NCBI RefSeq assembly: GCF_000621165.1
Contig: NZ_JHZA01000011.1
Location: 62,001 to 126,000 of the forward strand
From: Enterovibrio calviensis DSM 14347
Lineage (GTDB): Bacteria > Pseudomonadota > Gammaproteobacteria > Enterobacterales > Vibrionaceae
Direction: 5' to 3'
DNA: 64,000 nt
The position numbers and the translations under genes were made by a program. A model generated the notes under the pieces. It worked only from the letters and a program-made list of their open reading frames with translations, was not told the origin of the DNA and ran no database searches. Below are positions 1-64,000 of this stretch, one piece after another. Every line of letters begins with the position of its first letter. Within the stretch, counting starts at the first letter, position 1.

Positions 1-43
1 GCGACTCGGATTCGAAGTCACCCTCTATATCAGCAATCGTTGA
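1..43 (+). CDS. pqqA: PqqA, PQQ precursor peptide (3' end only)
   Basis: From base 2 the frame reads RLGFEVTLYISNR and then a TGA stop. The Glu and Tyr in E-V-T-L-Y have the E-x3-Y spacing that PqqE cross-links when PQQ is made from the peptide. The start lies outside the window. It is followed by a hairpin and then pqqB, the normal pqqA-pqqB order. Only 13 codons are visible, but motif and context make the call strong. Confidence 0.9.
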   Translation, partial: RLGFEVTLYISNR

Positions 44-55
44 GAGAGTCGAAAT

Positions 56-88
56 GGGATGCCGCCCTAAGGGAGCATCCCTTTTTTT
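56..88 (+). terminator. Hairpin with T-run between pqqA and pqqB
   Basis: GGGATGC (56-62) pairs with GCATCCC (75-81), with an inner CCC/GGG pair, and seven Ts follow (82-88). This is a classic intrinsic terminator form. Placed after pqqA it probably acts as a partial terminator, so that the precursor peptide is made in excess over the enzymes downstream; that role is inferred. Confidence 0.8.
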
Positions 89-240
89 ATGCCTTTTTTC
101 TGGCTATCGATACCGCCACAGTGAGCATGGCGAATATCGGTGGCTTACATGTCTAAGTGCATGCTTCAGTTCATGGAAAAGCGCATTCGGAACAGCGCGA
201 ACGAATACGAACTAACACGTCACAACAAAGGAGATGGTGA

Positions 241-1161
241 ATGCAGATAGTGGTACTCGGTTCAGCCGCAGGCGGGGGCTTTCCTCAGTGGAATTGCCAT
301 TGCCGCATGTGTCAGTCAGTCAGAAATGGCACCAGCCGAGCCTTGCCTCGCACTCAGTCTTCCATTGCGGTGAGCGATGACGGTGAACACTGGGTAGTGA
401 TTAACGCCTCCCCCGATATTCGCCAACAGATTAATGCCACGCCTCAGCTTGCAAAAGCATCTGGCGCACGTGGTTCAGCTATTCGTGCCGTGATTGTCAC
501 AGATGCACAAATTGACCACACGACAGGGCTGCTCATCCTGCGTGAAGGCTTGCCACTGGATTTGTATTGCACCACCGAAGTGGCAGAAGAGCTCAGTACC
601 AGTTACCCCATCTTGTCGATGATGAAGCATTGGGAAGGGGGGTATCGCACTCACACGGTAGACGCGCAGTCGTCTGAAGGCTGGAGTATTCCGGCGGTGC
701 CGGCGTTACGTTTTACCCCGATTACGCTAACGTCGAATGCACCGCCATTTTCCCCTTTCCGCAACCGCCCACGCCCCGGTGACAACATCGGGTTGAAAAT
801 CACTGACACCCGAACCGGTAAATCTCTGCTTTATGCGCCCGGCCTTGGGGCAAACGATGATCCCGCTGTTTTAGCCGCGATGGCAGATGCAGATTGCTTG
901 ATGGTAGATGGCACGTTGTGGACGGACGATGAAATGATCCGCGAAGGATTAGGAGAGTCGCTGGGTAGCGACATGGGGCATTTATCCGTATCCGGTGAAA
1001 ACGGCATGTTGTCACTGCTTGCGCAGTATGACAAACCGCGGAAGGTGTTGATCCACATTAACAATACCAACCCGATTTTAGATCCCGATTCTGATGAACA
1101 CCAAGCCGTATTGGCAGCAGGGGTGGACATTGCCTTCGATGGATTGGCAATCACGGTGTAA
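241..1161 (+). CDS. pqqB: PqqB, PQQ biosynthesis hydroxylase
   Basis: 306 aa, full length for PqqB. It belongs to the metallo-beta-lactamase fold and acts in PQQ synthesis as an iron-dependent hydroxylase on the excised Glu-Tyr product. The N-terminus shows the family signature [14 protein letters not shown], including the Cys-x-Cys-x2-Cys structural zinc motif (NCHCRMC), and the C-terminus has the HINNTNPIL segment. AAAGGAG sits upstream of the ATG. It is second in the pqqABCDEF run, with about 200 bp between pqqA and this start. Confidence 0.97.
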
Positions 1162-1207
1162 GCGCAAAACGTCAATAACAAAAAGCGATGCCCAAGGAGG
1201 GACGATG

Positions 1208-1966
1208 ATGAACGCGATGAGTCGAGAAGATTTTCAACATGCACTGCTAACCAAAGGGCAGTATTACCATATTCATCATCCCTTCCATAAAGCCATGTAC
1301 AGCGGCAACTGCTCGAAAGCGCAGATTCGCGCATGGGTGGCAAACCGCTTCTACTACCAAACCTCTATCCCTGTGAAAGATGCGGCCATCATGGCCAATT
1401 GTCGTGATCCGGCGATCCGCCGTGAATGGGTGCAGCGCATTCTTGATCATGATGGGCATCAGAGTTTGGATTGCCAATGGGGCGGTATTGAAGCCTGGCT
1501 TCGTTTAGCAGAAGCCGTCGGATTAGATCGCCAAGATGTGATTGATGAAAAATGGGTGTTGCCCGGCGTGCGTTTTGCGGTGGATGCTTACGTGAATTTT
1601 GCCCGCCGAGCGACGTGGCAAGAAGCAGCATGTTCCTCGTTGACCGAGTTATTTGCGCCGGAAATTCATCAGTCGAGATTGGACTCGTGGCCGACGCATT
1701 ATGGCTGGATTGATCCCGAAGGATTAACCTATTTCCGCCAGCGACTCAGTCAGGCGCGTCGCGATGTACAGCATGGTTTGTCGATCACCCTCGATCATTT
1801 TCAAACCGCAGAGCAGCAAGACAGAGCGCTCAATATCCTTCAGTTTAAGCTCGATATTCTTTGGTCATTATTAGATGCCATCAGCATGGCGTATGAATTT
1901 GAACGTCCGCCGTATGTGGGCATTACCGATAAGCCAGTCTGGCATCATGCGCTGGATCGATCGTAA
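1208..1966 (+). CDS. pqqC: PqqC, pyrroloquinoline-quinone synthase
   Basis: About 252 aa. Cofactor-less oxidase that carries out the final ring closure and oxidation to PQQ. The reading frame is open back to 1094, but that start would lie inside pqqB. AAGGAGG at 1194-1200 points to the ATG pair at 1205/1208, which gives the usual family length. Motifs fit Pqq[12 protein letters not shown] near the N-terminus, then WVANRFYYQ and the helix containing ILDHDG. The C-terminal sequence DAISMAYE is also typical. It starts about 45 bp after pqqB. Confidence 0.97.
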
Positions 1967-2029
1967 TGGCTGATCGCCAACTAAACTCAATGGCAGGTAA
2001 TAGTGACAGGGAACAAGGAGCGAAAACGC

Positions 2030-2296
2030 GTGACGGATGAAGCGAAGTACCAGCGAAATTCCATGTTTCGCATGCAGTTTGAAAAAGCGCAGGATTGCCA
2101 TGTGCTGCTGTTTCCTGAGGGGATGGTGAAACTGAGTGACAGTGCTGCGGAGATCTTAACGCAGTTTGCTTCACCTCGTGCGGTTAGCGAAGTGATTGCG
2201 CTGCTGGAAGAAAAATTCCCCGGTGCGGATTTGGCAGACGATGTGCATCAATTTGTGGAGGTGGCTTATGACAAAAAATGGATCGAGCGCTGTTAA
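2030..2296 (+). CDS. pqqD: PqqD, PqqA chaperone
   Basis: About 88 aa. Binds the PqqA peptide and presents it to PqqE. I start it at the GTG at 2030: AAGGAG lies 9 nt upstream and the length then matches the family (about 90 aa). An earlier ATG at 2003 would put that ribosome-binding site inside the gene. The winged-helix core [13 protein letters not shown] and the C-terminal segment [11 protein letters not shown] are typical. The end overlaps the start of pqqE by 29 bp, suggesting translational coupling. Confidence 0.93.
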
Positions 2297-3398
2297 TCCC
2301 CCGCTATGGTTGTTGGCAGAGCTGACTTATCGTTGCCCGCTTCACTGTGCTTATTGCTCCAATCCGCTCAATCTCGGCGACGCGGCAGACGAGCTTTCCA
2401 CCGAAGAGTGGTGTCGTGTACTGACTCAAGGACGCGAGCTTGGGGCGGTGCAGCTGGGCTTTTCGGGTGGCGAGCCTTTGCTTCGTAAAGATCTCGAACA
2501 GTTGGTCGCTCATGCCCATCAATTGGGTTACTACACCAACTTGATCACCTCTGCGGTCGGTTTAACAGAAAGGCGTATTGAAGCCTTAAAGCGGGCAGGG
2601 TTGGATCATATTCAGATCAGCTTTCAATCTGCCGATCCGGATTTAAGCGATGCGATCGCAGGAAAACGGCATGCCTTCGCGCACAAGAAAGCCATGTTCA
2701 ATGCGGTGAAAGCGCAGGGTTTCCCCATGGTGATGAACGTGGTGATCACGCGACAGAATATTGAATCGATTGAAGCCATCATGGCGTTAGCCATTGAACT
2801 GAATGCCGATTTCGTAGAGCTAGCCACCTCGCAATATTACGGCTGGGCGCTGCATAATCGTGACGCTTTGTTGCCAACGCGCACGCAGGTTGAGCAGGCG
2901 GAAGCCAAGGTCAACGCATTGCGAGACAAGCAACAAGGCGAAGGACCCAAGTTTATCTTTGTCACGCCGGATTATCACGAAGATCGCCCCAAGCCATGCA
3001 TGAGTGGCTGGGGAAATATTTTCATCAACATCGCGCCTGATGGTTTGGCGCTGCCTTGCCATAGCGCAGCGCTACTGGATCTGCCGCACCCCAATGTCAA
3101 AGAGCACGCACTTGCTGACATTTGGTACCACGCTGATAGCTTTAATCGCTTCCGCGGATTTGACTGGATGCGGGAACCTTGCCGAAGCTGTAATGAGAAG
3201 GAAAAGGATTATGGCGGTTGTCGGTGTCAGGCGATGTTGCTGACTGGCGACCCCGCAAACGCGGATCCGGTTTGCAGCAAGTCTCCTGATCATCACGTGA
3301 TCGAAGAGGCAGTTGCGAAGGCCAATCAAGGCTGTCATAGCATGGCATTGGCGCGAACCGTGAAGAACAGCCAGATCATCCTTTCCGTGAAACCCTGA
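2268..3398 (+). CDS. pqqE: PqqE, radical SAM/SPASM peptide cyclase
   Basis: 376 aa. Forms the carbon-carbon bond between Glu and Tyr of PqqA. The radical-SAM CX3CX2C cluster motif is C23-C27-C30. The C-terminal SPASM region supplies further cluster cysteines ([35 protein letters not shown]). The start at 2268 is chosen over the longer open frame from 2196 because GGAGG at 2257-2261 precedes it and the protein then begins next to the radical-SAM barrel as in homologues. Confidence 0.97.
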
Positions 3399-3412
3399 CA
3401 TGAGGAGCGTTT

Positions 3413-5449
3413 ATGGCGAAACCGCACCCAGCTGCACCGGATTGGATCTTGCTGTCGCCGAAGGATCAGCAACTCGACACCGGATGGGTAGGCTATCGTC
3501 ACGTCAGTGGGATGGTGCATTGGCATCATGCGGCATCGGATGATAATCGGCTAAGTGCATCGCTGGTGGTGCCCACTCCCGTGGAAGATGACAGTGGCAT
3601 TACCCATGCGCTCGAGCATATGGTGTTACGTGGGTCGATGCGATTCCCCGAACGTGAAACCTTTTTCTCTCTGCGCAGCGAGTTGGCGCTGTTGGAATTT
3701 AACGCGAGCACTAAAAAAGAATCGACGCGATTTCATTTGTCAGGCTATGACCCCCATTCAGCGTTACGAGGGATCGGCTTTTTTGCTGACAGTGTGCTGT
3801 CTCCCCAATTGACTTTAGAGGACTTTGAGCAAGAGATTTTCCATCCTCAAGGGGGCGGCATAGGTGGCACCTTGTATCGCGAAATCAACGAATACATGGG
3901 CTTTGAGCGGTTTCGTGCTTCCACCGTGCAAGCGGCAAACAGCGTGCCGCGTGCTGCGTTATTCGGCGGTATGCCTGATACCGTCACGCAGTTGGATATT
4001 GCGGCGCTTCGCCGCTATCACCATCACTACTATCGCCCTGAAAATATCTTACTGCTCACTGCGGGATCATGGCCGATGGTGCCGCTGTGGCGTCAAATGT
4101 CAAAAGCGCTGGAAGGCGTAAGCGCGCCGTTTTCTGTCACGTTGAACGAGCAACATATTCTCTCTTCTGTCGCGGCTGAAAAAGACGATGAACGCATTGA
4201 GACGTTGTCGTTATCTCCCCATTGGGCAGCGGTGTTACATACCACTTTAAGTTCACCCAAGTACGGGCAGCTTTTGAGTAACCTCGGTGCGCAGTTGCTT
4301 CCTTTGAATAATGATTTTCAACCCGCGCCAGCGTTGCGATTTCGTGCTTCACAACAATGCTCACTCTCTGTTCTTGAGCGCTTAGTGGACCTTGCGCGCC
4401 AACGTTTATCCCCTAAACGTACGGCATGGCAATCGGGTTATTTTAAGCTTCAACAAGGCCAAAGCATGGCGACACGGTGGGGGGATGGCTTACAGCGTTT
4501 GTACCATCATTTTTCTACCACGCCGTTTGCGCCACCCCATATGAAAGGGGAAGAGTGCGAACCACTTCCGAGCTTTTCTTTTGCTGAAAGCCCGCCTCAA
4601 GGCGAGTGGGTGACGCCGTGCCCGCCGTTAGCGAGGTTAGCAATATTGTGTCGTTTTAATGCGCGAGATACCGAAACCCGCGCCGATTTGACGCGCTGGC
4701 TTGCGCTTTGTGAGCAGCGAACATTGCGGTGGGCGTGGATGCAGAGCAAGCCTATTTTGGGTGAGATTAAAGAGTGGCACTGCGCCAATGCGGTGGTGAA
4801 AGGGTTGATGGTGGATTTACCCGAAAGCGATGTAGTGGCACTGCGTCATTTTTGGCATCACTCCTTATCTGCGAATGAGATCCATGCGATGGATGCAGAG
4901 TGGCAACACACGGCGCAAGGCATTGTGTTGAACTGCGCGGGGAGTGTGCCTGTGTTCCGTGCAGGCACCATTATGGCAAGTCATCGTGATGATGAAACCG
5001 CGATGCATGTGGCGTTGTCTTTTCCCCATACCACAGAGGCGGGCACGATGGCCGCGTTGGGGCAAGCCGTGATGGCATCTTATCTCCTTCTGCAGCGACG
5101 ACTTGGAGGACGTTGTTATAGCCTAAGTGTTTCACTGGATTTAATGAGTTATGAGCTGACGTTTGACTCGGTCGCGGACAGTGATCCGAGCATTAGTTTC
5201 ATTGCGCTGCTGAATGCCTTTGAAACCTTGTGTTCTCCGTTAGATGACGGGGATATAGAAAAGGTCTGCAGTGGAGGAATGGGGCTGGTCTCGGCACGAT
5301 ACAACAAATCACATGCCCGTTTTCATCAGGCATTGCTCAATACTGTCGGCCGAAGTGTGGCACTGGATTTTTCTGTTGTCTCTCCTGCCAGTTTGGCGCA
5401 GTTGGCAACCCAAGTGCTCTATGCGCTAAAGCACACCACGCTGCATTAA
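3413..5449 (+). CDS. pqqF: PqqF-like zinc protease (M16 family)
   Basis: 678 aa. Predicted to release the modified Glu-Tyr from PqqA. The inverted zinc motif HxxEH is H65-A-L-E68-H69, and the third ligand is probably a Glu in YREINEY (E157 or E160). The N-terminal catalytic lobe is conserved; the C-terminal half is divergent, as usual for PqqF. It is somewhat shorter than the enterobacterial protein (about 760 aa). It begins 14 bp after pqqE and closes the operon, convergent with the response regulator gene. Confidence 0.88.
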   Translation: MAKPHPAAPDWILLSPKDQQLDTGWVGYRHVSGMVHWHHAASDDNRLSASLVVPTPVEDDSGITHALEHMVLRGSMRFPERETFFSLRSELALLEFNASTKKESTRFHLSGYDPHSALRGIGFFADSVLSPQLTLEDFEQEIFHPQGGGIGGTLYREINEYMGFERFRASTVQAANSVPRAALFGGMPDTVTQLDIAALRRYHHHYYRPENILLLTAGSWPMVPLWRQMSKALEGVSAPFSVTLNEQHILSSVAAEKDDERIETLSLSPHWAAVLHTTLSSPKYGQLLSNLGAQLLPLNNDFQPAPALRFRASQQCSLSVLERLVDLARQRLSPKRTAWQSGYFKLQQGQSMATRWGDGLQRLYHHFSTTPFAPPHMKGEECEPLPSFSFAESPPQGEWVTPCPPLARLAILCRFNARDTETRADLTRWLALCEQRTLRWAWMQSKPILGEIKEWHCANAVVKGLMVDLPESDVVALRHFWHHSLSANEIHAMDAEWQHTAQGIVLNCAGSVPVFRAGTIMASHRDDETAMHVALSFPHTTEAGTMAALGQAVMASYLLLQRRLGGRCYSLSVSLDLMSYELTFDSVADSDPSISFIALLNAFETLCSPLDDGDIEKVCSGGMGLVSARYNKSHARFHQALLNTVGRSVALDFSVVSPASLAQLATQVLYALKHTTLH

Positions 5450-5501
5450 TCCTTGTTGATTGAACATTCGGTCGCTAGCGACAACAAGAGCAGTGAGAAG
5501 A

Positions 5502-6170
5502 TCAGCGCCGTAGGTAGCGATCGAAATCAATGTTAGTCACGCCAACCACCGCTTGGATTCGATTGTGGACACCGAGCTTTTTCAAGATTGCAGAGACGTG
5601 GGATTTCACGGTGGTCTCCGAAATGTTGAGGTCGTAAGCGATCTGTTTGTTGGCTGCGCCTTGCGCCATGGACTTCAACACCAACAATTGGCGTCGCGTC
5701 AGGGTGTGCAGCATTTCTGGTGAGAATTGGGGATCGTCGTTGCGTCTTTGTCCGCTGCTATTGTCGTTCTCTGCTCGAATAATGTCCGCTGGCAGATAAA
5801 CGTGACCGTCCAGTATTTGTTCAAATGCCTCGCGCATTTTCTCTCTCGGAGCGCTCTTCGCGATGAAACCGACAGCACCGTACGCGATGGTTTGTAGAAT
5901 AATTTGTTTGTTGGTTTCCGCTGAAATAATGGCGACAGGAATAGTGGGGAATTGATTGCGTAGCTCAAGTAAGCCTTTAAGGCCCGCCATACCCGGCATA
6001 TTTAGATCCAGTAAAATCAGGTCCAAATCTGAGTGGTCTTGTGCCAATACGAGCGTGTGCTCAATGTCTTCCGATTGAAGAATGTCGCACTCTTCGTAAC
6101 GTCCGCGAATGACGGAGATTAATGCGTCACGAAAAAGAGGATGATCATCGGCAACGAGAAATTTGTACAT
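5502..6170 (-). CDS. LuxR-type response regulator (AgmR/ErbR-like)
   Basis: 222 aa. N-terminal receiver domain with acidic pair D8-D9, phospho-acceptor D55 (LLDLNMPG) and the lysine in FIAKS. The C-terminal LuxR/NarL helix-turn-helix contains LTRRQLLVLKSMAQGAANKQIA and KSHVSAILKKLGV. Regulators of this type control PQQ-dependent alcohol dehydrogenase genes in Pseudomonas. It lies between pqqF (convergent) and the FIST/kinase pair (divergent), so it is probably the partner of that kinase. The target genes are inferred. Confidence 0.9.
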   Translation of the reverse strand: MYKFLVADDHPLFRDALISVIRGRYEECDILQSEDIEHTLVLAQDHSDLDLILLDLNMPGMAGLKGLLELRNQFPTIPVAIISAETNKQIILQTIAYGAVGFIAKSAPREKMREAFEQILDGHVYLPADIIRAENDNSSGQRRNDDPQFSPEMLHTLTRRQLLVLKSMAQGAANKQIAYDLNISETTVKSHVSAILKKLGVHNRIQAVVGVTNIDFDRYLRR

Positions 6171-6528
6171 AAAACAGTCCTTTCAAGTAGTCGCACCACC
6201 ATCGTCCTGACAGGGCTCACAACTATATTGCTGCTGGTAAAAACTGACATTACTTTGTTTTAATTGTGATTTTCTGCGGTTTGATTATGTGGGGCGTATC
6301 ATCACGACATAGATAATCAAACGCTTTGACAGCACTTCAGTGTAGTGACCCTGATTCCACTTGTGACCCATAGGGTGTCACATTCTTGAAAATTTTGGTC
6401 AACAGACTTTGCAAATTTGTAAATATCCTTCCTAAGTATGAGGTTTCATTCCTCCCTGACCGAGTAAACTAAAACATACGCAACCGTATTCGGACTCGCT
6501 CAACATGATGTGCGAGCAGGAGGGTGAC
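6171..6528. promoter_or_regulatory. Divergent promoter region, response regulator / nosP
   Basis: 358 bp without a gene. It contains a direct repeat GTGACCC (6345-6351 and 6363-6369, 18 bp apart) whose second copy is the left arm of an imperfect dyad ending GGGTGTCACA (6362-6382). These are candidate operator sites for the adjacent regulator. No clear -35/-10 pair could be assigned. Confidence 0.45.
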
Positions 6529-7797
6529 ATGGCAGCAGTTCAACCATCAGTAACTCAAGCATCAGATAATCAACAAGCCATCTATCGCGCCGCAACCTAT
6601 CAACTGGATGCTGGTAAAGCGGCACATGAACTGGCGCTTCAGCTTGATAATGAAGAGATAGGCTTTGTGTTGTTCTTTTGTTCATCGGCCTACGATTTGG
6701 AGGCGTTGGGGAAAGAAATGAACCATGCCTTTTCGCATTGTGAGGTCATGGGATGCACCTCCGCGGGTGAAATTACGCAATCTGGCTATGCCAAAAGCAG
6801 CATCAGCGCGCTGGGTTTCTCGCGTCGCGATTTCAAAGTGTCGGGCGCGCGCGTTCCCCTCGAAGAGTTCGATTTACAAGCGGCGCAGTTGTGTGTGAGT
6901 TCGCTGGTAGAAGCGTGTCAGCAAGATCAGAAAGCGCCTATCGGCAGCAATACCTTTGTGTTGACCTTAATTGATGGTCTCTCACCGAACGAAGAAAGGT
7001 TTTTGGTGACCTTGGACACGGCGCTCGGACGCTTACCTCACTTTGGCGGGTCGGCGGGCGATGACATCAACCTAGCAAACACCCATGTCTACAGTGAGGG
7101 CGCGTTCCATACCGAGTCGGCGATTGTGGTGATGTTCAACACCCATTGCCCGTTCGAAGTTTTTACCACCCACCACATAGAAAGCCTTGAGAGTAAATTG
7201 GTGGTAACCGAAGCTGATTGCACAGCACGACGTGTCTATGAATTTAACGCTGAGCCTGCCGCACAAGTTTATGCGCGAGAAGTGGGGATTGCGCTAGAAG
7301 ATCTGCGCCCTGAAATTTATGCCCTTCATCCGTTGGCAGTGCTGATTGGCGATCAGTATTACGTTCGCTCTATCCAAAAGGTCAATGACGACCTGAGCCT
7401 CGATTTTTATTGCGCCGTGGACGATGGCATCGTGGTGACCGCAATGCAGCCCGGCGATTTGTTTGCTGACACCCAAGAGAAGCTCAGTGCCATCGAAGCC
7501 CGTATCGGCCAGCTTGAACTGACGTTAGGGTGCGATTGTTTCTTACGTCGTTTGGAAATCGAGCAAGCACAAATGCGTGACAAAGCGAAAGCCATGTTCT
7601 CGCGATTTCGATTGCTGGGTTTCAATACTTACGGTGAGCAGCTAAACGGCATTCACATGAACCAAACCCTAACCGGAGTGATGATTGGTCGGCCGCCCCA
7701 GCCTCCAGAACCTGAGTTTGAAAATGGCCAAAGCGACGACGGCTTCGAAACAAAAGGCGATGCAACCAAAGGCGAAGCAGCGAGAAAGGTAGGGTAA
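6529..7797 (+). CDS. NosP-like FIST-domain sensor protein
   Basis: About 422 aa. An N-terminal FIST domain (roughly residues 25-220, with GCTSAGEI and FGGSAGDD) is followed by a FIST_C domain (roughly 225-390). FIST proteins next to PAS histidine kinases (PA1975/PA1976 in P. aeruginosa, VpsV/VpsS in Vibrio cholerae) are described as NosP, a haem-binding nitric oxide sensor that controls the kinase. AGGAGG at 6518-6523 favours the ATG at 6529 over 6505/6508. The gene abuts the kinase directly. Haem binding here is inferred from family and context. Confidence 0.85.
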   Translation: MAAVQPSVTQASDNQQAIYRAATYQLDAGKAAHELALQLDNEEIGFVLFFCSSAYDLEALGKEMNHAFSHCEVMGCTSAGEITQSGYAKSSISALGFSRRDFKVSGARVPLEEFDLQAAQLCVSSLVEACQQDQKAPIGSNTFVLTLIDGLSPNEERFLVTLDTALGRLPHFGGSAGDDINLANTHVYSEGAFHTESAIVVMFNTHCPFEVFTTHHIESLESKLVVTEADCTARRVYEFNAEPAAQVYAREVGIALEDLRPEIYALHPLAVLIGDQYYVRSIQKVNDDLSLDFYCAVDDGIVVTAMQPGDLFADTQEKLSAIEARIGQLELTLGCDCFLRRLEIEQAQMRDKAKAMFSRFRLLGFNTYGEQLNGIHMNQTLTGVMIGRPPQPPEPEFENGQSDDGFETKGDATKGEAARKVG

Positions 7798-10434
7798 GTG
7801 AGCGATAAGCAGCAGGCACTAGAACAAGAACTGGCAGCGCTGAAAACCGAAAACGCCCGTCAAAAAAAGATGATTGATGCGTTGGTTCGTCGCGTTGAAC
7901 AAGGCGGAAGCGGCCAGCTTGATGCTTGGGGTGCCTTCCAGCACTCGGTAGTATTAGCCGATCAGGTGCGCGAAAAAACCGATGAGCTGAATCATGCGCT
8001 GCAATCCATTGAGTCCGCAAACCGCCAATTGTCCCAAGCCAAATCACAGGCTGAAAAAGCGCATCAGCGTTTCATTGATGCCATTGAATCGATTTCTGAC
8101 GGCTTTGCTTTGTACGATCCCAACCGTGAGTTGGTCTATTCCAATAGCCATTTTCAGCGCTATTGGCGCGACAATGCCATTTCGCTGAATACCCCCGCTC
8201 TTACGCCAGAAAAAATTCGCAGGCTCGCCGAAGAGCATGGATTGATCGTGCGTGAAGTGAGTGAAAACCACAATGGGAATACCATCAAGCTGCATGACGA
8301 TCGCTGGCTGCAAATCAAAGAGCGAGAAACCAGCGATGGCGGGATGGTGATGCTCTACTCTGACGTGACGCAGTTAAAGTTGGCCGAAACTGCGCGCTTT
8401 GAAGCGGCGATGGCAGAGAAAAGCCGTGTCTTGCAAAACATGGTCGATAACTTATCTCAGGGTGTGCTCATGGTGAGTCATACCGGTGATATTCAAGTGT
8501 TCAATCAGCGCTTTTTGGCTATGACAGGCTTCGACCAATCTCAGTTAAATGGCGCGCATATCGAAGCCTTAACGGCGGATTCTCCCATGACGTTGTGGCG
8601 CATTGGATTAGGTGGAACACACCCACCTGAAGGGATCCGTGTGCAAACTTTGTCGGACGGTCGGGTTATTGAAGTGCGCAGTCACGCCATGGACGATGAC
8701 GGATACGTTAATACTTACACAGACATTACGCAGCGCTACCTTGATGCGAAAGAGCTACGTGAAACCGAGCAATGGCTGAGGTTGATCACTGACAATGTGC
8801 CCGCTTTGATTGCTTATGTGGGAGACGATCTTCGTTATCAATTCACCAACCGAGCGTATGACCAATGGTATGGCTTCCCGCCGGGTGAGTTGCTTGGACA
8901 GCATATTTCCATTTCTCGAAGCCAATCCAAATTTGCCGCGTTGAAACCGTATGTTGAACGCGCGCTTTCTGGTGAGTCCGTGGTGTTTGAAATAGAGGAA
9001 TATAACGCCAGCGGCGAGGCGCGTTACGTCGTAAAAAGTTATGTGCCGAACCAATCGTCAAGCGGGAAAATTACGGGTTTATTTGTGCTTAATTGGGACA
9101 TTACTGAGCGCCGACAAAATGCGACGAAGTTAGAGCAGGCCTATCAAACCCTTGAACTTCGCGTGCAAGAACGCACGGCACAGCTGCAAACACTTAACAG
9201 CCAGTTGCAGGATGAAGTTGAAGAGCGTCGGGTGATCCAAGAACGCTTGCTAGAAACCAAGAAAGAGGCAGAACGCGCCAATTTATCGAAAACCAAATTT
9301 CTTGCGGCTATCAGCCACGATTTGTTGCAACCGCTTAACGCCGCGCAATTGTATTTGGGATCGTTACTGAGTCATCGCATGTCGCCATCTGCGCGCAAAT
9401 TGGTGAATTCCTTGGCGCATTCCCTCGAAGATGTAGAGTCGTTGATCACCACGCTGGTGGAAATTTCTAAGCTGGATGCGGGCGTGGTCAGGGCGGATAA
9501 ACAGTCATTTCCTGTCAGTGATTTGCTGGACAACATTGCACATGACTTTTCACATGCCGCCGAGCGCAGTCAGGTCGAAGTACGCTACGTGCCAAGTTCC
9601 GCTTACATCTATTCAGATTCACAACTTCTTGCCCGTATTCTTCGTAATCTCATGACCAACGCCTTGCGTTATACGTCTTCTGGAAAAATCTTACTGGGGA
9701 GCCGACGTTGCCGCGATGGGCTTCGCATTGAGGTGCTTGATACGGGAATGGGTATTCCTGAAGATAAGAAGAATGAAATTTTTCAGGAGTTTAAGCGTTT
9801 GAGCACAGGGCATGACCATCACCATACTCAACTGGGCTTAGGGCTTGCCATCGTCGATAAGATTTCCAGTGTATTAGGCCATGCGGTGACGGTTAACTCC
9901 GTTCCCGATGTCGGCTCACGTTTTTCTGTGCTTGTGCCCTATGGTGCGACGGAAGTGACGAGTTCGCGAAACGTTGAATCACTGGTGGCAGATGGCGAAG
10001 TGGCCCTTCAAGGGGCGCGTGTATGGGTGGTCGATAACGACCAAAATATTTGCCGTGCAATGGAAGAGCTTTTGCAGCGTTGGGGGTGTGAAGTGACCAC
10101 TGCCAGTTCGTTGCAGGAACTGCAAATCAGTTGTGACACCGTGCAATGCCCTGTGGAGTTGTTGATCGCGGATTATCACCTCGACAATGAGCTAACGGGG
10201 CTGGCACTGGCAAAATCCATTAACGCGCAACGATTACAGCCTGTCCCAACCGTGATAGTGACCGCTAATCGCAGTGAGGAGCTTCAGCACCATGCGCGAG
10301 ATTGTGGTTACCTCGTGCTGCACAAACCGATATCTCCTATGCGTCTAAAAATGACGATGGTGCATTTGTTGAGTGGCGATCATGCCGACAGCCTGCCATT
10401 GAAAAACACGCCGATAGCATCTCGAAATCGATAA
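7798..10434 (+). CDS. NahK/ErcS'-like hybrid histidine kinase
   Basis: 878 aa with a GTG start that immediately follows the nosP stop codon. Domains in order: N-terminal coiled coil (about 1-90), three PAS domains (about 91-195, 211-310, 325-440), coiled coil (445-490), HisKA with H507 in ISHDLLQP, HATPase with an N-box near residue 614 (LRNLMTNALRY) and the G-boxes DTGMGIPEDK and GLGLAIV, and a receiver from about 739 with phospho-acceptor D792 (LIADYHLD). No transmembrane segment is evident, so it is cytosolic. Probably inhibited or switched by the FIST partner and feeding the LuxR regulator; this is inferred from related systems. Confidence 0.9.
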   Translation: MSDKQQALEQELAALKTENARQKKMIDALVRRVEQGGSGQLDAWGAFQHSVVLADQVREKTDELNHALQSIESANRQLSQAKSQAEKAHQRFIDAIESISDGFALYDPNRELVYSNSHFQRYWRDNAISLNTPALTPEKIRRLAEEHGLIVREVSENHNGNTIKLHDDRWLQIKERETSDGGMVMLYSDVTQLKLAETARFEAAMAEKSRVLQNMVDNLSQGVLMVSHTGDIQVFNQRFLAMTGFDQSQLNGAHIEALTADSPMTLWRIGLGGTHPPEGIRVQTLSDGRVIEVRSHAMDDDGYVNTYTDITQRYLDAKELRETEQWLRLITDNVPALIAYVGDDLRYQFTNRAYDQWYGFPPGELLGQHISISRSQSKFAALKPYVERALSGESVVFEIEEYNASGEARYVVKSYVPNQSSSGKITGLFVLNWDITERRQNATKLEQAYQTLELRVQERTAQLQTLNSQLQDEVEERRVIQERLLETKKEAERANLSKTKFLAAISHDLLQPLNAAQLYLGSLLSHRMSPSARKLVNSLAHSLEDVESLITTLVEISKLDAGVVRADKQSFPVSDLLDNIAHDFSHAAERSQVEVRYVPSSAYIYSDSQLLARILRNLMTNALRYTSSGKILLGSRRCRDGLRIEVLDTGMGIPEDKKNEIFQEFKRLSTGHDHHHTQLGLGLAIVDKISSVLGHAVTVNSVPDVGSRFSVLVPYGATEVTSSRNVESLVADGEVALQGARVWVVDNDQNICRAMEELLQRWGCEVTTASSLQELQISCDTVQCPVELLIADYHLDNELTGLALAKSINAQRLQPVPTVIVTANRSEELQHHARDCGYLVLHKPISPMRLKMTMVHLLSGDHADSLPLKNTPIASRNR

Positions 10435-10514
10435 TCTGACCTGTGGCACATCCAAGTCTGGGCGACTATGCTTTTAAGTATTCCCCTCTGTTTGTGCGTG
10501 AACAGGAAGATGCA

Positions 10515-10745
10515 ATGACAAAATCAGAACTTCGTTCTCTCTACACTCAGGAAATGCTGGTTGAAGCGGTGGTTGAGCCGTCGTTATCTCGCGATGGATG
10601 GATTGTCGAATTCCGCCATGCGAGAGGCGGACTTGTGCCGCTGACGGACGGTAATGGCTTAGAGCAGTGCTTTGGCGATGTGGATATCGCCACGGAAAGT
10701 GCGCTGGATATTGGTTTTCATCAAGTGCGTATCGTCGACGTGTAA
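10515..10745 (+). CDS. Small conserved-looking protein, function unknown
   Basis: 76 aa, start ATG at 10515 with AGGA 9 nt upstream. The frame is open from 10443 but the internal ATG has the better ribosome site. The protein is soluble, has no signal peptide and no cysteine-rich motif except one Cys (EQCFGD). It begins 80 bp after the kinase on the same strand and may be co-transcribed. I do not recognise the family. Confidence 0.6.
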   Translation: MTKSELRSLYTQEMLVEAVVEPSLSRDGWIVEFRHARGGLVPLTDGNGLEQCFGDVDIATESALDIGFHQVRIVDV

Positions 10746-11063
10746 TTCGCCCCACACTTTCCGCGTTATCTTGATCTCCTTGCTTCTCGTTCTGGCAAAC
10801 GATGCAAAAATATTCGTTGTTTTCCCCCATGCTGTGCGTTGCGCATGTCTCGTCGAGTCTACTGAATAACGGACTCCCACGATCCTCCCCCTAAAAAAAT
10901 CGACCGTTTTATCCCGTCTATGCGTTTGTGTTTATATGCCTGAATGGTTTGATAGTTCGCAGTGACTCATACTCGCGGTTATAAAACATGCATTTCTATT
11001 CTTTCTAGTTATTACGGCGAATAGCTAATCTATGCTCACGAAATAGAAAAGGAATGTCGTGAC
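10746..11063 (+). promoter_or_regulatory. cysJIH promoter region
   Basis: 318 bp without a gene. TTATTA (11009-11014) and TATGCT (11031-11036), 16 bp apart, form a plausible sigma-70 promoter, and AAAGGA lies just before the cysJ ATG. Two GTTAT half-sites (10978-10982 and 11008-11012) are 30 bp apart, about three helical turns, and could belong to a CysB activator site. Weak matches only. Confidence 0.4.
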
Positions 11064-12887
11064 ATGTTACTCAAGGAACTTTCTGCACTGGCAAGCCCGC
11101 TTAACGATCAGCAGATCGGTCAGCTTCAACAGACCGTGGCCGAATTGTCGCCACAGCAGTTGGCGTGGATTAGCGGTTATTTTTGGGGTTTAAGCCAAAC
11201 ACCTGAAGCAGCAGGTAGCAACCCACAACCACTTGCTCAAGCGGTTGCCACTGCGGCAAAGCCTGCGGGTAAGCTGACTATCATCTATGCCTCTCAAACC
11301 GGTAACGCCAAAGGCGTTGCTGAAGCTTTGGAAGCGAGTGCGAAGGCGGACGGCGTAGATGTCGCATTGTTTTCTGCTGATGATTACAAACCTCGTGATC
11401 TAGCGAAAGAGACGCACGTGATCATCGTGGCTTCGACCAACGGTGAGGGCGAGCCGCCTGATAACGCGATTTCTCTGCACGAATTCCTGCAATCTAAGAA
11501 AGCGCCTAAGCTGGATAGCCTGCAATACGCCGTGATTGGTTTAGGGGATTCAAGCTATGAGTTCTTCTGCCAAACCGGCAAAGATTTTGATGCATTCCTA
11601 TCGAAGCAGGGTGCAAAAGCGATCGTGCCGCGCCTTGATTGTGATGTGGATTACGACGCTGATGCTGAAACTTGGAGCGCAGACGTTCTAGGCAAGGTTA
11701 AAGAAACCATTGGCGGTGGTGCTGACGAAGTGGTTGTTCCGCTTCACGCTGCAACCACAGTCGGTGCGGCATCGGCTTACAACAAGCAGAACCCTTACGC
11801 TGCAGAATTGGTAGCTAACCAGAAAATCACCGGTCGTGACTCTGGCAAAGACGTTCGCCACATCGAAATTGACTTGGGTGAGTCTGGTTTAACATACCAG
11901 CCGGGTGATGCACTGGGTGTTTACTACAGCAACAGCGCAGAGTTGGTTGATGAGATTCTGGCGAAAGTCGGCCTGACGGGCGATGAGAATGTTGAAGTTG
12001 CTGGCGAGTCTTTGTCGCTGCGTAAAGCGCTAACAGACAAGTTTGAAATTACCGCAGCGAACCCACAACAAGTGGCGGCGTATGCTGAGCTTTCAGGCAG
12101 CAAGAAACTGCAGAAACTAGCAGAAGACAAAGACAAGCTTCGCCAATATGCCAACAACACCCAAGTGGTGGATGTGCTCGGCGAGAAGAAAACCAAACTG
12201 ACTGCCGAGCAGTTAGCGGGTCTGCTACGTAAACTGACGCCACGCTTGTATTCCATCGCTTCAAGCCAAGAAGATGTAGGTGAAGAAGTTCACCTAACTG
12301 TCGGTTTGGTTGAGTTTGAAAACGGCGACAACACCCGATTCGGCGGTGCGTCAGGCTTCTTGGCACAGCGTGCTGAAGAGGCGGAATCGGTAAAAGTGTT
12401 TATCGAGCACAACAACAATTTCAAGTTGCCTGCTGACGACAATGCGCCGATTATCATGGTGGGTCCAGGAACCGGTATCGCACCGTTCCGCGCCTTCATG
12501 CAAGAGCGTGATGCTCGTGGCGCAGAAGGTAAAAACTGGTTGTTCTTTGGCGACCGTACCTTCACGCAAGACTTCCTCTACCAAGTGGAATGGCAGAAGT
12601 TCCTAAAAGACGGTTTGTTGACCAAAATTGACCTCGCTTTTAGCCGAGATCAAGCAGAGAAAGAGTACGTTCAGCATAAAATCCTTGAGCAATCTGCTGC
12701 GGTTTGGCAGTGGCTACAAGAGGGTGCATACCTTTACATCTGTGGCGACGCGACCCACATGGCGAAGGATGTCCATGAAGCATTGATTAATGTTGTCGAG
12801 CAGCAAGGTGGAAAAAGCCGAGAAGACGCAGAAAGCTATTTGAATGAACTGCGTAAGGCCAAGCGTTATCAAAAGGATGTGTATTAA
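11064..12887 (+). CDS. cysJ: Sulfite reductase flavoprotein subunit CysJ
   Basis: 607 aa (E. coli about 600). Passes electrons from NADPH through FAD and FMN to CysI. The N-terminal flavodoxin domain has the FMN loop [11 protein letters not shown] (about residues 74-84) and [11 protein letters not shown]. The C-terminal ferredoxin-NADP reductase module has the FAD motif RLYSIASS, the NADPH motif [14 protein letters not shown] and the usual C-terminal KRYQKDVY. The stop overlaps the cysI start by one base, which couples translation of the two subunits. Confidence 0.98.
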
Positions 12888-14605
12888 TGAGTGACAAGCA
12901 AGTTGTGTTGGGCACAGAACTCGGGCCTTTGGCTGATAACGAGCGCCTGAAAAGAGAAAGTAACTTTCTGCGCGGGACCATTGAACAAGATCTTCAAGAC
13001 CGTGTGACGGGTGGATTCACAGCAGATAACTTCCAGCTGATCCGTTTCCACGGCATGTATCAGCAAGATGACCGTGACATTCGCGCCGAGCGCCAAAAGC
13101 AAAAGCTTGAGCCGCTGCAAAACGTCATGCTTCGTGCCCGTATGCCTGGTGGCATTATCTCGCCAGAACAATGGTTGGCGATTGATAAGTTCGCCACTGA
13201 GCACACTATGTACGGCAGTATTCGCCTGACGACACGCCAAACATTCCAGTTTCACGGTGTGTTGAAGCCGAACATTAAATTGATGCACCAAACGCTGAAC
13301 AAGATTGGTATCGACTCCATCGCAACAGCGGGTGACGTGAACCGTAACGTACTGTGTACGACTAACCCTGTTGAATCAGAGCTTCACCAAGAAGCGTATG
13401 AGTGGGCGAAGAAAATCAGTGAGCACCTGCTACCAAAAACACGCGCTTACGCGGAAATTTGGTTAGACGGTGAGAAGGTAGAAGGTCATCAAGACGAAGA
13501 GCCGATTTTGGGTTCAAACTACCTGCCACGTAAATTCAAAACCACGGTGGTTATTCCGCCGCAAAACGACGTTGATGTTCACGCGAATGACCTAAACTTC
13601 ATAGCGATTGCTGATAACGGCAAGCTGGTTGGTTTTAACGTATTGGTTGGCGGTGGCCTTGCCATGACGCACGGCGATACGGCGACCTACCCACGTAAAG
13701 CAGACGACTTAGGCTTTGTGGCACTCGACAAAACCTTGGATGTTGCTGCCGCCGTTGTGACCACACAACGCGATTGGGGTAACCGTTCGAACCGTAAGAA
13801 CGCGAAAACCAAATACACGCTGGATCGCGTCGGTACTGACGTATTCAAAGCGGAAGTGGAAAAACGCGCAGGCATTACGTTTGAAGCGGTTCGTCCATAC
13901 GAATTCACTGACCGTGGCGATCGCATCGGTTGGGCTGAAGGCATTGATGGCAAACACCACTTGGCACTGTTTATCGAAAACGGTCGTCTGTTGGACTACC
14001 CAGGTAAGCCTCTGAAAAGTGGCGTGGCTGAAATTGCGAAGATCCACAAAGGTGACTTCCGCATGACAGCGAACCAAAACCTGATCGTCGCAGGCGTGTC
14101 GAAATCCAACAAAGCGAAGATCGAAAAGATCGCACGTGAGTACGGACTGATCGACGATGGTGTAAGCGAGCAGCGTAAGAACTCCATGGCCTGTGTCGCC
14201 TTCCCAACGTGTCCGTTGGCGATGGCGGAAGCAGAGCGTTTCTTGCCGCAGTTCGTGACTGACGTTGAAGACATTTTGGAAAAGCATGACTTGGAAGGTG
14301 AGCACATCATCTTGCGTGTCACGGGTTGTCCAAATGGCTGTGGTCGCGCCATGCTGGCGGAAATCGGCTTGGTAGGTAAAGCACCGGGTCGCTATAACTT
14401 GCACCTAGGTGGTAACCGCGAAGGTACGCGTGTACCTAAGATGTATAAAGAGAACATCACTGACGCCCAGATCCTAGAAGAGATCGATGCGCTGGTTGGC
14501 CGTTGGGCGACAGAGCGTAACGACGGCGAAGGCTTCGGTGATTTTGTTATCCGCGCTGGCATTATTGCGGAAGTGAAAGTCTCTAAGAGGGATTTCTATG
14601 CCTAA
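12887..14605 (+). CDS. cysI: Sulfite reductase haemoprotein subunit CysI
   Basis: 572 aa. Six-electron reduction of sulfite to sulfide at a coupled sirohaem/4Fe-4S centre. Two ferredoxin-like repeats hold substrate-binding Arg/Lys positions ([13 protein letters not shown]). The cluster cysteines are in [11 protein letters not shown] and, 40 residues on, TGCPNGCGR. The length matches E. coli CysI (570 aa). The gene overlaps cysJ and cysH at its two ends. Confidence 0.98.
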
Positions 14606-15359
14606 ATTTCAACTGTCCGATTTGCTTGGCCTGAACAAGGCGCAGCAAATCTTGGAACTGGCGCCAATTAACGCTGAACTGGAAAGCTTGTCAGCACAGG
14701 AGCGGGTTCGGTGGGCGTTGGAAAATCTGCAGGGCGAGTTCGCCCTGTCATCAAGTTTTGGTATTCAGGCTGCTGTCATGCTGCATCTTGTGGTCAAAGA
14801 GAAGCCGGACACGCCGGTTATCTTGACGGACACGGGGTATTTGTTTCCTGAAACCTATCAGTTTATAAATGAGTTAACGAAACAGTTGTCACTGGATTTG
14901 CGCGTCTACCGTGCGGAGCAAAGCTCTGCTTGGCAAGAAGCACAATACGGTAAATTGTGGGAACAAGGTGTTGATGGCATTCAACAATATAATCGCCTCA
15001 ACAAAGTTGAACCAATGCGTCGTGCTTTGGATCAGCTGAACGTCGGGACATGGTTCTCTGGCCTCCGTCGTGACCAATCGAGTTCTCGCCAAACGTTGCC
15101 AATTTTGGGTATTCAAAATGGCGTGTTTAAGTTTTTGCCTGTGATTGATTGGACGAACAAAGACGTGCACTACTACCTAAAAGAGCACGGCTTGCCTTAC
15201 CACCCATTGTGGGATCAAGGTTATGTGTCAGTGGGCGATGTTCACACCACACGTAAACTGGAAGAAGGCATGACGGAAGAAGAGACCCGTTTCTTCGGCC
15301 TCAAACGCGAATGTGGCTTGCATGAAGATGATGTGAGTGGCGATGGTGAAGGGATTTAA
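14598..15359 (+). CDS. cysH: PAPS reductase CysH
   Basis: 253 aa. Thioredoxin-dependent reduction of PAPS to sulfite and PAP. Shows the PP-loop region [15 protein letters not shown], the binding segment [10 protein letters not shown], and the catalytic cysteine in the C-terminal KRECGLH. There is no CC...CxxC cluster motif, so it is the cluster-free PAPS type rather than an APS reductase. The start overlaps the end of cysI by 8 bp. Last gene of cysJIH. Confidence 0.98.
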
Positions 15360-15410
15360 TCCTTTTAGCGTTTCCTGTTAGGAGCGTTCATTAACGTTTC
15401 CGTTTGCGCA

Positions 15411-15442
15411 AAAAAGTGACGCTATCTAGCGTCACTTTTTTT
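15411..15442. terminator. Terminator between cysH and a small lipoprotein gene
   Basis: GTGACGCTA (15416-15424) pairs with TAGCGTCAC (15427-15435). A-rich and T-rich flanks give T-runs on both strands, so it can end transcription from cysH and from the convergent gene at 15447. Confidence 0.85.
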
Positions 15443-15446
15443 ATGG

Positions 15447-15602
15447 TTAATAGTCACGGAATGTTCGATCCGCATCTTTATAGCACTGTTCTCGGTCAGC
15501 GTTATTGCGGATCTTCGAGCAGTCACTTTCCGCGATTCCACGCCCAATGTCAGCACTGCATGCGCTGAGCAGAAAAGTCAGAAGCAATAGCATCGATTTC
15601 AT
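15447..15602 (-). CDS. Small predicted lipoprotein, 51 aa
   Basis: The start is the ATG at 15602, with AAGGAG 6 nt before it; longer starts lack a ribosome site. A hydrophobic leader (SMLLLLTFLLSAC) ends in the lipobox LSAC. The mature part is about 30 residues, charged, with two cysteines (ESDCSK and REQCYK) that could form a disulfide. Probably anchored to a periplasm-facing membrane. No function recognised. Confidence 0.7.
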   Translation of the reverse strand: MKSMLLLLTFLLSACSADIGRGIAESDCSKIRNNADREQCYKDADRTFRDY

Positions 15603-15650
15603 TGTGTTCTCCTTGTTCATTGCTTGGCGTCGCAATGGGTGCATCGCATG

Positions 15651-16553
15651 TTATGTGGGGGTGTTGATAAGGCCCATTAACGTATTTCTCAGCCATTGAT
15701 TGGCAGGACTGTGCTGATTTCGTTTATGCCAAACGATTTGATGCACCACTTTTTGTGTCTCAAACGGGGGCGATAACACCTGCAACCCAAATCGCTCGGC
15801 ATACTTACCGGCCAGTTTCTCACTGGTCATGGCGACACAATCGCTGTCGCTCACCAACGCCATCATGGACAAAACAGACTCGCACTCGGCGCTGATTTTA
15901 CGTTCTTTCAATATTTCAGTGGTGAAGAAGTCTGCTGCATAAAGATTAGATCGACGAACGCGCAAGGTGATGTGTTTTTCTTGATAGTACTGCGCTTTGC
16001 TGATGGTGCTCTGAACCCTTGGGTGCGTTTTGGCACAAATCAGTTTCATCGACTCTTCAAATAGCGGCACCGAGGCGTATGACTGGCCGTCGACTTTGCC
16101 GATATCAATGGCTAAATCGGCTTTTTGCAGACTCAGCATCTCCAGCATGTCTTCTTCATTTTTAGGGGTAGGGTTGAACTGAATGGCGCAGTTTCCTAGC
16201 AGATCGGAACGCTCAACCAAGGGTTGAAGAATTTGCAGGACGACTTCATTGACCAGCACATTGAATTTGCGATGGTGCTGTGGCGTGAACTGGTTGATGT
16301 TGCCCATGGCTTTCGCCATTTGCTCAAAAGCCGGTGAGATGTCGTTAGCCAGTTGAACCGCTGCCGATGTCGGGCTGATACCGCGTCCTTCCCGCACAAA
16401 CAACTCTACCCCCATTTGCTGTTGTAACCGCTTTAATGCCCCGCTAACACCTGGCTGTGTCATGTTGAGAGCATCCGCAGCCTGCGTGATGGACCGCAGC
16501 CTATAAACATCTAAGAACACAGAAAGCAGGTTCAGGTCGAGCTTGGAATCCAT
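15651..16553 (-). CDS. LysR-family transcriptional regulator
   Basis: 300 aa. The N-terminal winged helix-turn-helix (residues about 6-65, with SITQAADALNMTQPGVS and RLQQQMGVELFVREG) is followed by a LysR substrate-binding domain. Transcribed away from the outer membrane protein gene at 16764, the usual layout for LysR control of a neighbour. The effector is unknown. Confidence 0.9.
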   Translation of the reverse strand: MDSKLDLNLLSVFLDVYRLRSITQAADALNMTQPGVSGALKRLQQQMGVELFVREGRGISPTSAAVQLANDISPAFEQMAKAMGNINQFTPQHHRKFNVLVNEVVLQILQPLVERSDLLGNCAIQFNPTPKNEEDMLEMLSLQKADLAIDIGKVDGQSYASVPLFEESMKLICAKTHPRVQSTISKAQYYQEKHITLRVRRSNLYAADFFTTEILKERKISAECESVLSMMALVSDSDCVAMTSEKLAGKYAERFGLQVLSPPFETQKVVHQIVWHKRNQHSPANQWLRNTLMGLINTPT

Positions 16554-16718
16554 AAACGTCGCGCCTCAATACATAGCTAATGGTTATGTTTTTCATAAAG
16601 TTATCTTTATTCATGCTGATGTGTCAACTCGGTAAGATTTCCTCATCGAAACATCAGCTTCTATTCAGCAAAAAGAGAGGCAATCACCTTGAGCGGTAAC
16701 GCTAAATACAGGTAACAC

Positions 16719-16743
16719 AAAGGGGCGCTCCGTTGGCCCCTTT
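16719..16743 (+). promoter_or_regulatory. Stem-loop just upstream of the outer membrane protein gene
   Basis: AAAGGGGC (16719-16726) pairs perfectly with GCCCCTTT (16736-16743). It ends 20 bp before the ATG at 16764. There is no T-run after the stem beyond TTTAATATTT, so it is either a weak terminator of a short leader transcript or an mRNA 5' structure. Confidence 0.5.
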
Positions 16744-16763
16744 AATATTTCTAGGGAAACGTT

Positions 16764-17537
16764 ATGAAAAAGTCTTCTTATTCTCGCACTCTGGTTCTGG
16801 TTTCTTTGTCGTTGGCTAGCCCGTCTTTGTTGGCGTTAGAGGGCGATGACGCGCTGCAAGATATGTCTGATCCGTTGGCGGTGTACACCCAAGGTGGTGT
16901 GGGCATCACGGACCAAGGGTTAAATTTCAAACTCGGCATGGCCTATGACACGGGCAATCCCGACACCATGGCGATGAACATTCTAGAGCTAAAAGGGTTT
17001 GCTGGGGATTTGCTGCACTTGGATGGCAACGACAGCTTTGATGGTTTGCGCTACCGCCATTTTAGTTTGGATACCACGACGGGCCGAGGCTCACAGCTTG
17101 ATGTGAATTGGGACTTTGAAAGTGACCTTGGCAGTGCGTCTTACAGCTTTATGCAAGCGTTACCGGCAATGGGAGATTTGCAGCTTTACCCACTTGCGGG
17201 CGCGGGGTTGACCGTGACCGACACGGCGGAAATTCGTGGCACCGAAAACCCGGTTGGCAGTGTGGGTTATGCCATACCTTCGACTTACATGGTGGTGGGT
17301 ACCTACGCCAAATACTCGATTAACGAAAACATCTGGCTGAACTACAACCCGATGTACATTAACACTTTGAACAGTAACCACTACATGGCGGATTTGATGG
17401 ATGGTTGGCATCATGACGCGGCGGCCAGCTATCAGCTAAACCCGCGTCAGAATGTACGTCTTTTTGCCAATTACTCTGACAGTGCAGGGACAAGTAGCAG
17501 TGTGGAATGGCGCTTGGAGTTTAATCACCAGTTTTGA
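16764..17537 (+). CDS. Predicted outer-membrane beta-barrel protein
   Basis: 257 aa. Signal peptide with cleavage near LLALEGDD (about residue 24). The rest is rich in alternating polar/hydrophobic strands with aromatic ends and closes with EFNHQF, the terminal Phe typical of BAM substrates. AGGGA lies 6 nt before the start. The neighbouring LysR gene is divergent. I do not recognise a specific family; a small porin or channel is possible. Confidence 0.7.
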   Translation: MKKSSYSRTLVLVSLSLASPSLLALEGDDALQDMSDPLAVYTQGGVGITDQGLNFKLGMAYDTGNPDTMAMNILELKGFAGDLLHLDGNDSFDGLRYRHFSLDTTTGRGSQLDVNWDFESDLGSASYSFMQALPAMGDLQLYPLAGAGLTVTDTAEIRGTENPVGSVGYAIPSTYMVVGTYAKYSINENIWLNYNPMYINTLNSNHYMADLMDGWHHDAAASYQLNPRQNVRLFANYSDSAGTSSSVEWRLEFNHQF

Positions 17538-17650
17538 TGGCGAGAGTTTGGTATCCAGAGAGGTTTGGGTAATTGATTCCTGACAGGATGTCATCGTTAA
17601 ACAGGGATGTTGATACTTGGTTTCTTTATTTCTTCTCGCTCACCTAGCAC

Positions 17651-17697
17651 TTCCTCTTCTTTTTTCTTTTCCTTTTTTCCTCTTTCCCTCTCTTTCC
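17651..17697 (+). repeat. Pure pyrimidine tract, 47 nt
   Basis: 47 consecutive C/T bases lie in the 173-bp gap between the outer membrane protein gene (plus strand) and the DUF2380-like gene (minus strand), which converge here. Surrounding bases from about 17625 are also C/T-rich. No hairpin is associated. Confidence 0.9.
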
Positions 17698-17710
17698 ACC
17701 GATTCAATGA

Positions 17711-18310
17711 TCATGACTTCCCGTTTTCATGGTTTTGCATGGCTTGGCGAATTTGCTTAGCCAGCGCTTTGATCCCTCGTTCATTTAATGCTTGTTGCTG
17801 CCCTTTTATCTCTACGATGATTTCTGGCATTTGCTGGCCAGTGGGCACGTGAACAAGGTGGGTAATGAGGTAGGCAAATAAGAAGCTGGGCTTATGAAGG
17901 CGGCTAACTGCGACCCATTCCGCATCGACAGACTGCCCTAGCTCTGCGGCCTTGTTGGGATGAGAAAAGAGATAACCAAAGCCTTTGTCAGCGTCCAAAT
18001 AGCGCTTCGGTGATACAGGCACAATATCCAGTGAATGTTGGGTGTGTAGTGTGTTTCTTAGAAGCGCAGCAAGCGAGGCAGTGCGAGCAATTTCTGCGGC
18101 GTTAGGGGGATTGGCATGGTATTGAGTATCGCGGGCGTTTTCTGGCAAGGTGAGGTCGTTAAGTTCAAATTCAAGCACGGCGATGGATGCAAAGGCGATG
18201 GGTACCCAAGCCAAAAGCAGGGCAATGAATAGCATGATGAGAAAAGGTCTGATGCCACTTATCGTTTTCTTAACGACAAATGGCACCGGATTGTCTTTAC
18301 ACTTGCGCAT
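17711..18310 (-). CDS. DUF2380-like periplasmic protein of quinoprotein cluster
   Basis: 199 aa. A long N-terminal signal or anchor (residues about 22-42, FLIMLFIALLLAWVPIAFAS) is followed by the strand IAVLEFELNDLT and the helix ARTASLAALLRNTL. This pattern is seen in DUF2380/DUF3280-type proteins found beside PQQ dehydrogenase genes; which of the two I cannot settle. Last gene of the minus-strand cluster, 5 bp after the XoxJ-like gene. No ribosome site is obvious at the ATG, so translation may be coupled. Biochemical role unknown. Confidence 0.7.
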   Translation of the reverse strand: MRKCKDNPVPFVVKKTISGIRPFLIMLFIALLLAWVPIAFASIAVLEFELNDLTLPENARDTQYHANPPNAAEIARTASLAALLRNTLHTQHSLDIVPVSPKRYLDADKGFGYLFSHPNKAAELGQSVDAEWVAVSRLHKPSFLFAYLITHLVHVPTGQQMPEIIVEIKGQQQALNERGIKALAKQIRQAMQNHENGKS

Positions 18311-18315
18311 GATGG

Positions 18316-19194
18316 TTAGTCATCATCGTCTCCGCCGAAGGGCTTTGATGAGGCTTCGACGACAGGCACACCGTAGTCATTCAAAATCATGGCGATTTGA
18401 GGTGCGTTCGCATCCATGGCCATTTCCACGGTTTCTTTCCAAGGCCGTTCACCGTATCTCACGCCCATCGACATAGGGAAATCGAACACATTGCTGCCTT
18501 CGGATACCATGGAGATCACGGCAAGATCGGGATGAGATTTGGCAAAATATCCCGCAATAGGGCCCCAAATGACCAACATATCGAACTCACCGTCAGCAAC
18601 GCGGTTGACCATTTTTCCTGGGTAGTCTTCTCCATCACCATTCATGATGCGGAAAAACGAGGTGTTGTTTTTAAAGCCGTTATCTCTGAGCCAAGTGACT
18701 GCCGGAGAGGGCGCGAACGCGGCGATATTCAGCGATTTCTTTACGCTGTCAGGTACGGTAGCGACATCTTGTTGCGTCACCGCCGAGCCGAGAGGGCCGT
18801 CTTTTTTAAAGATGATTGAATATGACGAACGGTAATAGGGTTTGGTTGTTGCCGCGATATCAAATTGAGAAGGAACCCCGATAACCAAATCACAGGCAAA
18901 TCGCCCGTTATCATCAGACCAATTTTTTAAGGTGTTGCGGATAAACCCCATGCGTTGTGGAAACCAAACGTATTCCACATCAAGCCCCCAATACTCGCCC
19001 AGTTGTTCGGCGATTTTGTTTTCAAACCCTTGCTGATCTTTGTTGGAATAGGGAAGGTTATTAGGGTCTGCACATATTCTTAACTTGTCAGGCAGAGGAG
19101 CTGGCGTTGACATGTTGGCTGCCAATGCCGGAGAAAGGGTTAAGGCCAATGACAAAGCGAAGAGGGCAATACAGCGATTGAAGAGAGAATTCAT
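18316..19194 (-). CDS. XoxJ-like quinoprotein-associated binding protein
   Basis: 292 aa. Signal peptide (cleavage after ALAA, about residue 26) and a periplasmic solute-binding fold of the family-3 type, beginning LRICADPNNLPYSN. This opening is typical of the quinoprotein dehydrogenase-associated binding proteins (MxaJ/XoxJ group), which are thought to help activate the dehydrogenase rather than serve an ABC transporter. No ABC permease is nearby, in agreement. AGGAGG lies 5 nt before the start. The protein ends in an unusual acidic tail, GGDDDD. Confidence 0.87.
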   Translation of the reverse strand: MNSLFNRCIALFALSLALTLSPALAANMSTPAPLPDKLRICADPNNLPYSNKDQQGFENKIAEQLGEYWGLDVEYVWFPQRMGFIRNTLKNWSDDNGRFACDLVIGVPSQFDIAATTKPYYRSSYSIIFKKDGPLGSAVTQQDVATVPDSVKKSLNIAAFAPSPAVTWLRDNGFKNNTSFFRIMNGDGEDYPGKMVNRVADGEFDMLVIWGPIAGYFAKSHPDLAVISMVSEGSNVFDFPMSMGVRYGERPWKETVEMAMDANAPQIAMILNDYGVPVVEASSKPFGGDDDD

Positions 19195-19203
19195 CGTTGC
19201 CTC

Positions 19204-19581
19204 CTATTGGACTTGGGTGATTTGTTGGGCGACAAAACATTGCTGATCCGCTTCATCGCGTATCGCTAGTAGTTCGCCACGTGCCGTGCGGCTGTCTTTG
19301 GATGAGCGGAAGTACCCGCCGCGCTCGCCGCGCATGTTGCGTAGACGCAAAAAGGCATCGGCGTGAATGTAGTCGTCAAAGGTGAGTTGGTTGGCGATTT
19401 TGTCAATCACACAGCTACAGCCGTACATGTTGACGTAAGAAGGGCCGCCTTTAAGTGCCATGCACTCTTGAACGAATTTGACTCTTTCTAACGTGGGGTA
19501 GTCATTGGCGCTAGCGGGCGTGGATAGTGCCAACAGTGCCAAACCAATGAGCGAACTTACCGTTTTTACTGCTTTTAACAT
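19204..19581 (-). CDS. Small four-cysteine periplasmic protein
   Basis: 125 aa. The ATG at 19581 follows AGGAGG; the frame is open further upstream without a ribosome site. Signal peptide (cleavage near PASAND, residue 25), then a mature part of 100 aa with C40, C55, C57 (GCSCVIDKI) and C115. No CxxCH, so it is not a c-type cytochrome. Lies between the cupredoxin and XoxJ-like genes. Family not recognised; a metal site or disulfide-stabilised helper of the dehydrogenase is possible. Confidence 0.75.
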   Translation of the reverse strand: MLKAVKTVSSLIGLALLALSTPASANDYPTLERVKFVQECMALKGGPSYVNMYGCSCVIDKIANQLTFDDYIHADAFLRLRNMRGERGGYFRSSKDSRTARGELLAIRDEADQQCFVAQQITQVQ

Positions 19582-19676
19582 AAGCTGCCTCCTGCAATCT
19601 ACTTGTGACGTCTTGGTGTCAATGTCGATGTGACGACGTCTATTGCGTAACAATAATTGGCCTTACAACATCGGCC

Positions 19677-20126
19677 TTACAACAACCCCTCAGCTTGAAG
19701 TTGTTTGCGGAATTTCTTCAACAGTCCTTTAGCGGGAAGAAGGGACTTATCTTTTTTGATTTCTTCCATGTAGCTGTCAATGATGCCGTCGATGTTACTG
19801 GGGTTACCGACCAACAAGATGCCGCCCATTCTTGCTCCCCAATGTGGTGTGCACTTGTAGACATAGACACCTTCGTTTTCAAAAACAAAGCTAACGTCAG
19901 CCCCCATTTCTGTTTGAATTTTTTCTGTGCCCTCTGGCACCATTACATCAATGGTTTCAATAAGGTGAGCCGGCATGTTTGTCCATGAAACCCGGTCACC
20001 CGGTTGTAGCATCACCACTAAAGGAGCGAATTTCACGCCGACAGCCTTTATTTCATATTCTTCTGCGTATCCCTGATTTGCCAATCCAAATAACAAGCAA
20101 AGTGACCATAAAAAACGTTTAGCCAT
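19677..20126 (-). CDS. Pseudoazurin-type cupredoxin
   Basis: 149 aa. Signal peptide to about residue 21 (GYAEEYE), then a type-1 copper fold. The ligands are H54, C92, H95 and M100. The C-x2-H-x4-M spacing and the 38 residues from first His to Cys are those of pseudoazurin. Starts at the ATG at 20126 after AAAGGAA. It lies 112 bp downstream of the XoxF-like dehydrogenase in the position where methylotrophs have a cytochrome c gene, so it is a likely periplasmic electron carrier for that enzyme; this is inferred. Confidence 0.88.
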   Translation of the reverse strand: MAKRFLWSLCLLFGLANQGYAEEYEIKAVGVKFAPLVVMLQPGDRVSWTNMPAHLIETIDVMVPEGTEKIQTEMGADVSFVFENEGVYVYKCTPHWGARMGGILLVGNPSNIDGIIDSYMEEIKKDKSLLPAKGLLKKFRKQLQAEGLL

Positions 20127-20238
20127 ATGAATTCCTTTTTTCGCAATTGCGTTGAGTGTAGAAGGCAACACCTTCGTGCAATGGGTAGCAATGCATCGAA
20201 GTTGAGAAAGGGGAGTAAACTCCCCTAAAAATTGTGGA

Positions 20239-22047
20239 TTAGTTAGGTAGTGCGAAGACGGTCAACACGCCGCCAAGCTGGGTGTAGTCTGACAATTTAC
20301 GATATGCACCTACCGCGCCCAGTCCGTCAGTATCACCTTCGAGACCTGCAGCCATACCGATACCTGCCCAACCACCAACGCCGGAAAGAACAGCAATGTA
20401 TTGCTTGCCGTCGTGAACATAGGTATTCACGTTACCGATAATGCCGGACGGTGTTTTGAAGCGATAAAGCTCTTTGCCGGTTTTTTCATCCACGGCTTTG
20501 AGGTAGCCCTCAAGCGTGCCGTAAAACACAACGCCACCGCCAGTAGCCAATGCGCCACTCCATACGGAGAATGGCTCAGGGATAGACCAAACGATCTCAC
20601 CTTTTTCTGCATCCCACGCAATAAAGTTACCTAAGCCGCCATGGCTATTCGGCGCTGGGAACATGGATAGTGTTGCACCCACGTAAGGTTGGCCTGCGGT
20701 GTACGCCACTTCAAACGGTTCATAGTTCATGCACACGTGGTTAGTTGGTACATAGAACAAGCCTGTGCGCTCACTGTAAGTCGCTGGTTGTTGGTCTTTT
20801 GAACCCAATGCCGCAGGACAAATGCCTTTGGTATCGACATCTTCACCGTTTTGACCGGTTGAGTATTTCGCGACGACCTGCGGACGACCAGTTTCCATGT
20901 CGACATGGGTTGCCCAGTTAACGGCAGGGTCGAATTTCTCAGCCACTAACAATTCGCCAGTGACGCGATCGAGGGTGTAGCCAAAACCGTTGCGGTCGAA
21001 GTGAACCAGCAGTTTGCGATCTTTGCCTTTGAACTTTTTATCCACCAAGATCATTTCGTTGACGCCGTCATAATCCCACTCATCGTGTGGTGTCATTTGG
21101 TAGAGCCACTTGGCCATACCGGTGTCAGCATCACGCGCCATGATGGTCATGGAATATTTGTTGTCGCCAGGACGTTGAGACGGGTTCCACGTACTTGGGT
21201 TACCGGTTCCGTAGTAAACGAGGTTTAGCTCAGGATCGTAAGAGAACCAGCCCCAAGTGGTACCGCCACCAATTTTCCATTGGTCGCCTTCCCAAGATTC
21301 AAGGCTCGAATCTTTGCCGATTGGCTTGAGCATCTCTGTGGTTTTTTCTGGGTCAACGAGCATTTCGTCATCTGGCCCTGTGCTATATGCACGCCAAGCG
21401 ACGCTGCCATCTTTGGTGTTATAAGCGGTAAGGTAACCGCGGACACCAAACTCACCACCACTGATCCCTGTGATGATTTTGTCTTTCACAACCAATGGGG
21501 CATTGGTGTTTGTGCCGCCAGATTTAGGATCGCCGTTCACGACTTTCCAAACCACCTCACCGGTTTTTTGATCGAGAGCGACCAGAGTGGTATCTGCTTG
21601 TTGTAAAAATATTTTACCGTCTGAATATGCCAAGCCACGGTTGACCGTGTCACAACACATGACCGCGATAACTGATGAGTCTTGTTTTGGTGAATATTCC
21701 CAAATCAAAGCTTTGGTTTTTAGATCAATCGCGAACACTTTGTTAGGAAAAGGTGTGTGAATGTACATGGTGTCACCCAACACAAGTGGTCCGCCTTCAT
21801 GACCGCGCAAAACGCCCGTTGAGAACGTCCATGCGACTTGAAGATCTTTCGCGTTTTTTGCATTGATCTGATCAAGAGCGCTGTAACGTGTGCCGGAATA
21901 GTTGCCGCCCCACATTACCCATTGCTCAGGATCTTGCTGTAACTCTAAGAGCTCACTGTTTGCCTGAGATACTGCTGGAAACAGCAGGGTAAGGGAAACA
22001 GTTGCTACTGCGAATATACTGCTTCGCAACCTTTCTACACCTATCAT
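20239..22047 (-). CDS. XoxF-like PQQ alcohol dehydrogenase, lanthanide type
   Basis: 602 aa from the ATG at 22047, preceded by GGAGGAAG; the frame is open to 22101 without a site. Signal peptide, then an eight-bladed propeller with W-motifs. Hallmarks: vicinal disulfide C131-C132 (MCCDT), Glu in SGGEFGVRG and Asn in YGTGNPSTW as metal ligands, and the catalytic D325 followed by D327 (WDYDGVN). The second Asp marks lanthanide-dependent enzymes (XoxF, PedH); calcium MxaF has Ala there. The N-terminal [14 protein letters not shown] and C-terminal GLGAVGAY segments are methanol-dehydrogenase-like. Oxidises a primary alcohol or aldehyde in the periplasm; the substrate is not predictable from sequence. 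Confidence 0.93.
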
Positions 22048-22621
22048 GTTTACTTCCTCCGTGGCAGCGAGTGCACGCGAACAATGGATGTTCTCAAACA
22101 CATCAGCCTTTGTTGTATCGATTTTTTGATGGGCGCAATCCGCGGGTTGTAAGGGACGCTATTTTGGCCAGTACTCAACAAAATCCAGTACTCAAAGTAA
22201 CGCTGTGCCTAATGTTGCCAAGCGCAGTGTTGCGTTGGTGGCGTGTTGGCGAAATACAACTATGCGGTCTCGCGTTTCAGCATTGACCCCGAATGCCAAT
22301 TCATTCCAACATCGAATGAGGAGACGAATATGCCGCTCATTGACAACGAAGTGACGTCATCAAAACGTTGGTGAATTGAGTTTATGGCAGGTTTGGAGGT
22401 TGTGTGAGGAGCAAACGGGCACAACACTTTTGTTGCAAGGCAACAATGTCTGAGAGATGAAAATTGACCATTAACCCACTAATATTTCGAGGATTAATGG
22501 TCAGTCACAAAGCAAGGATTTAGCGGTTTTTACAAGGGTGGTACAGATGTCGTCTCTGTCTTTTCAGTAAGATACGACACCTCAATAACCTTATTTTTTG
22601 TTGGGATTTATTACATCACAT
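22048..22621 (-). promoter_or_regulatory. Long control region upstream of the XoxF-like gene
   Basis: 574 bp without a gene. It holds a perfect 11-bp direct repeat CCAGTACTCAA (22168-22178 and 22185-22195, 17 bp apart), 121-148 bp upstream of the start, and a perfect 10-bp inverted repeat TGACCATTAA / TTAATGGTCA (22465-22474 and 22494-22503). Both are candidate regulator sites. No T-run terminator was found for the upstream gene, so read-through is possible. Confidence 0.55.
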
Positions 22622-23416
22622 TCAAATGTCCCATTCGCGGGAAAATTCTCGTCCCATTGAATCCTTAACATCCGCTTTTAGTGTTCCTTGTTTCTCGGCG
22701 TCGACATGAAACGTGAACGTCGGATTCTCACTGATCGAGATGCCACCGTTAAATTGCATCACAGGATCGCCATCAAGGGTGATCTGCACATCACTGACAT
22801 AGTCAGAAGGGATCCAGTGGCGGGTGACTTGATCTATCTGTAGGCCACTGTAGTTGGGGTGGCTGATCAGAAGTTGCAGCATACGCGTGTCAGCATTGCC
22901 AAGATCTTTGAGTTTCATTTTTCCCATTCGTTGGCGAGCCAGTAGATCATCTGCCCCTGCTGGCGCAGAGCATCCACCTGAGGCTTTTACAAAATTACTG
23001 GTCATATGGAGTTTGCCGTCAGCGGTTTGTGCAATCACTCGGACAGGGCTGTAAGCGTTGACGCGGACACGCGTTGAGATGTTTGCCACGCCGTTGTTTG
23101 GACTCATGTCGAAAGTGCCAACGATAGGGGAGGGATTGTTATCGACGATCAGGTGGATGCGTTCGATCGGGTTAGGATCGTCTTGTCTGACGTTCACTTT
23201 GATGTCGAGTGGCACGAGTGCGGCATCAATGGCGCGAACGGGTGACACCAGTTCGACGATGTCATCTTCTAGGATTGGAGGCGATCCCGGAAATAGGCTG
23301 TCACGGATCAGCGGCCAGTTAACGCTTTCCTGCTGACTTTGCGCCAACGACAGCGGCGAGAAGACTGTCAGAAAGGCAGCGAGTAGCGTAGCAAGTAACG
23401 CGGGGGTCTTGTTCAT
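22622..23416 (-). CDS. Quinoprotein-associated SoxYZ-like carrier
   Basis: 264 aa. Signal peptide (cleavage near LSLAQS, residue 25). A SoxY-like N-terminal domain ends at the GGC motif (C149 in ASGGCSAPAG), followed by a SoxZ-like domain. The fusion of the two is the form found near PQQ dehydrogenases. In Sox systems the GGC cysteine carries sulfur intermediates on a swinging arm; the substrate in quinoprotein clusters is not established. It lies 15 bp after the metallohydrolase gene. Confidence 0.85.
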   Translation of the reverse strand: MNKTPALLATLLAAFLTVFSPLSLAQSQQESVNWPLIRDSLFPGSPPILEDDIVELVSPVRAIDAALVPLDIKVNVRQDDPNPIERIHLIVDNNPSPIVGTFDMSPNNGVANISTRVRVNAYSPVRVIAQTADGKLHMTSNFVKASGGCSAPAGADDLLARQRMGKMKLKDLGNADTRMLQLLISHPNYSGLQIDQVTRHWIPSDYVSDVQITLDGDPVMQFNGGISISENPTFTFHVDAEKQGTLKADVKDSMGREFSREWDI

Positions 23417-23431
23417 GATGAGTACCTCATA

Positions 23432-24349
23432 TCATTCCCACTCCAGTTCCTTGTATGCCTGAATGACGTTGCGTCCGTGAAACTGTTCAAACAGTTTCCA
23501 ATTGTCGGCATGGGATCTTAGTACCGTAAGGCTGGCAGTGTTGATATCGATGTTTTGATTAATCGCGGCACGAACTTCTTGTGCCAGTGAGCGAAGGTAG
23601 TGAGTTTGTGCATCAAATGCATTTTTTCCTGTTTGAATAGGGCCGTGCCCCGGTATCACCCGTTGATAGGGCATTGTGTTGAGTGTGCTGATCACCGAAA
23701 GCCAGCCGATTAAGCTGCCATCCAGTGATGGAACGTGGTCAACGAAGAGTAAATCACCGGCGATGAGGGTTTCCGAGTTGACGTCAAACACCGTTAAATC
23801 GTGGCGTGTGTGGGCGCGTTCGTGGGCGATGAGCTTTAAGCGCCGTTGACCCAAATCGATGTCGGCATCTTTTTCAATCAGACGCGTGGCGGCAACTGGC
23901 GTGGTGCCTTCAAACCATGGGGCGGAGAGGCGTTGCAGGTAATAATTGGCCTTGGCATCGAAGTCGCCCGCATAACGGGCGTGGGCAATAAATTCGGGGT
24001 TTTCGGAAACGAAGGCTTGATTACCAAAATTGTGGTCGGGATGAACATGGGTATTGATGACATAACGAATCGGCAGCGCGGTGATTTGACGAATGGCGCG
24101 ATAGAGCATTTCACCCGCTCGTCGACTGCCACCGGTATCAATAACGGCCACTGCCTCTTCGCCAATGATCACGGTAATGTTGGCAACCGGATCGAATTGA
24201 GTGGAGAACAGATCCGCAATTTTCCCTTGATGAAAGTAGATACCAGGCGAGACTTCCGTCAGTGATAGCGCAGGTTGAGTATTGGCAGATGCGCTGAACG
24301 CCAATAGCCAAATACTCAAAGAGATGCAAAGTGCTCGAATACGCGTCAT
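23432..24349 (-). CDS. Quinoprotein relay zinc metallohydrolase (SoxH-like)
   Basis: 305 aa from the ATG at 24349. Metallo-beta-lactamase fold with the metal motif HVHPDH (in INTHVHPDHNFGN), later histidines in HERAHTRHDL and IPGHGP, and an N-terminal signal peptide (cleavage near FSASANTQ). Resembles the SoxH-like hydrolases grouped with PQQ dehydrogenases. The start overlaps the stop of the preceding gene as ATGA. Probably periplasmic; the thiol-ester or persulfide substrate is inferred only. Confidence 0.86.
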   Translation of the reverse strand: MTRIRALCISLSIWLLAFSASANTQPALSLTEVSPGIYFHQGKIADLFSTQFDPVANITVIIGEEAVAVIDTGGSRRAGEMLYRAIRQITALPIRYVINTHVHPDHNFGNQAFVSENPEFIAHARYAGDFDAKANYYLQRLSAPWFEGTTPVAATRLIEKDADIDLGQRRLKLIAHERAHTRHDLTVFDVNSETLIAGDLLFVDHVPSLDGSLIGWLSVISTLNTMPYQRVIPGHGPIQTGKNAFDAQTHYLRSLAQEVRAAINQNIDINTASLTVLRSHADNWKLFEQFHGRNVIQAYKELEWE

Positions 24350-24906
24350 GGTCGGATCGGGGTGTGGCTTTCCAGCGCAAATCCCGCCTCTCGCCAGCCT
24401 TTCACGCCCGCTCGATACCAGTAGACATCTTGCCCACCGAGTGCGATGGCGCGCTTGGCGGCATTCCATGAATGCCAGCAGTTAGGCTCACAAAAAATCA
24501 CGATAGGGTGACTGCCTACGAGGTTTTCTCCCAGCAGGGCTATCAGTGAATCCGGCATGATGCCGTGTCCAACATTGGCGAGCCACAAGGCGTTGGGCAA
24601 GGTCTCCCGTGTTGGTTCAATCCAGAGTGTGCCGTCAGCGAGGTTATCTGGTTTGTTTGGGGCTGGGTAAACGTCAATTAAGCGCGGTGCGCGCTCAGAA
24701 ATAAATTGTTTCAGTGCCTGCGGCGAATCAATCACGTTTGCGCCATCCAATGTGTTTGGAACTGGCGCACGAAAATTCTCCATGCGATAGGTGTCAGGTT
24801 CCGGCACGGGTTCTAGCTCTGTATTGGCTATGACACTAAATGCGCAAAAACAGAGCAAAATCGCATACTTAAGATGCTTTTTCTTTCCTTCCACATGGCT
24901 GTTCAT
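24346..24906 (-). CDS. Rhodanese-like PQQ-associated Cys-Trp protein
   Basis: 186 aa. N-terminal signal or anchor (residues about 12-28) and a rhodanese-like fold whose active loop is FCEPNCWHSWNAAKRA. This cysteine-Trp motif marks the PQQ-catabolism-associated 'CXXCW' family; here the two cysteines have three residues between them. First gene of the minus-strand run, with GGAAG near the start and a 20-bp dyad just upstream. Could handle sulfane sulfur for the SoxYZ-like carrier; inferred. Confidence 0.85.
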   Translation of the reverse strand: MNSHVEGKKKHLKYAILLCFCAFSVIANTELEPVPEPDTYRMENFRAPVPNTLDGANVIDSPQALKQFISERAPRLIDVYPAPNKPDNLADGTLWIEPTRETLPNALWLANVGHGIMPDSLIALLGENLVGSHPIVIFCEPNCWHSWNAAKRAIALGGQDVYWYRAGVKGWREAGFALESHTPIRP

Positions 24907-24925
24907 ACTACTTTCTTCCGATAAT

Positions 24926-24945
24926 TCTCCTACCTTAGTAGGAGA
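24926..24945 (-). promoter_or_regulatory. Perfect dyad upstream of the rhodanese-like gene
   Basis: TCTCCTAC (24926-24933) and GTAGGAGA (24938-24945) form a perfect 8-bp inverted repeat with a 4-base centre. It is 20 bp from the rhodanese-like start, in the 148-bp gap shared with the divergent LysR gene. Either an operator or a 5'-UTR hairpin. Confidence 0.55.
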
Positions 24946-25054
24946 TGGGCAGAGAGCTATCCATTTTGGATTAACATTAGGATAACAATCAGACCGTCAA
25001 GGGGCGGGTTTTATTGTTGCAGCCATCAATAAACTTCTTTTCAGTGGAGCAAAG

Positions 25055-25996
25055 ATGAACCGTTGGAGTGGTGTTGAAGAATTTGTTGAAGTTGTTAACA
25101 GTGGTAGTTTCACCGCCGCCGCACGAAAGTTAGGTGTGTCAACTTCCCATGTCAGCCGACGTATTGATGCGTTGGAAGGCCGGTTAAGTACGCGCTTGCT
25201 TTATCGTACAACCAGACAGATCACGCTGACTGAGGTCGGCAAAACCTATTTTGAGCATTGTAATAATCTGATAGAAGCTTTCGGAGAGGCGGAAGCGCTT
25301 GTGACACAAATGCAAACCGAGCCTGTCGGCACGTTAAAAATCACGGCACCGTCCGTGTTTGGTGAGAAGTACATCGCGCCATTAACGAACGACTTTATCA
25401 AGGCTCACCCTAAGCTCAGTGTTGAATTTCATTTCACGAACGATGTAATAGACATGGTGCACGATGGGTATGATTTGGCGATTCGTACTGGGGATCTTAA
25501 AGACAGCACGCTGATGGCGAAGAAACTCGCGCCACGCCGACTGCATGTCTGTGCGTCGCCGACGTATATCAAAGAGTTTGGCGTGCCTAGCGATCTCGAG
25601 AAACTGCACGATCACAATTGTCTGGTGGGGCTCGTGGAATCTTGGGCGTTTCAAGATAACGGCAACTCGATTCAGTTTAAACCCAAAGGCCGTTGGCATG
25701 GCAACAGTGGAAGTGCGGTATTGGATGCAACGCTTCGTGGACTTGGTTTGGCGCAATTGCCGGACTATTACGTGCGGCAGAAGCTGCAATCGGGAGAGCT
25801 GGTCGAAATCTTGTCCGAGTATCGTCCCGCAGATTCAGCGGTATGGGCGGTGTATCCCTTCAATCGCAATTTATCTGCCAAAGTCCGTTTGTTCGTGGAC
25901 TTTCTTTCTGAGCATTTCACGACGCATTTACCTTGGGATGAGGAGGTGCACGATGCGACAGATGATGAAGGGGATGAGCGGCAAGCAGCGAACTAG
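25055..25996 (+). CDS. LysR-family transcriptional regulator
   Basis: 313 aa. The N-terminal helix-turn-helix (SFTAAARKLGVSTSHVSRRIDALEGRL) and the substrate-binding domain resemble the AaeR/DhcR-like group of single-domain LysR activators. A low-complexity acidic C-terminal tail (EEVHDATDDEGDE) is unusual. It stands divergently at the head of the quinoprotein cluster, so it is a candidate regulator of that operon. Confidence 0.88.
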   Translation: MNRWSGVEEFVEVVNSGSFTAAARKLGVSTSHVSRRIDALEGRLSTRLLYRTTRQITLTEVGKTYFEHCNNLIEAFGEAEALVTQMQTEPVGTLKITAPSVFGEKYIAPLTNDFIKAHPKLSVEFHFTNDVIDMVHDGYDLAIRTGDLKDSTLMAKKLAPRRLHVCASPTYIKEFGVPSDLEKLHDHNCLVGLVESWAFQDNGNSIQFKPKGRWHGNSGSAVLDATLRGLGLAQLPDYYVRQKLQSGELVEILSEYRPADSAVWAVYPFNRNLSAKVRLFVDFLSEHFTTHLPWDEEVHDATDDEGDERQAAN

Positions 25997-26059
25997 TTGT
26001 TGGGTAAGCGGGTTAGACTCGATACCGCTTCTAAAGGCTTAGTGAAATGCCAATGACAA

Positions 26060-26085
26060 AAAAGCCAGCGCGAACGCTGGCTTTT
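26060..26085. terminator. Bidirectional terminator between LysR gene and fklB
   Basis: AAAAGCCAGCG (26060-26070) pairs with CGCTGGCTTTT (26075-26085) around a CGAA tetraloop. A-run and T-run flanks serve both convergent genes. Confidence 0.9.
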
Positions 26086-26107
26086 GCATGCAGAAAATGC
26101 GCTGAAA

Positions 26108-26728
26108 TTACAGAATTTCTAGCAATTCCACTTCGAATACTAGAGCAGCAAATGGTGGGATAGCAGCGCCAGCGCCGCGCTCGCCGTATGCTAGGTCTTG
26201 TGGGATAGACAACTTCCACTTAGAACCAACAGGCATCATTTGCAGTGCTTCAACCCAACCTTGGATAACGCCAGTTACTGGGAACTGAGCAGGTTGACCG
26301 CGCTCTACAGAGCTATCAAACACAGTGCCGTCAGTCAGCATGCCGTGGTAGTGAACACGTACTTGCTTGTCGCTGGTAGGGATTTCGCCAGTACCTTCAA
26401 CAAGAACTTCGTACTGAAGACCAGAATCAGTCACAGTCACTTCGTCACGCTTTGCGTTTTCAGCAAGGAATGCTTCGCCGCCAGCTGCTGCTTCTTTCGC
26501 TGCTTCTTGACGTACTGCTTCTGCTTGAGTGTGCAGTTCACGCAGTGCATTGTTGATCTCGTCAACTTCGATAGCAGGCATGTCGCCAGCTAGAGCAGTT
26601 GCGATACCTTTTGCGATAGCGTCAACGTTCAGTCCTTCCAGACCGCTTCCAGCCAGTTGCTGACCCATTTGTAGGCCAATGCCATAGCTTGCTTTTTGTT
26701 CTACGGTCTCTAGTTTTACTTCAGACAT
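26108..26728 (-). CDS. fklB: FKBP-type peptidyl-prolyl isomerase FklB (FKBP22)
   Basis: 206 aa from the ATG at 26728, the exact length of E. coli FklB. The N-terminal dimerisation domain ([13 protein letters not shown]) and long helix are followed by the FKBP domain with [18 protein letters not shown] and the C-terminal [24 protein letters not shown]. Divergent from ytfB, as in E. coli. Catalyses cis-trans isomerisation of prolyl bonds. Confidence 0.96.
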
Positions 26729-27065
26729 GTCGTCTCTCTTTAATTTTGAGGTTACTCGGGTATACATCCAAACCACGGGTGAAATATGACATCCCCACCG
26801 CGTTTAGGTTTAAAGTGTGAAAGGATAACAGGTGGGGGTAGCTCGGGACAAATCGCGTTACTTGAATCTGGTTGAAAAATGCCGGACAGTGTCACTATCA
26901 GCAAGATTCGTGTGGCGATATAGGCGTCAAGACTTTTGGATTGTTCAGCATTGTGCGTGAATTCAACGTGATGGTGCTGACATTTTGCTGATATTGTGAG
27001 TCTACTATGTGCGCAAGCATTCTTAGCATATTGGACGAAACCCGATGAGGAAATTGGGAGAGGTG

Positions 27066-27704
27066 ATGACCTTGAAAGGAAAGCGCGAAAACCAAAAGGA
27101 AACCACCACGCCGCCTCTGGGCGAGGTGATCAAACAAGCGCGTGAAAAAGTAATTGCTGGGTTGCGTCCAGTGTTAGATCGAGTGAAGCCCTATTGGCTG
27201 GCGCTACCAAAGCCGCATCGAATCGGTGTGTCAGCACTGGCTGTATTGCTGGTTTTATTGCTGCTGTGGCCATCCAGTGAGCCGTCTCAACAACCTACGG
27301 TGAACCTTGATGGGCAGCGTGTTGCTGTGCCGTTGAACCTAGATGAACCTCGATCGACTGAGAACTCGAACAATACGGCTTCTGAAGACACTGATTTTGA
27401 TCGAACATCAACGCCAGTGGTTGCGCCACAAACCATTGATACGGATTGGGTGAACTATGAGGTGGCTCGTGGTGACACCTTGTCGAACATTTTCCGAACG
27501 CAAAACCTACCGCTAAAGGATTTGTACGCGATATCTGCGATTGAAGGTGACGATAAGCCACTGAGCCAAATTCAACCGGGCCAGTTGCTGCGCTTTAAGC
27601 GAGACACACAGGGCGATCTCGATATCATTCAAATTGAAAGCGCAGGCGTGCAGTCAGTGATTTTCTTTAGATTGTCAGACGGCAGCTTTGCCCGCCGTAA
27701 ATAA
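27066..27704 (+). CDS. ytfB: OapA/YtfB-family cell-envelope protein
   Basis: About 212 aa. An N-terminal cytoplasmic segment, one membrane helix (VSALAVLLVLLLLW, about residues 58-71), a disordered linker, and a C-terminal LysM-like OapA domain (VNYEVARGDTLSNIF). YtfB in E. coli is a division-associated, glycan-binding protein. The ATG at 27066 is preferred (GGGAG 5 nt before) over 27045. Divergent partner of fklB. Confidence 0.88.
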   Translation: MTLKGKRENQKETTTPPLGEVIKQAREKVIAGLRPVLDRVKPYWLALPKPHRIGVSALAVLLVLLLLWPSSEPSQQPTVNLDGQRVAVPLNLDEPRSTENSNNTASEDTDFDRTSTPVVAPQTIDTDWVNYEVARGDTLSNIFRTQNLPLKDLYAISAIEGDDKPLSQIQPGQLLRFKRDTQGDLDIIQIESAGVQSVIFFRLSDGSFARRK

Positions 27705-27734
27705 CGGCTTACCCTAAATCGACATTCCGATACG

Positions 27735-27760
27735 AACGGCTGCATTACGCAGCCGTTTTT
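27735..27760 (+). terminator. Terminator of ytfB overlapping the elaA 3' end
   Basis: AACGGCTGC (27735-27743) pairs with GCAGCCGTT (27749-27757) with a T-run to 27760. The hairpin contains the stop codon of the convergent gene elaA. Confidence 0.85.
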
Positions 27761-28209
27761 GTTTCTGCTCTGCGCATGTCGATATGCGGTATCCCGTCTT
27801 CGAGGTATTGCTCCGAAACTTCCTCAAAGCCGTGTCGACGGTAAAACTCTCGCAAATGGTATTGAGCGCCAATGGTGATCGGCGCTTCTGGCCAAGCATC
27901 ATGGGCTTCAATAATGGCTTGGCGCACCAATTCGTTACCACAGCCATTTCCACGCTCAGTATTGGCTGTAACTACACGTCCAATACTGATTTCAGAGTAT
28001 GTTAGCCCTGCAGGCAATACGCGTGCATAGGCGGTCATCTTATCATCACGATAGCCTAGCAAATGTCGGGTTTCGGGATGTAGGTCGTGACCATCAAGTT
28101 CAGGGTACGGGCAGTTTTGCTCAACCACGAAGACATCGGTACGTAACCGAAGCAAATCGTATAGTTGGCGCGTAGACAACTGACCAAAGGTCAGGCTTAT
28201 CCATTGCAT
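27745..28209 (-). CDS. elaA: ElaA-like GNAT acetyltransferase
   Basis: 154 aa, as in E. coli ElaA. Shows QLYDLLRLRTDVFVVEQNCPY at the N-terminus, the acetyl-CoA region IGRVVTANTERGNGCGNELV, and C-terminal EDGIPHIDM. The acyl acceptor is unknown. Monocistronic, convergent with ytfB. Confidence 0.93.
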   Translation of the reverse strand: MQWISLTFGQLSTRQLYDLLRLRTDVFVVEQNCPYPELDGHDLHPETRHLLGYRDDKMTAYARVLPAGLTYSEISIGRVVTANTERGNGCGNELVRQAIIEAHDAWPEAPITIGAQYHLREFYRRHGFEEVSEQYLEDGIPHIDMRRAETKTAA

Positions 28210-28310
28210 GGGCTTTTTGTCCTAATAAAATCGATAAAGTTTTTTATTTTTTCTTGGGCTATCTTTGTTTGTAGTTCACTTAGCGCATTACTACTTGCCA
28301 AGATAATGAA

Positions 28311-28338
28311 AAACCGCGACCAAGGCCGCGGTTTTTTT
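28311..28338. terminator. Terminator downstream of cpdB
   Basis: ACCGCG (28313-28318) pairs with CGCGGT (28327-28332), flanked by an A-run on the left and seven Ts on the right. On the minus strand it would end cpdB transcription. Confidence 0.75.
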
Positions 28339-28387
28339 GTCTTAATTTTGCTCTTTTTCAATAATTAAACACTGTGTTAACAGTCTG

Positions 28388-30343
28388 TTAATTATTTTTA
28401 AGGTCAATTCTGTACTGGGCAAAGCCCACATCATCGTTACCCACTTTCTCCATTGGATAATGCCCTTTGGCTTTGATGAATTGCGCCGCTTTGTCGCTTG
28501 GTGAGGTTTCAAAAATCACATCCAGCTTGGCGTCAGTTTCAATCGGCGCGAACGTCCAGTTGTTGTCTGCGGTTGGCGTCACTTCACCTTTCTCTTTGGT
28601 TACACTGCTGATGTAGTTGGCGACCACAGTGCGGTTTTCGTCCGGCGAGGCAAAGGCAATGAAATCGTTGCCCGTTCCTGGGAATTTACCCAAGTAAGCG
28701 CGGTAGTTGTTCGCTGCGACCAAGAATGGCTGGCTTGATTGCACAGGCTTGCCGTTAAAAGTCAGCGCCTTGATGCGCTCTGCGTCTGGGTTAACCAGAT
28801 TACAATCACTGTCGTAGCGAGCTGGCTGGGTCACATCGATTTGATAGTTAACGCCGTCGATGACATCAAAGTTATACGTGCGGAAACCGTCCCAGTTGAT
28901 CAGCGATTGCTGCGCTGTTGAGTTTGGATCGATTTGGTTAAATTGCCCTGCGCTGCACTCTAGCCATTCTTTCACTTCTTTACCGGTCACTTTGAGTGTG
29001 ACCAAGGTGTTCGGGTAAAGGTAAAGGTCAGCGGCGTTACGGAACGTCAGTTCGCCGGCTTCAACTTCGGTGTAGTTGCCCGGGTCGTTTTTACGGCCAC
29101 CAGCTTTAAACGGTGCAGCCGCCGAAAGGACAGGAATGCCTTCAAGATCCGGATCGCCTTGAATGAAGCGCTCAACGTAATCTTTCTGCGCAAGGTTGAC
29201 GATCTGAACCGTTGGGTCGTCTTGTACCAGCGAGAGGAAGCTGTACATCACGTCATTGGCTTGACCAATAGGCTGGTTGACGAATTCACGGGTGGCCTTG
29301 TGATCGTGCTCTAGCGCCTTACGCATTGCAGGATCAGCCTTGGCGATCGATTCGCCATCAAAGATTGGGCGTGATTCGGTTTGTACGGGGGTCACCTCCC
29401 AATCATCGCCTTGTTTATCTAACTGAAGATCCATGATGCCGACATGGCTACCCCAGCGTCCCGGCATGACTGCTGCCACGCCTTTGATGGTGCCTTTTTT
29501 GTTGTCGACGCCTTGAATGTCATCAAAGCCCTTGCCCGGGAATACGGCGTGTGAGTGACCAAAGGCAATGGCATCAATGCCGTCAACGTCGGCGAGGTAG
29601 TAGACCGAGTTTTCTGCCATGGCTTTATATTCGTCTTGCGACAAGCCTGAGTGCGGAATGGCGACAATCACGTCTGCGCCTTTGGCTTTCATCTCAGGCA
29701 CTAACTTGTCTGCGGTGGCTTTGATGTCTTTCGCTATCACTTTGCCATCGAGGTTTTTCTTATCCCACACCATGATTTGTGGTGGCACAAAACCGATATA
29801 ACCCACTTTCACCAGATGCGCTTTGCCATCGGTGTCCGTCATGGTGTGTTCTTTGATGATGTATGGGGTGAAGTAAGACTCACCAGTATTGGCGTCGAAC
29901 ACGTTCGCTGACACGTAAGGGAAGTTTGCGCCTTCTAGGGTGCGGTCGAGGAAGTCGAGACCGTAGTTGAACTCATGGTTACCAATGTTGCCCACGTCGT
30001 AGTTCAGTTGGTTCATGGCTTTGTAGACAGGGTGAACTTCCCCTTTCTCGATGCCTTTGGCTGCCATGTAGTCACCCATTGGGCTTCCTTGAATCAGGTC
30101 GCCATTGTCCACAAGCACACTGTTCTTCACTTCGTCTTGGGCTTTTTTCACCAAGGTGGCTGTGCGGACTAACCCGATTTTCTCACTCGGCTTGTCCTTG
30201 TAATAATCGTAATCCATCACATTGGTGTGAATGTCAGTGGTTTCGATGATACGCAGCTTAATGGTCTCTGCCATTGCTGGGCTTGCCATGACGAGCAGGC
30301 CGGATAAAACAGCAATCGAGAGTGGTCGAGGTGAAAGTGTCAT
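28388..30343 (-). CDS. cpdB: 2',3'-cyclic-nucleotide 2'-phosphodiesterase/3'-nucleotidase
   Basis: 651 aa, matching E. coli CpdB. Signal peptide (cleavage after PAMA, residue 25). The metallophosphatase domain has [45 protein letters not shown] and [10 protein letters not shown]. The C-terminal 5'-nucleotidase-type domain has [12 protein letters not shown] and [12 protein letters not shown]. Periplasmic scavenging of nucleotides as phosphate and nucleoside. Divergent from cysG with a motif-rich gap between. Confidence 0.97.
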
Positions 30344-30666
30344 GTGTGTCTCCTGAGGATCTACGACAAAGGGGCATTACCGACTTCTTTAATATGCAAG
30401 AAGTGGATGTGGGCATATTGTGCATAGTCGGCTACTCGAAAGGTTACATTTCATCGATTAGTGTGATCTCGATTTTCAATTAATTTTATGGTGCTCACGT
30501 TTTGTGCGTCACAAAACGTGAAACGTGTGATCTCGCCACATTCGCTGTTTTAACCCTGAGAAACCTGTCAAATAACCAAAATGTTATAAAAAATGAATTT
30601 TTAGAATTTCAAGTAATATCAGCAACTCTTTATAGTGACAGTCAAAGGATTGAAAGGACGCTCACT
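30344..30666. promoter_or_regulatory. cpdB/cysG divergent control region
   Basis: 323 bp. It contains GTGTGATCTCG twice (30461-30471, 30525-30535), a perfect 12-bp inverted repeat TCACGTTTTGTG / CACAAAACGTGA with a 3-bp centre (30495-30521), and a dyad ATAAC-N6-GTTAT (30572-30587). For cysG, TATAGT (30631-30636) with a poor -35 (TTCAAG, 30608-30613, 17-bp spacing) suggests an activator-dependent promoter. Binding proteins are not identified; CysB is expected for cysG. Confidence 0.55.
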
Positions 30667-32088
30667 ATGGATTACTTGCCGATTTTTGCGAAGCTGGAAG
30701 GCCGACCGTGTTTAGTGGTTGGTGGCGGCGAAGTCGCATGGCGTAAAACGCGCATGTTGATGAAAGCTGGCGCAGCAGTGACCGTTGTGTCGCCCGATGC
30801 AGACCATGAAGTCGCTGAAGCGGCAGCACGTGGTGAGTTGACTTGGGTGCAAGAAGGATTCTCGCCTGAACACCTTAAATCCATGTTTTTGGTGATCGCT
30901 GCAACGGATAACCCGTTGGTCAATGAACTTGTCTCTCAAGCGGCGAATGCGCGTAATATTCTCGCCAATGTTGTTGATGACACGCCCAAGTGCAGCTTTA
31001 TTGTCCCTTCTATCGTTGATCGCAGTCCTATTGTTATTGCCATTTCCTCTGGCGGTAAATCCCCTGTTTTAGCGCGACTACTCCGCGAAAAGCTCGAAAC
31101 CCTGATTCCTTCTCACGTTGGCCGCATGGCAAAGCTTGCTGGCGAATTTCGTGACACCTTGAAAAAGAAAGTCACCACTTTGAACGGACGTAGAAAGTTC
31201 TGGGAAATGGCGTTTGATGGACGATTCAGTTCACTGGTGGCAGCGGGTGATGAAGACGGTGCCAACGCTGAGCTAGAAAAATTGACGACGGGTGTATCAC
31301 TACAAGGTGAAGTGGCCTTGATTGGTGCAGGCCCAGGCGACCCTGGTTTGTTGACCCTGCGTGCGCTGCAATTGATGCAACAAGCTGATGTGGTATTATA
31401 TGACTACTTGGTGTCTGACGAAATCATGGAGCTTTGCCGCCGCGATGCGGAGCTGATTTGTGTTGGCAAACGCGCGAGCTACCACAGCGTGTCTCAGGAA
31501 GAGACTAACGCCATGTTGGTGAAGTACGCACAAAAAGGGCACCGCGTGGTGCGCTTGAAAGGCGGTGATCCTTTCATGTTTGGTCGTGGCGGGGAAGAAC
31601 TTCAAGTGCTTCAAGAAGCGGGGGTGCCGTTCCAAGTGGTACCCGGCATTACCGCAGCCGCAGGCGCAACCGCCTATGCAGGTATTCCTCTTACCCATCG
31701 CGATCATGCTCAAACAGCGATGTTCATTACTGGTCACCTGAAAAAAGAAGATGACAGTTTCCGCTGGGCTACGCTGGCACGCGGTCGTCAAACCTTGGTG
31801 ATTTACATGGGCCTGATGAAAAGTGGTCATATTCAAGAGCAATTAATTCAGCATGGGCGTGACCCTCAAACGCCCGTGGCAATCATAGAAAACGGCACTC
31901 GTACCAATCAGAAAATTTACAAAGGAACGTTAAGTGAACTTGAGTCACTGGCGGAAGGTGTAGGCTCGCCTGCATTGATCGTCGTCGGTGAAGTGGTTCA
32001 ACTTGCCGATCAGTTGACCTGGTTTGGAAAGCAATCCTTCGATACGGCTGGTGAGATCCATGCACCGTCCGTGGTTAATTTAGGCTAA
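30667..32088 (+). CDS. cysG: Sirohaem synthase CysG
   Basis: 473 aa from the ATG at 30667 (AAAGGA upstream). The N-terminal precorrin-2 dehydrogenase/ferrochelatase ([31 protein letters not shown]) is fused to a C-terminal uroporphyrinogen III methyltransferase ([44 protein letters not shown]). Makes the sirohaem needed by CysI. Heads the cysG-cysD-cysN-permease-cysC run. Confidence 0.98.
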
Positions 32089-32102
32089 GGAAATAGCACA
32101 TA

Positions 32103-33011
32103 ATGGAAGCCAAGACCCTTACCCACCTCAAGCAACTTGAGGCTGAAAGTATCCATATCATTCGTGAAGTGGCGGCGGAATTTGATAATCCGGTGATGAT
32201 GTATTCCATCGGTAAAGACAGTTCTGTGATGCTTCACCTAGCACGTAAAGCGTTTTATCCGGGCAAAATCCCGTTTCCTCTTTTGCATGTCGATACTGAC
32301 TGGAAATTTAAGGAAATGATCACGTTCCGCGATCAGGTCGCGGATAAGTACGGCTTTGAATTGCTGGTTCATAAAAACCCTGAAGGTATCGCAATGGGCT
32401 GTAGCCCGTTTGTGCATGGTTCGTCTAAACACACGGACATCATGAAAACCCAAGGTTTGAAGCAAGCGCTCGATAAGTATGGGTTTGATGCAGCGTTCGG
32501 CGGTGCACGTCGTGACGAAGAAAAGAGCCGCGCAAAAGAGCGTGTGTATAGCTTCCGCGATAAGAACCACCGCTGGGATCCGAAAAATCAACGTCCTGAA
32601 CTTTGGCACACCTACAACGGCCAAGTGAACAAAGGCGAAAGCATCCGTGTTTTCCCACTGTCGAACTGGACCGAGCTGGATATCTGGCAATACATCTACC
32701 TTGAAGGCATCGATATCGTGCCGTTGTACTTGTCTGAAATTCGCCCTGTGGTTGATCGCGATGGCATGCTCATCATGGTTGATGACGACCGTATGGAACT
32801 GCGTGAAGGCGAGAAAGTTGAATATAAAAGTGTGCGCTTCAGAACACTTGGCTGTTATCCACTGACGGGTGCGGTTGAATCCACGGCAGATACTTTGCCG
32901 GGCATCATTGAAGAAATGCTGGTGGCGACCTCAAGTGAGCGCCAAGGTCGTGCCATTGACCACGACCAGTCTGGTTCAATGGAATTGAAGAAACGTCAGG
33001 GATATTTCTAA
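32103..33011 (+). CDS. cysD: Sulfate adenylyltransferase subunit 2 (CysD)
   Basis: 302 aa, identical in length to E. coli CysD. PP-loop ATP pyrophosphatase motif [14 protein letters not shown]; further signature [15 protein letters not shown]. With CysN it activates sulfate to APS. It lies 14 bp after cysG and 10 bp before cysN. Confidence 0.98.
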
Positions 33012-33021
33012 GGGATTAAGC

Positions 33022-34455
33022 ATGAACAGCGTAATTGAACAACAAGTGGCCGAGATGGGTATCGAGGCCTACCTAGAACAGCATCAGCATAAATCCCTGT
33101 TGCGTTTCCTAACCTGTGGTTCGGTGGATGATGGTAAAAGTACCCTCATCGGTCGCTTGCTGCATGACTCTCACCAGATTTATGAAGATCAGCTAGCAGC
33201 CATTCACTCTGACAGCCAGAAAGTCGGCACCACGGGTGAGAAGCCAGATTTGGCGTTGTTGGTTGATGGCCTGCAAGCAGAGCGCGAGCAAGGGATCACG
33301 ATCGATGTCGCGTATCGTTATTTCTCTACGCGTCCACGTAAATTCATCATTGCTGATACCCCAGGGCATGAGCAATACACCCGTAACATGGCAACCGGTG
33401 CATCGACCTGTGATCTGGCTGTGATCTTGATTGATGCGCGTAAAGGCGTGTTGGATCAGACTCGTCGTCACTCCTACATTGCGAGCCAACTGGGCATTCG
33501 CCAGTTCATCGTTGCTGTGAACAAAATGGACTTGGTGGGCTTTGAAGAGTCACGCTTTGAAGAAATCAAAGCGGAGTACTTGGAGTTTGCCAAGAACCTG
33601 AACTCGAACATCAACATCCAGCTTGTTCCTTTGTCTGCCCTTGAAGGTGACAACGTGGTTGAGCGCAGCGCGCAATCTCCTTGGTATCAAGGCGACACGC
33701 TGTTGACCATGCTGGAAACCGTGGATGTTGCCAGTGTTAAAGACCAAGGCCCATTCCGTCTGCCAGTGCAGTATGTGAATCGTCCAAACCTCGATTTCCG
33801 TGGTTTTTCTGGCACCATCGCGGGTGGCTCTGTACGTCCGGGTGATGAAGTGAAAGTGCTGCCATCAGGCAAGACATCAACGGTTGAACGTATTGTAACC
33901 TTCGATGGCGACCTTGATTTCGCCCATGCAGGCCAAGCGGTGACGATCACATTGAAAGATGAGATTGATTGCAGCCGTGGTGATTTAATTGTCCCTGTTG
34001 CTGATACGCAAAAAGCGACAAGCAAACTGGCGGCAAGCATTGTATGGATGGATGAATCTCCGCTAGAGGTTGGCCGTCAATACGATATTAAAGTCGCGGG
34101 CAAGAAAACTGTGGGTGCGGTGAGCAAAATTCGTCACCAAGTCGACATTAACTCGCTGGAAACCTTTGACACTGACAGTCTGCCATTGAACGGCATCGCC
34201 GAATGTGAAGTGGAACTGACAGAGTCAGTGTCTCTCGATCTATACCAAGATTGTGCAGACACCGGTGGCTTCATCGTGATTGATCGTTTGACCAACGTGA
34301 CCGTTGGCGCAGGCATGATCAACGAGCTGCTTGAAGATCAGGCGTCAAATGTTCAAGGCACCGATATTTCGGCGTTCGAAGTTGAGTTCAATGCTCTGGT
34401 TCGCAAGCACTTCCCTCATTGGAATGCGCGCGATATCAGCAAGCTACTTGGATAA
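33022..34455 (+). CDS. cysN: Sulfate adenylyltransferase subunit 1 (CysN), GTPase
   Basis: 477 aa. EF-Tu-like GTPase that powers APS formation by CysD. G1 [16 protein letters not shown]2 region [16 protein letters not shown]3 DTPGHEQY, G4 VNKMDLV, then two beta-barrel domains. It is not fused to CysC, which is a separate gene 1.75 kb downstream. Confidence 0.98.
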
Positions 34456-34461
34456 CCCATC

Positions 34462-36189
34462 ATGAGCTGGGATCAGTCTCTGGTGATGGGTCTGCTGCTC
34501 GCGGTTGTCGCAGGCTTGGTGCTGACCAAGATTAAGCCTGCGATTTTATTCGCTGCGGTGGCATTCATTGCGTTTCAATCTGGATTGATCTCGATTGATG
34601 CGTTGGCAGGGAACTTCACCAACAGTTCCTTGCTAACACTGGTGATGCTGATCCTTGCGTCAGCGGCGTTAGAAAAAACCCGATTGGTGAGTTGGGTAAG
34701 TGGACAGCTCGCCAGCGGTCGCTTGGGCACCGTGGTGGCAAAGCTTGGGCTTTCCACTGCGGTCTTGAGCTCCTTCACCAATAACACGGCAGTCGTGGTG
34801 TCATTGATTGGCGCAGTAAAACGAAACCGCCGCCATGCGCCGTCGCGTCTTCTTATCCCCCTGTCGTACGCGGCAATTCTTGGCGGCACCCTGACTCTCA
34901 TTGGTACCTCGACCAACCTCATCATTAATAGCTTTGTCGAAAATGCAGGCTTACCGTCGTTGGGGTTCTTTGCACCATCCATGATTGGCCTTGCAGTATT
35001 GGCGGGTGGTTTACTGGTATTGATCCCGTTTTGCTATTTATTGCCTAACCATGACGATCAAAACGATGATGACTTGCCTTATGTATTAGAAGCGGTTGTA
35101 TCGAAAGGCTCGCCATTGGCGGGGAATTCAGTGTCTGAAAATGGACTTCGAGCATTACGCCGACTGTTTCTTGCTGAAATTGTGCGAGACGGAGAGATCA
35201 TTGCGCCTGTTTGCCCAGACACTGTGATGCGTGAAGGGGATAAGCTGCAATTTTGTGGTGATGTAGAAAGCGTTGCGACACTGCAAGAAATTGAAGGTTT
35301 AGCCTTGTTTGGCCAACACCATATTAATGGCCAGAACTTGCTTGAACTGGTGGTGAGCCACAGTGCGTCTATTTTGGGCAAGTCCCTCAAAGAGGCAAAG
35401 TTTCGAGAAAACTTTGATGCAGTTGTCGTGGCAATTCGTCGCGGTCATGAAAAGCTCGAAGGTGGCTTAGGCAATATCTCTTTGCAAGCGGGCGATACCT
35501 TGGTGATTGTGCCGGGTAAAGGCTTTGCCAAAGCGCAGCAGCGATTGCAGCGTGAGTTTGTTTTGGTCAATGGATTGGACTCGAGTGCTCGACTGGACTC
35601 AGCCCTGAGTGCATGGGTATTGGCTGGCTTCGCCACCGTGATTGGCTCTGCACTCATGAACTGGATACCTCTGCTCAATGGTTTGGCGGCCTATTTGACC
35701 GTGCTGTTGTTAACGGGCGTCGTTAACTTGGTGGAGCTGAAGCGTCGATTCCCAGCCGAGATTGTTGTGATTGTGGGGAGCGCACTGAGCTTGGCGCAAC
35801 TGATGATCACCTCTGGGCTGTCTGAACAGATGGGTGACTTGTTCATCTTTTGGTTTAACGGCTGGGGCGTTTACGGGGCACTGATCGCGACGTATTTGCT
35901 GACATTGGTATTGACCGAATTGGTGACCAATAATGCTGCGGCAGCACTGGCCTTTCCTATCGGATATAGCCTCGCTCTCGGATATGGAGTAGATCCAATG
36001 CCGTTTATTATGGCAGTCTTGTTCGGTGCGAGTGCGAGCTTTATATCGCCTTATGGTTATCAAACCAATCTGTTGGTCTACAGTGTGGGTAATTACCAAT
36101 TGACGGATTACCTGCGCATCGGTTTGCCATTATCACTGGTTTACTCCGCGCTAGTGCTGGGATTGATCCCTGTATTTTTTCCATTTTAA
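34462..36189 (+). CDS. SLC13-family permease with RCK_C domains (sulfate uptake candidate)
   Basis: 575 aa. Membrane helices at both ends flank two TrkA-C (RCK_C) domains (about residues 205-290 and 295-375). The paired transport signatures [10 protein letters not shown]...[11 protein letters not shown] and [17 protein letters not shown] carry the Asn-Thr motifs of the DASS/ArsB-like superfamily. Its place between cysN and cysC, 6 bp after cysN, indicates uptake of sulfate or a related anion; the window has no other sulfate transporter. Confidence 0.87.
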
Positions 36190-36206
36190 ACAACAAGGAT
36201 AAAGTT

Positions 36207-36827
36207 ATGAGTGCTTTGGACTCGAAGCATACGGATGAAAACGTGGTTTGGCATCGCCATGCCATTGATAAAGATTTCCGTGCCGAGCAGAAAAAGCAAC
36301 GTCCGGCACTGTTATGGTTTACGGGGCTTTCTGGCTCAGGTAAGTCAACGGTCGCAGGTGCGCTGGAGAATAAGTTAGCAGAGCTGGGTTATCACACGTA
36401 TCTGTTAGACGGTGACAATGTTCGTCACGGATTATGCCGCGATCTGGGTTTCTCTGATCATGATCGTCGTGAAAACATTCGCCGAGTGGGTGAAGTGGCA
36501 AAATTGATGACTGATGCAGGTCTGATCGTCTTGTCAGCGTTTATTTCTCCGTTTCGTGAAGAGCGCCAATTGGTTCGTGAATTATTACCCGATGGTGAGT
36601 TTTTCGAAGTGTACGTGGATACGCCACTAGAGGTGTGTGAATCTCGCGATCCAAAAGGTTTGTACAAGAAAGCGCGTGCTGGAGAGATAAAAGCATTTAC
36701 GGGGATCAGTTCTGCGTATGAAGCGCCAGAGCAACCTGAAATCCATCTTCATACTGATCAGCATGAAGTGGATGCGATTGTTGAGCAGTGTCTCAGTGCT
36801 TTACGCAAACAAGGTGTGATCGCCTGA
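36207..36827 (+). CDS. cysC: Adenylylsulfate kinase CysC
   Basis: 206 aa. Phosphorylates APS to PAPS. P-loop [25 protein letters not shown], and [14 protein letters not shown] with the [24 protein letters not shown] segment. Last gene of the sulfate-activation operon. Confidence 0.98.
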
Positions 36828-36858
36828 TCGCATCATTGCCCGAACCATTGCCCGAAAC

Positions 36859-36923
36859 ACCTCAAATGCAGGGTTAGCACTTCTCAGAAAGATCCTCGAT
36901 CTTCGCTGACAGCATTTTGAGGT
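36859..36923. repeat. Long nested hairpin between cysC and the next gene
   Basis: ACCTCAAATGC (36859-36869) pairs with GCATTTTGAGGT (36912-36923, one bulged T). Inside, AGATC and GATCT (36890-36902) form a second stem. There is no T-run after it on the plus strand. A tandem 12-bp repeat CATTGCCCGAAC/A (36834-36857) lies just before. May act as a bidirectional end structure for the two convergent genes. Confidence 0.5.
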
Positions 36924-36948
36924 TGATTCGGGTATTGCACTTTTGGCG

Positions 36949-37884
36949 CTAGGCTTTTTCGTTAACGGTTGAACCTGTATCACTGTTGATGGAAAACGCA
37001 TGCGACAAGAGCGCCATTAGCGCATCAAGATATTCTGGGTGCGCTTTTTGCCCCACCAACTTTGCCAATTCATTGCCCGTTGGACTAAAGCGGTAGTAAT
37101 AGATACGCGTGCTTTTTCGAAGCGGCGTGATCATAAACGTCTTTCCTTGCCCACTTAGCGGTACTGAAGAGGTGGGCTCCAGTTGGCCTGATTCCAATTC
37201 GGTTCTCAATATGAGTCCCAAATCCATCAAAAGCATCAAATCAGTAAACGGCAGCTTAAAACTACCCAATGCCAGCCTTTCGGCAAGATCCGGCTTAAAG
37301 TATTTCTTCATCCCGCTTTCGGGGTGACGAAAACCCGTGATCAGTTTATTGGCACCATCGCTTCCAAACGTACAGGCAAGAGAGCAAGCGCGTTGTAGTG
37401 CTTGAGCTTCACGCTGTGTCATGGTTTCCAATAGTGCTAATGCTTTGAGGGACGTACTCCCAGGCTTGAGGATCTCTTGTTTTAAGATCCGAGCCCACAG
37501 GTTCTGCATGCCTTCGCCATAGATGGTTTTGGCCATTTCAAAGAAACGATATAGCCAATCAGGATCCGGTGAGCTGGCTGTTTCATCTCGGCAAAGATCG
37601 TGTGTCACTTTGATGATTTTTTCGAGGTTGGCCTGTTGCTGCTGTTTGATTTGCAGTTGCCTAAAGGCAGCGCGAGTCGTGAGACTATCGTGCTCAATTT
37701 CGTGCAACTTTGCATCAATGTGGTGAGCCGTGGCGATGGCAGCCAATCGGTGCTGACTGGATTTGATGTGACTCTCTTGTCCACTTTGTGTGTGACTGGA
37801 ATGTTTGGTGCCTTTGTCTTCGACAATGACAGCTTCAATCACGCTATTTTTATTAGGCTCAGCCATAGTGTTGTCCGTATACAT
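36949..37884 (-). CDS. TIGR03899-family protein, function unknown
   Basis: 311 aa (or 305 from the next ATG at 37866; neither has a strong ribosome site). Soluble, no signal peptide. The N-terminal third is polar and probably coiled (FRQLQIKQQQQANLEK). The central part WLYRFFEMAKTIYGEGMQNLWARILKQEI resembles DUF2806/TIGR03899 proteins common in Vibrionaceae. Convergent with cysC. No known function. Confidence 0.75.
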   Translation of the reverse strand: MYTDNTMAEPNKNSVIEAVIVEDKGTKHSSHTQSGQESHIKSSQHRLAAIATAHHIDAKLHEIEHDSLTTRAAFRQLQIKQQQQANLEKIIKVTHDLCRDETASSPDPDWLYRFFEMAKTIYGEGMQNLWARILKQEILKPGSTSLKALALLETMTQREAQALQRACSLACTFGSDGANKLITGFRHPESGMKKYFKPDLAERLALGSFKLPFTDLMLLMDLGLILRTELESGQLEPTSSVPLSGQGKTFMITPLRKSTRIYYYRFSPTGNELAKLVGQKAHPEYLDALMALLSHAFSINSDTGSTVNEKA

Positions 37885-38002
37885 GCGTTAAATGAATGTT
37901 TTAGCAACGGTTTAGCGAAGTCGATAAACAATCAACTATGTTAAAATAACTTTAAATTTGTTAACATTTAACAATGTCGATTAAACAGGGAGGAGTATCG
38001 CA

Positions 38003-38092
38003 GTGAAGAAGTTCAAAATGAATTCTGTGAATATCCTACTTGTCGTTTTTTATATTATTACTTTGCTCTATCTGTCTCAGTTTATCGGCTAG
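38003..38092 (+). CDS. 29-residue single-pass membrane protein
   Basis: GTG start at 38003, preceded by GGGAGGAG 7 nt away (a very strong ribosome site). The product MKKFKMNSVNILLVVFYIIT continues for nine more residues to a TAG. Basic N-terminus, then about 18 hydrophobic residues. A good terminator follows 20 bp downstream. It is transcribed from a 118-bp gap divergent from the TIGR03899-type gene. Function unknown. Confidence 0.72.
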   Translation: MKKFKMNSVNILLVVFYIITLLYLSQFIG

Positions 38093-38110
38093 TTATCGAA
38101 AAACATTAAA

Positions 38111-38135
38111 AAAACCCGCCATTGGCGGGTTTTTT
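38111..38135. terminator. Terminator for the small membrane protein and ytfJ
   Basis: ACCCGCC (38114-38120) and GGCGGGT (38124-38130) with an ATT loop, an A-run before and six Ts after. Suited to both convergent genes. Confidence 0.9.
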
Positions 38136-38156
38136 CCGTTCAAGCGGTGAGCAAGA

Positions 38157-38711
38157 TCACTGCATGAGCTTATTGACTAAATCAATCACTTGGGTCACTT
38201 CGGCATCCGTCAGCGCCCCTTCTTTGACGAAGCGGACAACGCCTTGCGCGTCGATCACTACAATGGTTGAACTCTCTTCTTGTAGTCGCCACGCTTTTGC
38301 CACCGCGCCGCTTTCATCCAAAACGATGGATGACCAACTAAATTCTTTTTTGCTGTCCTCAGCGGATGATTTAACGAATCCCCCCGTGCCCCAAATGGCG
38401 TCATCTTGGTTGATGATGGTCGTGGTTTGGTAAGTATCGTTAGAGAAATCGGCTGCTTTAATCGCTTCAACTAACGGCGCATTCATCTCTTTTGAGCTGC
38501 TGCGTCCCGCAATTGCTTGAACGATACGAACTTTGCCTGTGAGAGCGCTGCTGTTCCACGTTTGATAGCCCACGCTATCACCGTTTAGCGTCAGCTCGCC
38601 GTACTTTTCAACTGTCGCTGAAGGCACGGTTTGGCCGTTCGAAATGATATGTGCCGAAGCGAAACCTGAAATGAGAGCGGTTGCTAAGGCAAGAGTTTTA
38701 ATACAACGCAT
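38157..38711 (-). CDS. ytfJ: YtfJ-family periplasmic protein
   Basis: 184 aa from the ATG at 38711, as in E. coli YtfJ. Signal peptide (cleavage after FASA, about residue 18). Thioredoxin-like fold without a CxxC. Family landmarks: YQTWNSSALTGKVRIVQAIAG, TTTIINQDDAIWGTGGFV and WRLQEESSTIVVIDAQG. Function not established in any species. Confidence 0.9.
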   Translation of the reverse strand: MRCIKTLALATALISGFASAHIISNGQTVPSATVEKYGELTLNGDSVGYQTWNSSALTGKVRIVQAIAGRSSSKEMNAPLVEAIKAADFSNDTYQTTTIINQDDAIWGTGGFVKSSAEDSKKEFSWSSIVLDESGAVAKAWRLQEESSTIVVIDAQGVVRFVKEGALTDAEVTQVIDLVNKLMQ

Positions 38712-39201
38712 AGAGGTGATGTCCCCATTTATTAGTGTGTGATTTAACCGAGAGGCCTTTAGATGTGACATTCAATGCTTGTTTTTGTGTCTAGGGGAGC
38801 AGCAAAGCAGACAGAAATGGTCAGTCATTTGTCGACTCCATCCGATGCAACAGACATTGAAGTACTTCATCTTTAAAAGGTTTCGGACTTTGACTATAGC
38901 TGATACAGGGTGCTCTCCCGTATCAATAACAGATCCAACCACTCAAAATTGGAAATTTACCATGTGCTAAAATGAATCATTATTGCGTCACTGTGTCTTA
39001 AAGTTGTCATTTGATTTTTTTTAGCTACGCTTTCTCGGTATGGTAAGAAATAGGGATACCTTGCCTGAATATACCGACAACGTCTTTAATGGCGTTCCCT
39101 GAACTTTTGGCATTTAGATTGCATCGTAAATTTGTCAGCCGTTGGTGAAACTAATGGTGTGCGATGTAGGTCTTATAATATTGACATGGAGGAGTTCACT
39201 C
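38712..39201. other. 490-bp gap between ytfJ and ytfK
   Basis: No convincing gene. A TATAAT (39174-39179) about 22 bp before the ytfK start is a likely -10 box, without a good -35. A perfect 12-bp palindrome TGAAGTACTTCA is at 38858-38869. A 63-codon open frame at 38779-38970 lacks a ribosome site and coding character. Confidence 0.5.
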
Positions 39202-39411
39202 ATGCTGCGCATTTTTAATCAATACCGTCCGCGTCAGGTTGCCCGTTACGTGAAAGGTTTCTTTCGCGGTAGACTCTATATTGATGGCATCGGTGCGTTT
39301 GAGTTTGATGGGGGTAGATTGTTGCCGCCAGAGAAAAAAGACAAACGAGCACTGAGCGTGATGACTGAAGTAAATAATGAGATCAGAGCGATGACCGCTG
39401 CAGCAGCGTAG
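39202..39411 (+). CDS. ytfK: YtfK-family (DUF1107) small protein
   Basis: 69 aa from the ATG at 39202, with GGAGGAG 7 nt upstream; the longer frame from 39142 lacks a site. Near-identical in pattern to E. coli Ytf[35 protein letters not shown]. coli YtfK stimulates SpoT-dependent (p)ppGpp accumulation under phosphate or fatty-acid stress. Confidence 0.92.
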
Positions 39412-39438
39412 CGACTTGCCACCTACTCACGAATTAAA

Positions 39439-39465
39439 AAAACGCCCGTCAATGACGGGCGTTTT
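39439..39465. terminator. Terminator after ytfK
   Basis: AAAACGCCCGTC (39439-39450) pairs with GACGGGCGTTTT (39454-39465) around AAT. Confidence 0.9.
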
Positions 39466-39555
39466 GCGTTTCTAAGCGGCTATTTCTTTCTGCCGTTAAA
39501 GGTCGAAGCTTTAGTAAAGATCGAAGCTTTAGCGGCTAGCCATTCTAACGATGGA

Positions 39556-40197
39556 TTAACGCTCCCATGGAGGCAAGCAAACGCCTGTGCCACCGATGCC
39601 GCAGTATCCATTCGGATTTTTGTGAAGATACTGCTGGTGGTAGGTTTCCGCAAAGTAATACGGGCCTGCCTGAGCGATTTCTGTCGTGATTTCAGTTGGT
39701 TTTCCTGCTGCGACTAGCGCGGCTTGATAGGCCGCTTTACTTGCCAATGCGACGGCTTTTTGTGCATCATCGAAATAGTAAACGGCTGAACGATATTGCG
39801 TACCAACGTCATTTCCCTGACGCATTCCCTGCGTGGGATCATGACTTTGCCAAAAGTGTGTCAGAATAGCTTCCAAGGATACGACGCTAGGATCGTAAAT
39901 CACTTGGACGATTTCGGTATGTCCAGTTTGCGCGGTACACACGTCTTGATAGGTTGGGTTGACGGTATATCCGCCGCTATAGCCGACGGATGTTGACAAT
40001 ACGCCGTCTAGTTTCCAAAAAAGACGCTCAGCCCCCCAGAAGCAGCCCATTCCGAGTAATATCTGTCCTTGACCCTCAGGGGTAACTTTACTGAGTGGCG
40101 CGCCATTGACGGCATGTGTTTCAGCCGGAATAATTTCCGTCAGTCGGTTTGGAAGCGCTTGTTCAGCGGTGACAGCCGATTGTTTGTTGTTAAGCAT
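39556..40197 (-). CDS. msrA: Peptide methionine-S-sulfoxide reductase MsrA
   Basis: 213 aa from the ATG at 40197 (AAGGAG 7 nt before); E. coli MsrA has 212. Catalytic motif [20 protein letters not shown], and resolving cysteines in [15 protein letters not shown] near the C-terminus. Repairs S-methionine sulfoxide with thioredoxin. Divergent from tamA, as in E. coli. Confidence 0.97.
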
Positions 40198-40345
40198 GCC
40201 GTGACTCCTTTTTGTCTGCATGTTACTGAACCCATATTTATCGTGCTTTGGTGCAACTTTGCAACAAAACAACGGTGTATATCAGGGGTCATATTGTTCA
40301 GTAAGAATTAAAATGGCTCTCAGGATGAGAGAGAACGTACGGTAA

Positions 40346-42067
40346 ATGATTAAAAAACGATTAATATCTTGGTTACTTAGTAGTGCGGTATGGATACCTG
40401 GAGTAGCCAACGCCGATGTTGACTTCGATATCAAAGGTCTTGATGACGCATTGGCGGATAACGTCCGTGTTTATATCGATGCAATTCCAGAGAACGAGCG
40501 TCGCCTTAACTTTCGCCTGCAAGCTCGTGTGACTGATGAAATCGAGAAAGCCTTACAAGCATTAGGCTATTACTCGCCTCAAATTACCTACTCTGTCGAG
40601 GATCAATCAGAGACCGATGCGACGGTCGTGCTGAATATAGACCCAGGTCAGCCAATAATTATTTCAGAGGTTGATATTCAGCTTAGCGGAGATGCTAAAA
40701 AAGATCCTGCTTTCAAAACCTTACTGGAAGGTGCCCCCAAAGAAGGCGAAGTCCTTAACCAAGGAAAATATGACGCTTTAAAGTCTGCAATTCAAAGTCT
40801 TGCCATACGCAGGGGATATTTTGATGCGGACTACACGCTGACTCGTTTGGAGGTTGCCCCCGGTCGTCATCAGGCATTTCTGCGGCTTCATTTCAACAGT
40901 GGCATGCGTTATCACTTTGGCAATGTTTACTATCACAATACCCAAATTAACGAAGAGCGTTTGAGCAGTATGCTGACGTTCAAAGAAGGTGACCCTTATT
41001 TGGTCAGCGATCTGGGGGCGTTTAACCAAGCATTGGCCAATACCGGATGGTTTTCTTCTGTGTTGGTGGAAGCGGGTTTGAACGAGCTACGAGATGATCG
41101 TGTGCCTATCTCCGTGAGCTTGGAGCCTGCTCCGCGAAATCAATTTGAAACGGGTATTGGTTACTCCACGGACGTGGGGCCACGAGTCAAAATCGGCTGG
41201 AAAAAACCGTGGTTTAATAGCCGTGGCCACAGTTTGAATACTGACTTGTACGTGTCTAGCCCTAAGCAAACACTTGAATCTACCTATAAAATCCCGCTGG
41301 CCGACGTTCAGCGTGAGTATTATCAAGTGCAAGTGGGTCTTGAAAACGTTGATAACAATGACACCAAAAGCTTGGAGTTAACGTCGTCAGTCTCTCGCCA
41401 TTGGAAATACGACACCGGCTGGCAACGATCCGTGTACTTGCGTTGGCTGTATTCGGATTACACCCAAGCGGGTGTGTCGGACATTTCTAACCTCATATTG
41501 CCGGGTATTAACTTTTCACGGGTGCGAAGCCGTGGCGGCGCGATGCCGACATGGGGAGATAAACAGTCGATTACATTCGAGATGGCCGATCCAATCTGGG
41601 GGTCGGATATCAATCTCTATCGGGTAGTGGGTCAAACGGCTTGGATTCGTAGCCTTAACCAAAATAATCGCTTCATTTTTCGCGCTGGTGGCGGTGGCGT
41701 GTTTACCGATGAGTTTGAGCGCGTACCACCGTCACTGCGCTTTTTTGCCGGTGGTGACAATAGCATTCGCGGTTACAGTTATGAGTCAATTTCGCCGAAA
41801 GATGAAGAAGGTCGACTGGAAGGTGGTAGCTACTTAGCGACCGGATCGCTGGAATACAATTATCGTGTTTCTGGCAATTGGTGGGCAGCCTTGTTTACCG
41901 ATGCCGGTGATGCGTGGACCAGCAGTTCTCCTGACTGGAAAACGTCAGCAGGTATTGGTGTGCGTTGGGAGTCTCCTGTTGGTCCCATCAGTTTGGATGT
42001 CGCACATGGATTTGAGAACAAAGATGATAACTTCATGATCCACTTTAGTTTAGGGCCGGAATTGTAA
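40346..42067 (+). CDS. tamA: TamA, Omp85-family translocation assembly protein
   Basis: 573 aa. Signal peptide (cleavage near GVANAD, residue 24), three POTRA domains (about 25-265), then a 16-strand Omp85 barrel with the loop-6 motif FFAGGDNSIRGY (VRGF/Y type) and a terminal strand ending GPEL. Outer-membrane partner of TamB. The stop overlaps the tamB start by one base. Confidence 0.97.
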   Translation: MIKKRLISWLLSSAVWIPGVANADVDFDIKGLDDALADNVRVYIDAIPENERRLNFRLQARVTDEIEKALQALGYYSPQITYSVEDQSETDATVVLNIDPGQPIIISEVDIQLSGDAKKDPAFKTLLEGAPKEGEVLNQGKYDALKSAIQSLAIRRGYFDADYTLTRLEVAPGRHQAFLRLHFNSGMRYHFGNVYYHNTQINEERLSSMLTFKEGDPYLVSDLGAFNQALANTGWFSSVLVEAGLNELRDDRVPISVSLEPAPRNQFETGIGYSTDVGPRVKIGWKKPWFNSRGHSLNTDLYVSSPKQTLESTYKIPLADVQREYYQVQVGLENVDNNDTKSLELTSSVSRHWKYDTGWQRSVYLRWLYSDYTQAGVSDISNLILPGINFSRVRSRGGAMPTWGDKQSITFEMADPIWGSDINLYRVVGQTAWIRSLNQNNRFIFRAGGGGVFTDEFERVPPSLRFFAGGDNSIRGYSYESISPKDEEGRLEGGSYLATGSLEYNYRVSGNWWAALFTDAGDAWTSSSPDWKTSAGIGVRWESPVGPISLDVAHGFENKDDNFMIHFSLGPEL

Positions 42068-45000
42068 TGCGTTGGTTGAATCGTTTTGCCGTTGCCATCG
42101 TGATTTTATTGGTTCTGATTGTGTTAACCGTAGGGACACTATTGCTAACGCCAGCAGGCGTGAGAATTGCGGTTTGGGCTGCGCAAGAGGCGTTACCTGA
42201 GTTGACGATTGAGCGTAGCCAAGGCGCGCTCCTCAATGGCTTTACCCTTGAGGGGCTGTCCTATCAAGACACTGCGTTTTCGCTGACCGGAAAATCTCTG
42301 TCTCTCGACATAGAGAGCAAATGTTTGAGTGGCCCTGCACTGTGCATTGAAGAGCTTGAAGCTGAGGGGCTTTCTGTTGTTGTAAAAGAGAGTGAGCCTA
42401 GCGCTGATCCCGCTCCCGAAACGACGTCTGAGCCGCTGACTGAGATTTCGTCTCCCATTCCTGTTTTCCTAAAAGGTGTGTCACTGAGTGATATATCGCT
42501 CGATATCCTAGGGACTAAGGTGCATTGGGATACGCTGACCACGGACGCGCAAATGCAGCGTAGCACGCTGACGTTTAAGCCGACGCTATGGAAGGGCGTG
42601 ATGGTGGAGTTAGCATCATCAAGCAATCGCCAAGTGAAAGCGTCTGATGATGCCAGCAATCAGAGCAAAAAAGATGATGGTGATTCGCCTCTTATTTTGC
42701 CTGAGGTGTCATTACCGCTAAACGTTGTGTTGGAGCGATTTGAACTTAGCGACGCGACGCTCTTTCTGCCAGAAAAGCAGGTGATTCATCAGTTTCTGCT
42801 GGTGGGGAAAGCCGGTGGCAGCGATGTTTCTCTCTCAGAGTTAGTGCTTGATGCTGAGCAGGGCAAAGTGTCCCTGAACGCTGACATTGCTCTGAAAGGA
42901 AACTACCCGCTTAAGCTGGTGGCTGATGCGAGCATTCGCATGCCTCCATTAGGTGGGCATTCACTCTCTCTGGATGCGAGCGGCGATCTGTCCGCTTTAG
43001 CGTTAGGGGCGCAGCTCAATGGCACATTGAAAGCGAACCTTTCAGGCAACCTGAATGCGCTCGATCCGAACTTGCCCTTTAAGCTGATGCTGACCAGTCG
43101 AAATCTGCAATGGCCGATTGATAAGCCTGCGGAGTATCGATTGACGTCAACGGCGCTCAACGCGAACGGCAGTCTCAAGCGCTACAGCGCGTCACTAAAA
43201 ACCTCAGCCACTGGGGATGTAATCCCTGATATGGCGCTATTCACGAAACTCCGTGGCAATTTGTCCGAAATTTCACTGAGTGATTTTTCATTGGATACCC
43301 TAGGCGGAAACGTGGCAGGGTCGGCCACGGTGAGCTGGGCTGACCGGGTGAAGTGGAAAACGGCACTCGATTTCACTGATATTCAACCGGGGATCAAGTG
43401 GCCTGAAGCGGAAGGGAAACTCACGGGCAAGGTGAAAAATGCGGGTGAATTGACGGCTCAAGGGGGCTGGAAAGTGACGCTCCCTGAATTGGATATTCAA
43501 GGCATTATTCGCGACCAAGCGTTGACGTTAGCGGGGCAGGTTGATGCCTCTGACGTTAAAGGCAGCGGCGACTTAAAGGTTGAGACGAACGGCTTGTTGT
43601 TAGCTCATGGCCCGAACAAGGTCTCTGTCACGGGCAAAATCGACAAAGAACTCGACCTTGCAGTGAAACTCAATCTACCCACATTGTCTGCGTCTTTGCC
43701 GCAAGCCGGAGGTAGTGTGCTAGGTGATGTGTCGTTGTCTGGAACGCTTGATAAGCCAACGGCCGCGATGACGCTAAATGCTAAGACGCTGCGCTGGGAA
43801 GACCAAGTCACGGTGCAAAGCGTGAATGTGCGAGGGTCGGTGACACCGCTGCCTATCGTGGGCGGTGGTTTGATTGTGGATGTGTCAGGCCTGAAAGCCG
43901 ACGGTGTGGATGTTTCTCAGTTGTCGTTGCGTGCGTCGGGCGATGAGAAAGATCAAACGGTATCACTGTCGTTAGAAGGTAAACCTGTTGGCGTGGATAT
44001 CGCACTGCGAGGCAGTCTAGATCGCGATAAGGGTTGGAAAGGCACGCTGTATGCTTCCAAACTCACCACGCCAGTTGGCCCTTGGAAGCTCGAAAACGAT
44101 GTACCTCTGGGCTATGAATTGAAAACCGGCCAAGTCGATGTCGGCGCTTTTTGTTGGACGCAAGGTCAAAGCCGCGTTTGCTTGGATAAGCCGATTTCAG
44201 TCTCTGATCGTGGCGCGGCACAAGTGTCTATCGTCGATTTTAATCTCGATATACTTCAGTCTTTCTTACCTGTCACGACCACGTTATCAGGTCAACTTGA
44301 TGCCAATGCAGATGTTGCGTGGCAGCCTAATGTGCTGCCGACAGTCAAGGCGAATATTACTCTCGATAAAGGACAGATTGTAGAGCAACTCGACCAACCG
44401 TTCACGCTAGGTTGGAACCAAAGTACGGTGAACGCCACGCTCAAAGATGACAAGCTCAATGCCGACGTATTGATTGACGTAACCAACAATGGCTCTATTT
44501 CGCTCAAAGCGTTAATGAGCAATTTAACAGGCACGAAGCGAGCGTTAGAAAGCACATTTGATATTGACGCGCTTAACCTCGATCTGTTGGCACCTTTACT
44601 TGGTGAGGACACGGAGCTTGCGGGAATGATCAATGGTAGCGTGAAGATCACTGGCGATCTTGATGCGCCTAACGCAACGGGCAGTATCAAGTTGACCGAT
44701 CTGAAACTACAAAGCTTGTCTGCGCCCGTGGAAGTGAAACAAGGACATGTCACGATTGGATTGTTCGGCCAGCAAGGGCGTATTAACGGTGATATTAAAA
44801 CGCCCGATGGCGATTTGGTGTTGTTAGGGGATGCGGATTGGCGAGATATCAATGCTTGGCTCGCGTCTTTGAATGTGAAAGGTCAGCGTCTGAAAGTCGT
44901 GGTTCCACCTATGGTAGCGCTTGAAGTCAGTCCAGATATGACGTTGAAAGCGACGCCAAAGAAAATCGATGTTACGGGCAATGTGTCTGTGCCTTGGGGA

Positions 45001-45816
45001 AGAATAGTTGTGGAGTCTCTTCCTCCGTCAGCGGTACAGGTTTCCAGTGATGTGGTCATTTTGAATAATGAGCTTAAACCCATTAGTGAAAATGAAGCTT
45101 CTCCTATCACGATTAACGCCAAAATTGGTGTCAACATTGGGGACGATGTCCGACTTGAAGCTTTTGGTTTAAGAACGAATTTGGTAGGTAAGCTCGACGT
45201 AGGCAGCAACAGTAAAGGCCCAAGCGTTAGCGGCGAAATCAATTTAGAGGAAGGGACGTATCGATCGTTTGGTCAGGACTTGCTGATCCAAAAGGGTCAA
45301 ATCCTGTTTAATGGGCCACCAGAGCAGCCGTATCTTCAAGTTGAGGCGATCCGAAACCCTGATGCGATTGATGATGGGGTTGAAGCGGGTATTCGAGTAA
45401 CCGGTCCCGCTGATGCGCCTGAGGTGAGCGTGTTCTCTGAACCTGCGATGCCACAAGCCAACGCGCTCTCTTACCTTACGCGGGGACAAAATCTCGATAG
45501 TGAATCCGATGGCAATGCGATGACGTCCATGCTGATTGGCCTTGGGCTGTCTCAAAGCGGCAAGCTGGTAGGGCAAATCGGTGAAGCGTTTGGCGTACAA
45601 GATTTAAGTGTGGACACATCTGGCAGCGGTAATGATGAGATGGTGGAGGTGTCGGGCTACATACTACCCGGCCTGCAAGTGAAATATGGTGTGGGTATTT
45701 TCACCAGTTTGCCTGAATTTACCGTGCGCTATCGTTTGCTGACAGATTTGTATCTTGAAGCGGTATCGGGTGCGGACAATGCGGTAGATCTGCTTTATCA
45801 GTTCAGTATCAAGTAG
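42067..45816 (+). CDS. tamB: TamB, intermembrane AsmA-like bridge protein
   Basis: 1249 aa (E. coli 1259). An N-terminal inner-membrane anchor (AVAIVILLVLIVLTVGTLLL) is followed by long repetitive beta-helical sequence and a C-terminal DUF490/TamB domain ending DLYLEAVSGADNAVDLLYQFSIK. Spans the periplasm to TamA; involved in barrel insertion and phospholipid transport to the outer membrane. A serine/proline/glutamate-rich segment near residues 105-130 looks disordered. Confidence 0.96.
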   Translation: MRWLNRFAVAIVILLVLIVLTVGTLLLTPAGVRIAVWAAQEALPELTIERSQGALLNGFTLEGLSYQDTAFSLTGKSLSLDIESKCLSGPALCIEELEAEGLSVVVKESEPSADPAPETTSEPLTEISSPIPVFLKGVSLSDISLDILGTKVHWDTLTTDAQMQRSTLTFKPTLWKGVMVELASSSNRQVKASDDASNQSKKDDGDSPLILPEVSLPLNVVLERFELSDATLFLPEKQVIHQFLLVGKAGGSDVSLSELVLDAEQGKVSLNADIALKGNYPLKLVADASIRMPPLGGHSLSLDASGDLSALALGAQLNGTLKANLSGNLNALDPNLPFKLMLTSRNLQWPIDKPAEYRLTSTALNANGSLKRYSASLKTSATGDVIPDMALFTKLRGNLSEISLSDFSLDTLGGNVAGSATVSWADRVKWKTALDFTDIQPGIKWPEAEGKLTGKVKNAGELTAQGGWKVTLPELDIQGIIRDQALTLAGQVDASDVKGSGDLKVETNGLLLAHGPNKVSVTGKIDKELDLAVKLNLPTLSASLPQAGGSVLGDVSLSGTLDKPTAAMTLNAKTLRWEDQVTVQSVNVRGSVTPLPIVGGGLIVDVSGLKADGVDVSQLSLRASGDEKDQTVSLSLEGKPVGVDIALRGSLDRDKGWKGTLYASKLTTPVGPWKLENDVPLGYELKTGQVDVGAFCWTQGQSRVCLDKPISVSDRGAAQVSIVDFNLDILQSFLPVTTTLSGQLDANADVAWQPNVLPTVKANITLDKGQIVEQLDQPFTLGWNQSTVNATLKDDKLNADVLIDVTNNGSISLKALMSNLTGTKRALESTFDIDALNLDLLAPLLGEDTELAGMINGSVKITGDLDAPNATGSIKLTDLKLQSLSAPVEVKQGHVTIGLFGQQGRINGDIKTPDGDLVLLGDADWRDINAWLASLNVKGQRLKVVVPPMVALEVSPDMTLKATPKKIDVTGNVSVPWGRIVVESLPPSAVQVSSDVVILNNELKPISENEASPITINAKIGVNIGDDVRLEAFGLRTNLVGKLDVGSNSKGPSVSGEINLEEGTYRSFGQDLLIQKGQILFNGPPEQPYLQVEAIRNPDAIDDGVEAGIRVTGPADAPEVSVFSEPAMPQANALSYLTRGQNLDSESDGNAMTSMLIGLGLSQSGKLVGQIGEAFGVQDLSVDTSGSGNDEMVEVSGYILPGLQVKYGVGIFTSLPEFTVRYRLLTDLYLEAVSGADNAVDLLYQFSIK

Positions 45817-45851
45817 GTATGGTTCGGCCATAAAACGTCGATGCTAAGTAA

Positions 45852-45878
45852 GAAAAGCCCGCTTTCGCGGGCTTTTTC
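45852..45878. terminator. Terminator between tamB and fbp
   Basis: AAAAGCCCGC (45853-45862) pairs with GCGGGCTTTT (45867-45876), with a T-run after and an A-run before; serves both convergent genes. Confidence 0.9.
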
Positions 45879-45883
45879 ATGTC

Positions 45884-46900
45884 TTAATCCTGATCAGGAT
45901 TGTCTCTTAAGAACTCTTCCACTTTGTTCACCATGTCGGTTGAGCCTACAAAGTAGGGGACACGTTGGTGAAGTTCAGTCGGCTTGATATCCAAAATGCG
46001 TTGCTCGCCGTCAGACGCTTTGCCGCCCGCTTGCTCCATGATGAATGACATCGGATTGCACTCATACAATAAGCGAAGCTTACCGCTTGGGTAGGCCGCC
46101 GTGCTTGGGTAAAGGTAGATACCCCCTTTCAACATGTTGCGGTGAAAGTCTGACACCAAAGACCCGATATAACGCGACGTGTAAGGGCGGTTATCTTCAG
46201 GTTCGTTTTCTTGGCAGTATTTTAGGTACTTCTTCACACCCAATGGGAACTTGATGTAGTTCCCTTCGTTGATCGAGTACATGGTGCCTTGGTCTGGAAT
46301 GCGCATGTTCTCATGCGACAGGCAGAATACCCCGATGGATGGGTCATAGGTGAAACCATGAACGCCGTTACCCGTTGTATAAACTAACATGGTGGATGAA
46401 CCATAGATGATATAGCCCGCTGCGACTTGTTGATTGCCAGGCTGCAGAAAATCTTCCATGGTTGCCGAGCCGCCAATCGGTGAGACGCGGCGATAGATCG
46501 AAAAGATAGTCCCCACTGAGACGTTAACGTCGATGTTGGAGGAACCGTCGAGGGGATCCATCAAAATAACGTATTTGGCGTTGTGTCCTTGTGCGTTGTC
46601 GAAAATGACCGCGTCATCTTCTTCTTCGCTGGCAACACCACATACCTGATCACGTGCAGCCATGGCTGACTTAAACTTTTCATTGGCATAGACGTCGAGT
46701 TTTTGTTGTTGTTCGCCTTGCACATTCTCACTACCAAATGCACCCGTGATATCAACCAATCCTGCTTTGTTGATTTCACGGTGAACGATTTTTGCGGCTA
46801 AACGGATAGAGGACAGTAACGAGCTCAGTTCGCCACTGGCATGTGGGTATTCATGCTGCTTTTCAACGATGAACTCCCCGAGTGTACGCATATCGGACAT
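45884..46900 (-). CDS. fbp: Fructose-1,6-bisphosphatase class I
   Basis: 338 aa (E. coli 332). Gluconeogenic hydrolysis of fructose-1,6-bisphosphate. Metal site motif [16 protein letters not shown], upstream EEEDDAVIF, and [16 protein letters not shown] and [15 protein letters not shown]. Confidence 0.98.
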
Positions 46901-47215
46901 TTCAGATCCTTTTGATGTCTGTAACTAAATTCTTGGGTAAGATGCTTGAAAACAAAGAAACACACGCCGCAAGCGATAGGCGAAAATGCTCTGTGCTTTC
47001 ATAAGTTGAGTTACTCTTTCAATGTAGACATAAGACGGGTGCCAAACAGAAGGACACTCAAGAATTGCGCAACATCTGAACAGTAAATCAACTTGTTACC
47101 GAGTTTAAAGTGTAGAACTTTTTAATAGTAACGAAGTAATTTGAACGAGCTTGGAACTGTGATCGCAGCGCGGTGCAAACCAAGACAAAGTGACTTTCAA
47201 GGCTGACGAAGCGTT
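46901..47215. other. Divergent gap fbp/mpl
   Basis: 315 bp containing the promoters of both genes. I see no clear operator, hairpin or short gene. The mpl start at 47216 has only a weak ribosome site. Confidence 0.4.
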
Positions 47216-48604
47216 ATGCATATACATATTTTAGGGATTTGTGGCACCTTTATGGGTGGCGCGGCCATCTTAGCCCGACAACTGGGCCATAAAGTCACAG
47301 GCTGTGACGCCAATGTGTATCCTCCAATGAGCACATTGCTTGAATCTCAAGGGATCGAGATTATTCAAGGTTACGATCCTTCTCAGCTCGATCCTGCGCC
47401 CGATCTTGTCGTTGTTGGCAATGCAATGAGCCGTGGTAATCCATGTGTTGAATATGTCCTCGACAAAAACCTCAATTACACGTCTGGCCCGCAGTGGTTA
47501 CTCGAATTTTTGCTTAAAGATCGCTGGGTACTAGCGGTGGCGGGAACGCACGGCAAAACCACCACTGCCAGCATGCTGGCATGGGTGCTAGAAGATTGCG
47601 GTTATCAGCCAGGCTTTTTGATTGGCGGTGTGCCGGGCAACTTCGGCGTGTCAGCGCGATTGGGTGAAAACATGTTCTTCGTGGTGGAAGCGGACGAGTA
47701 TGACAGTGCCTTTTTCGACAAACGATCGAAGTTCGTTCACTACCATCCACGCACATTGATTTTGAATAACCTTGAATTCGATCATGCTGACATCTTTGAC
47801 GATCTTGCTGCGATAAAACGTCAATTCCACCATTTGGTGCGAACGGTTCCAAGTCTTGGTCGCATCATTGCCCCTGCTGAGGATGTGAATGTCAAAGACA
47901 CCTTAGACATGGGATGTTGGAGCGAGCTTGAATTTGCGGGTGAAGATGGCCTGTGGAAAGCCGAAAAACGTGTTGCTGATGGCAGTGAATTTGATGTGTG
48001 GTTTGAAGGCGAGCGTGTTGGCACGGTCAAGTGGGACTTGATTGGCGATCACAACGTTAGCAACGCACTGATGACCATCGCGGCGGCTCGCCATGTTGGC
48101 GTTACGCCTGATTTGGCTTGTGAATCGCTAGGGTCGTTCATCAACACAAAACGCCGCCTTGAGCACAAAGGTGATTTCGCTGGCGTGACCGTGTATGACG
48201 ATTTCGCCCATCACCCAACGGCCATCAAAACCACATTGGAAGGTTTACGTGCCAAAGTGGGTAAGCGACGTATTCATGCGATCCTTGAACCAAGATCCAA
48301 CACCATGAAGCTTGGCGTACATAAAGATGATATCGCCCCTTCTTTGGACAGCGCTGACACCGTCACCTTGTTTCAACCTGACCACATCAAATGGTCGGTG
48401 AAAGAGGTTGGCGATGCGTGTAAAGCGCCGTCCGAGTGCTTTGATGACATTGACGCGCTAGTTGCTCATATGGCGGCAAACGTGGACAGCGACGACGTGG
48501 TATTGGTGATGAGTAACGGCGGTTTCGGCGGCATTCATGACAAACTGAAAACGGCGTTAGAAAACAGAACCTCAAACCGTGACACCTTGGAGGCGCATGG
48601 TTAA
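47216..48604 (+). CDS. mpl: UDP-MurNAc:L-alanyl-gamma-D-glutamyl-meso-DAP ligase Mpl
   Basis: 462 aa. Mur-ligase family, murein recycling. N-terminal Rossmann domain [17 protein letters not shown] loop [13 protein letters not shown], and central [18 protein letters not shown] and DFAHHPTAI motifs. The end overlaps ubiX by 8 bp. Confidence 0.97.
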
Positions 48605-49229
48605 TTCGGCGAAAAACGATAAACGCATTACGCTCGCGTGGAGTGGCGCTTCTGGCGCGCCTTATGGCATTCGCTTGTTGGAATGTTTATTGGCGGCAGA
48701 CTACGAAGTCTATCTGTTGATTTCATCTGCGGCGCGTGTGGTTCTGGCGACTGAACATGGTTTAAAGCTGCCCTCAGGCCCAGATGCCGCAAAAGAGATG
48801 CTCACAAAGCACCTTACTGTGTCGACAGATAAGTTGGTGGTGTGTGGCAAGGAAGATTGGTTTTCGCCGGTAGCCTCTGGCTCTGCCGCCCCTAAACAGA
48901 TGGTGGTGTGCCCGTGCTCGGCGGGATCGCTCGCGGCGATTGCTCATGGCATGTCAGACAACTTGGCGGAACGCGCTGCGGACGTGGTGCTCAAAGAGCG
49001 TGGCCAACTGTTGTTGGTGGTGCGTGAAACACCATTTTCAACGCTGCATTTAGAGAACATGCTCAAGCTTTCTAAGATGGGTGTGACCATCATGCCCGCT
49101 GCGCCAGGGTTTTATCATCAACCTCAAACGATCGACGATCTGGTTGATTTCATGGTTGCGCGTATTTTGGATCATCTTGGTGTTGAGCAAGGCTTGGTGC
49201 CGCGCTGGGGATACGATCAGCGGCCATGA
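48597..49229 (+). CDS. ubiX: Flavin prenyltransferase UbiX
   Basis: 210 aa from the ATG at 48597 (GGAGG just before, inside the mpl end). Makes prenylated FMN for UbiD in ubiquinone synthesis. [35 protein letters not shown] and [17 protein letters not shown] are family signatures. Confidence 0.95.
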
Positions 49230-49292
49230 AGGTGAGCGGGGATGGGTTCTAAAGAAAAGGTAGTCCGCTTCGAATCAGCGTTGGCGAAATTA

Positions 49293-49322
49293 AAAAGGGC
49301 GGTAGATACCGCCCTTTTTTCG
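49293..49322. terminator. Terminator between ubiX and the stress protein gene
   Basis: AAAAGGGCGGTA (49293-49304) pairs with TACCGCCCTTTT (49307-49318) plus a T-run; suited to both convergent genes. Confidence 0.9.
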
Positions 49323-49343
49323 TTCTTACTTTGGTAAGACCAA

Positions 49344-49784
49344 TCAGTTTTGCTGAGGCTTCAAAATCAATACGTTGACTTTGGATTGCTCCAGCACTTT
49401 GGTCGCAACAGAACCGATCAGCAGCTTGTTGGCACGCGAGCGCTTGTGGCTTGGCATGACAATCAAATCACAGCCAAGACGCTCAGCTGACTTCACTATT
49501 ACCTTATAGGGTTTGCCTTCGGCGACGGAATAATCGTAGGCAATGCCCTCTGGGATCATTCGTATGGCAAACGCTTTTAGGTTGTCATGAACATCTTGCT
49601 TCATTTTCTGCGCAGCATCTTCAGGGAAGTATGATGCGACCATGGAGTTATGAATACCGGGTAGTGCGGTCAGTAAGTGCAAGGTTGCCCCTGTTTGTCC
49701 TGCTAACCAAACGGCATGTTCGACAGCTTTGTCACCGAAGTGCTCATCATTCAAATCAATAGGGACCAGAATGTGCTTATACAT
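49344..49784 (-). CDS. Universal stress protein (UspA fold)
   Basis: 146 aa. YKHILVPIDL at the N-terminus and NVLILKP at the C-terminus mark the fold. The nucleotide loop G-x2-G-x9-G is only partly kept: the segment is MPSHKRSRANKLLIGSVA, so the first glycines are missing and ATP binding is uncertain. It lies 56 bp downstream of a TRAP permease gene, like TeaD beside the ectoine TRAP transporter, and may regulate it. Confidence 0.9.
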   Translation of the reverse strand: MYKHILVPIDLNDEHFGDKAVEHAVWLAGQTGATLHLLTALPGIHNSMVASYFPEDAAQKMKQDVHDNLKAFAIRMIPEGIAYDYSVAEGKPYKVIVKSAERLGCDLIVMPSHKRSRANKLLIGSVATKVLEQSKVNVLILKPQQN

Positions 49785-49816
49785 GGATTACACTCTCTTT
49801 TCTTAAAGTGATCCGG

Positions 49817-49833
49817 TGGGGCGCAAGGCCCCA
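49817..49833 (-). promoter_or_regulatory. Hairpin between TRAP permease and stress protein genes
   Basis: TGGGGC (49817-49822) pairs with GCCCCA (49828-49833). No T-run, so it more likely tunes mRNA processing or read-through within the operon than ends it. Confidence 0.45.
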
Positions 49834-49840
49834 ACCGTTG

Positions 49841-52399
49841 TTATGCCGTTTGCTTCAGGCGGCGACGTTGATTCCAGCCCAAAGCTGCCAGTAGCAATAA
49901 GGTCGGTACAAATACCCATTCTTTCATTGGTCGTTCAGCAGGTGTGCTGACTTGAACCACTTCCCAATCGAAGTCGATGCCTGCTTTTTCTGCTGGGCTA
50001 CCGAATTGAATCATGTCGATGTACTTGCCACCGTCTTCGTCACGCAGTTCTAGACCTGTCGACAATACTCGCGCCAAGCCTTCTGCTTGTGCGGTATCAA
50101 CAGGCAGGTGAACGTGTTTAGTGACGATGTTGCCGTCGATATTCTCGCCCTTCACTTGAATGTTCAGGGTTTGGCCATCAGGCAATGTTTCTGCCACCTT
50201 GATGATTTCTGTACCCGCGTAATCATTCGTTGGTGCGTACAGCTCATCCCAGAAGAAACCAGGGCGGAACAGCGCGAACGTGATTAATAGCATCAGTACC
50301 GTTTCGTACCATTTGTTCTTGGTCAGCCACCAACCTTGAGTGGCGGCGGAGAACACCAACATGGCGACGACGGCTGAGAAGATGGTAAGGAACAGATGCA
50401 GAGGTCCATCAAGATCCATCAACAACAGCTGTGTATTGAAGATGAACATGAATGGCAAAATCGCGGTTCGTATATCGTAGGTAAAGCCTTGGATACCGGT
50501 TTTGATGGGGTCGGATTTCGCGATAGCTGCCGCGGCAAATGCCGCCAAGCCAACGGGTGGCGTGTCATCTGCAAGGATACCGAAGTAGAACACGAACAAG
50601 TGGACCGCAATCAATGGAATGATCAGGCCTTCTTGTGCTCCCAATGTCACGATCACTGGCGCCATCAAAGTAGATACCACGATGTAGTTTGCGGTAGTTG
50701 GCAGACCCATACCCAAGATCAAGCTGATCACGGCCGTAAAGAGCAGCATCAGAATGATGTTACCGCCAGAGATAAACTCAACGAAGTCGGTCATGACCAA
50801 GCCGATGCCCGTTAGAGTAACCACGCCTACAACGATACCTGCTGCAGCTGTTGCTACACCAATACCGATCATGTTGCGAGCACCCGCGACAAAGCCTTCT
50901 GCTAAGTCGACAAAGCCATCTTTCACGGCTTGGGCAAACTCACCTTCTTTGCGGAAGAAAGCCATCAGTGGACGTTGAGTAACAACGATGAACATCATGA
51001 ACAAGGTTGCCCAGAACGCAGACAGGCCTGGCGAGAAGCGCTCTACCATCAAACACCAAACCAGCACGACGATAGGCAGCAAGTAATAAAGGCCAGAACG
51101 AACAGTCGGGCCCGGATCGGGTACTTCTGAAAGGTCTGTGGCGGCAGGATCTTCAACCGCTTCTTTTTTGAATTGTGAAGAGTAGCGCACTAGGGCGACG
51201 TAAGCGGCAAAGATCAACACGCCAATGATTGGGCTTGCTGCTGCGCCGAAGACATCTTTTGTCCAACCGATACCATAGTAAACCGCGAAGCTAAGCACAC
51301 ACATGCCAATCACGATAACGACAATATTTTGCAGGGTTTGCAGGAAGGTCGACGTATGACGACGTGGCAAACCTGTCATGCCTGCCTTACAGGCTTCAAG
51401 GTGGACGATATAAATCAGTGCGATGTAAGAAATGATGGCAGGCAAGATAGCCGCTTTAATCACTTCGATATACGGAATACCGACGTATTCCACCATCAAA
51501 AACGCCGCTGCACCCATGATAGGTGGCGTAAGCTGACCATTCGTTGACGCTGCAACTTCGACCGCACCTGCTTTTGTACCCGGGAAGCCAACACGTTTCA
51601 TCAACGGAATGGTAAAGGTACCTGTTGTTACCACGTTGGCGATAGATGAACCTGAAATGAGGCCTGACAGACCTGACGCAACAACCGCGGCCTTTGCTGG
51701 GCCGCCACGCATGTGACCAAGCAAAGAGAACGCGACTTTAATGAAGTAGCCACCTGCACCTGCACGATCAAGCAATGCACCGAACAAAACAAAGAGGAAT
51801 ACAAACGAGGTTGATACACCCAGAGCAACACCAAAGACACCTTCGGTTGTTAGCCACATGTGTGACATGGTTTTGTTGAGGCTTGCACCTTTATGCGCGA
51901 TTACATCGGGCATGTGTGGACCGGCAAAGGTGTAAATCAAGAAGACGGCAGCAACCACCATCAATGGTGGACCCAGTGCTCGGCGTGTGGCTTCTAGGAG
52001 CAGCACCATACCCGTGACGGCAACAACAATGTCAGTGGACGTTGGTGCGCCTGCGCGCGTGGCGAGATCGGAATAGAACAGGAAAAGGTATGCGGCTGAA
52101 AAACTGCCTGCGAGAGCAAACACCCAATCTTGCAGTGGGATGCGATCTCGTGGCGATTTCTTTAGTGCCGGATAAGCGGTAAACGCCAGAAAAATGGCAA
52201 ACGCAAGGTGAATAGAACGTGCTTCGGTGTCGTTTAGTGCGACAGTAAATGGTGATGCGTACCAGAGCTGGAATATTGACCAGCACAATGGAACGAACCA
52301 AAGGATACGTCCTGGGATCCCTGAAGGTGATCGGGCACCAGTGTCCGCTTGCGCGACGATATCTTGTGCGTCGAGCGGTGTCTCGGTCGTCTTCGTCAT
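49841..52399 (-). CDS. TRAP transporter permease, 4TM/12TM fusion (TAXI type)
   Basis: 852 aa from the ATG at 52399 (AGGGA upstream). The small (DctQ-like) and large (DctM-like) membrane subunits are fused, with about 18 hydrophobic helices. Signatures: GSSIANVVTTGTFTIPLMKR, GQLTPPIMGAAAFLM and GLPTTANYIVVSTLMAP. The C-terminal 120 residues match the DUF3394 type, with a PDZ-like piece (FGSPAEKAGIDFDWEVV) before a last membrane helix. Substrate unknown; no TAXI solute receptor is encoded nearby. Confidence 0.92.
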   Translation of the reverse strand: MTKTTETPLDAQDIVAQADTGARSPSGIPGRILWFVPLCWSIFQLWYASPFTVALNDTEARSIHLAFAIFLAFTAYPALKKSPRDRIPLQDWVFALAGSFSAAYLFLFYSDLATRAGAPTSTDIVVAVTGMVLLLEATRRALGPPLMVVAAVFLIYTFAGPHMPDVIAHKGASLNKTMSHMWLTTEGVFGVALGVSTSFVFLFVLFGALLDRAGAGGYFIKVAFSLLGHMRGGPAKAAVVASGLSGLISGSSIANVVTTGTFTIPLMKRVGFPGTKAGAVEVAASTNGQLTPPIMGAAAFLMVEYVGIPYIEVIKAAILPAIISYIALIYIVHLEACKAGMTGLPRRHTSTFLQTLQNIVVIVIGMCVLSFAVYYGIGWTKDVFGAAASPIIGVLIFAAYVALVRYSSQFKKEAVEDPAATDLSEVPDPGPTVRSGLYYLLPIVVLVWCLMVERFSPGLSAFWATLFMMFIVVTQRPLMAFFRKEGEFAQAVKDGFVDLAEGFVAGARNMIGIGVATAAAGIVVGVVTLTGIGLVMTDFVEFISGGNIILMLLFTAVISLILGMGLPTTANYIVVSTLMAPVIVTLGAQEGLIIPLIAVHLFVFYFGILADDTPPVGLAAFAAAAIAKSDPIKTGIQGFTYDIRTAILPFMFIFNTQLLLMDLDGPLHLFLTIFSAVVAMLVFSAATQGWWLTKNKWYETVLMLLITFALFRPGFFWDELYAPTNDYAGTEIIKVAETLPDGQTLNIQVKGENIDGNIVTKHVHLPVDTAQAEGLARVLSTGLELRDEDGGKYIDMIQFGSPAEKAGIDFDWEVVQVSTPAERPMKEWVFVPTLLLLAALGWNQRRRLKQTA

Positions 52400-52797
52400 G
52401 CCATAGTCCCTATATTGGCAAATAAAAGTGTAAAAACATCTGACATCTAATGTGATCAACCTGCGTCAAGGCGGGTTATCTATTCAGCACGTTGCGTACG
52501 GCTATTTTTTAGATCTTTAACAATGCCAGCTGTAAAGCTTAGTTCAGATAACACGCGGTTTGTTCAGTATAAATCACTTTAAGTGATTGCCATTTTGTAA
52601 CAAACCCGTATCAGGAATTTAAATCCAGAGGTACATTTTGTCATGGCTTTTCACATCGATTTGAGGCTTTGGAAGTAAGAAAACGTAAAAGTCTTAAATA
52701 TGAGATGGGTTTTGATAGGAATGTGTGAATGTATGGGAATAAAAATAGGCAGGACGTTTGGAAAAATATCCTGCCTTATTGTGCAATTTTTACCGTA
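52400..52797. promoter_or_regulatory. TRAP permease upstream region and argR terminator
   Basis: About 398 bp. The near-palindrome AATCACTT-T-AAGTGATT (52572-52588) lies about 175 bp upstream of the TRAP start and may be an operator. The argR terminator is at its right end. No gene. Confidence 0.45.
52741..52776 (-). terminator. argR terminator
   Basis: AGGCAGGA (52747-52754) pairs with TCCTGCCT (52769-52776). On the minus strand the stem is followed by ATTTTT. Confidence 0.75.
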
Positions 52798-53268
52798 TTA
52801 ACGACTGTAATCGAACAGGCTACAAACGGCATTAAATAGTGCAAGGGTGGTTGTGGCACGAGTCGGGGTAATGAAGATCGTGTCATCACCGGCAACGACA
52901 CCTAAAATCCCTTCCGCTTTTCCTAAAGAATCAAGCAAACGTGCGATAAGCTGCGCAGCACCTGGGCCTGTATGGATAACAACAAGTGCATCGTTGTAAT
53001 CAATATCCATCACCAGTTCTTTCAGTGGGCTGCTGGTGGTTGGCACGCCGAGTTCGACTGGCAGGCAGTAAACCATTTCCATTTTTGCGTTGCGAGTACG
53101 CACTGCGCCAAACTTGGTCAGCATGCGAGAGACTTTAGATTGGTTAATGTTTTCATAACCCTGCGCTTTGAGCGCATCAACGATTTCACCCTGCGAGCTG
53201 AATTTTTCTTCTTTTAGGATCGCTTTAAAGGCTTTCACTAATTGGTCTTGTTTGTCTGAATTACGCAT
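52798..53268 (-). CDS. argR: Arginine repressor ArgR
   Basis: 156 aa, standard length. N-terminal DNA-binding domain with [18 protein letters not shown] and [19 protein letters not shown]; the C-terminal arginine-binding/hexamer domain has [15 protein letters not shown] and [13 protein letters not shown]. Divergent from mdh, the conserved Vibrionaceae/enterobacterial layout. Confidence 0.98.
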
Positions 53269-53569
53269 ATTTCTTCTTTCTTGCCCGTGTCAGGATGGCG
53301 CATTTTTGCATAGTGATTCAGTCGCGGGCAATAAAATCCGCAGTAAAGTGACGCACCTATCACCTTTAACGGCCTGTGTTCGCCATTAAAAAGAAAAATG
53401 AGAAGCGTGGCTTATCCTAACCTTGATAAGCTTGTCGCCACTGTCTAAAGCCACGTATGATGCTTTTAGGTCTACATAATGGGATCAGTGGCCAGCTTTA
53501 TATCGTAAACCGCGAAGAGCCATTGCGTCCTGAGATCTGGATATAACAATAATCGTAAATAAGGAGAAC
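53269..53569. promoter_or_regulatory. argR/mdh divergent region with candidate ARG box
   Basis: 301 bp. TGCATAGTGATTCA (53307-53320), read on the minus strand as TGAATCACTATGCA, differs from the ARG-box core TGAAT-N4-ATTCA at one base. It lies about 40 bp upstream of argR, consistent with autorepression. AAGGAG lies just before the mdh ATG. Confidence 0.5.
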
Positions 53570-54508
53570 GTGATGAAAGTTGCTGTGATTGGCGCCGCCG
53601 GTGGCATTGGTCAAGCTTTAGCCCTGCTTTTGAAAAACCGTCTGCCTGCGGGTTCAGATCTGGCTTTGTATGACATCGCTCCAGTGACCCCTGGTGTTGC
53701 TGTTGATTTAAGCCACATCCCGACGCCAGTTTCGATTAAAGGTTTTAGCGGCGAAGATCCAACCCCTGCACTTGAAGGTGCTGATGTGGTGTTGATCTCT
53801 GCGGGTGTTGCGCGTAAGCCTGGTATGGATCGTTCAGATCTGTTCAATGTTAATGCTGGCATCGTTCGTTCTCTAAGCGAAAAAATCGCTGATGTTTGCC
53901 CTAAAGCATTGATCGGTATTATTACCAATCCTGTAAATACCACGGTAGCTATTGCTGCTGAAGTGCTGAAAGCAAAAGGTGTTTACGATAAGAACCGTCT
54001 GTTCGGTATCACCACACTGGATATCATTCGTTCAGAAACGTTTGTGGCTGAGCTGAAAGGCAAAGATCCAAGCAATGTGCGTGTTCCTGTTATTGGTGGT
54101 CACTCTGGCGTAACGATTCTTCCTCTGCTTTCACAAGTTGAAGGTGTTGAGTTCACTGAAGAAGAAGTAGCAGCACTGACGCCTCGTATCCAAAATGCGG
54201 GTACGGAAGTCGTTGAAGCTAAAGCGGGCGGCGGTTCTGCAACGCTTTCTATGGGTCAAGCGGCTTGCCGTTTCGGTCTAGCGTTGGTTCGTGCTGCACA
54301 AGGCGAGAAAGACGTTGTTGAGTGTGCATATGTTGAAGGCGATGGCAAATACGCTCGCTTCTTCGCACAACCCGTTCGTTTGGGTAAAGATGGCGTAGAA
54401 GAGATTCTTGACCACGGCCCACTGAGTGCATTTGAGCAAGAAGCACTCGACAGCATGCTAGACACGCTGCGTAAAGACATCACCTTGGGTGAAGAGTTTG
54501 TGAAGTAA
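53570..54508 (+). CDS. mdh: Malate dehydrogenase
   Basis: 312 aa, identical in length to E. coli Mdh. NAD loop [15 protein letters not shown], catalytic region [11 protein letters not shown] with the active His, and substrate arginines in [19 protein letters not shown] cycle, cytosolic. Confidence 0.98.
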
Positions 54509-54522
54509 TCACAAGCAAAAGC

Positions 54523-54553
54523 AAAAAAAGCGGCTGACTAAGCCGCTTTTTTT
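54523..54553. terminator. mdh terminator
   Basis: AGCGGCT (54529-54535) pairs with AGCCGCT (54541-54547), with an A-run before and seven Ts after. Confidence 0.9.
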
Positions 54554-54700
54554 ATATCTGATTTTTGAGTTACAGCAGCATGCTCATATTGCTGATGCTG
54601 TCTTGGGACAGAGTGAGCAGTGCTAATCTAGCGTTAAGGCGTGGCACTAACAAAATACGTCTGCTTGGCTCGGCGCTTAAAAAAACGAAAAGTCAGCGTA

Positions 54701-55387
54701 TTAATTGTTCTGATCAAATTCACCTTCCAACGTTTGGCCTAAACGATCTACCCACCAGTTAATGGCATCTTTCGCGTCATCAAGTGAATCGATCATCGTC
54801 GAGAGATCTTTGTTTCCTGCTTCGCGATCAATCGCGGCAAAGAGGGGTTTGTCTGTGCTTGCATCACTGGCGAGCAATTCGATGGTCGCGCTACCCACGT
54901 TGGTGTGTTCGCCGGTAGTGATCTTTGAAATAGTTGAAATCCCTAATCCAACGGGCAGTAGGCTACTGGTCACTGCGAGTATAGGGTTTGGGGTTTCCAC
55001 ATTACTGATCGCAATACTGAGGCGTAAGCTGTTTGCTGTCGGGACGTCGACAACAGGTTTGTACGGCGTGATTTTATTTTTGAGGCGATTTGAGAGGTAA
55101 GTGGTGAGCTCGGTGATTTGATCGTCACTCAACGCATTTTCTTCATTGGTTAGGACATAAATTCGATCGATGACGACAGCATCATATTGGGCAATCTTTC
55201 GCTTTAGTCGCTCTGCATCTCGTAAGCCTATTCTTGCCCACACTAAGTCAACACCGCCTTCAGGTCCCGCTTGAAAATCCTCATAGCTCGTAAAATTGGT
55301 GGCAGAGGGGAGGTGGCTCGACGTACAGCCAGACAAGAAAAAAGCCAGCGTCAGTAATAAGGTGGTTTTGGAAATGAAGGATGTCAA
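54701..55387 (-). CDS. DUF3313-type lipoprotein
   Basis: 228 aa if it starts at the TTG at 55387, which has AAGGAG 6 nt upstream and begins a clean lipoprotein signal (LLLTLAFFLSGC, lipobox LSGC). The open frame reaches 55453, but that start has no site and would bury the signal. The mature part, with DLVWARIGLRDAERLKRKIAQYDAVVIDRIYV, resembles DUF3313 proteins. Function unknown. Confidence 0.78.
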   Translation of the reverse strand: MTSFISKTTLLLTLAFFLSGCTSSHLPSATNFTSYEDFQAGPEGGVDLVWARIGLRDAERLKRKIAQYDAVVIDRIYVLTNEENALSDDQITELTTYLSNRLKNKITPYKPVVDVPTANSLRLSIAISNVETPNPILAVTSSLLPVGLGISTISKITTGEHTNVGSATIELLASDASTDKPLFAAIDREAGNKDLSTMIDSLDDAKDAINWWVDRLGQTLEGEFDQNN

Positions 55388-55440
55388 AACAGGCTCCTTG
55401 CCATGCAGGTAAAACGAGTTAGATATAAAGAGAGCAGACA

Positions 55441-55469
55441 TAAAAAAACGCACTTCGATGAAGTGCGTT
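55441..55469 (-). terminator. ispB terminator
   Basis: AACGCACTTC (55447-55456) pairs with GAAGTGCGTT (55460-55469). On the minus strand a T-run follows. Confidence 0.85.
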
Positions 55470-55476
55470 CTCGTTG

Positions 55477-56448
55477 TTATTTTTTGCGGTTCACTGAAAG
55501 GTGAGCAAGTGCTTTGAGTGCTTCTTTGTAAGGAGACTCAGGAATTGGAGAAAGTGCCTGAATGGCTTTCTCTGCTTCTTCTTCAGCACGAAGACGCGAG
55601 TATTCAAGGGATCCGACTTGTTCCATACAGGCTAATATGGCATCTAGCTTATCAAGTCCGTTTCCTTGCTCTATCGCTTCTCGGATCATCGCTGCTTGCT
55701 GATCATTGCCATTCGCCATGGCGTGAAGCAAAGGAAGGGTCGGTTTGCCTTCCGCAAGATCATCGCCGGTATTCTTGCCCATCTCATCGCCTTGTGAGGT
55801 GTAATCCATCACGTCGTCAATTAATTGGAAAGCGGTTCCTAGATAGCGACCATAATCTTGTAGTGCGATTTCCATTTGCTCGGGTGCTTCAGCCAAGATT
55901 GCGCCAATTTGTGTCGCCGCTTCAAACAAACGTGCAGTTTTTGAGTAGATGACCTGCATGTAGCTTTCTTCAGACGTGTCAGGATCGTTGCAGTTCATTA
56001 GCTGCAGTACTTCACCTTCGGCGATCACGTTTGTTGCTTCACTCATGACATCGAGGATCCTTAAGGATCTAAGCTGAGTCATCATCTGAAATGAGCGTGT
56101 ATAGATAAAGTCGCCCACTAGCACGCTGGCAGCATTGCCAAACATTGCATTTGCGGTTGCTTTACCACGACGGAGGTCTGATTCATCCACGACATCGTCG
56201 TGAAGCAAGGTCGCAGTGTGAATAAATTCAACAAACGCGGCAGCAGTGACATGCCCTTCACCCTGATAATTGAGTGATTTGGCAGCCAAAAGGGCGAGCA
56301 TAGGTCTCAGACGTTTGCCGCCACCGCTGACGATGTAAAAGCCCAGCTGGTTGATGAGTGCGACGTCTGAATCGAGTTGCGCAAGTATTTTTTTATCAAC
56401 TTTTGCCATGTCATCGGCAATAAGTGCTTGGATGGTGTTAAAATCCAT
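55477..56448 (-). CDS. ispB: Octaprenyl diphosphate synthase IspB
   Basis: 323 aa from the ATG at 56448, exactly E. coli length; the frame is open to 56511. Makes the ubiquinone side chain. First Asp-rich motif LLHDDVVDE with RRGKATAN, second QLIDDVMDYT. Divergent from rplU as in most gammaproteobacteria. Confidence 0.97.
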   Translation of the reverse strand: MDFNTIQALIADDMAKVDKKILAQLDSDVALINQLGFYIVSGGGKRLRPMLALLAAKSLNYQGEGHVTAAAFVEFIHTATLLHDDVVDESDLRRGKATANAMFGNAASVLVGDFIYTRSFQMMTQLRSLRILDVMSEATNVIAEGEVLQLMNCNDPDTSEESYMQVIYSKTARLFEAATQIGAILAEAPEQMEIALQDYGRYLGTAFQLIDDVMDYTSQGDEMGKNTGDDLAEGKPTLPLLHAMANGNDQQAAMIREAIEQGNGLDKLDAILACMEQVGSLEYSRLRAEEEAEKAIQALSPIPESPYKEALKALAHLSVNRKK

Positions 56449-56603
56449 TGATGCGTCCGGTCCAAGGGAAGAATGCAGTACGATGCTGTCATTTTTGCGT
56501 TGATAGTACACTAAAATTTAAGCCTCGACACAGGGTCTTTAATTAGAAAAACAAGGGTGAGTAACAGTGGACAGGTTTTCGCCAATTTTCTTTCATTGCC
56601 CCC

Positions 56604-56632
56604 TTGCCAGTAGACAAATCTTGCCGTAGAAT
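56604..56632 (+). promoter_or_regulatory. rplU-rpmA promoter
   Basis: TTGCCA (56604-56609) and TAGAAT (56627-56632) with 17-bp spacing, about 85 bp upstream of the rplU start. Good sigma-70 match. Confidence 0.65.
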
Positions 56633-56717
56633 TCGCGCCCTATTGATGAATTAAATGCGCACCCCTCACTGCACAATTTTTAAACGTAGTAGGCTGTGCG
56701 TAAATGCGGAGAAACCC

Positions 56718-57029
56718 ATGTACGCAGTTTTCCAAAGTGGTGGTAAACAACACCGTGTAAGCGAAGGCCAAACTATTCGCTTGGAAAAGCTAGACATTGA
56801 AACTGGCTCAACTGTTGAGTTTGATTCAGTTCTGCTGGTTGCTAACGGTGAAGAAGTTACCGTTGGTGCACCGTTCCTGGCTGGCGGTAAAGTAACTGCT
56901 GAAGTAGTTACTCACGGTCGTGGCGACAAAGTTAAAGTCGTTAAATTCCGTCGTCGTAAGCATTCTCGTAAGCAAATGGGCCACCGTCAGTGGTTCACTG
57001 AAGTCAAAATTACTGGCATCAGCGCTTAA
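56718..57029 (+). CDS. rplU: 50S ribosomal protein L21
   Basis: 103 aa from the ATG at 56718 ([14 protein letters not shown]), the standard length; the frame is open from 56655 without use. C-terminal [19 protein letters not shown] is typical of L21. First gene of rplU-rpmA. Confidence 0.98.
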
Positions 57030-57046
57030 TTTAGGAGAAGAGATAA

Positions 57047-58860
<1,814 letters not shown>

Positions 58861-58872
58861 TTAATCGTTATT

Positions 58873-58905
58873 TAAAAAAACCGTCTCATGGAGGCGGTTT
58901 TTTTT
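58873..58905 (+). terminator. obgE terminator
   Basis: CCGTCTC (58881-58887) pairs with GAGGCGG (58891-58897), one G-U, A-run before and eight Ts after. Confidence 0.9.
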
Positions 58906-58988
58906 CATCCATATCAAAGTAAACCGACTGAAACTCACGTAAAACCGACGTTGATCACATGGCGGTTAATATCAATGAGGGAGTGAAT

Positions 58989-59101
58989 ATGGCACAGGGA
59001 GTCAGTGTAGATAATGAAGATGCGCAACGGAGTGTGTCTCGCTGGCGATCGGTCTAGCAATGCTGGGACTCTTGTTTTACCGAAGAAAGTCCGTGGTGTA
59101 G
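58989..59101 (+). pseudogene. Possible decayed ORF with C-terminal membrane anchor
   Basis: An ATG at 58989 opens a 22-codon frame (MAQGVSVDNEDAQRS...) that ends at a TAG. Another frame, open from 59018, encodes SLAIGLAMLGLLFYRRKS followed by VV and a stop: a hydrophobic helix and a basic end, as in C-terminal sorting tails. The two could be frameshifted remains of one short gene, or chance. Weak. Confidence 0.25.
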
Positions 59102-59156
59102 CATAAAGGCCACAGAGTAAAGCACGACGATTAACGACAAAGGAAATCCGTTCACG

Positions 59157-59636
59157 ATGAAAATCAGCATGATCGCAGCGATGGCGAAAAACAGAGTCAT
59201 TGGAAAAGACAATACGATGCCATGGCATTTGCCAGCTGACTTTGGTTGGTTCAAACGCAACACCTTGGGTAAACCCGTGATCATGGGGCGTAAGACGTAT
59301 GAATCGATAGGCAGGCCGCTTCCTGGGCGTCGTAACATCGTCATCAGTCGTAACAGTGAATGGATGGCTGAAGGTGTTGAGAGCGTCACTAGCATTGAGA
59401 ACGCATTGGCGTTGGTTGATTGTGTGGAAGAAGCGGTGATCATCGGCGGTGGAACCATTTATGAGGCGTCGCTTCCTAAAGCCGACCGATTGTATTTAAC
59501 CTTTATTGATGCCGATATTGATGGCGACACTTGCTTTCCTGCATGGGGAGAGGGATGGGAAACGACTCATTCTGAGCACTATGAAGCAGATGAGAAGAAC
59601 AAGTACAACATGGCGTTTGTTGTACTCGATCGATAA
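59157..59636 (+). CDS. folA: Dihydrofolate reductase
   Basis: 159 aa, same as E. coli FolA. MIAAMAKNRVIGKDNTMPWHLPAD region, KPVIMGRKTYESIGRPLPGR and the EEAVIIGGGTIYE motif. NADPH-dependent; trimethoprim target. Convergent with apaH. Confidence 0.97.
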   Translation: MKISMIAAMAKNRVIGKDNTMPWHLPADFGWFKRNTLGKPVIMGRKTYESIGRPLPGRRNIVISRNSEWMAEGVESVTSIENALALVDCVEEAVIIGGGTIYEASLPKADRLYLTFIDADIDGDTCFPAWGEGWETTHSEHYEADEKNKYNMAFVVLDR

Positions 59637-59655
59637 GTAGATCTTTGATCAGACG

Positions 59656-60492
59656 CTAGTCAGCATGTATGGGGCAAGGAAGCGAAAATCTTTGCCCATC
59701 TTCCCAACGAATCATGGTTAATGCACCACCCCAGACGCAGCCTGTGTCGAGTCCCATCAAGTGGCGATTTACAACACCACCGAGTGCAGCCCAATGCCCA
59801 AACACCAACGTTGCATCAATTTTTTTCTTTGGCTTCACGTTAAACCAAGGTACGAGTTCGTCGTCGGTCATTTCTTCTGGAGGCAATTTACACGTCATGT
59901 CTAGCGCACCGTCTGGCGAACAAAAGCGCATGCGAGTGAGGGCATTTATGGTGAACCGGTAGTGCTCGAGATCTTCTAGTTCGCTAGACCAACGTGTCGG
60001 TTCATTGGCGTACATGTTTTGGAGTAGCCAGCGATAGTCATCACCGCGTAAGATCTTTTCTACGCGTTTTGCTTGATGCTTTGCTTTTTTAAGATCCCAG
60101 CAAGGCGGGATCCCTGCGTGAGTCATCACAAAACCGGGGGCGAGGTCGTTACGTTTATCGTAATGTAGCAGCAAAGGTTGTTGTCGCAGCCAATGCAGTA
60201 ATTCATCCCTGTCTTGCGCATCCAATATGGGTTGGGTTTTGTCTTTTGCTTTTGGTTTTTTGAAACCTTCTGCCACGGCTAACAGGTGGAGATCATGATT
60301 ACCGAGTACAGTATGCGCATGTTCGCCCAGCGATTTCACAAAACGCAAAACCGACAAAGAATCCGGTCCACGGGCGACAAGATCGCCTGCAAGGTAGAGA
60401 TGATCGTGCTTTTCATTGAAGCTGACGGTATCTAGAAGTGTTCTAAGATCGTCAAAACAGCCTTGAATGTCACCGACAAGGTAAGTCGCCAC
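59656..60492 (-). CDS. apaH: Diadenosine tetraphosphatase ApaH
   Basis: 278 aa. Symmetrical Ap4A hydrolase of the metallophosphatase family: VGDIQGCFDDLRTLL, YLAGDLVARGPDS, LGNHDLHLL, and VFGHWAALGG near the end. Last gene of surA-pdxA-rsmA-apaG-apaH. Confidence 0.97.
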   Translation of the reverse strand: MATYLVGDIQGCFDDLRTLLDTVSFNEKHDHLYLAGDLVARGPDSLSVLRFVKSLGEHAHTVLGNHDLHLLAVAEGFKKPKAKDKTQPILDAQDRDELLHWLRQQPLLLHYDKRNDLAPGFVMTHAGIPPCWDLKKAKHQAKRVEKILRGDDYRWLLQNMYANEPTRWSSELEDLEHYRFTINALTRMRFCSPDGALDMTCKLPPEEMTDDELVPWFNVKPKKKIDATLVFGHWAALGGVVNRHLMGLDTGCVWGGALTMIRWEDGQRFSLPCPIHAD

Positions 60493-60507
60493 GAAAGTTC
60501 CTAAAAG

Positions 60508-60882
60508 CTAGTGAAGAATGTTGGGTAAGGCGAGGCGGAAAGGCATGACTTCAATATCAAATTCTTTGCCATCCAAGTCAATCATGGTGTAGAAACCCTG
60601 CATCGCACCTACTGGTGTTTCGATAACGGTGCCACTCGTGTAGGAGTATTGCTCACCACCACGAATATGTGGTTGTTCACCGACCACGCCATCACCTTCG
60701 ATGACCAGTTTTTTGCCATTTGAATCAGTGACAAGCCATTTGCGACGCAGAAGTTGTGCGTCACGATCGCCATTGTTTTCAATGGTGATCGTGTAAGAGA
60801 AAACATAGCGCTTTTTGTCTGGCTCGGACTGCTCTTCAACATAGTGAGTGACAACCCGAACCATAAACTTGTTATTAACCAT
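60508..60882 (-). CDS. apaG: ApaG
   Basis: 124 aa, usual length. Fibronectin-III-like DUF525 fold: EEQSEPDKKRYVFSYTITIEN, EGDGVVGEQPHIRGGEQYSYTSG and MQGFYTM. Function unresolved; conserved next to apaH. Confidence 0.95.
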   Translation of the reverse strand: MVNNKFMVRVVTHYVEEQSEPDKKRYVFSYTITIENNGDRDAQLLRRKWLVTDSNGKKLVIEGDGVVGEQPHIRGGEQYSYTSGTVIETPVGAMQGFYTMIDLDGKEFDIEVMPFRLALPNILH

Positions 60883-60911
60883 CCCTGTCGCGCTTCCTTT
60901 TCTTTCTGTTG

Positions 60912-61727
60912 TTATTGTTGTTGTTGGTGATTTGCATCCAACCAGTTTGCTAACGCAACAAACTGCCCAAGCGATAGGCTTTCAGGGCGGGCTGTAGGGT
61001 TGATGCCCAACAATTCCAACGTCTCTACTTCAACCAGTGCTTTAAAGCAGTTACGTACGGTTTTACGGCGCTGGTTAAACCCTTCACGACATACACGCTC
61101 TAGCCATTTCAGGCTTGTGGCTGGATGCGGAAGTTCTTTGTGCGGGATCAGGCGCACAACCGCAGAGTCCACTTTTGGTGCTGGGGTGAACGCTTCTGGT
61201 GGCACTTCAAGCACTGGAACAACTTTGCAGTAGTATTGTGCCATCACTGTCAAACGACCATAAGCTTTACTATTTGGACCCGCAGCAAGGCGATTCACCA
61301 CTTCTTTTTGAAGCATAAAGTGCATGTCTTTCACTGCACCCGTAAAGGTGAACAGGTGGAACATGAGTGGTGTAGACACGTTGTATGGCAAGTTACCAAA
61401 AATACGCAGCGGGTTTTCTGGTGATGATAGGGATGCGAAGTCAAACTTCATGGCATCACCTTGATAAATAGTCAGTTTCTTCGATAGTTCTGGATGATGG
61501 CGAAGACGCTCAGCCAAGTCTCGGTCGAGTTCAACGACGCTCATTTTGTCGATTTCGCGCGCAACTGGCTCGGTCAACGCACCTAGACCAGGACCGATTT
61601 CCACGAGGTTTTCACCTGGCAAAGGATTGATGGCTGACACAATACCGTCAATGATGTACGGGTCGTTTAGGAAGTTCTGACCAAAGCGCTTACGGGCGCG
61701 GTGACCTAGATGGACATTATCGCTCAT
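60912..61727 (-). CDS. rsmA: 16S rRNA dimethyladenosine transferase RsmA (KsgA)
   Basis: 271 aa. Dimethylates A1518/A1519. SAM motif [16 protein letters not shown], catalytic motif [12 protein letters not shown], and C-terminal [11 protein letters not shown]. Its ATG overlaps the pdxA stop as ATGA. Confidence 0.98.
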
Positions 61728-62716
61728 GATTTCTTATCTACTAATTCGAGGGCGTGGGAGAGCGCAGTCCGCAGGCTTCCAGTATCCGCCGTTCCGGTAC
61801 CCGCTAAATCCAATGCGGTACCATGATCTACAGAAGTTCGGATGAAAGGTAAGCCAAGCGTAATGTTGACCGACTTTCCAAATCCTTTAAATTTTAACAC
61901 AGGCAAGCCCTGATCGTGATACATCGCAAGCACGGCATCTGCTTCTTTCAAATACTTGTCTTGAAAGAGAGTGTCGGCAGGGAGCGGACCAATCAGGTTC
62001 ATCCCTTGTTCACGCAATTTTTCGAGGGCAGGTTCAATCACGTCGATTTCTTCTCTGCCCAAACAGCCGTCTTCACCCGCATGCGGGTTTAAGCCACATA
62101 CATAGATTTTAGGCTCAGCAATACCAAACTTGGTTTTCAGATCGTCGTTAAGAATTTCAATAACTTGAAATAGACGTTCTTCGGTAATGGCTTTAGACAC
62201 GTAAGCCAAAGGAATATGAGTAGTGACTAACGCCACACGCAATCCTTCGGTTGCAAGCATCATCACAACTTGTTGAACATTGGCCTGATGTTGGAAAAAC
62301 TCCGTATGCCCGCTGAACGATACGCCAGAGCGGTTAATTACGCCCTTGTGAACCGGGCCTGTCACCACGGCGGCAAATTCGCCTTGCATGTTGCCTTCAG
62401 CGGCACGACTCAATGTGTTCAAAACATATTTGCCGTTGGCTTCATTGAGCTGACCAGCAACAACTTGAGCATCTAAGGGCTCATCACACACAACAAGTGT
62501 GCCGGGCGTGTGCGCTTTGGGAGCAGCATCTGGGTTGTAATCCACCAAGTTTACTTCCAGCCCCAATAGCTTGGCACGTTGTGCCAGCATCTCTTTGTTG
62601 CCGCAGATGACCAGCTCGTGAGCCCAGTCGTCATGTGCTAGTGCCAGCACCAAATCTGGGCCAATACCTGCGGGTTCTCCTGGGGTGATAGCGATGCGTT
62701 GCGGATTAGCTTTCAT
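61724..62716 (-). CDS. pdxA: 4-hydroxythreonine-4-phosphate dehydrogenase PdxA
   Basis: 330 aa from the ATG at 62716; the frame is open to 62785. Pyridoxal-phosphate synthesis. [53 protein letters not shown] and [11 protein letters not shown] are family signatures. The start overlaps the surA end by 11 bp. Confidence 0.97.
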
Positions 62717-64000
62717 CTGTGTCACCAATTTGCTCGACGTAAGCACCAGCGCGAAGCTCTTGCAACCATGCTTGTGCTTCTTCATTAAACTTACGGTTTA
62801 ACAGCATGCGATAGGCGCGATTCTGCATTGCCGCATCGGTGCGGTCTGCTTGGCGACGGTCAAGCACTTCGACAATGTGCCAGCCGTGAACGGTTTTAAA
62901 CGGTTCGCTGATTTCACCTTCAGGAAGGGCATCTACCGTGTCTTTAAATTCTGGAACGTAGATTTCGGTCGTCTGCCAACCCAAATCTCCGCCTTTCACT
63001 GCAGAGCCGGGATCCGCGCTGTATTGCTTGGCTAAATCTTCAAAGGTTTTATCACCCTCTTCAATTTGCTTAAGCATTAAGTCCAATTGGCGTTTTGCGC
63101 CTTCATCACTCAACACAATCGATGTTTTGATCAGAATGTGGCGTGCTTTGACTTCTGTAACTGCCACAGACTCAAGGCCTTGAACATCCGTGATCTTTAA
63201 AATGTGATAGCCCACACCACTGCGGAAAGGACCTAATATAGCGCCTTTGCCTTGGTTGCCAATTTGGTCGGCAAAAATAGTCGGCATTTCTTCAAGTCGT
63301 AACCAGCCCCAGTCACCACCGTTAAGTGCTTTTGGCCCTTTTGAGTTAGCCAGTGCCAGTGTTGCGAAGTCTTTACCTCGTTTCAGTTGGGAAGCCAGTG
63401 CGTCAGCGTTAGCAGCGACAGCATCGCGTTCTGATTTCTCTGCATCTTCGTCCAAACGAAGCTGAATGTGGCTAAGTTTATACTGAACCTTTTCGAGATT
63501 TTTTGCGTTAAGTTGCGACGCTAGTGATTCTACTTCCTGAGGTAGGATGTTGATACGGCGACGCACTTGCGCGTTTCGCGCTTCACTGATGGTGATTTCA
63601 CGGCGAATTTGGTCACGATATTCAGACCAAGAAATTCCTGTCTGCTTGAGGCTTTCTCTTAACTTTGTAACTGTGATTTTTCGTTCTTTAGCAATATCTT
63701 CAATCGCTTGTTCTAAACGCGAGTCGTCGATACGGATACCAAGACGGTTTGCTTCTTGAAGTTGAAGTTCTTCTAGAATGAGCTGGTCGAGGACCTGCTG
63801 TTCAAATACGTCAGCAGGCGGCAGCGATTCTGCACTCGCGTTGAGAGTCACAGTCTTTTTCAATGCTTCAACATCACTCGACAGAATAACGCCTTCATTG
63901 ACAACGGTGATCACGCGATCGAGTTCCGCCGGAGCTGCGGAGATTGACAACGAACTGGCTGAGATTGCTGTGGCCAGTAAAGCTTTCGTCCATTTATTCA
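62706..64000 (-). CDS. surA: SurA periplasmic chaperone (start codon just outside window)
   Basis: About 431 aa. The visible frame begins with 'TG' at 64000-63999, the last two bases of an ATG, followed by [20 protein letters not shown], a signal peptide. Then the SurA N-domain ([20 protein letters not shown]) and two parvulin domains (about residues 180-280 and 290-390, with [22 protein letters not shown] and [21 protein letters not shown]). Escorts outer-membrane proteins to BAM. A shorter TTG start at 63950 would lose the signal peptide. Confidence 0.96.

Follow-up and report, generated by a model that had tools for sequence, protein, structure and literature searches.

The XoxF5 enzyme of Grimontia marina is already characterized, with La–Nd-dependent methanol oxidation and a Km of 24 ± 2 µM (Table 1 of PMC11845868); that table covers the enzyme alone. 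XoxG is treated as the dedicated electron acceptor of XoxF (PMC5874918; legend to Figure 4 of PMC11845868). XoxF5–XoxG–XoxJ systems, for example that of Methylorubrum extorquens, share with the locus described here the same metal ligands, a XoxJ-like protein and relay genes nearby, but in Enterovibrio XoxG was not found and a pseudoazurin fills its slot. The ped cluster of Pseudomonas putida (PedE/PedH, PedF, PP_2666, PP_2677, PP_2678) likewise shares the relay trio, PedF and a PedH-type enzyme with the motif WDFDG; by comparison, the Enterovibrio genome adds XoxF5 with a pseudoazurin, and only two of its genes pass TIGR03075, both with the lanthanide Asp. Bradyrhizobium, Sinorhizobium and Paracoccus are methylotrophs that use the Calvin cycle to refix CO2; besides that cycle, they and Enterovibrio have in common XoxF, a formate dehydrogenase and the glutathione-linked oxidation of formaldehyde, whereas here the host belongs to Vibrionaceae, XoxG was not found and growth on methanol is putative, from genes. 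Within the same family, although in another genus, Photobacterium indicum is entered as a methanol utilizer in a table of PMC3763247, an entry that carries no gene or lanthanide data.

The window, a stretch of 64,000 nucleotides from Enterovibrio calviensis DSM 14347, carries eight minus-strand genes at 17711–24906 (Table 1). All eight open reading frames (ORFs) listed in the first-pass annotation of this DNA are present and seven match a family model, the exception being the four-cysteine protein, for which no match was found in Pfam or NCBIfam. Its Vibrionaceae assignment also held, the nine nearest named records being Enterovibrio or Grimontia (90–97%). The quinoprotein relay trio is complete in the cluster, with TIGR03865, TIGR04557 and TIGR04559 each over cut-off. 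The PQQ pathway is in the window as annotated, at a distance of about 12 kb rather than 15 kb. We take the 23-residue ORF at the window start to be pqqA, by its PqqA motif, and the ORF between pqqC and pqqE is presumably pqqD; the PqqF-like M16 peptidase (3413–5449) has a sole match, to NF011681, at 21.1 bits.

Table 1. Features of the quinoprotein cluster and of the PQQ region in the window.
Feature	Position	Strand	Basis
pqqA (presumed), 3′ end	1..43	+	23-aa ORF in L120; gene begins before window, C8:61972
pqqB, pqqC, PqqD-like ORF, pqqE, weak M16-peptidase match (PqqF-like)	241..5449	+	TIGR02108, TIGR02111, TIGR02109 over cut-off
ErdR-like regulator (-), NosP (+), NahK-family kinase (+), beside pqq genes	5502..10434	mixed	NF041558 and NF041832 over cut-off
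DUF3280/DUF2380 protein	17711..18310	-	PF11684 55.1 bits, cut-off 30.1
XoxJ-like periplasmic binding protein	18316..19194	-	TIGR03871 (XoxJ/MoxJ_2) 241.1 bits, cut-off 212.15
Four-cysteine protein, signal peptide by inspection	19204..19581	-	Four invariant Cys in 23/23 rows
Pseudoazurin-type blue-copper protein, XoxG slot, proposed electron acceptor	19677..20126	-	PF00127; PDB pseudoazurins; ligand positions
Predicted XoxF5 lanthanide-type methanol dehydrogenase	20239..22047	-	6DAM/6OC5 top in PDB; metal ligands
Fused SoxYZ-like carrier	22622..23416	-	TIGR04557 259 bits, cut-off 140
SoxH-like zinc metallohydrolase 2	23432..24349	-	TIGR04559 356.8 bits, cut-off 280
Rhodanese-like CXXCW protein, signal peptide by inspection	24346..24906	-	TIGR03865 161.6 bits, cut-off 128.05

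The dehydrogenase is, as judged from its sequence, XoxF5-like with all four lanthanide ligands, in line with its earlier description as a XoxF-like, lanthanide-type enzyme. It scores 778.6 bits against TIGR03075, and the XoxF structures 6DAM and 6OC5 rank top in a PDB search; judged by similarity, a position outside the XoxF and PedH clades was not borne out, since the protein is most like XoxF5 and its best PDB matches are the XoxF of M. buryatense and M. extorquens. The enzymes of M. buryatense and G. marina are both labeled XoxF5 in PMC11845868, and the G. marina CECT 8713 orthologue is 93.7% identical to the window protein. Residues E217, N301, D343 and D345 (numbered on the 620-aa ORF) align with Glu197, Asn285, Asp327 and Asp329 of 6DAM, tabulated as its metal ligands in the same source, and are identical, together with CC149–150, in 79/79 XoxF rows; two of the 80 loci, whose genes are broken, were omitted from the alignment. 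The genome encodes a second PQQ enzyme, of the PedH/ExaF ethanol dehydrogenase type, before the window. This gene resembled ExaA, but a Ca-type enzyme was ruled out because Asp replaces Ser at the lanthanide position (WDFDG as in 6ZCV/6ZCW versus WDFSG in 1FLG). The Asp is present in 13/13 non-XoxF loci read, a subset of the non-XoxF matches comprising L020–L029 outside the genus and L032–L034 inside it, with L033 being the PedH-type gene itself.

The copper protein had been listed in the first-pass annotation, and PF00127 is indeed over cut-off, but its place in the usual XoxG slot had been missed. It aligns with pseudoazurins in the PDB yet falls short of the NCBIfam pseudoazurin equivalog TIGR02375 (60.5 of 109.85 bits), and is best described as a predicted divergent pseudoazurin relative. 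H59, C97, H100 and M105, which we take to be the type-1 copper ligands (His, Cys, His, Met), are invariant in 9/9 rows. Among 80 named XoxF loci, 61 have XoxG (130–189 bits), 12 a pseudoazurin (11 of them Vibrionaceae), none both and seven neither; in 11/11 named Vibrionaceae loci the pseudoazurin follows xoxF, in the XoxG slot. XoxG was not found in the 18 genomes of the window's genus, where the best match to the XoxG profile reaches 30.4 bits against the 130–189 bits of neighboring XoxG, and the cytochrome was not found in the E. calviensis genome itself (TIGR03872, 27.5 of 147.8 bits at best). Because a pseudoazurin stands where most examined relatives keep a heme protein, these data suggest a different electron-passing route in this bacterium. 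No copper acceptor for XoxF was found in the accessible parts of the open literature on XoxF, lanthanide methanol dehydrogenase and Grimontia/Enterovibrio.

Beyond the family, a survey seeded with the window pseudoazurin profile, and therefore skewed toward that kind of protein, gave 32 other gammaproteobacterial genomes with such a pseudoazurin, and in 19 of the 32 it lies beside xoxJ or a xoxF homologue. In this seeded set the two carriers are not mutually exclusive: XoxF scores at least 800 bits in 15 genomes, of which ten have no XoxG match above 37 bits, four have XoxG at 100 bits or more, and one stands at 66 bits. The pseudoazurin adjoins a xoxF homologue in nine genomes; XoxG of at least 100 bits occurs in three of these (G339, G448, G492), G670 has the 66-bit match, and the xoxF homologue of G642 is without the four metal ligands. 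Where a pseudoazurin–xoxJ pair lacks xoxF at the locus, XoxF of at least 800 bits is encoded elsewhere in 7/10 genomes; at seven such loci no other common enzyme was seen by eye. Outside Vibrionaceae, a counter-example to the Asp of the non-XoxF enzymes is the MxaF-like gene of G398, a genome that has a pseudoazurin–xoxJ pair: it carries Ala at that position. The closest XoxF kin outside Vibrionaceae include two XoxG loci (L045 and L047), which also tells against the carrier swap.

The combination of genes as such is not new, since XoxJ-like, rhodanese, SoxYZ-like and SoxH-like genes are usual XoxF neighbors, and the earlier claim that it is unusual was dropped: of the 80 loci, 78 have XoxJ, 66 the rhodanese, 64 the metallohydrolase, 46 the four-cysteine protein and 45 the SoxYZ-like carrier, and the trio is already discussed in section 15 of PMC12997753. 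What stands out, on predicted gene content, is the pseudoazurin in the XoxG slot, together with the added PedH-type lanthanide enzyme, the pqq genes, PedF, a Calvin operon and the means to oxidize formaldehyde and formate. The genome contains frmA, fghA and formate dehydrogenase genes, as well as cbbLSQ and genes for a VWA protein, a CbbR-like regulator, aldolase, PRK and FBPase: the formaldehyde, formate and key Calvin genes of an autotrophic methylotroph are present. The proposal of a complete alcohol oxidation system stands by gene content, although it had not covered the PedH-type enzyme or the genes for formaldehyde oxidation, formate oxidation and the Calvin cycle, which lie outside the window.

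Vibrionaceae are best known for fermenters, and a cluster common to most of them was not what we found: of 329 Vibrionaceae genomes, 15 have such a XoxF, and 14 of these 15 belong to the window's genus (18 genomes). RuBisCO is encoded in 13/15 XoxF-bearing and 4/314 other Vibrionaceae genomes, for which Fisher's p of 4e-18 is too strong because the association lies mostly inside one genus.

We consider it probable, though far from assured, that the predicted genes serve methanol oxidation that depends on lanthanides, may be autotrophic and uses a copper protein instead of XoxG as electron acceptor. Periplasmic XoxF5 with PQQ would oxidize methanol in a lanthanide-dependent manner, and the reduced PQQ would pass electrons to the neighboring pseudoazurin, a blue-copper carrier standing in for XoxG. 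The XoxJ-like, four-cysteine, rhodanese, SoxYZ-like and SoxH-like proteins may act in maturation or protection of the enzyme (vicinal disulfide, metal or PQQ). Formaldehyde would enter the glutathione route (frmA, fghA), an NAD-type formate dehydrogenase would complete its oxidation to CO2, and the Calvin operon could refix this CO2. The outcome would be lanthanide-dependent methylotrophy in Vibrionaceae, with putative growth on methanol, and potentially autotrophic where RuBisCO is present.

The chief rival acceptor to the pseudoazurin is PedF, a cytochrome c550 (TIGR04494, 188 bits, cut-off 122) of the neighboring ped-type cluster, whose gene lies 1.4 kb ahead of the one for the PedH-type enzyme. 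In P. putida, PedF reoxidizes both PedE and PedH (PMC12997753), and here it might serve XoxF5 and the PedH-type enzyme alike, in which case the pseudoazurin would have a different role, for instance in supplying copper or in protection. We regard this as unlikely, given the strict succession of xoxF and pseudoazurin in the named Vibrionaceae loci and the linkage to xoxJ or xoxF homologues in the wider survey. A carrier for denitrification or copper handling, linked to xoxF by chance or shared regulation, seems very improbable: other pseudoazurins do adjoin nirK, on a Maritalea plasmid, or copper-resistance genes, on a Methylophaga plasmid, but a pseudoazurin tree with 52 rows splits with support of 99/98 into a group of 41, which gathers all 22 linked rows, the 12 Vibrionaceae rows and L046, with six unlinked rows from G336, G468 and G488, and a group of 11 unlinked rows.

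With either acceptor, XoxF might mainly remove or sense methanol or other alcohols, or supply energy only, with the Calvin operon serving another energy source and no growth on methanol. This is a real possibility, if a somewhat doubtful one: within the genus, G017 and G027 carry XoxF but no RuBisCO, and in four further Vibrionaceae RuBisCO occurs although this kind of XoxF does not, but RuBisCO accompanies XoxF in the great majority of cases, and the same set of XoxF, formaldehyde/formate and Calvin genes has been put forward, with supporting evidence, as the basis on which Bradyrhizobium and Sinorhizobium grow on methanol (PMC12628762).

More broadly, and with confidence falling just short of an even balance, Vibrionaceae and several other gammaproteobacterial families may have a blue-copper protein dedicated to XoxF, which accepts its electrons in place of XoxG or alongside it, with heme and copper carrier types exchanged more than once, and Enterovibrio/Grimontia being lanthanide-dependent autotrophic methylotrophs. 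A copper carrier in place of XoxG would tie lanthanide use to copper rather than heme iron, would account for genomes that have XoxF but no XoxG, and would provide an extra acceptor for bioelectrochemical use of lanthanide enzymes. If Enterovibrio/Grimontia do convert methanol to CO2 by a lanthanide path and also have RuBisCO, methylotrophy in Vibrionaceae would be wider, beyond the P. indicum already listed.

A scan for promoters and terminators returned fewer sites than in shuffles, and there is no sign of recent import, since the GC content of the cluster (49.3%) is close to that of the window (49.1%). The NahK-family kinase beside the pqq genes is under the cut-off of NF041830 (174.4 of 390 bits). 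Likely starts are 20126 for the pseudoazurin and 19581 for the four-cysteine protein; the metallohydrolase ORF is open to 24469 with a likely start at 24349 (by inspection), overlapping the end of the rhodanese gene, and the xoxF ORF, open to 22101, probably starts at 22047, with GGAGG 8 nt upstream.

The lanthanide enzyme at the centre of the cluster is readily assigned: its best PDB matches are the lanthanide XoxF structures 6DAM (1004.7 bits) and 6OC5 (983.8 bits), the next reaching at most 694.9 bits. E217, N301, D343 and D345 (numbered on the 620-residue XoxF ORF), together with the vicinal pair Cys149–Cys150, are conserved in all 79 rows of an alignment that excludes 2 of the 80 named loci, whose genes are broken. 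Counted along the PDB alignment, the four residues correspond to Glu197, Asn285, Asp327 and Asp329 of 6DAM, listed as ligands in Table 1 of PMC11845868. The same table gives the XoxF5 of Grimontia marina CECT 8713 a Km of 24 ± 2 µM and the range La–Nd; since the orthologue from this strain (L037) is 93.7% identical to the window XoxF, the lanthanide enzyme as such is already known in the Enterovibrio/Grimontia group. The host, a 5.5-Mb genome in 28 contigs, is placed in this group of Vibrionaceae because its nearest named XoxF orthologues come from Enterovibrio sp. ZSDZ42 (97%), E. norvegicus FF-33 (94%), G. marina (93%) and G. indica (93%). In Enterovibrio nigricans DSM 22720 (L040) and Enterovibrio sp. 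JCM 19048 (L049), xoxF is broken into two and several ORFs, respectively, reflecting either decay or sequencing error.

Coordinates of the features discussed
Feature	Location	Strand	Basis
Window in host contig	C8:62001–126000		
ErdR-like regulator, NosP, NahK-family kinase	window 5502–10434		
Cluster, eight genes	window 17711–24906	minus	
First part, in transcription order: CXXCW rhodanese, SoxH-like metallohydrolase, SoxYZ-like carrier		minus	family models
Second part, after ~570 bases: XoxF, pseudoazurin, four-cysteine protein, XoxJ-like protein, DUF3280	xoxF start set at 22047, from which the gap is counted	minus	family models; four-cysteine protein without model
LysR-type regulator	window 25055–25996	divergent from the rhodanese end	inspection
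xoxF homologue beside pseudoazurin, genome G642	L207:8572–10419		
Phage-like genes (DUF3653, Bro-N)	L122:6525–7890		

The accessory genes, whose combination the first-pass annotation had considered unusual, turn out to be ordinary company for XoxF. Among the 80 named loci nearest to the window XoxF (4–22 kb each, so that counts are lower bounds), neighbours include XoxJ-like proteins in 78, rhodanese in 66, metallohydrolase in 64, the four-cysteine protein in 46, SoxYZ-like proteins in 45 and DUF3280-like proteins in 12, at thresholds of 60 bits by phmmer or 30 bits for the four-cysteine profile. The rhodanese, SoxYZ-like and SoxH-like trio is described in PMC12997753 as conserved with lanthanide quinoproteins, and suggested there to act in disulfide formation, cofactor stabilization or PQQ protection. 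Four cysteines of the four-cysteine protein are invariant across all 23 aligned rows; Pfam has no family that matches the window protein, and none that matches more than one of the 23 members, and an NCBIfam search with the window protein alone returned no match. By inspection, all eight cluster proteins carry a signal-peptide-like leader. The divergent LysR-type regulator may control the cluster.

The new variant is the carrier; enzyme and accessory kit are both known. The cytochrome XoxG is found in 61 of the 80 loci (130–189 bits with a profile derived from 16 of these cytochromes), pseudoazurin in 12, both in none and neither in 7 (58, 12 and 10 for XoxG, pseudoazurin and neither under a simpler counting rule). 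The pseudoazurin loci comprise 11 from Vibrionaceae and one from a gammaproteobacterial MAG (L046). Neither carrier is found at L069 and L083, whose xoxF is at a contig end, at L078, L102 and L105 from Methylopilaceae, or at L110 and L111. The best score of the XoxG profile across the 18 genomes of the window's genus is 30.4 bits, for a protein of G021 encoded directly after a distant PQQ dehydrogenase. The four positions of the type-1 copper ligands are conserved in all nine aligned pseudoazurin rows, which also share an invariant tail motif, SLLPAKGLLKKF.

At E ≤ 1e-15, a profile of Vibrionaceae pseudoazurins, which favours its kin, matches 33 of 369 gammaproteobacterial genomes, including the host. 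In the 35 stretches fetched from the other 32, several of which end at contig ends, pseudoazurin adjoins xoxJ or a xoxF homologue in 19 genomes and a xoxF homologue in 9 (cut by a contig end in G492). Of these nine genomes, G339, G448 and G492 score at least 100 bits for XoxG and G670 scores 66; G419, G461, G541, G574 and G642 do not exceed 37. PQQ dehydrogenases match at 1e-50 in 22 of the 32, and in 15 a XoxF scores 800 bits or more; four of these 15 (G339, G394, G448, G630) have XoxG at 100 bits or above, G670 has it at 66, and the other ten stay at or below 37. Because some genomes with pseudoazurin also score high for XoxG, the two carriers are not strictly exclusive outside Vibrionaceae, many surveyed genomes being drafts.

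In a quick XoxF tree of 97 rows, with support by SH-aLRT only, pseudoazurin-linked rows fall in two places, both inside one group of 37 rows (99). The first holds Vibrionaceae together with L046 and two loci that carry XoxG, L045 and L047; the second is a group of 17 rows (100) from surveyed genomes, of which 7 are linked and 10 come from genomes with pseudoazurin elsewhere. The starred branches of this tree require at least three carrier-label changes. In the 52-row pseudoazurin tree, a supported branch (99/98) parts the linked rows and 6 unlinked ones from 11 unlinked. Two plasmid pseudoazurins looked at for comparison, out of 283 records that had a match, adjoin copper-resistance genes or nirK. 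The pseudoazurin-adjacent xoxF homologue of G642 lacks all four metal-ligand residues and keeps the Cys–Cys pair; it is possibly a metal-free or repurposed quinoprotein. At L191, L195 and L211, pseudoazurin–xoxJ pairs without adjacent xoxF are followed, downstream of xoxJ, by a similar protein (ORFs of 264–509 residues; motif like LSEAETLLWxTDHL).

Periplasmic methanol oxidation would be carried out by Ln-PQQ-XoxF5, an activity that others have reported for the enzyme of G. marina. The slot of the pseudoazurin gene, the conservation of its product and the missing XoxG suggest that electrons would pass to pseudoazurin, and from there perhaps to a cytochrome or a cbb3 oxidase. The chief rival acceptor is PedF, the cytochrome c550 of a ped-type cluster, which is encoded beside a second PQQ dehydrogenase together with a binding protein, ExaC, PQQ-ABC genes and a NosR-like protein (below cut-off). 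This second enzyme ends ~4.3 kb before the window start, which pqqA spans; it scores 981.6 bits against 6ZCV versus 634.7 against 1FLG and has the lanthanide Asp (WDFDG; WDFSG in 1FLG). No third gene passes TIGR03075 in the host genome. The maturation proteins may maintain the vicinal disulfide or PQQ, a published hypothesis for the trio and our guess for the four-cysteine protein. Elsewhere in the window, an ErdR-like regulator, the NO sensor NosP and a NahK-family kinase directly adjoin the pqq genes, a neighbourhood that may connect alcohol oxidation to NO.

Genes are present for formaldehyde to be oxidized via formate to CO2 and refixed, a flux that we infer. frmA and fghA score over cut-off elsewhere in the genome, as do gamma and alpha subunits of a formate dehydrogenase with a NuoF-like subunit between them. 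On one strand, the Calvin locus has cbbL, cbbS, CbbQ, a VWA protein at the place of cbbO and a regulator resembling CbbR (278.5 bits, below its cut-off of 450); the opposite strand carries class-II aldolase, phosphoribulokinase and FBPase, and genes for a cbb3 oxidase lie close by. PMC12628762 proposes the same methanol-to-CO2-refixation route, with supporting evidence, for Bradyrhizobium and Sinorhizobium; PMC12875217 mentions that Enterovibrio and Grimontia have CbbL matches, and PMC7895386 counts Enterovibrio calviensis as Calvin-positive. Our literature search found no report of methanol growth for the window's genus; methanol use in Vibrionaceae has a precedent in Photobacterium indicum, listed among methanol utilizers in PMC3763247.

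PQQ dehydrogenases occur at E ≤ 1e-50 in 25 of 329 Vibrionaceae genomes, and XoxF of the window's kind, counted from pieces at ≥83% identity, in only 15: 14 of the 18 in the genus, including the host, and G036. It is in pieces in G019 and G029, both of the genus; the four members without it have genomes of 2.1–3.7 Mb. In ten Vibrionaceae genomes outside the genus (L020–L029), the PQQ alcohol dehydrogenase has a lanthanide-type Asp in 10 of 10 loci read. RuBisCO is found in 17 of the 329 genomes. Thirteen are among the 15 with XoxF (it is fragmented in G029 and G036, and G017 and G027 have none); the remaining four come from the 314 others, one with a match at 62% identity. Fisher's test of the association gives p = 4e-18 across all 329 genomes and 0.005 inside the genus, both values ignoring shared ancestry. 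Phage-like genes lie near the Calvin operon.
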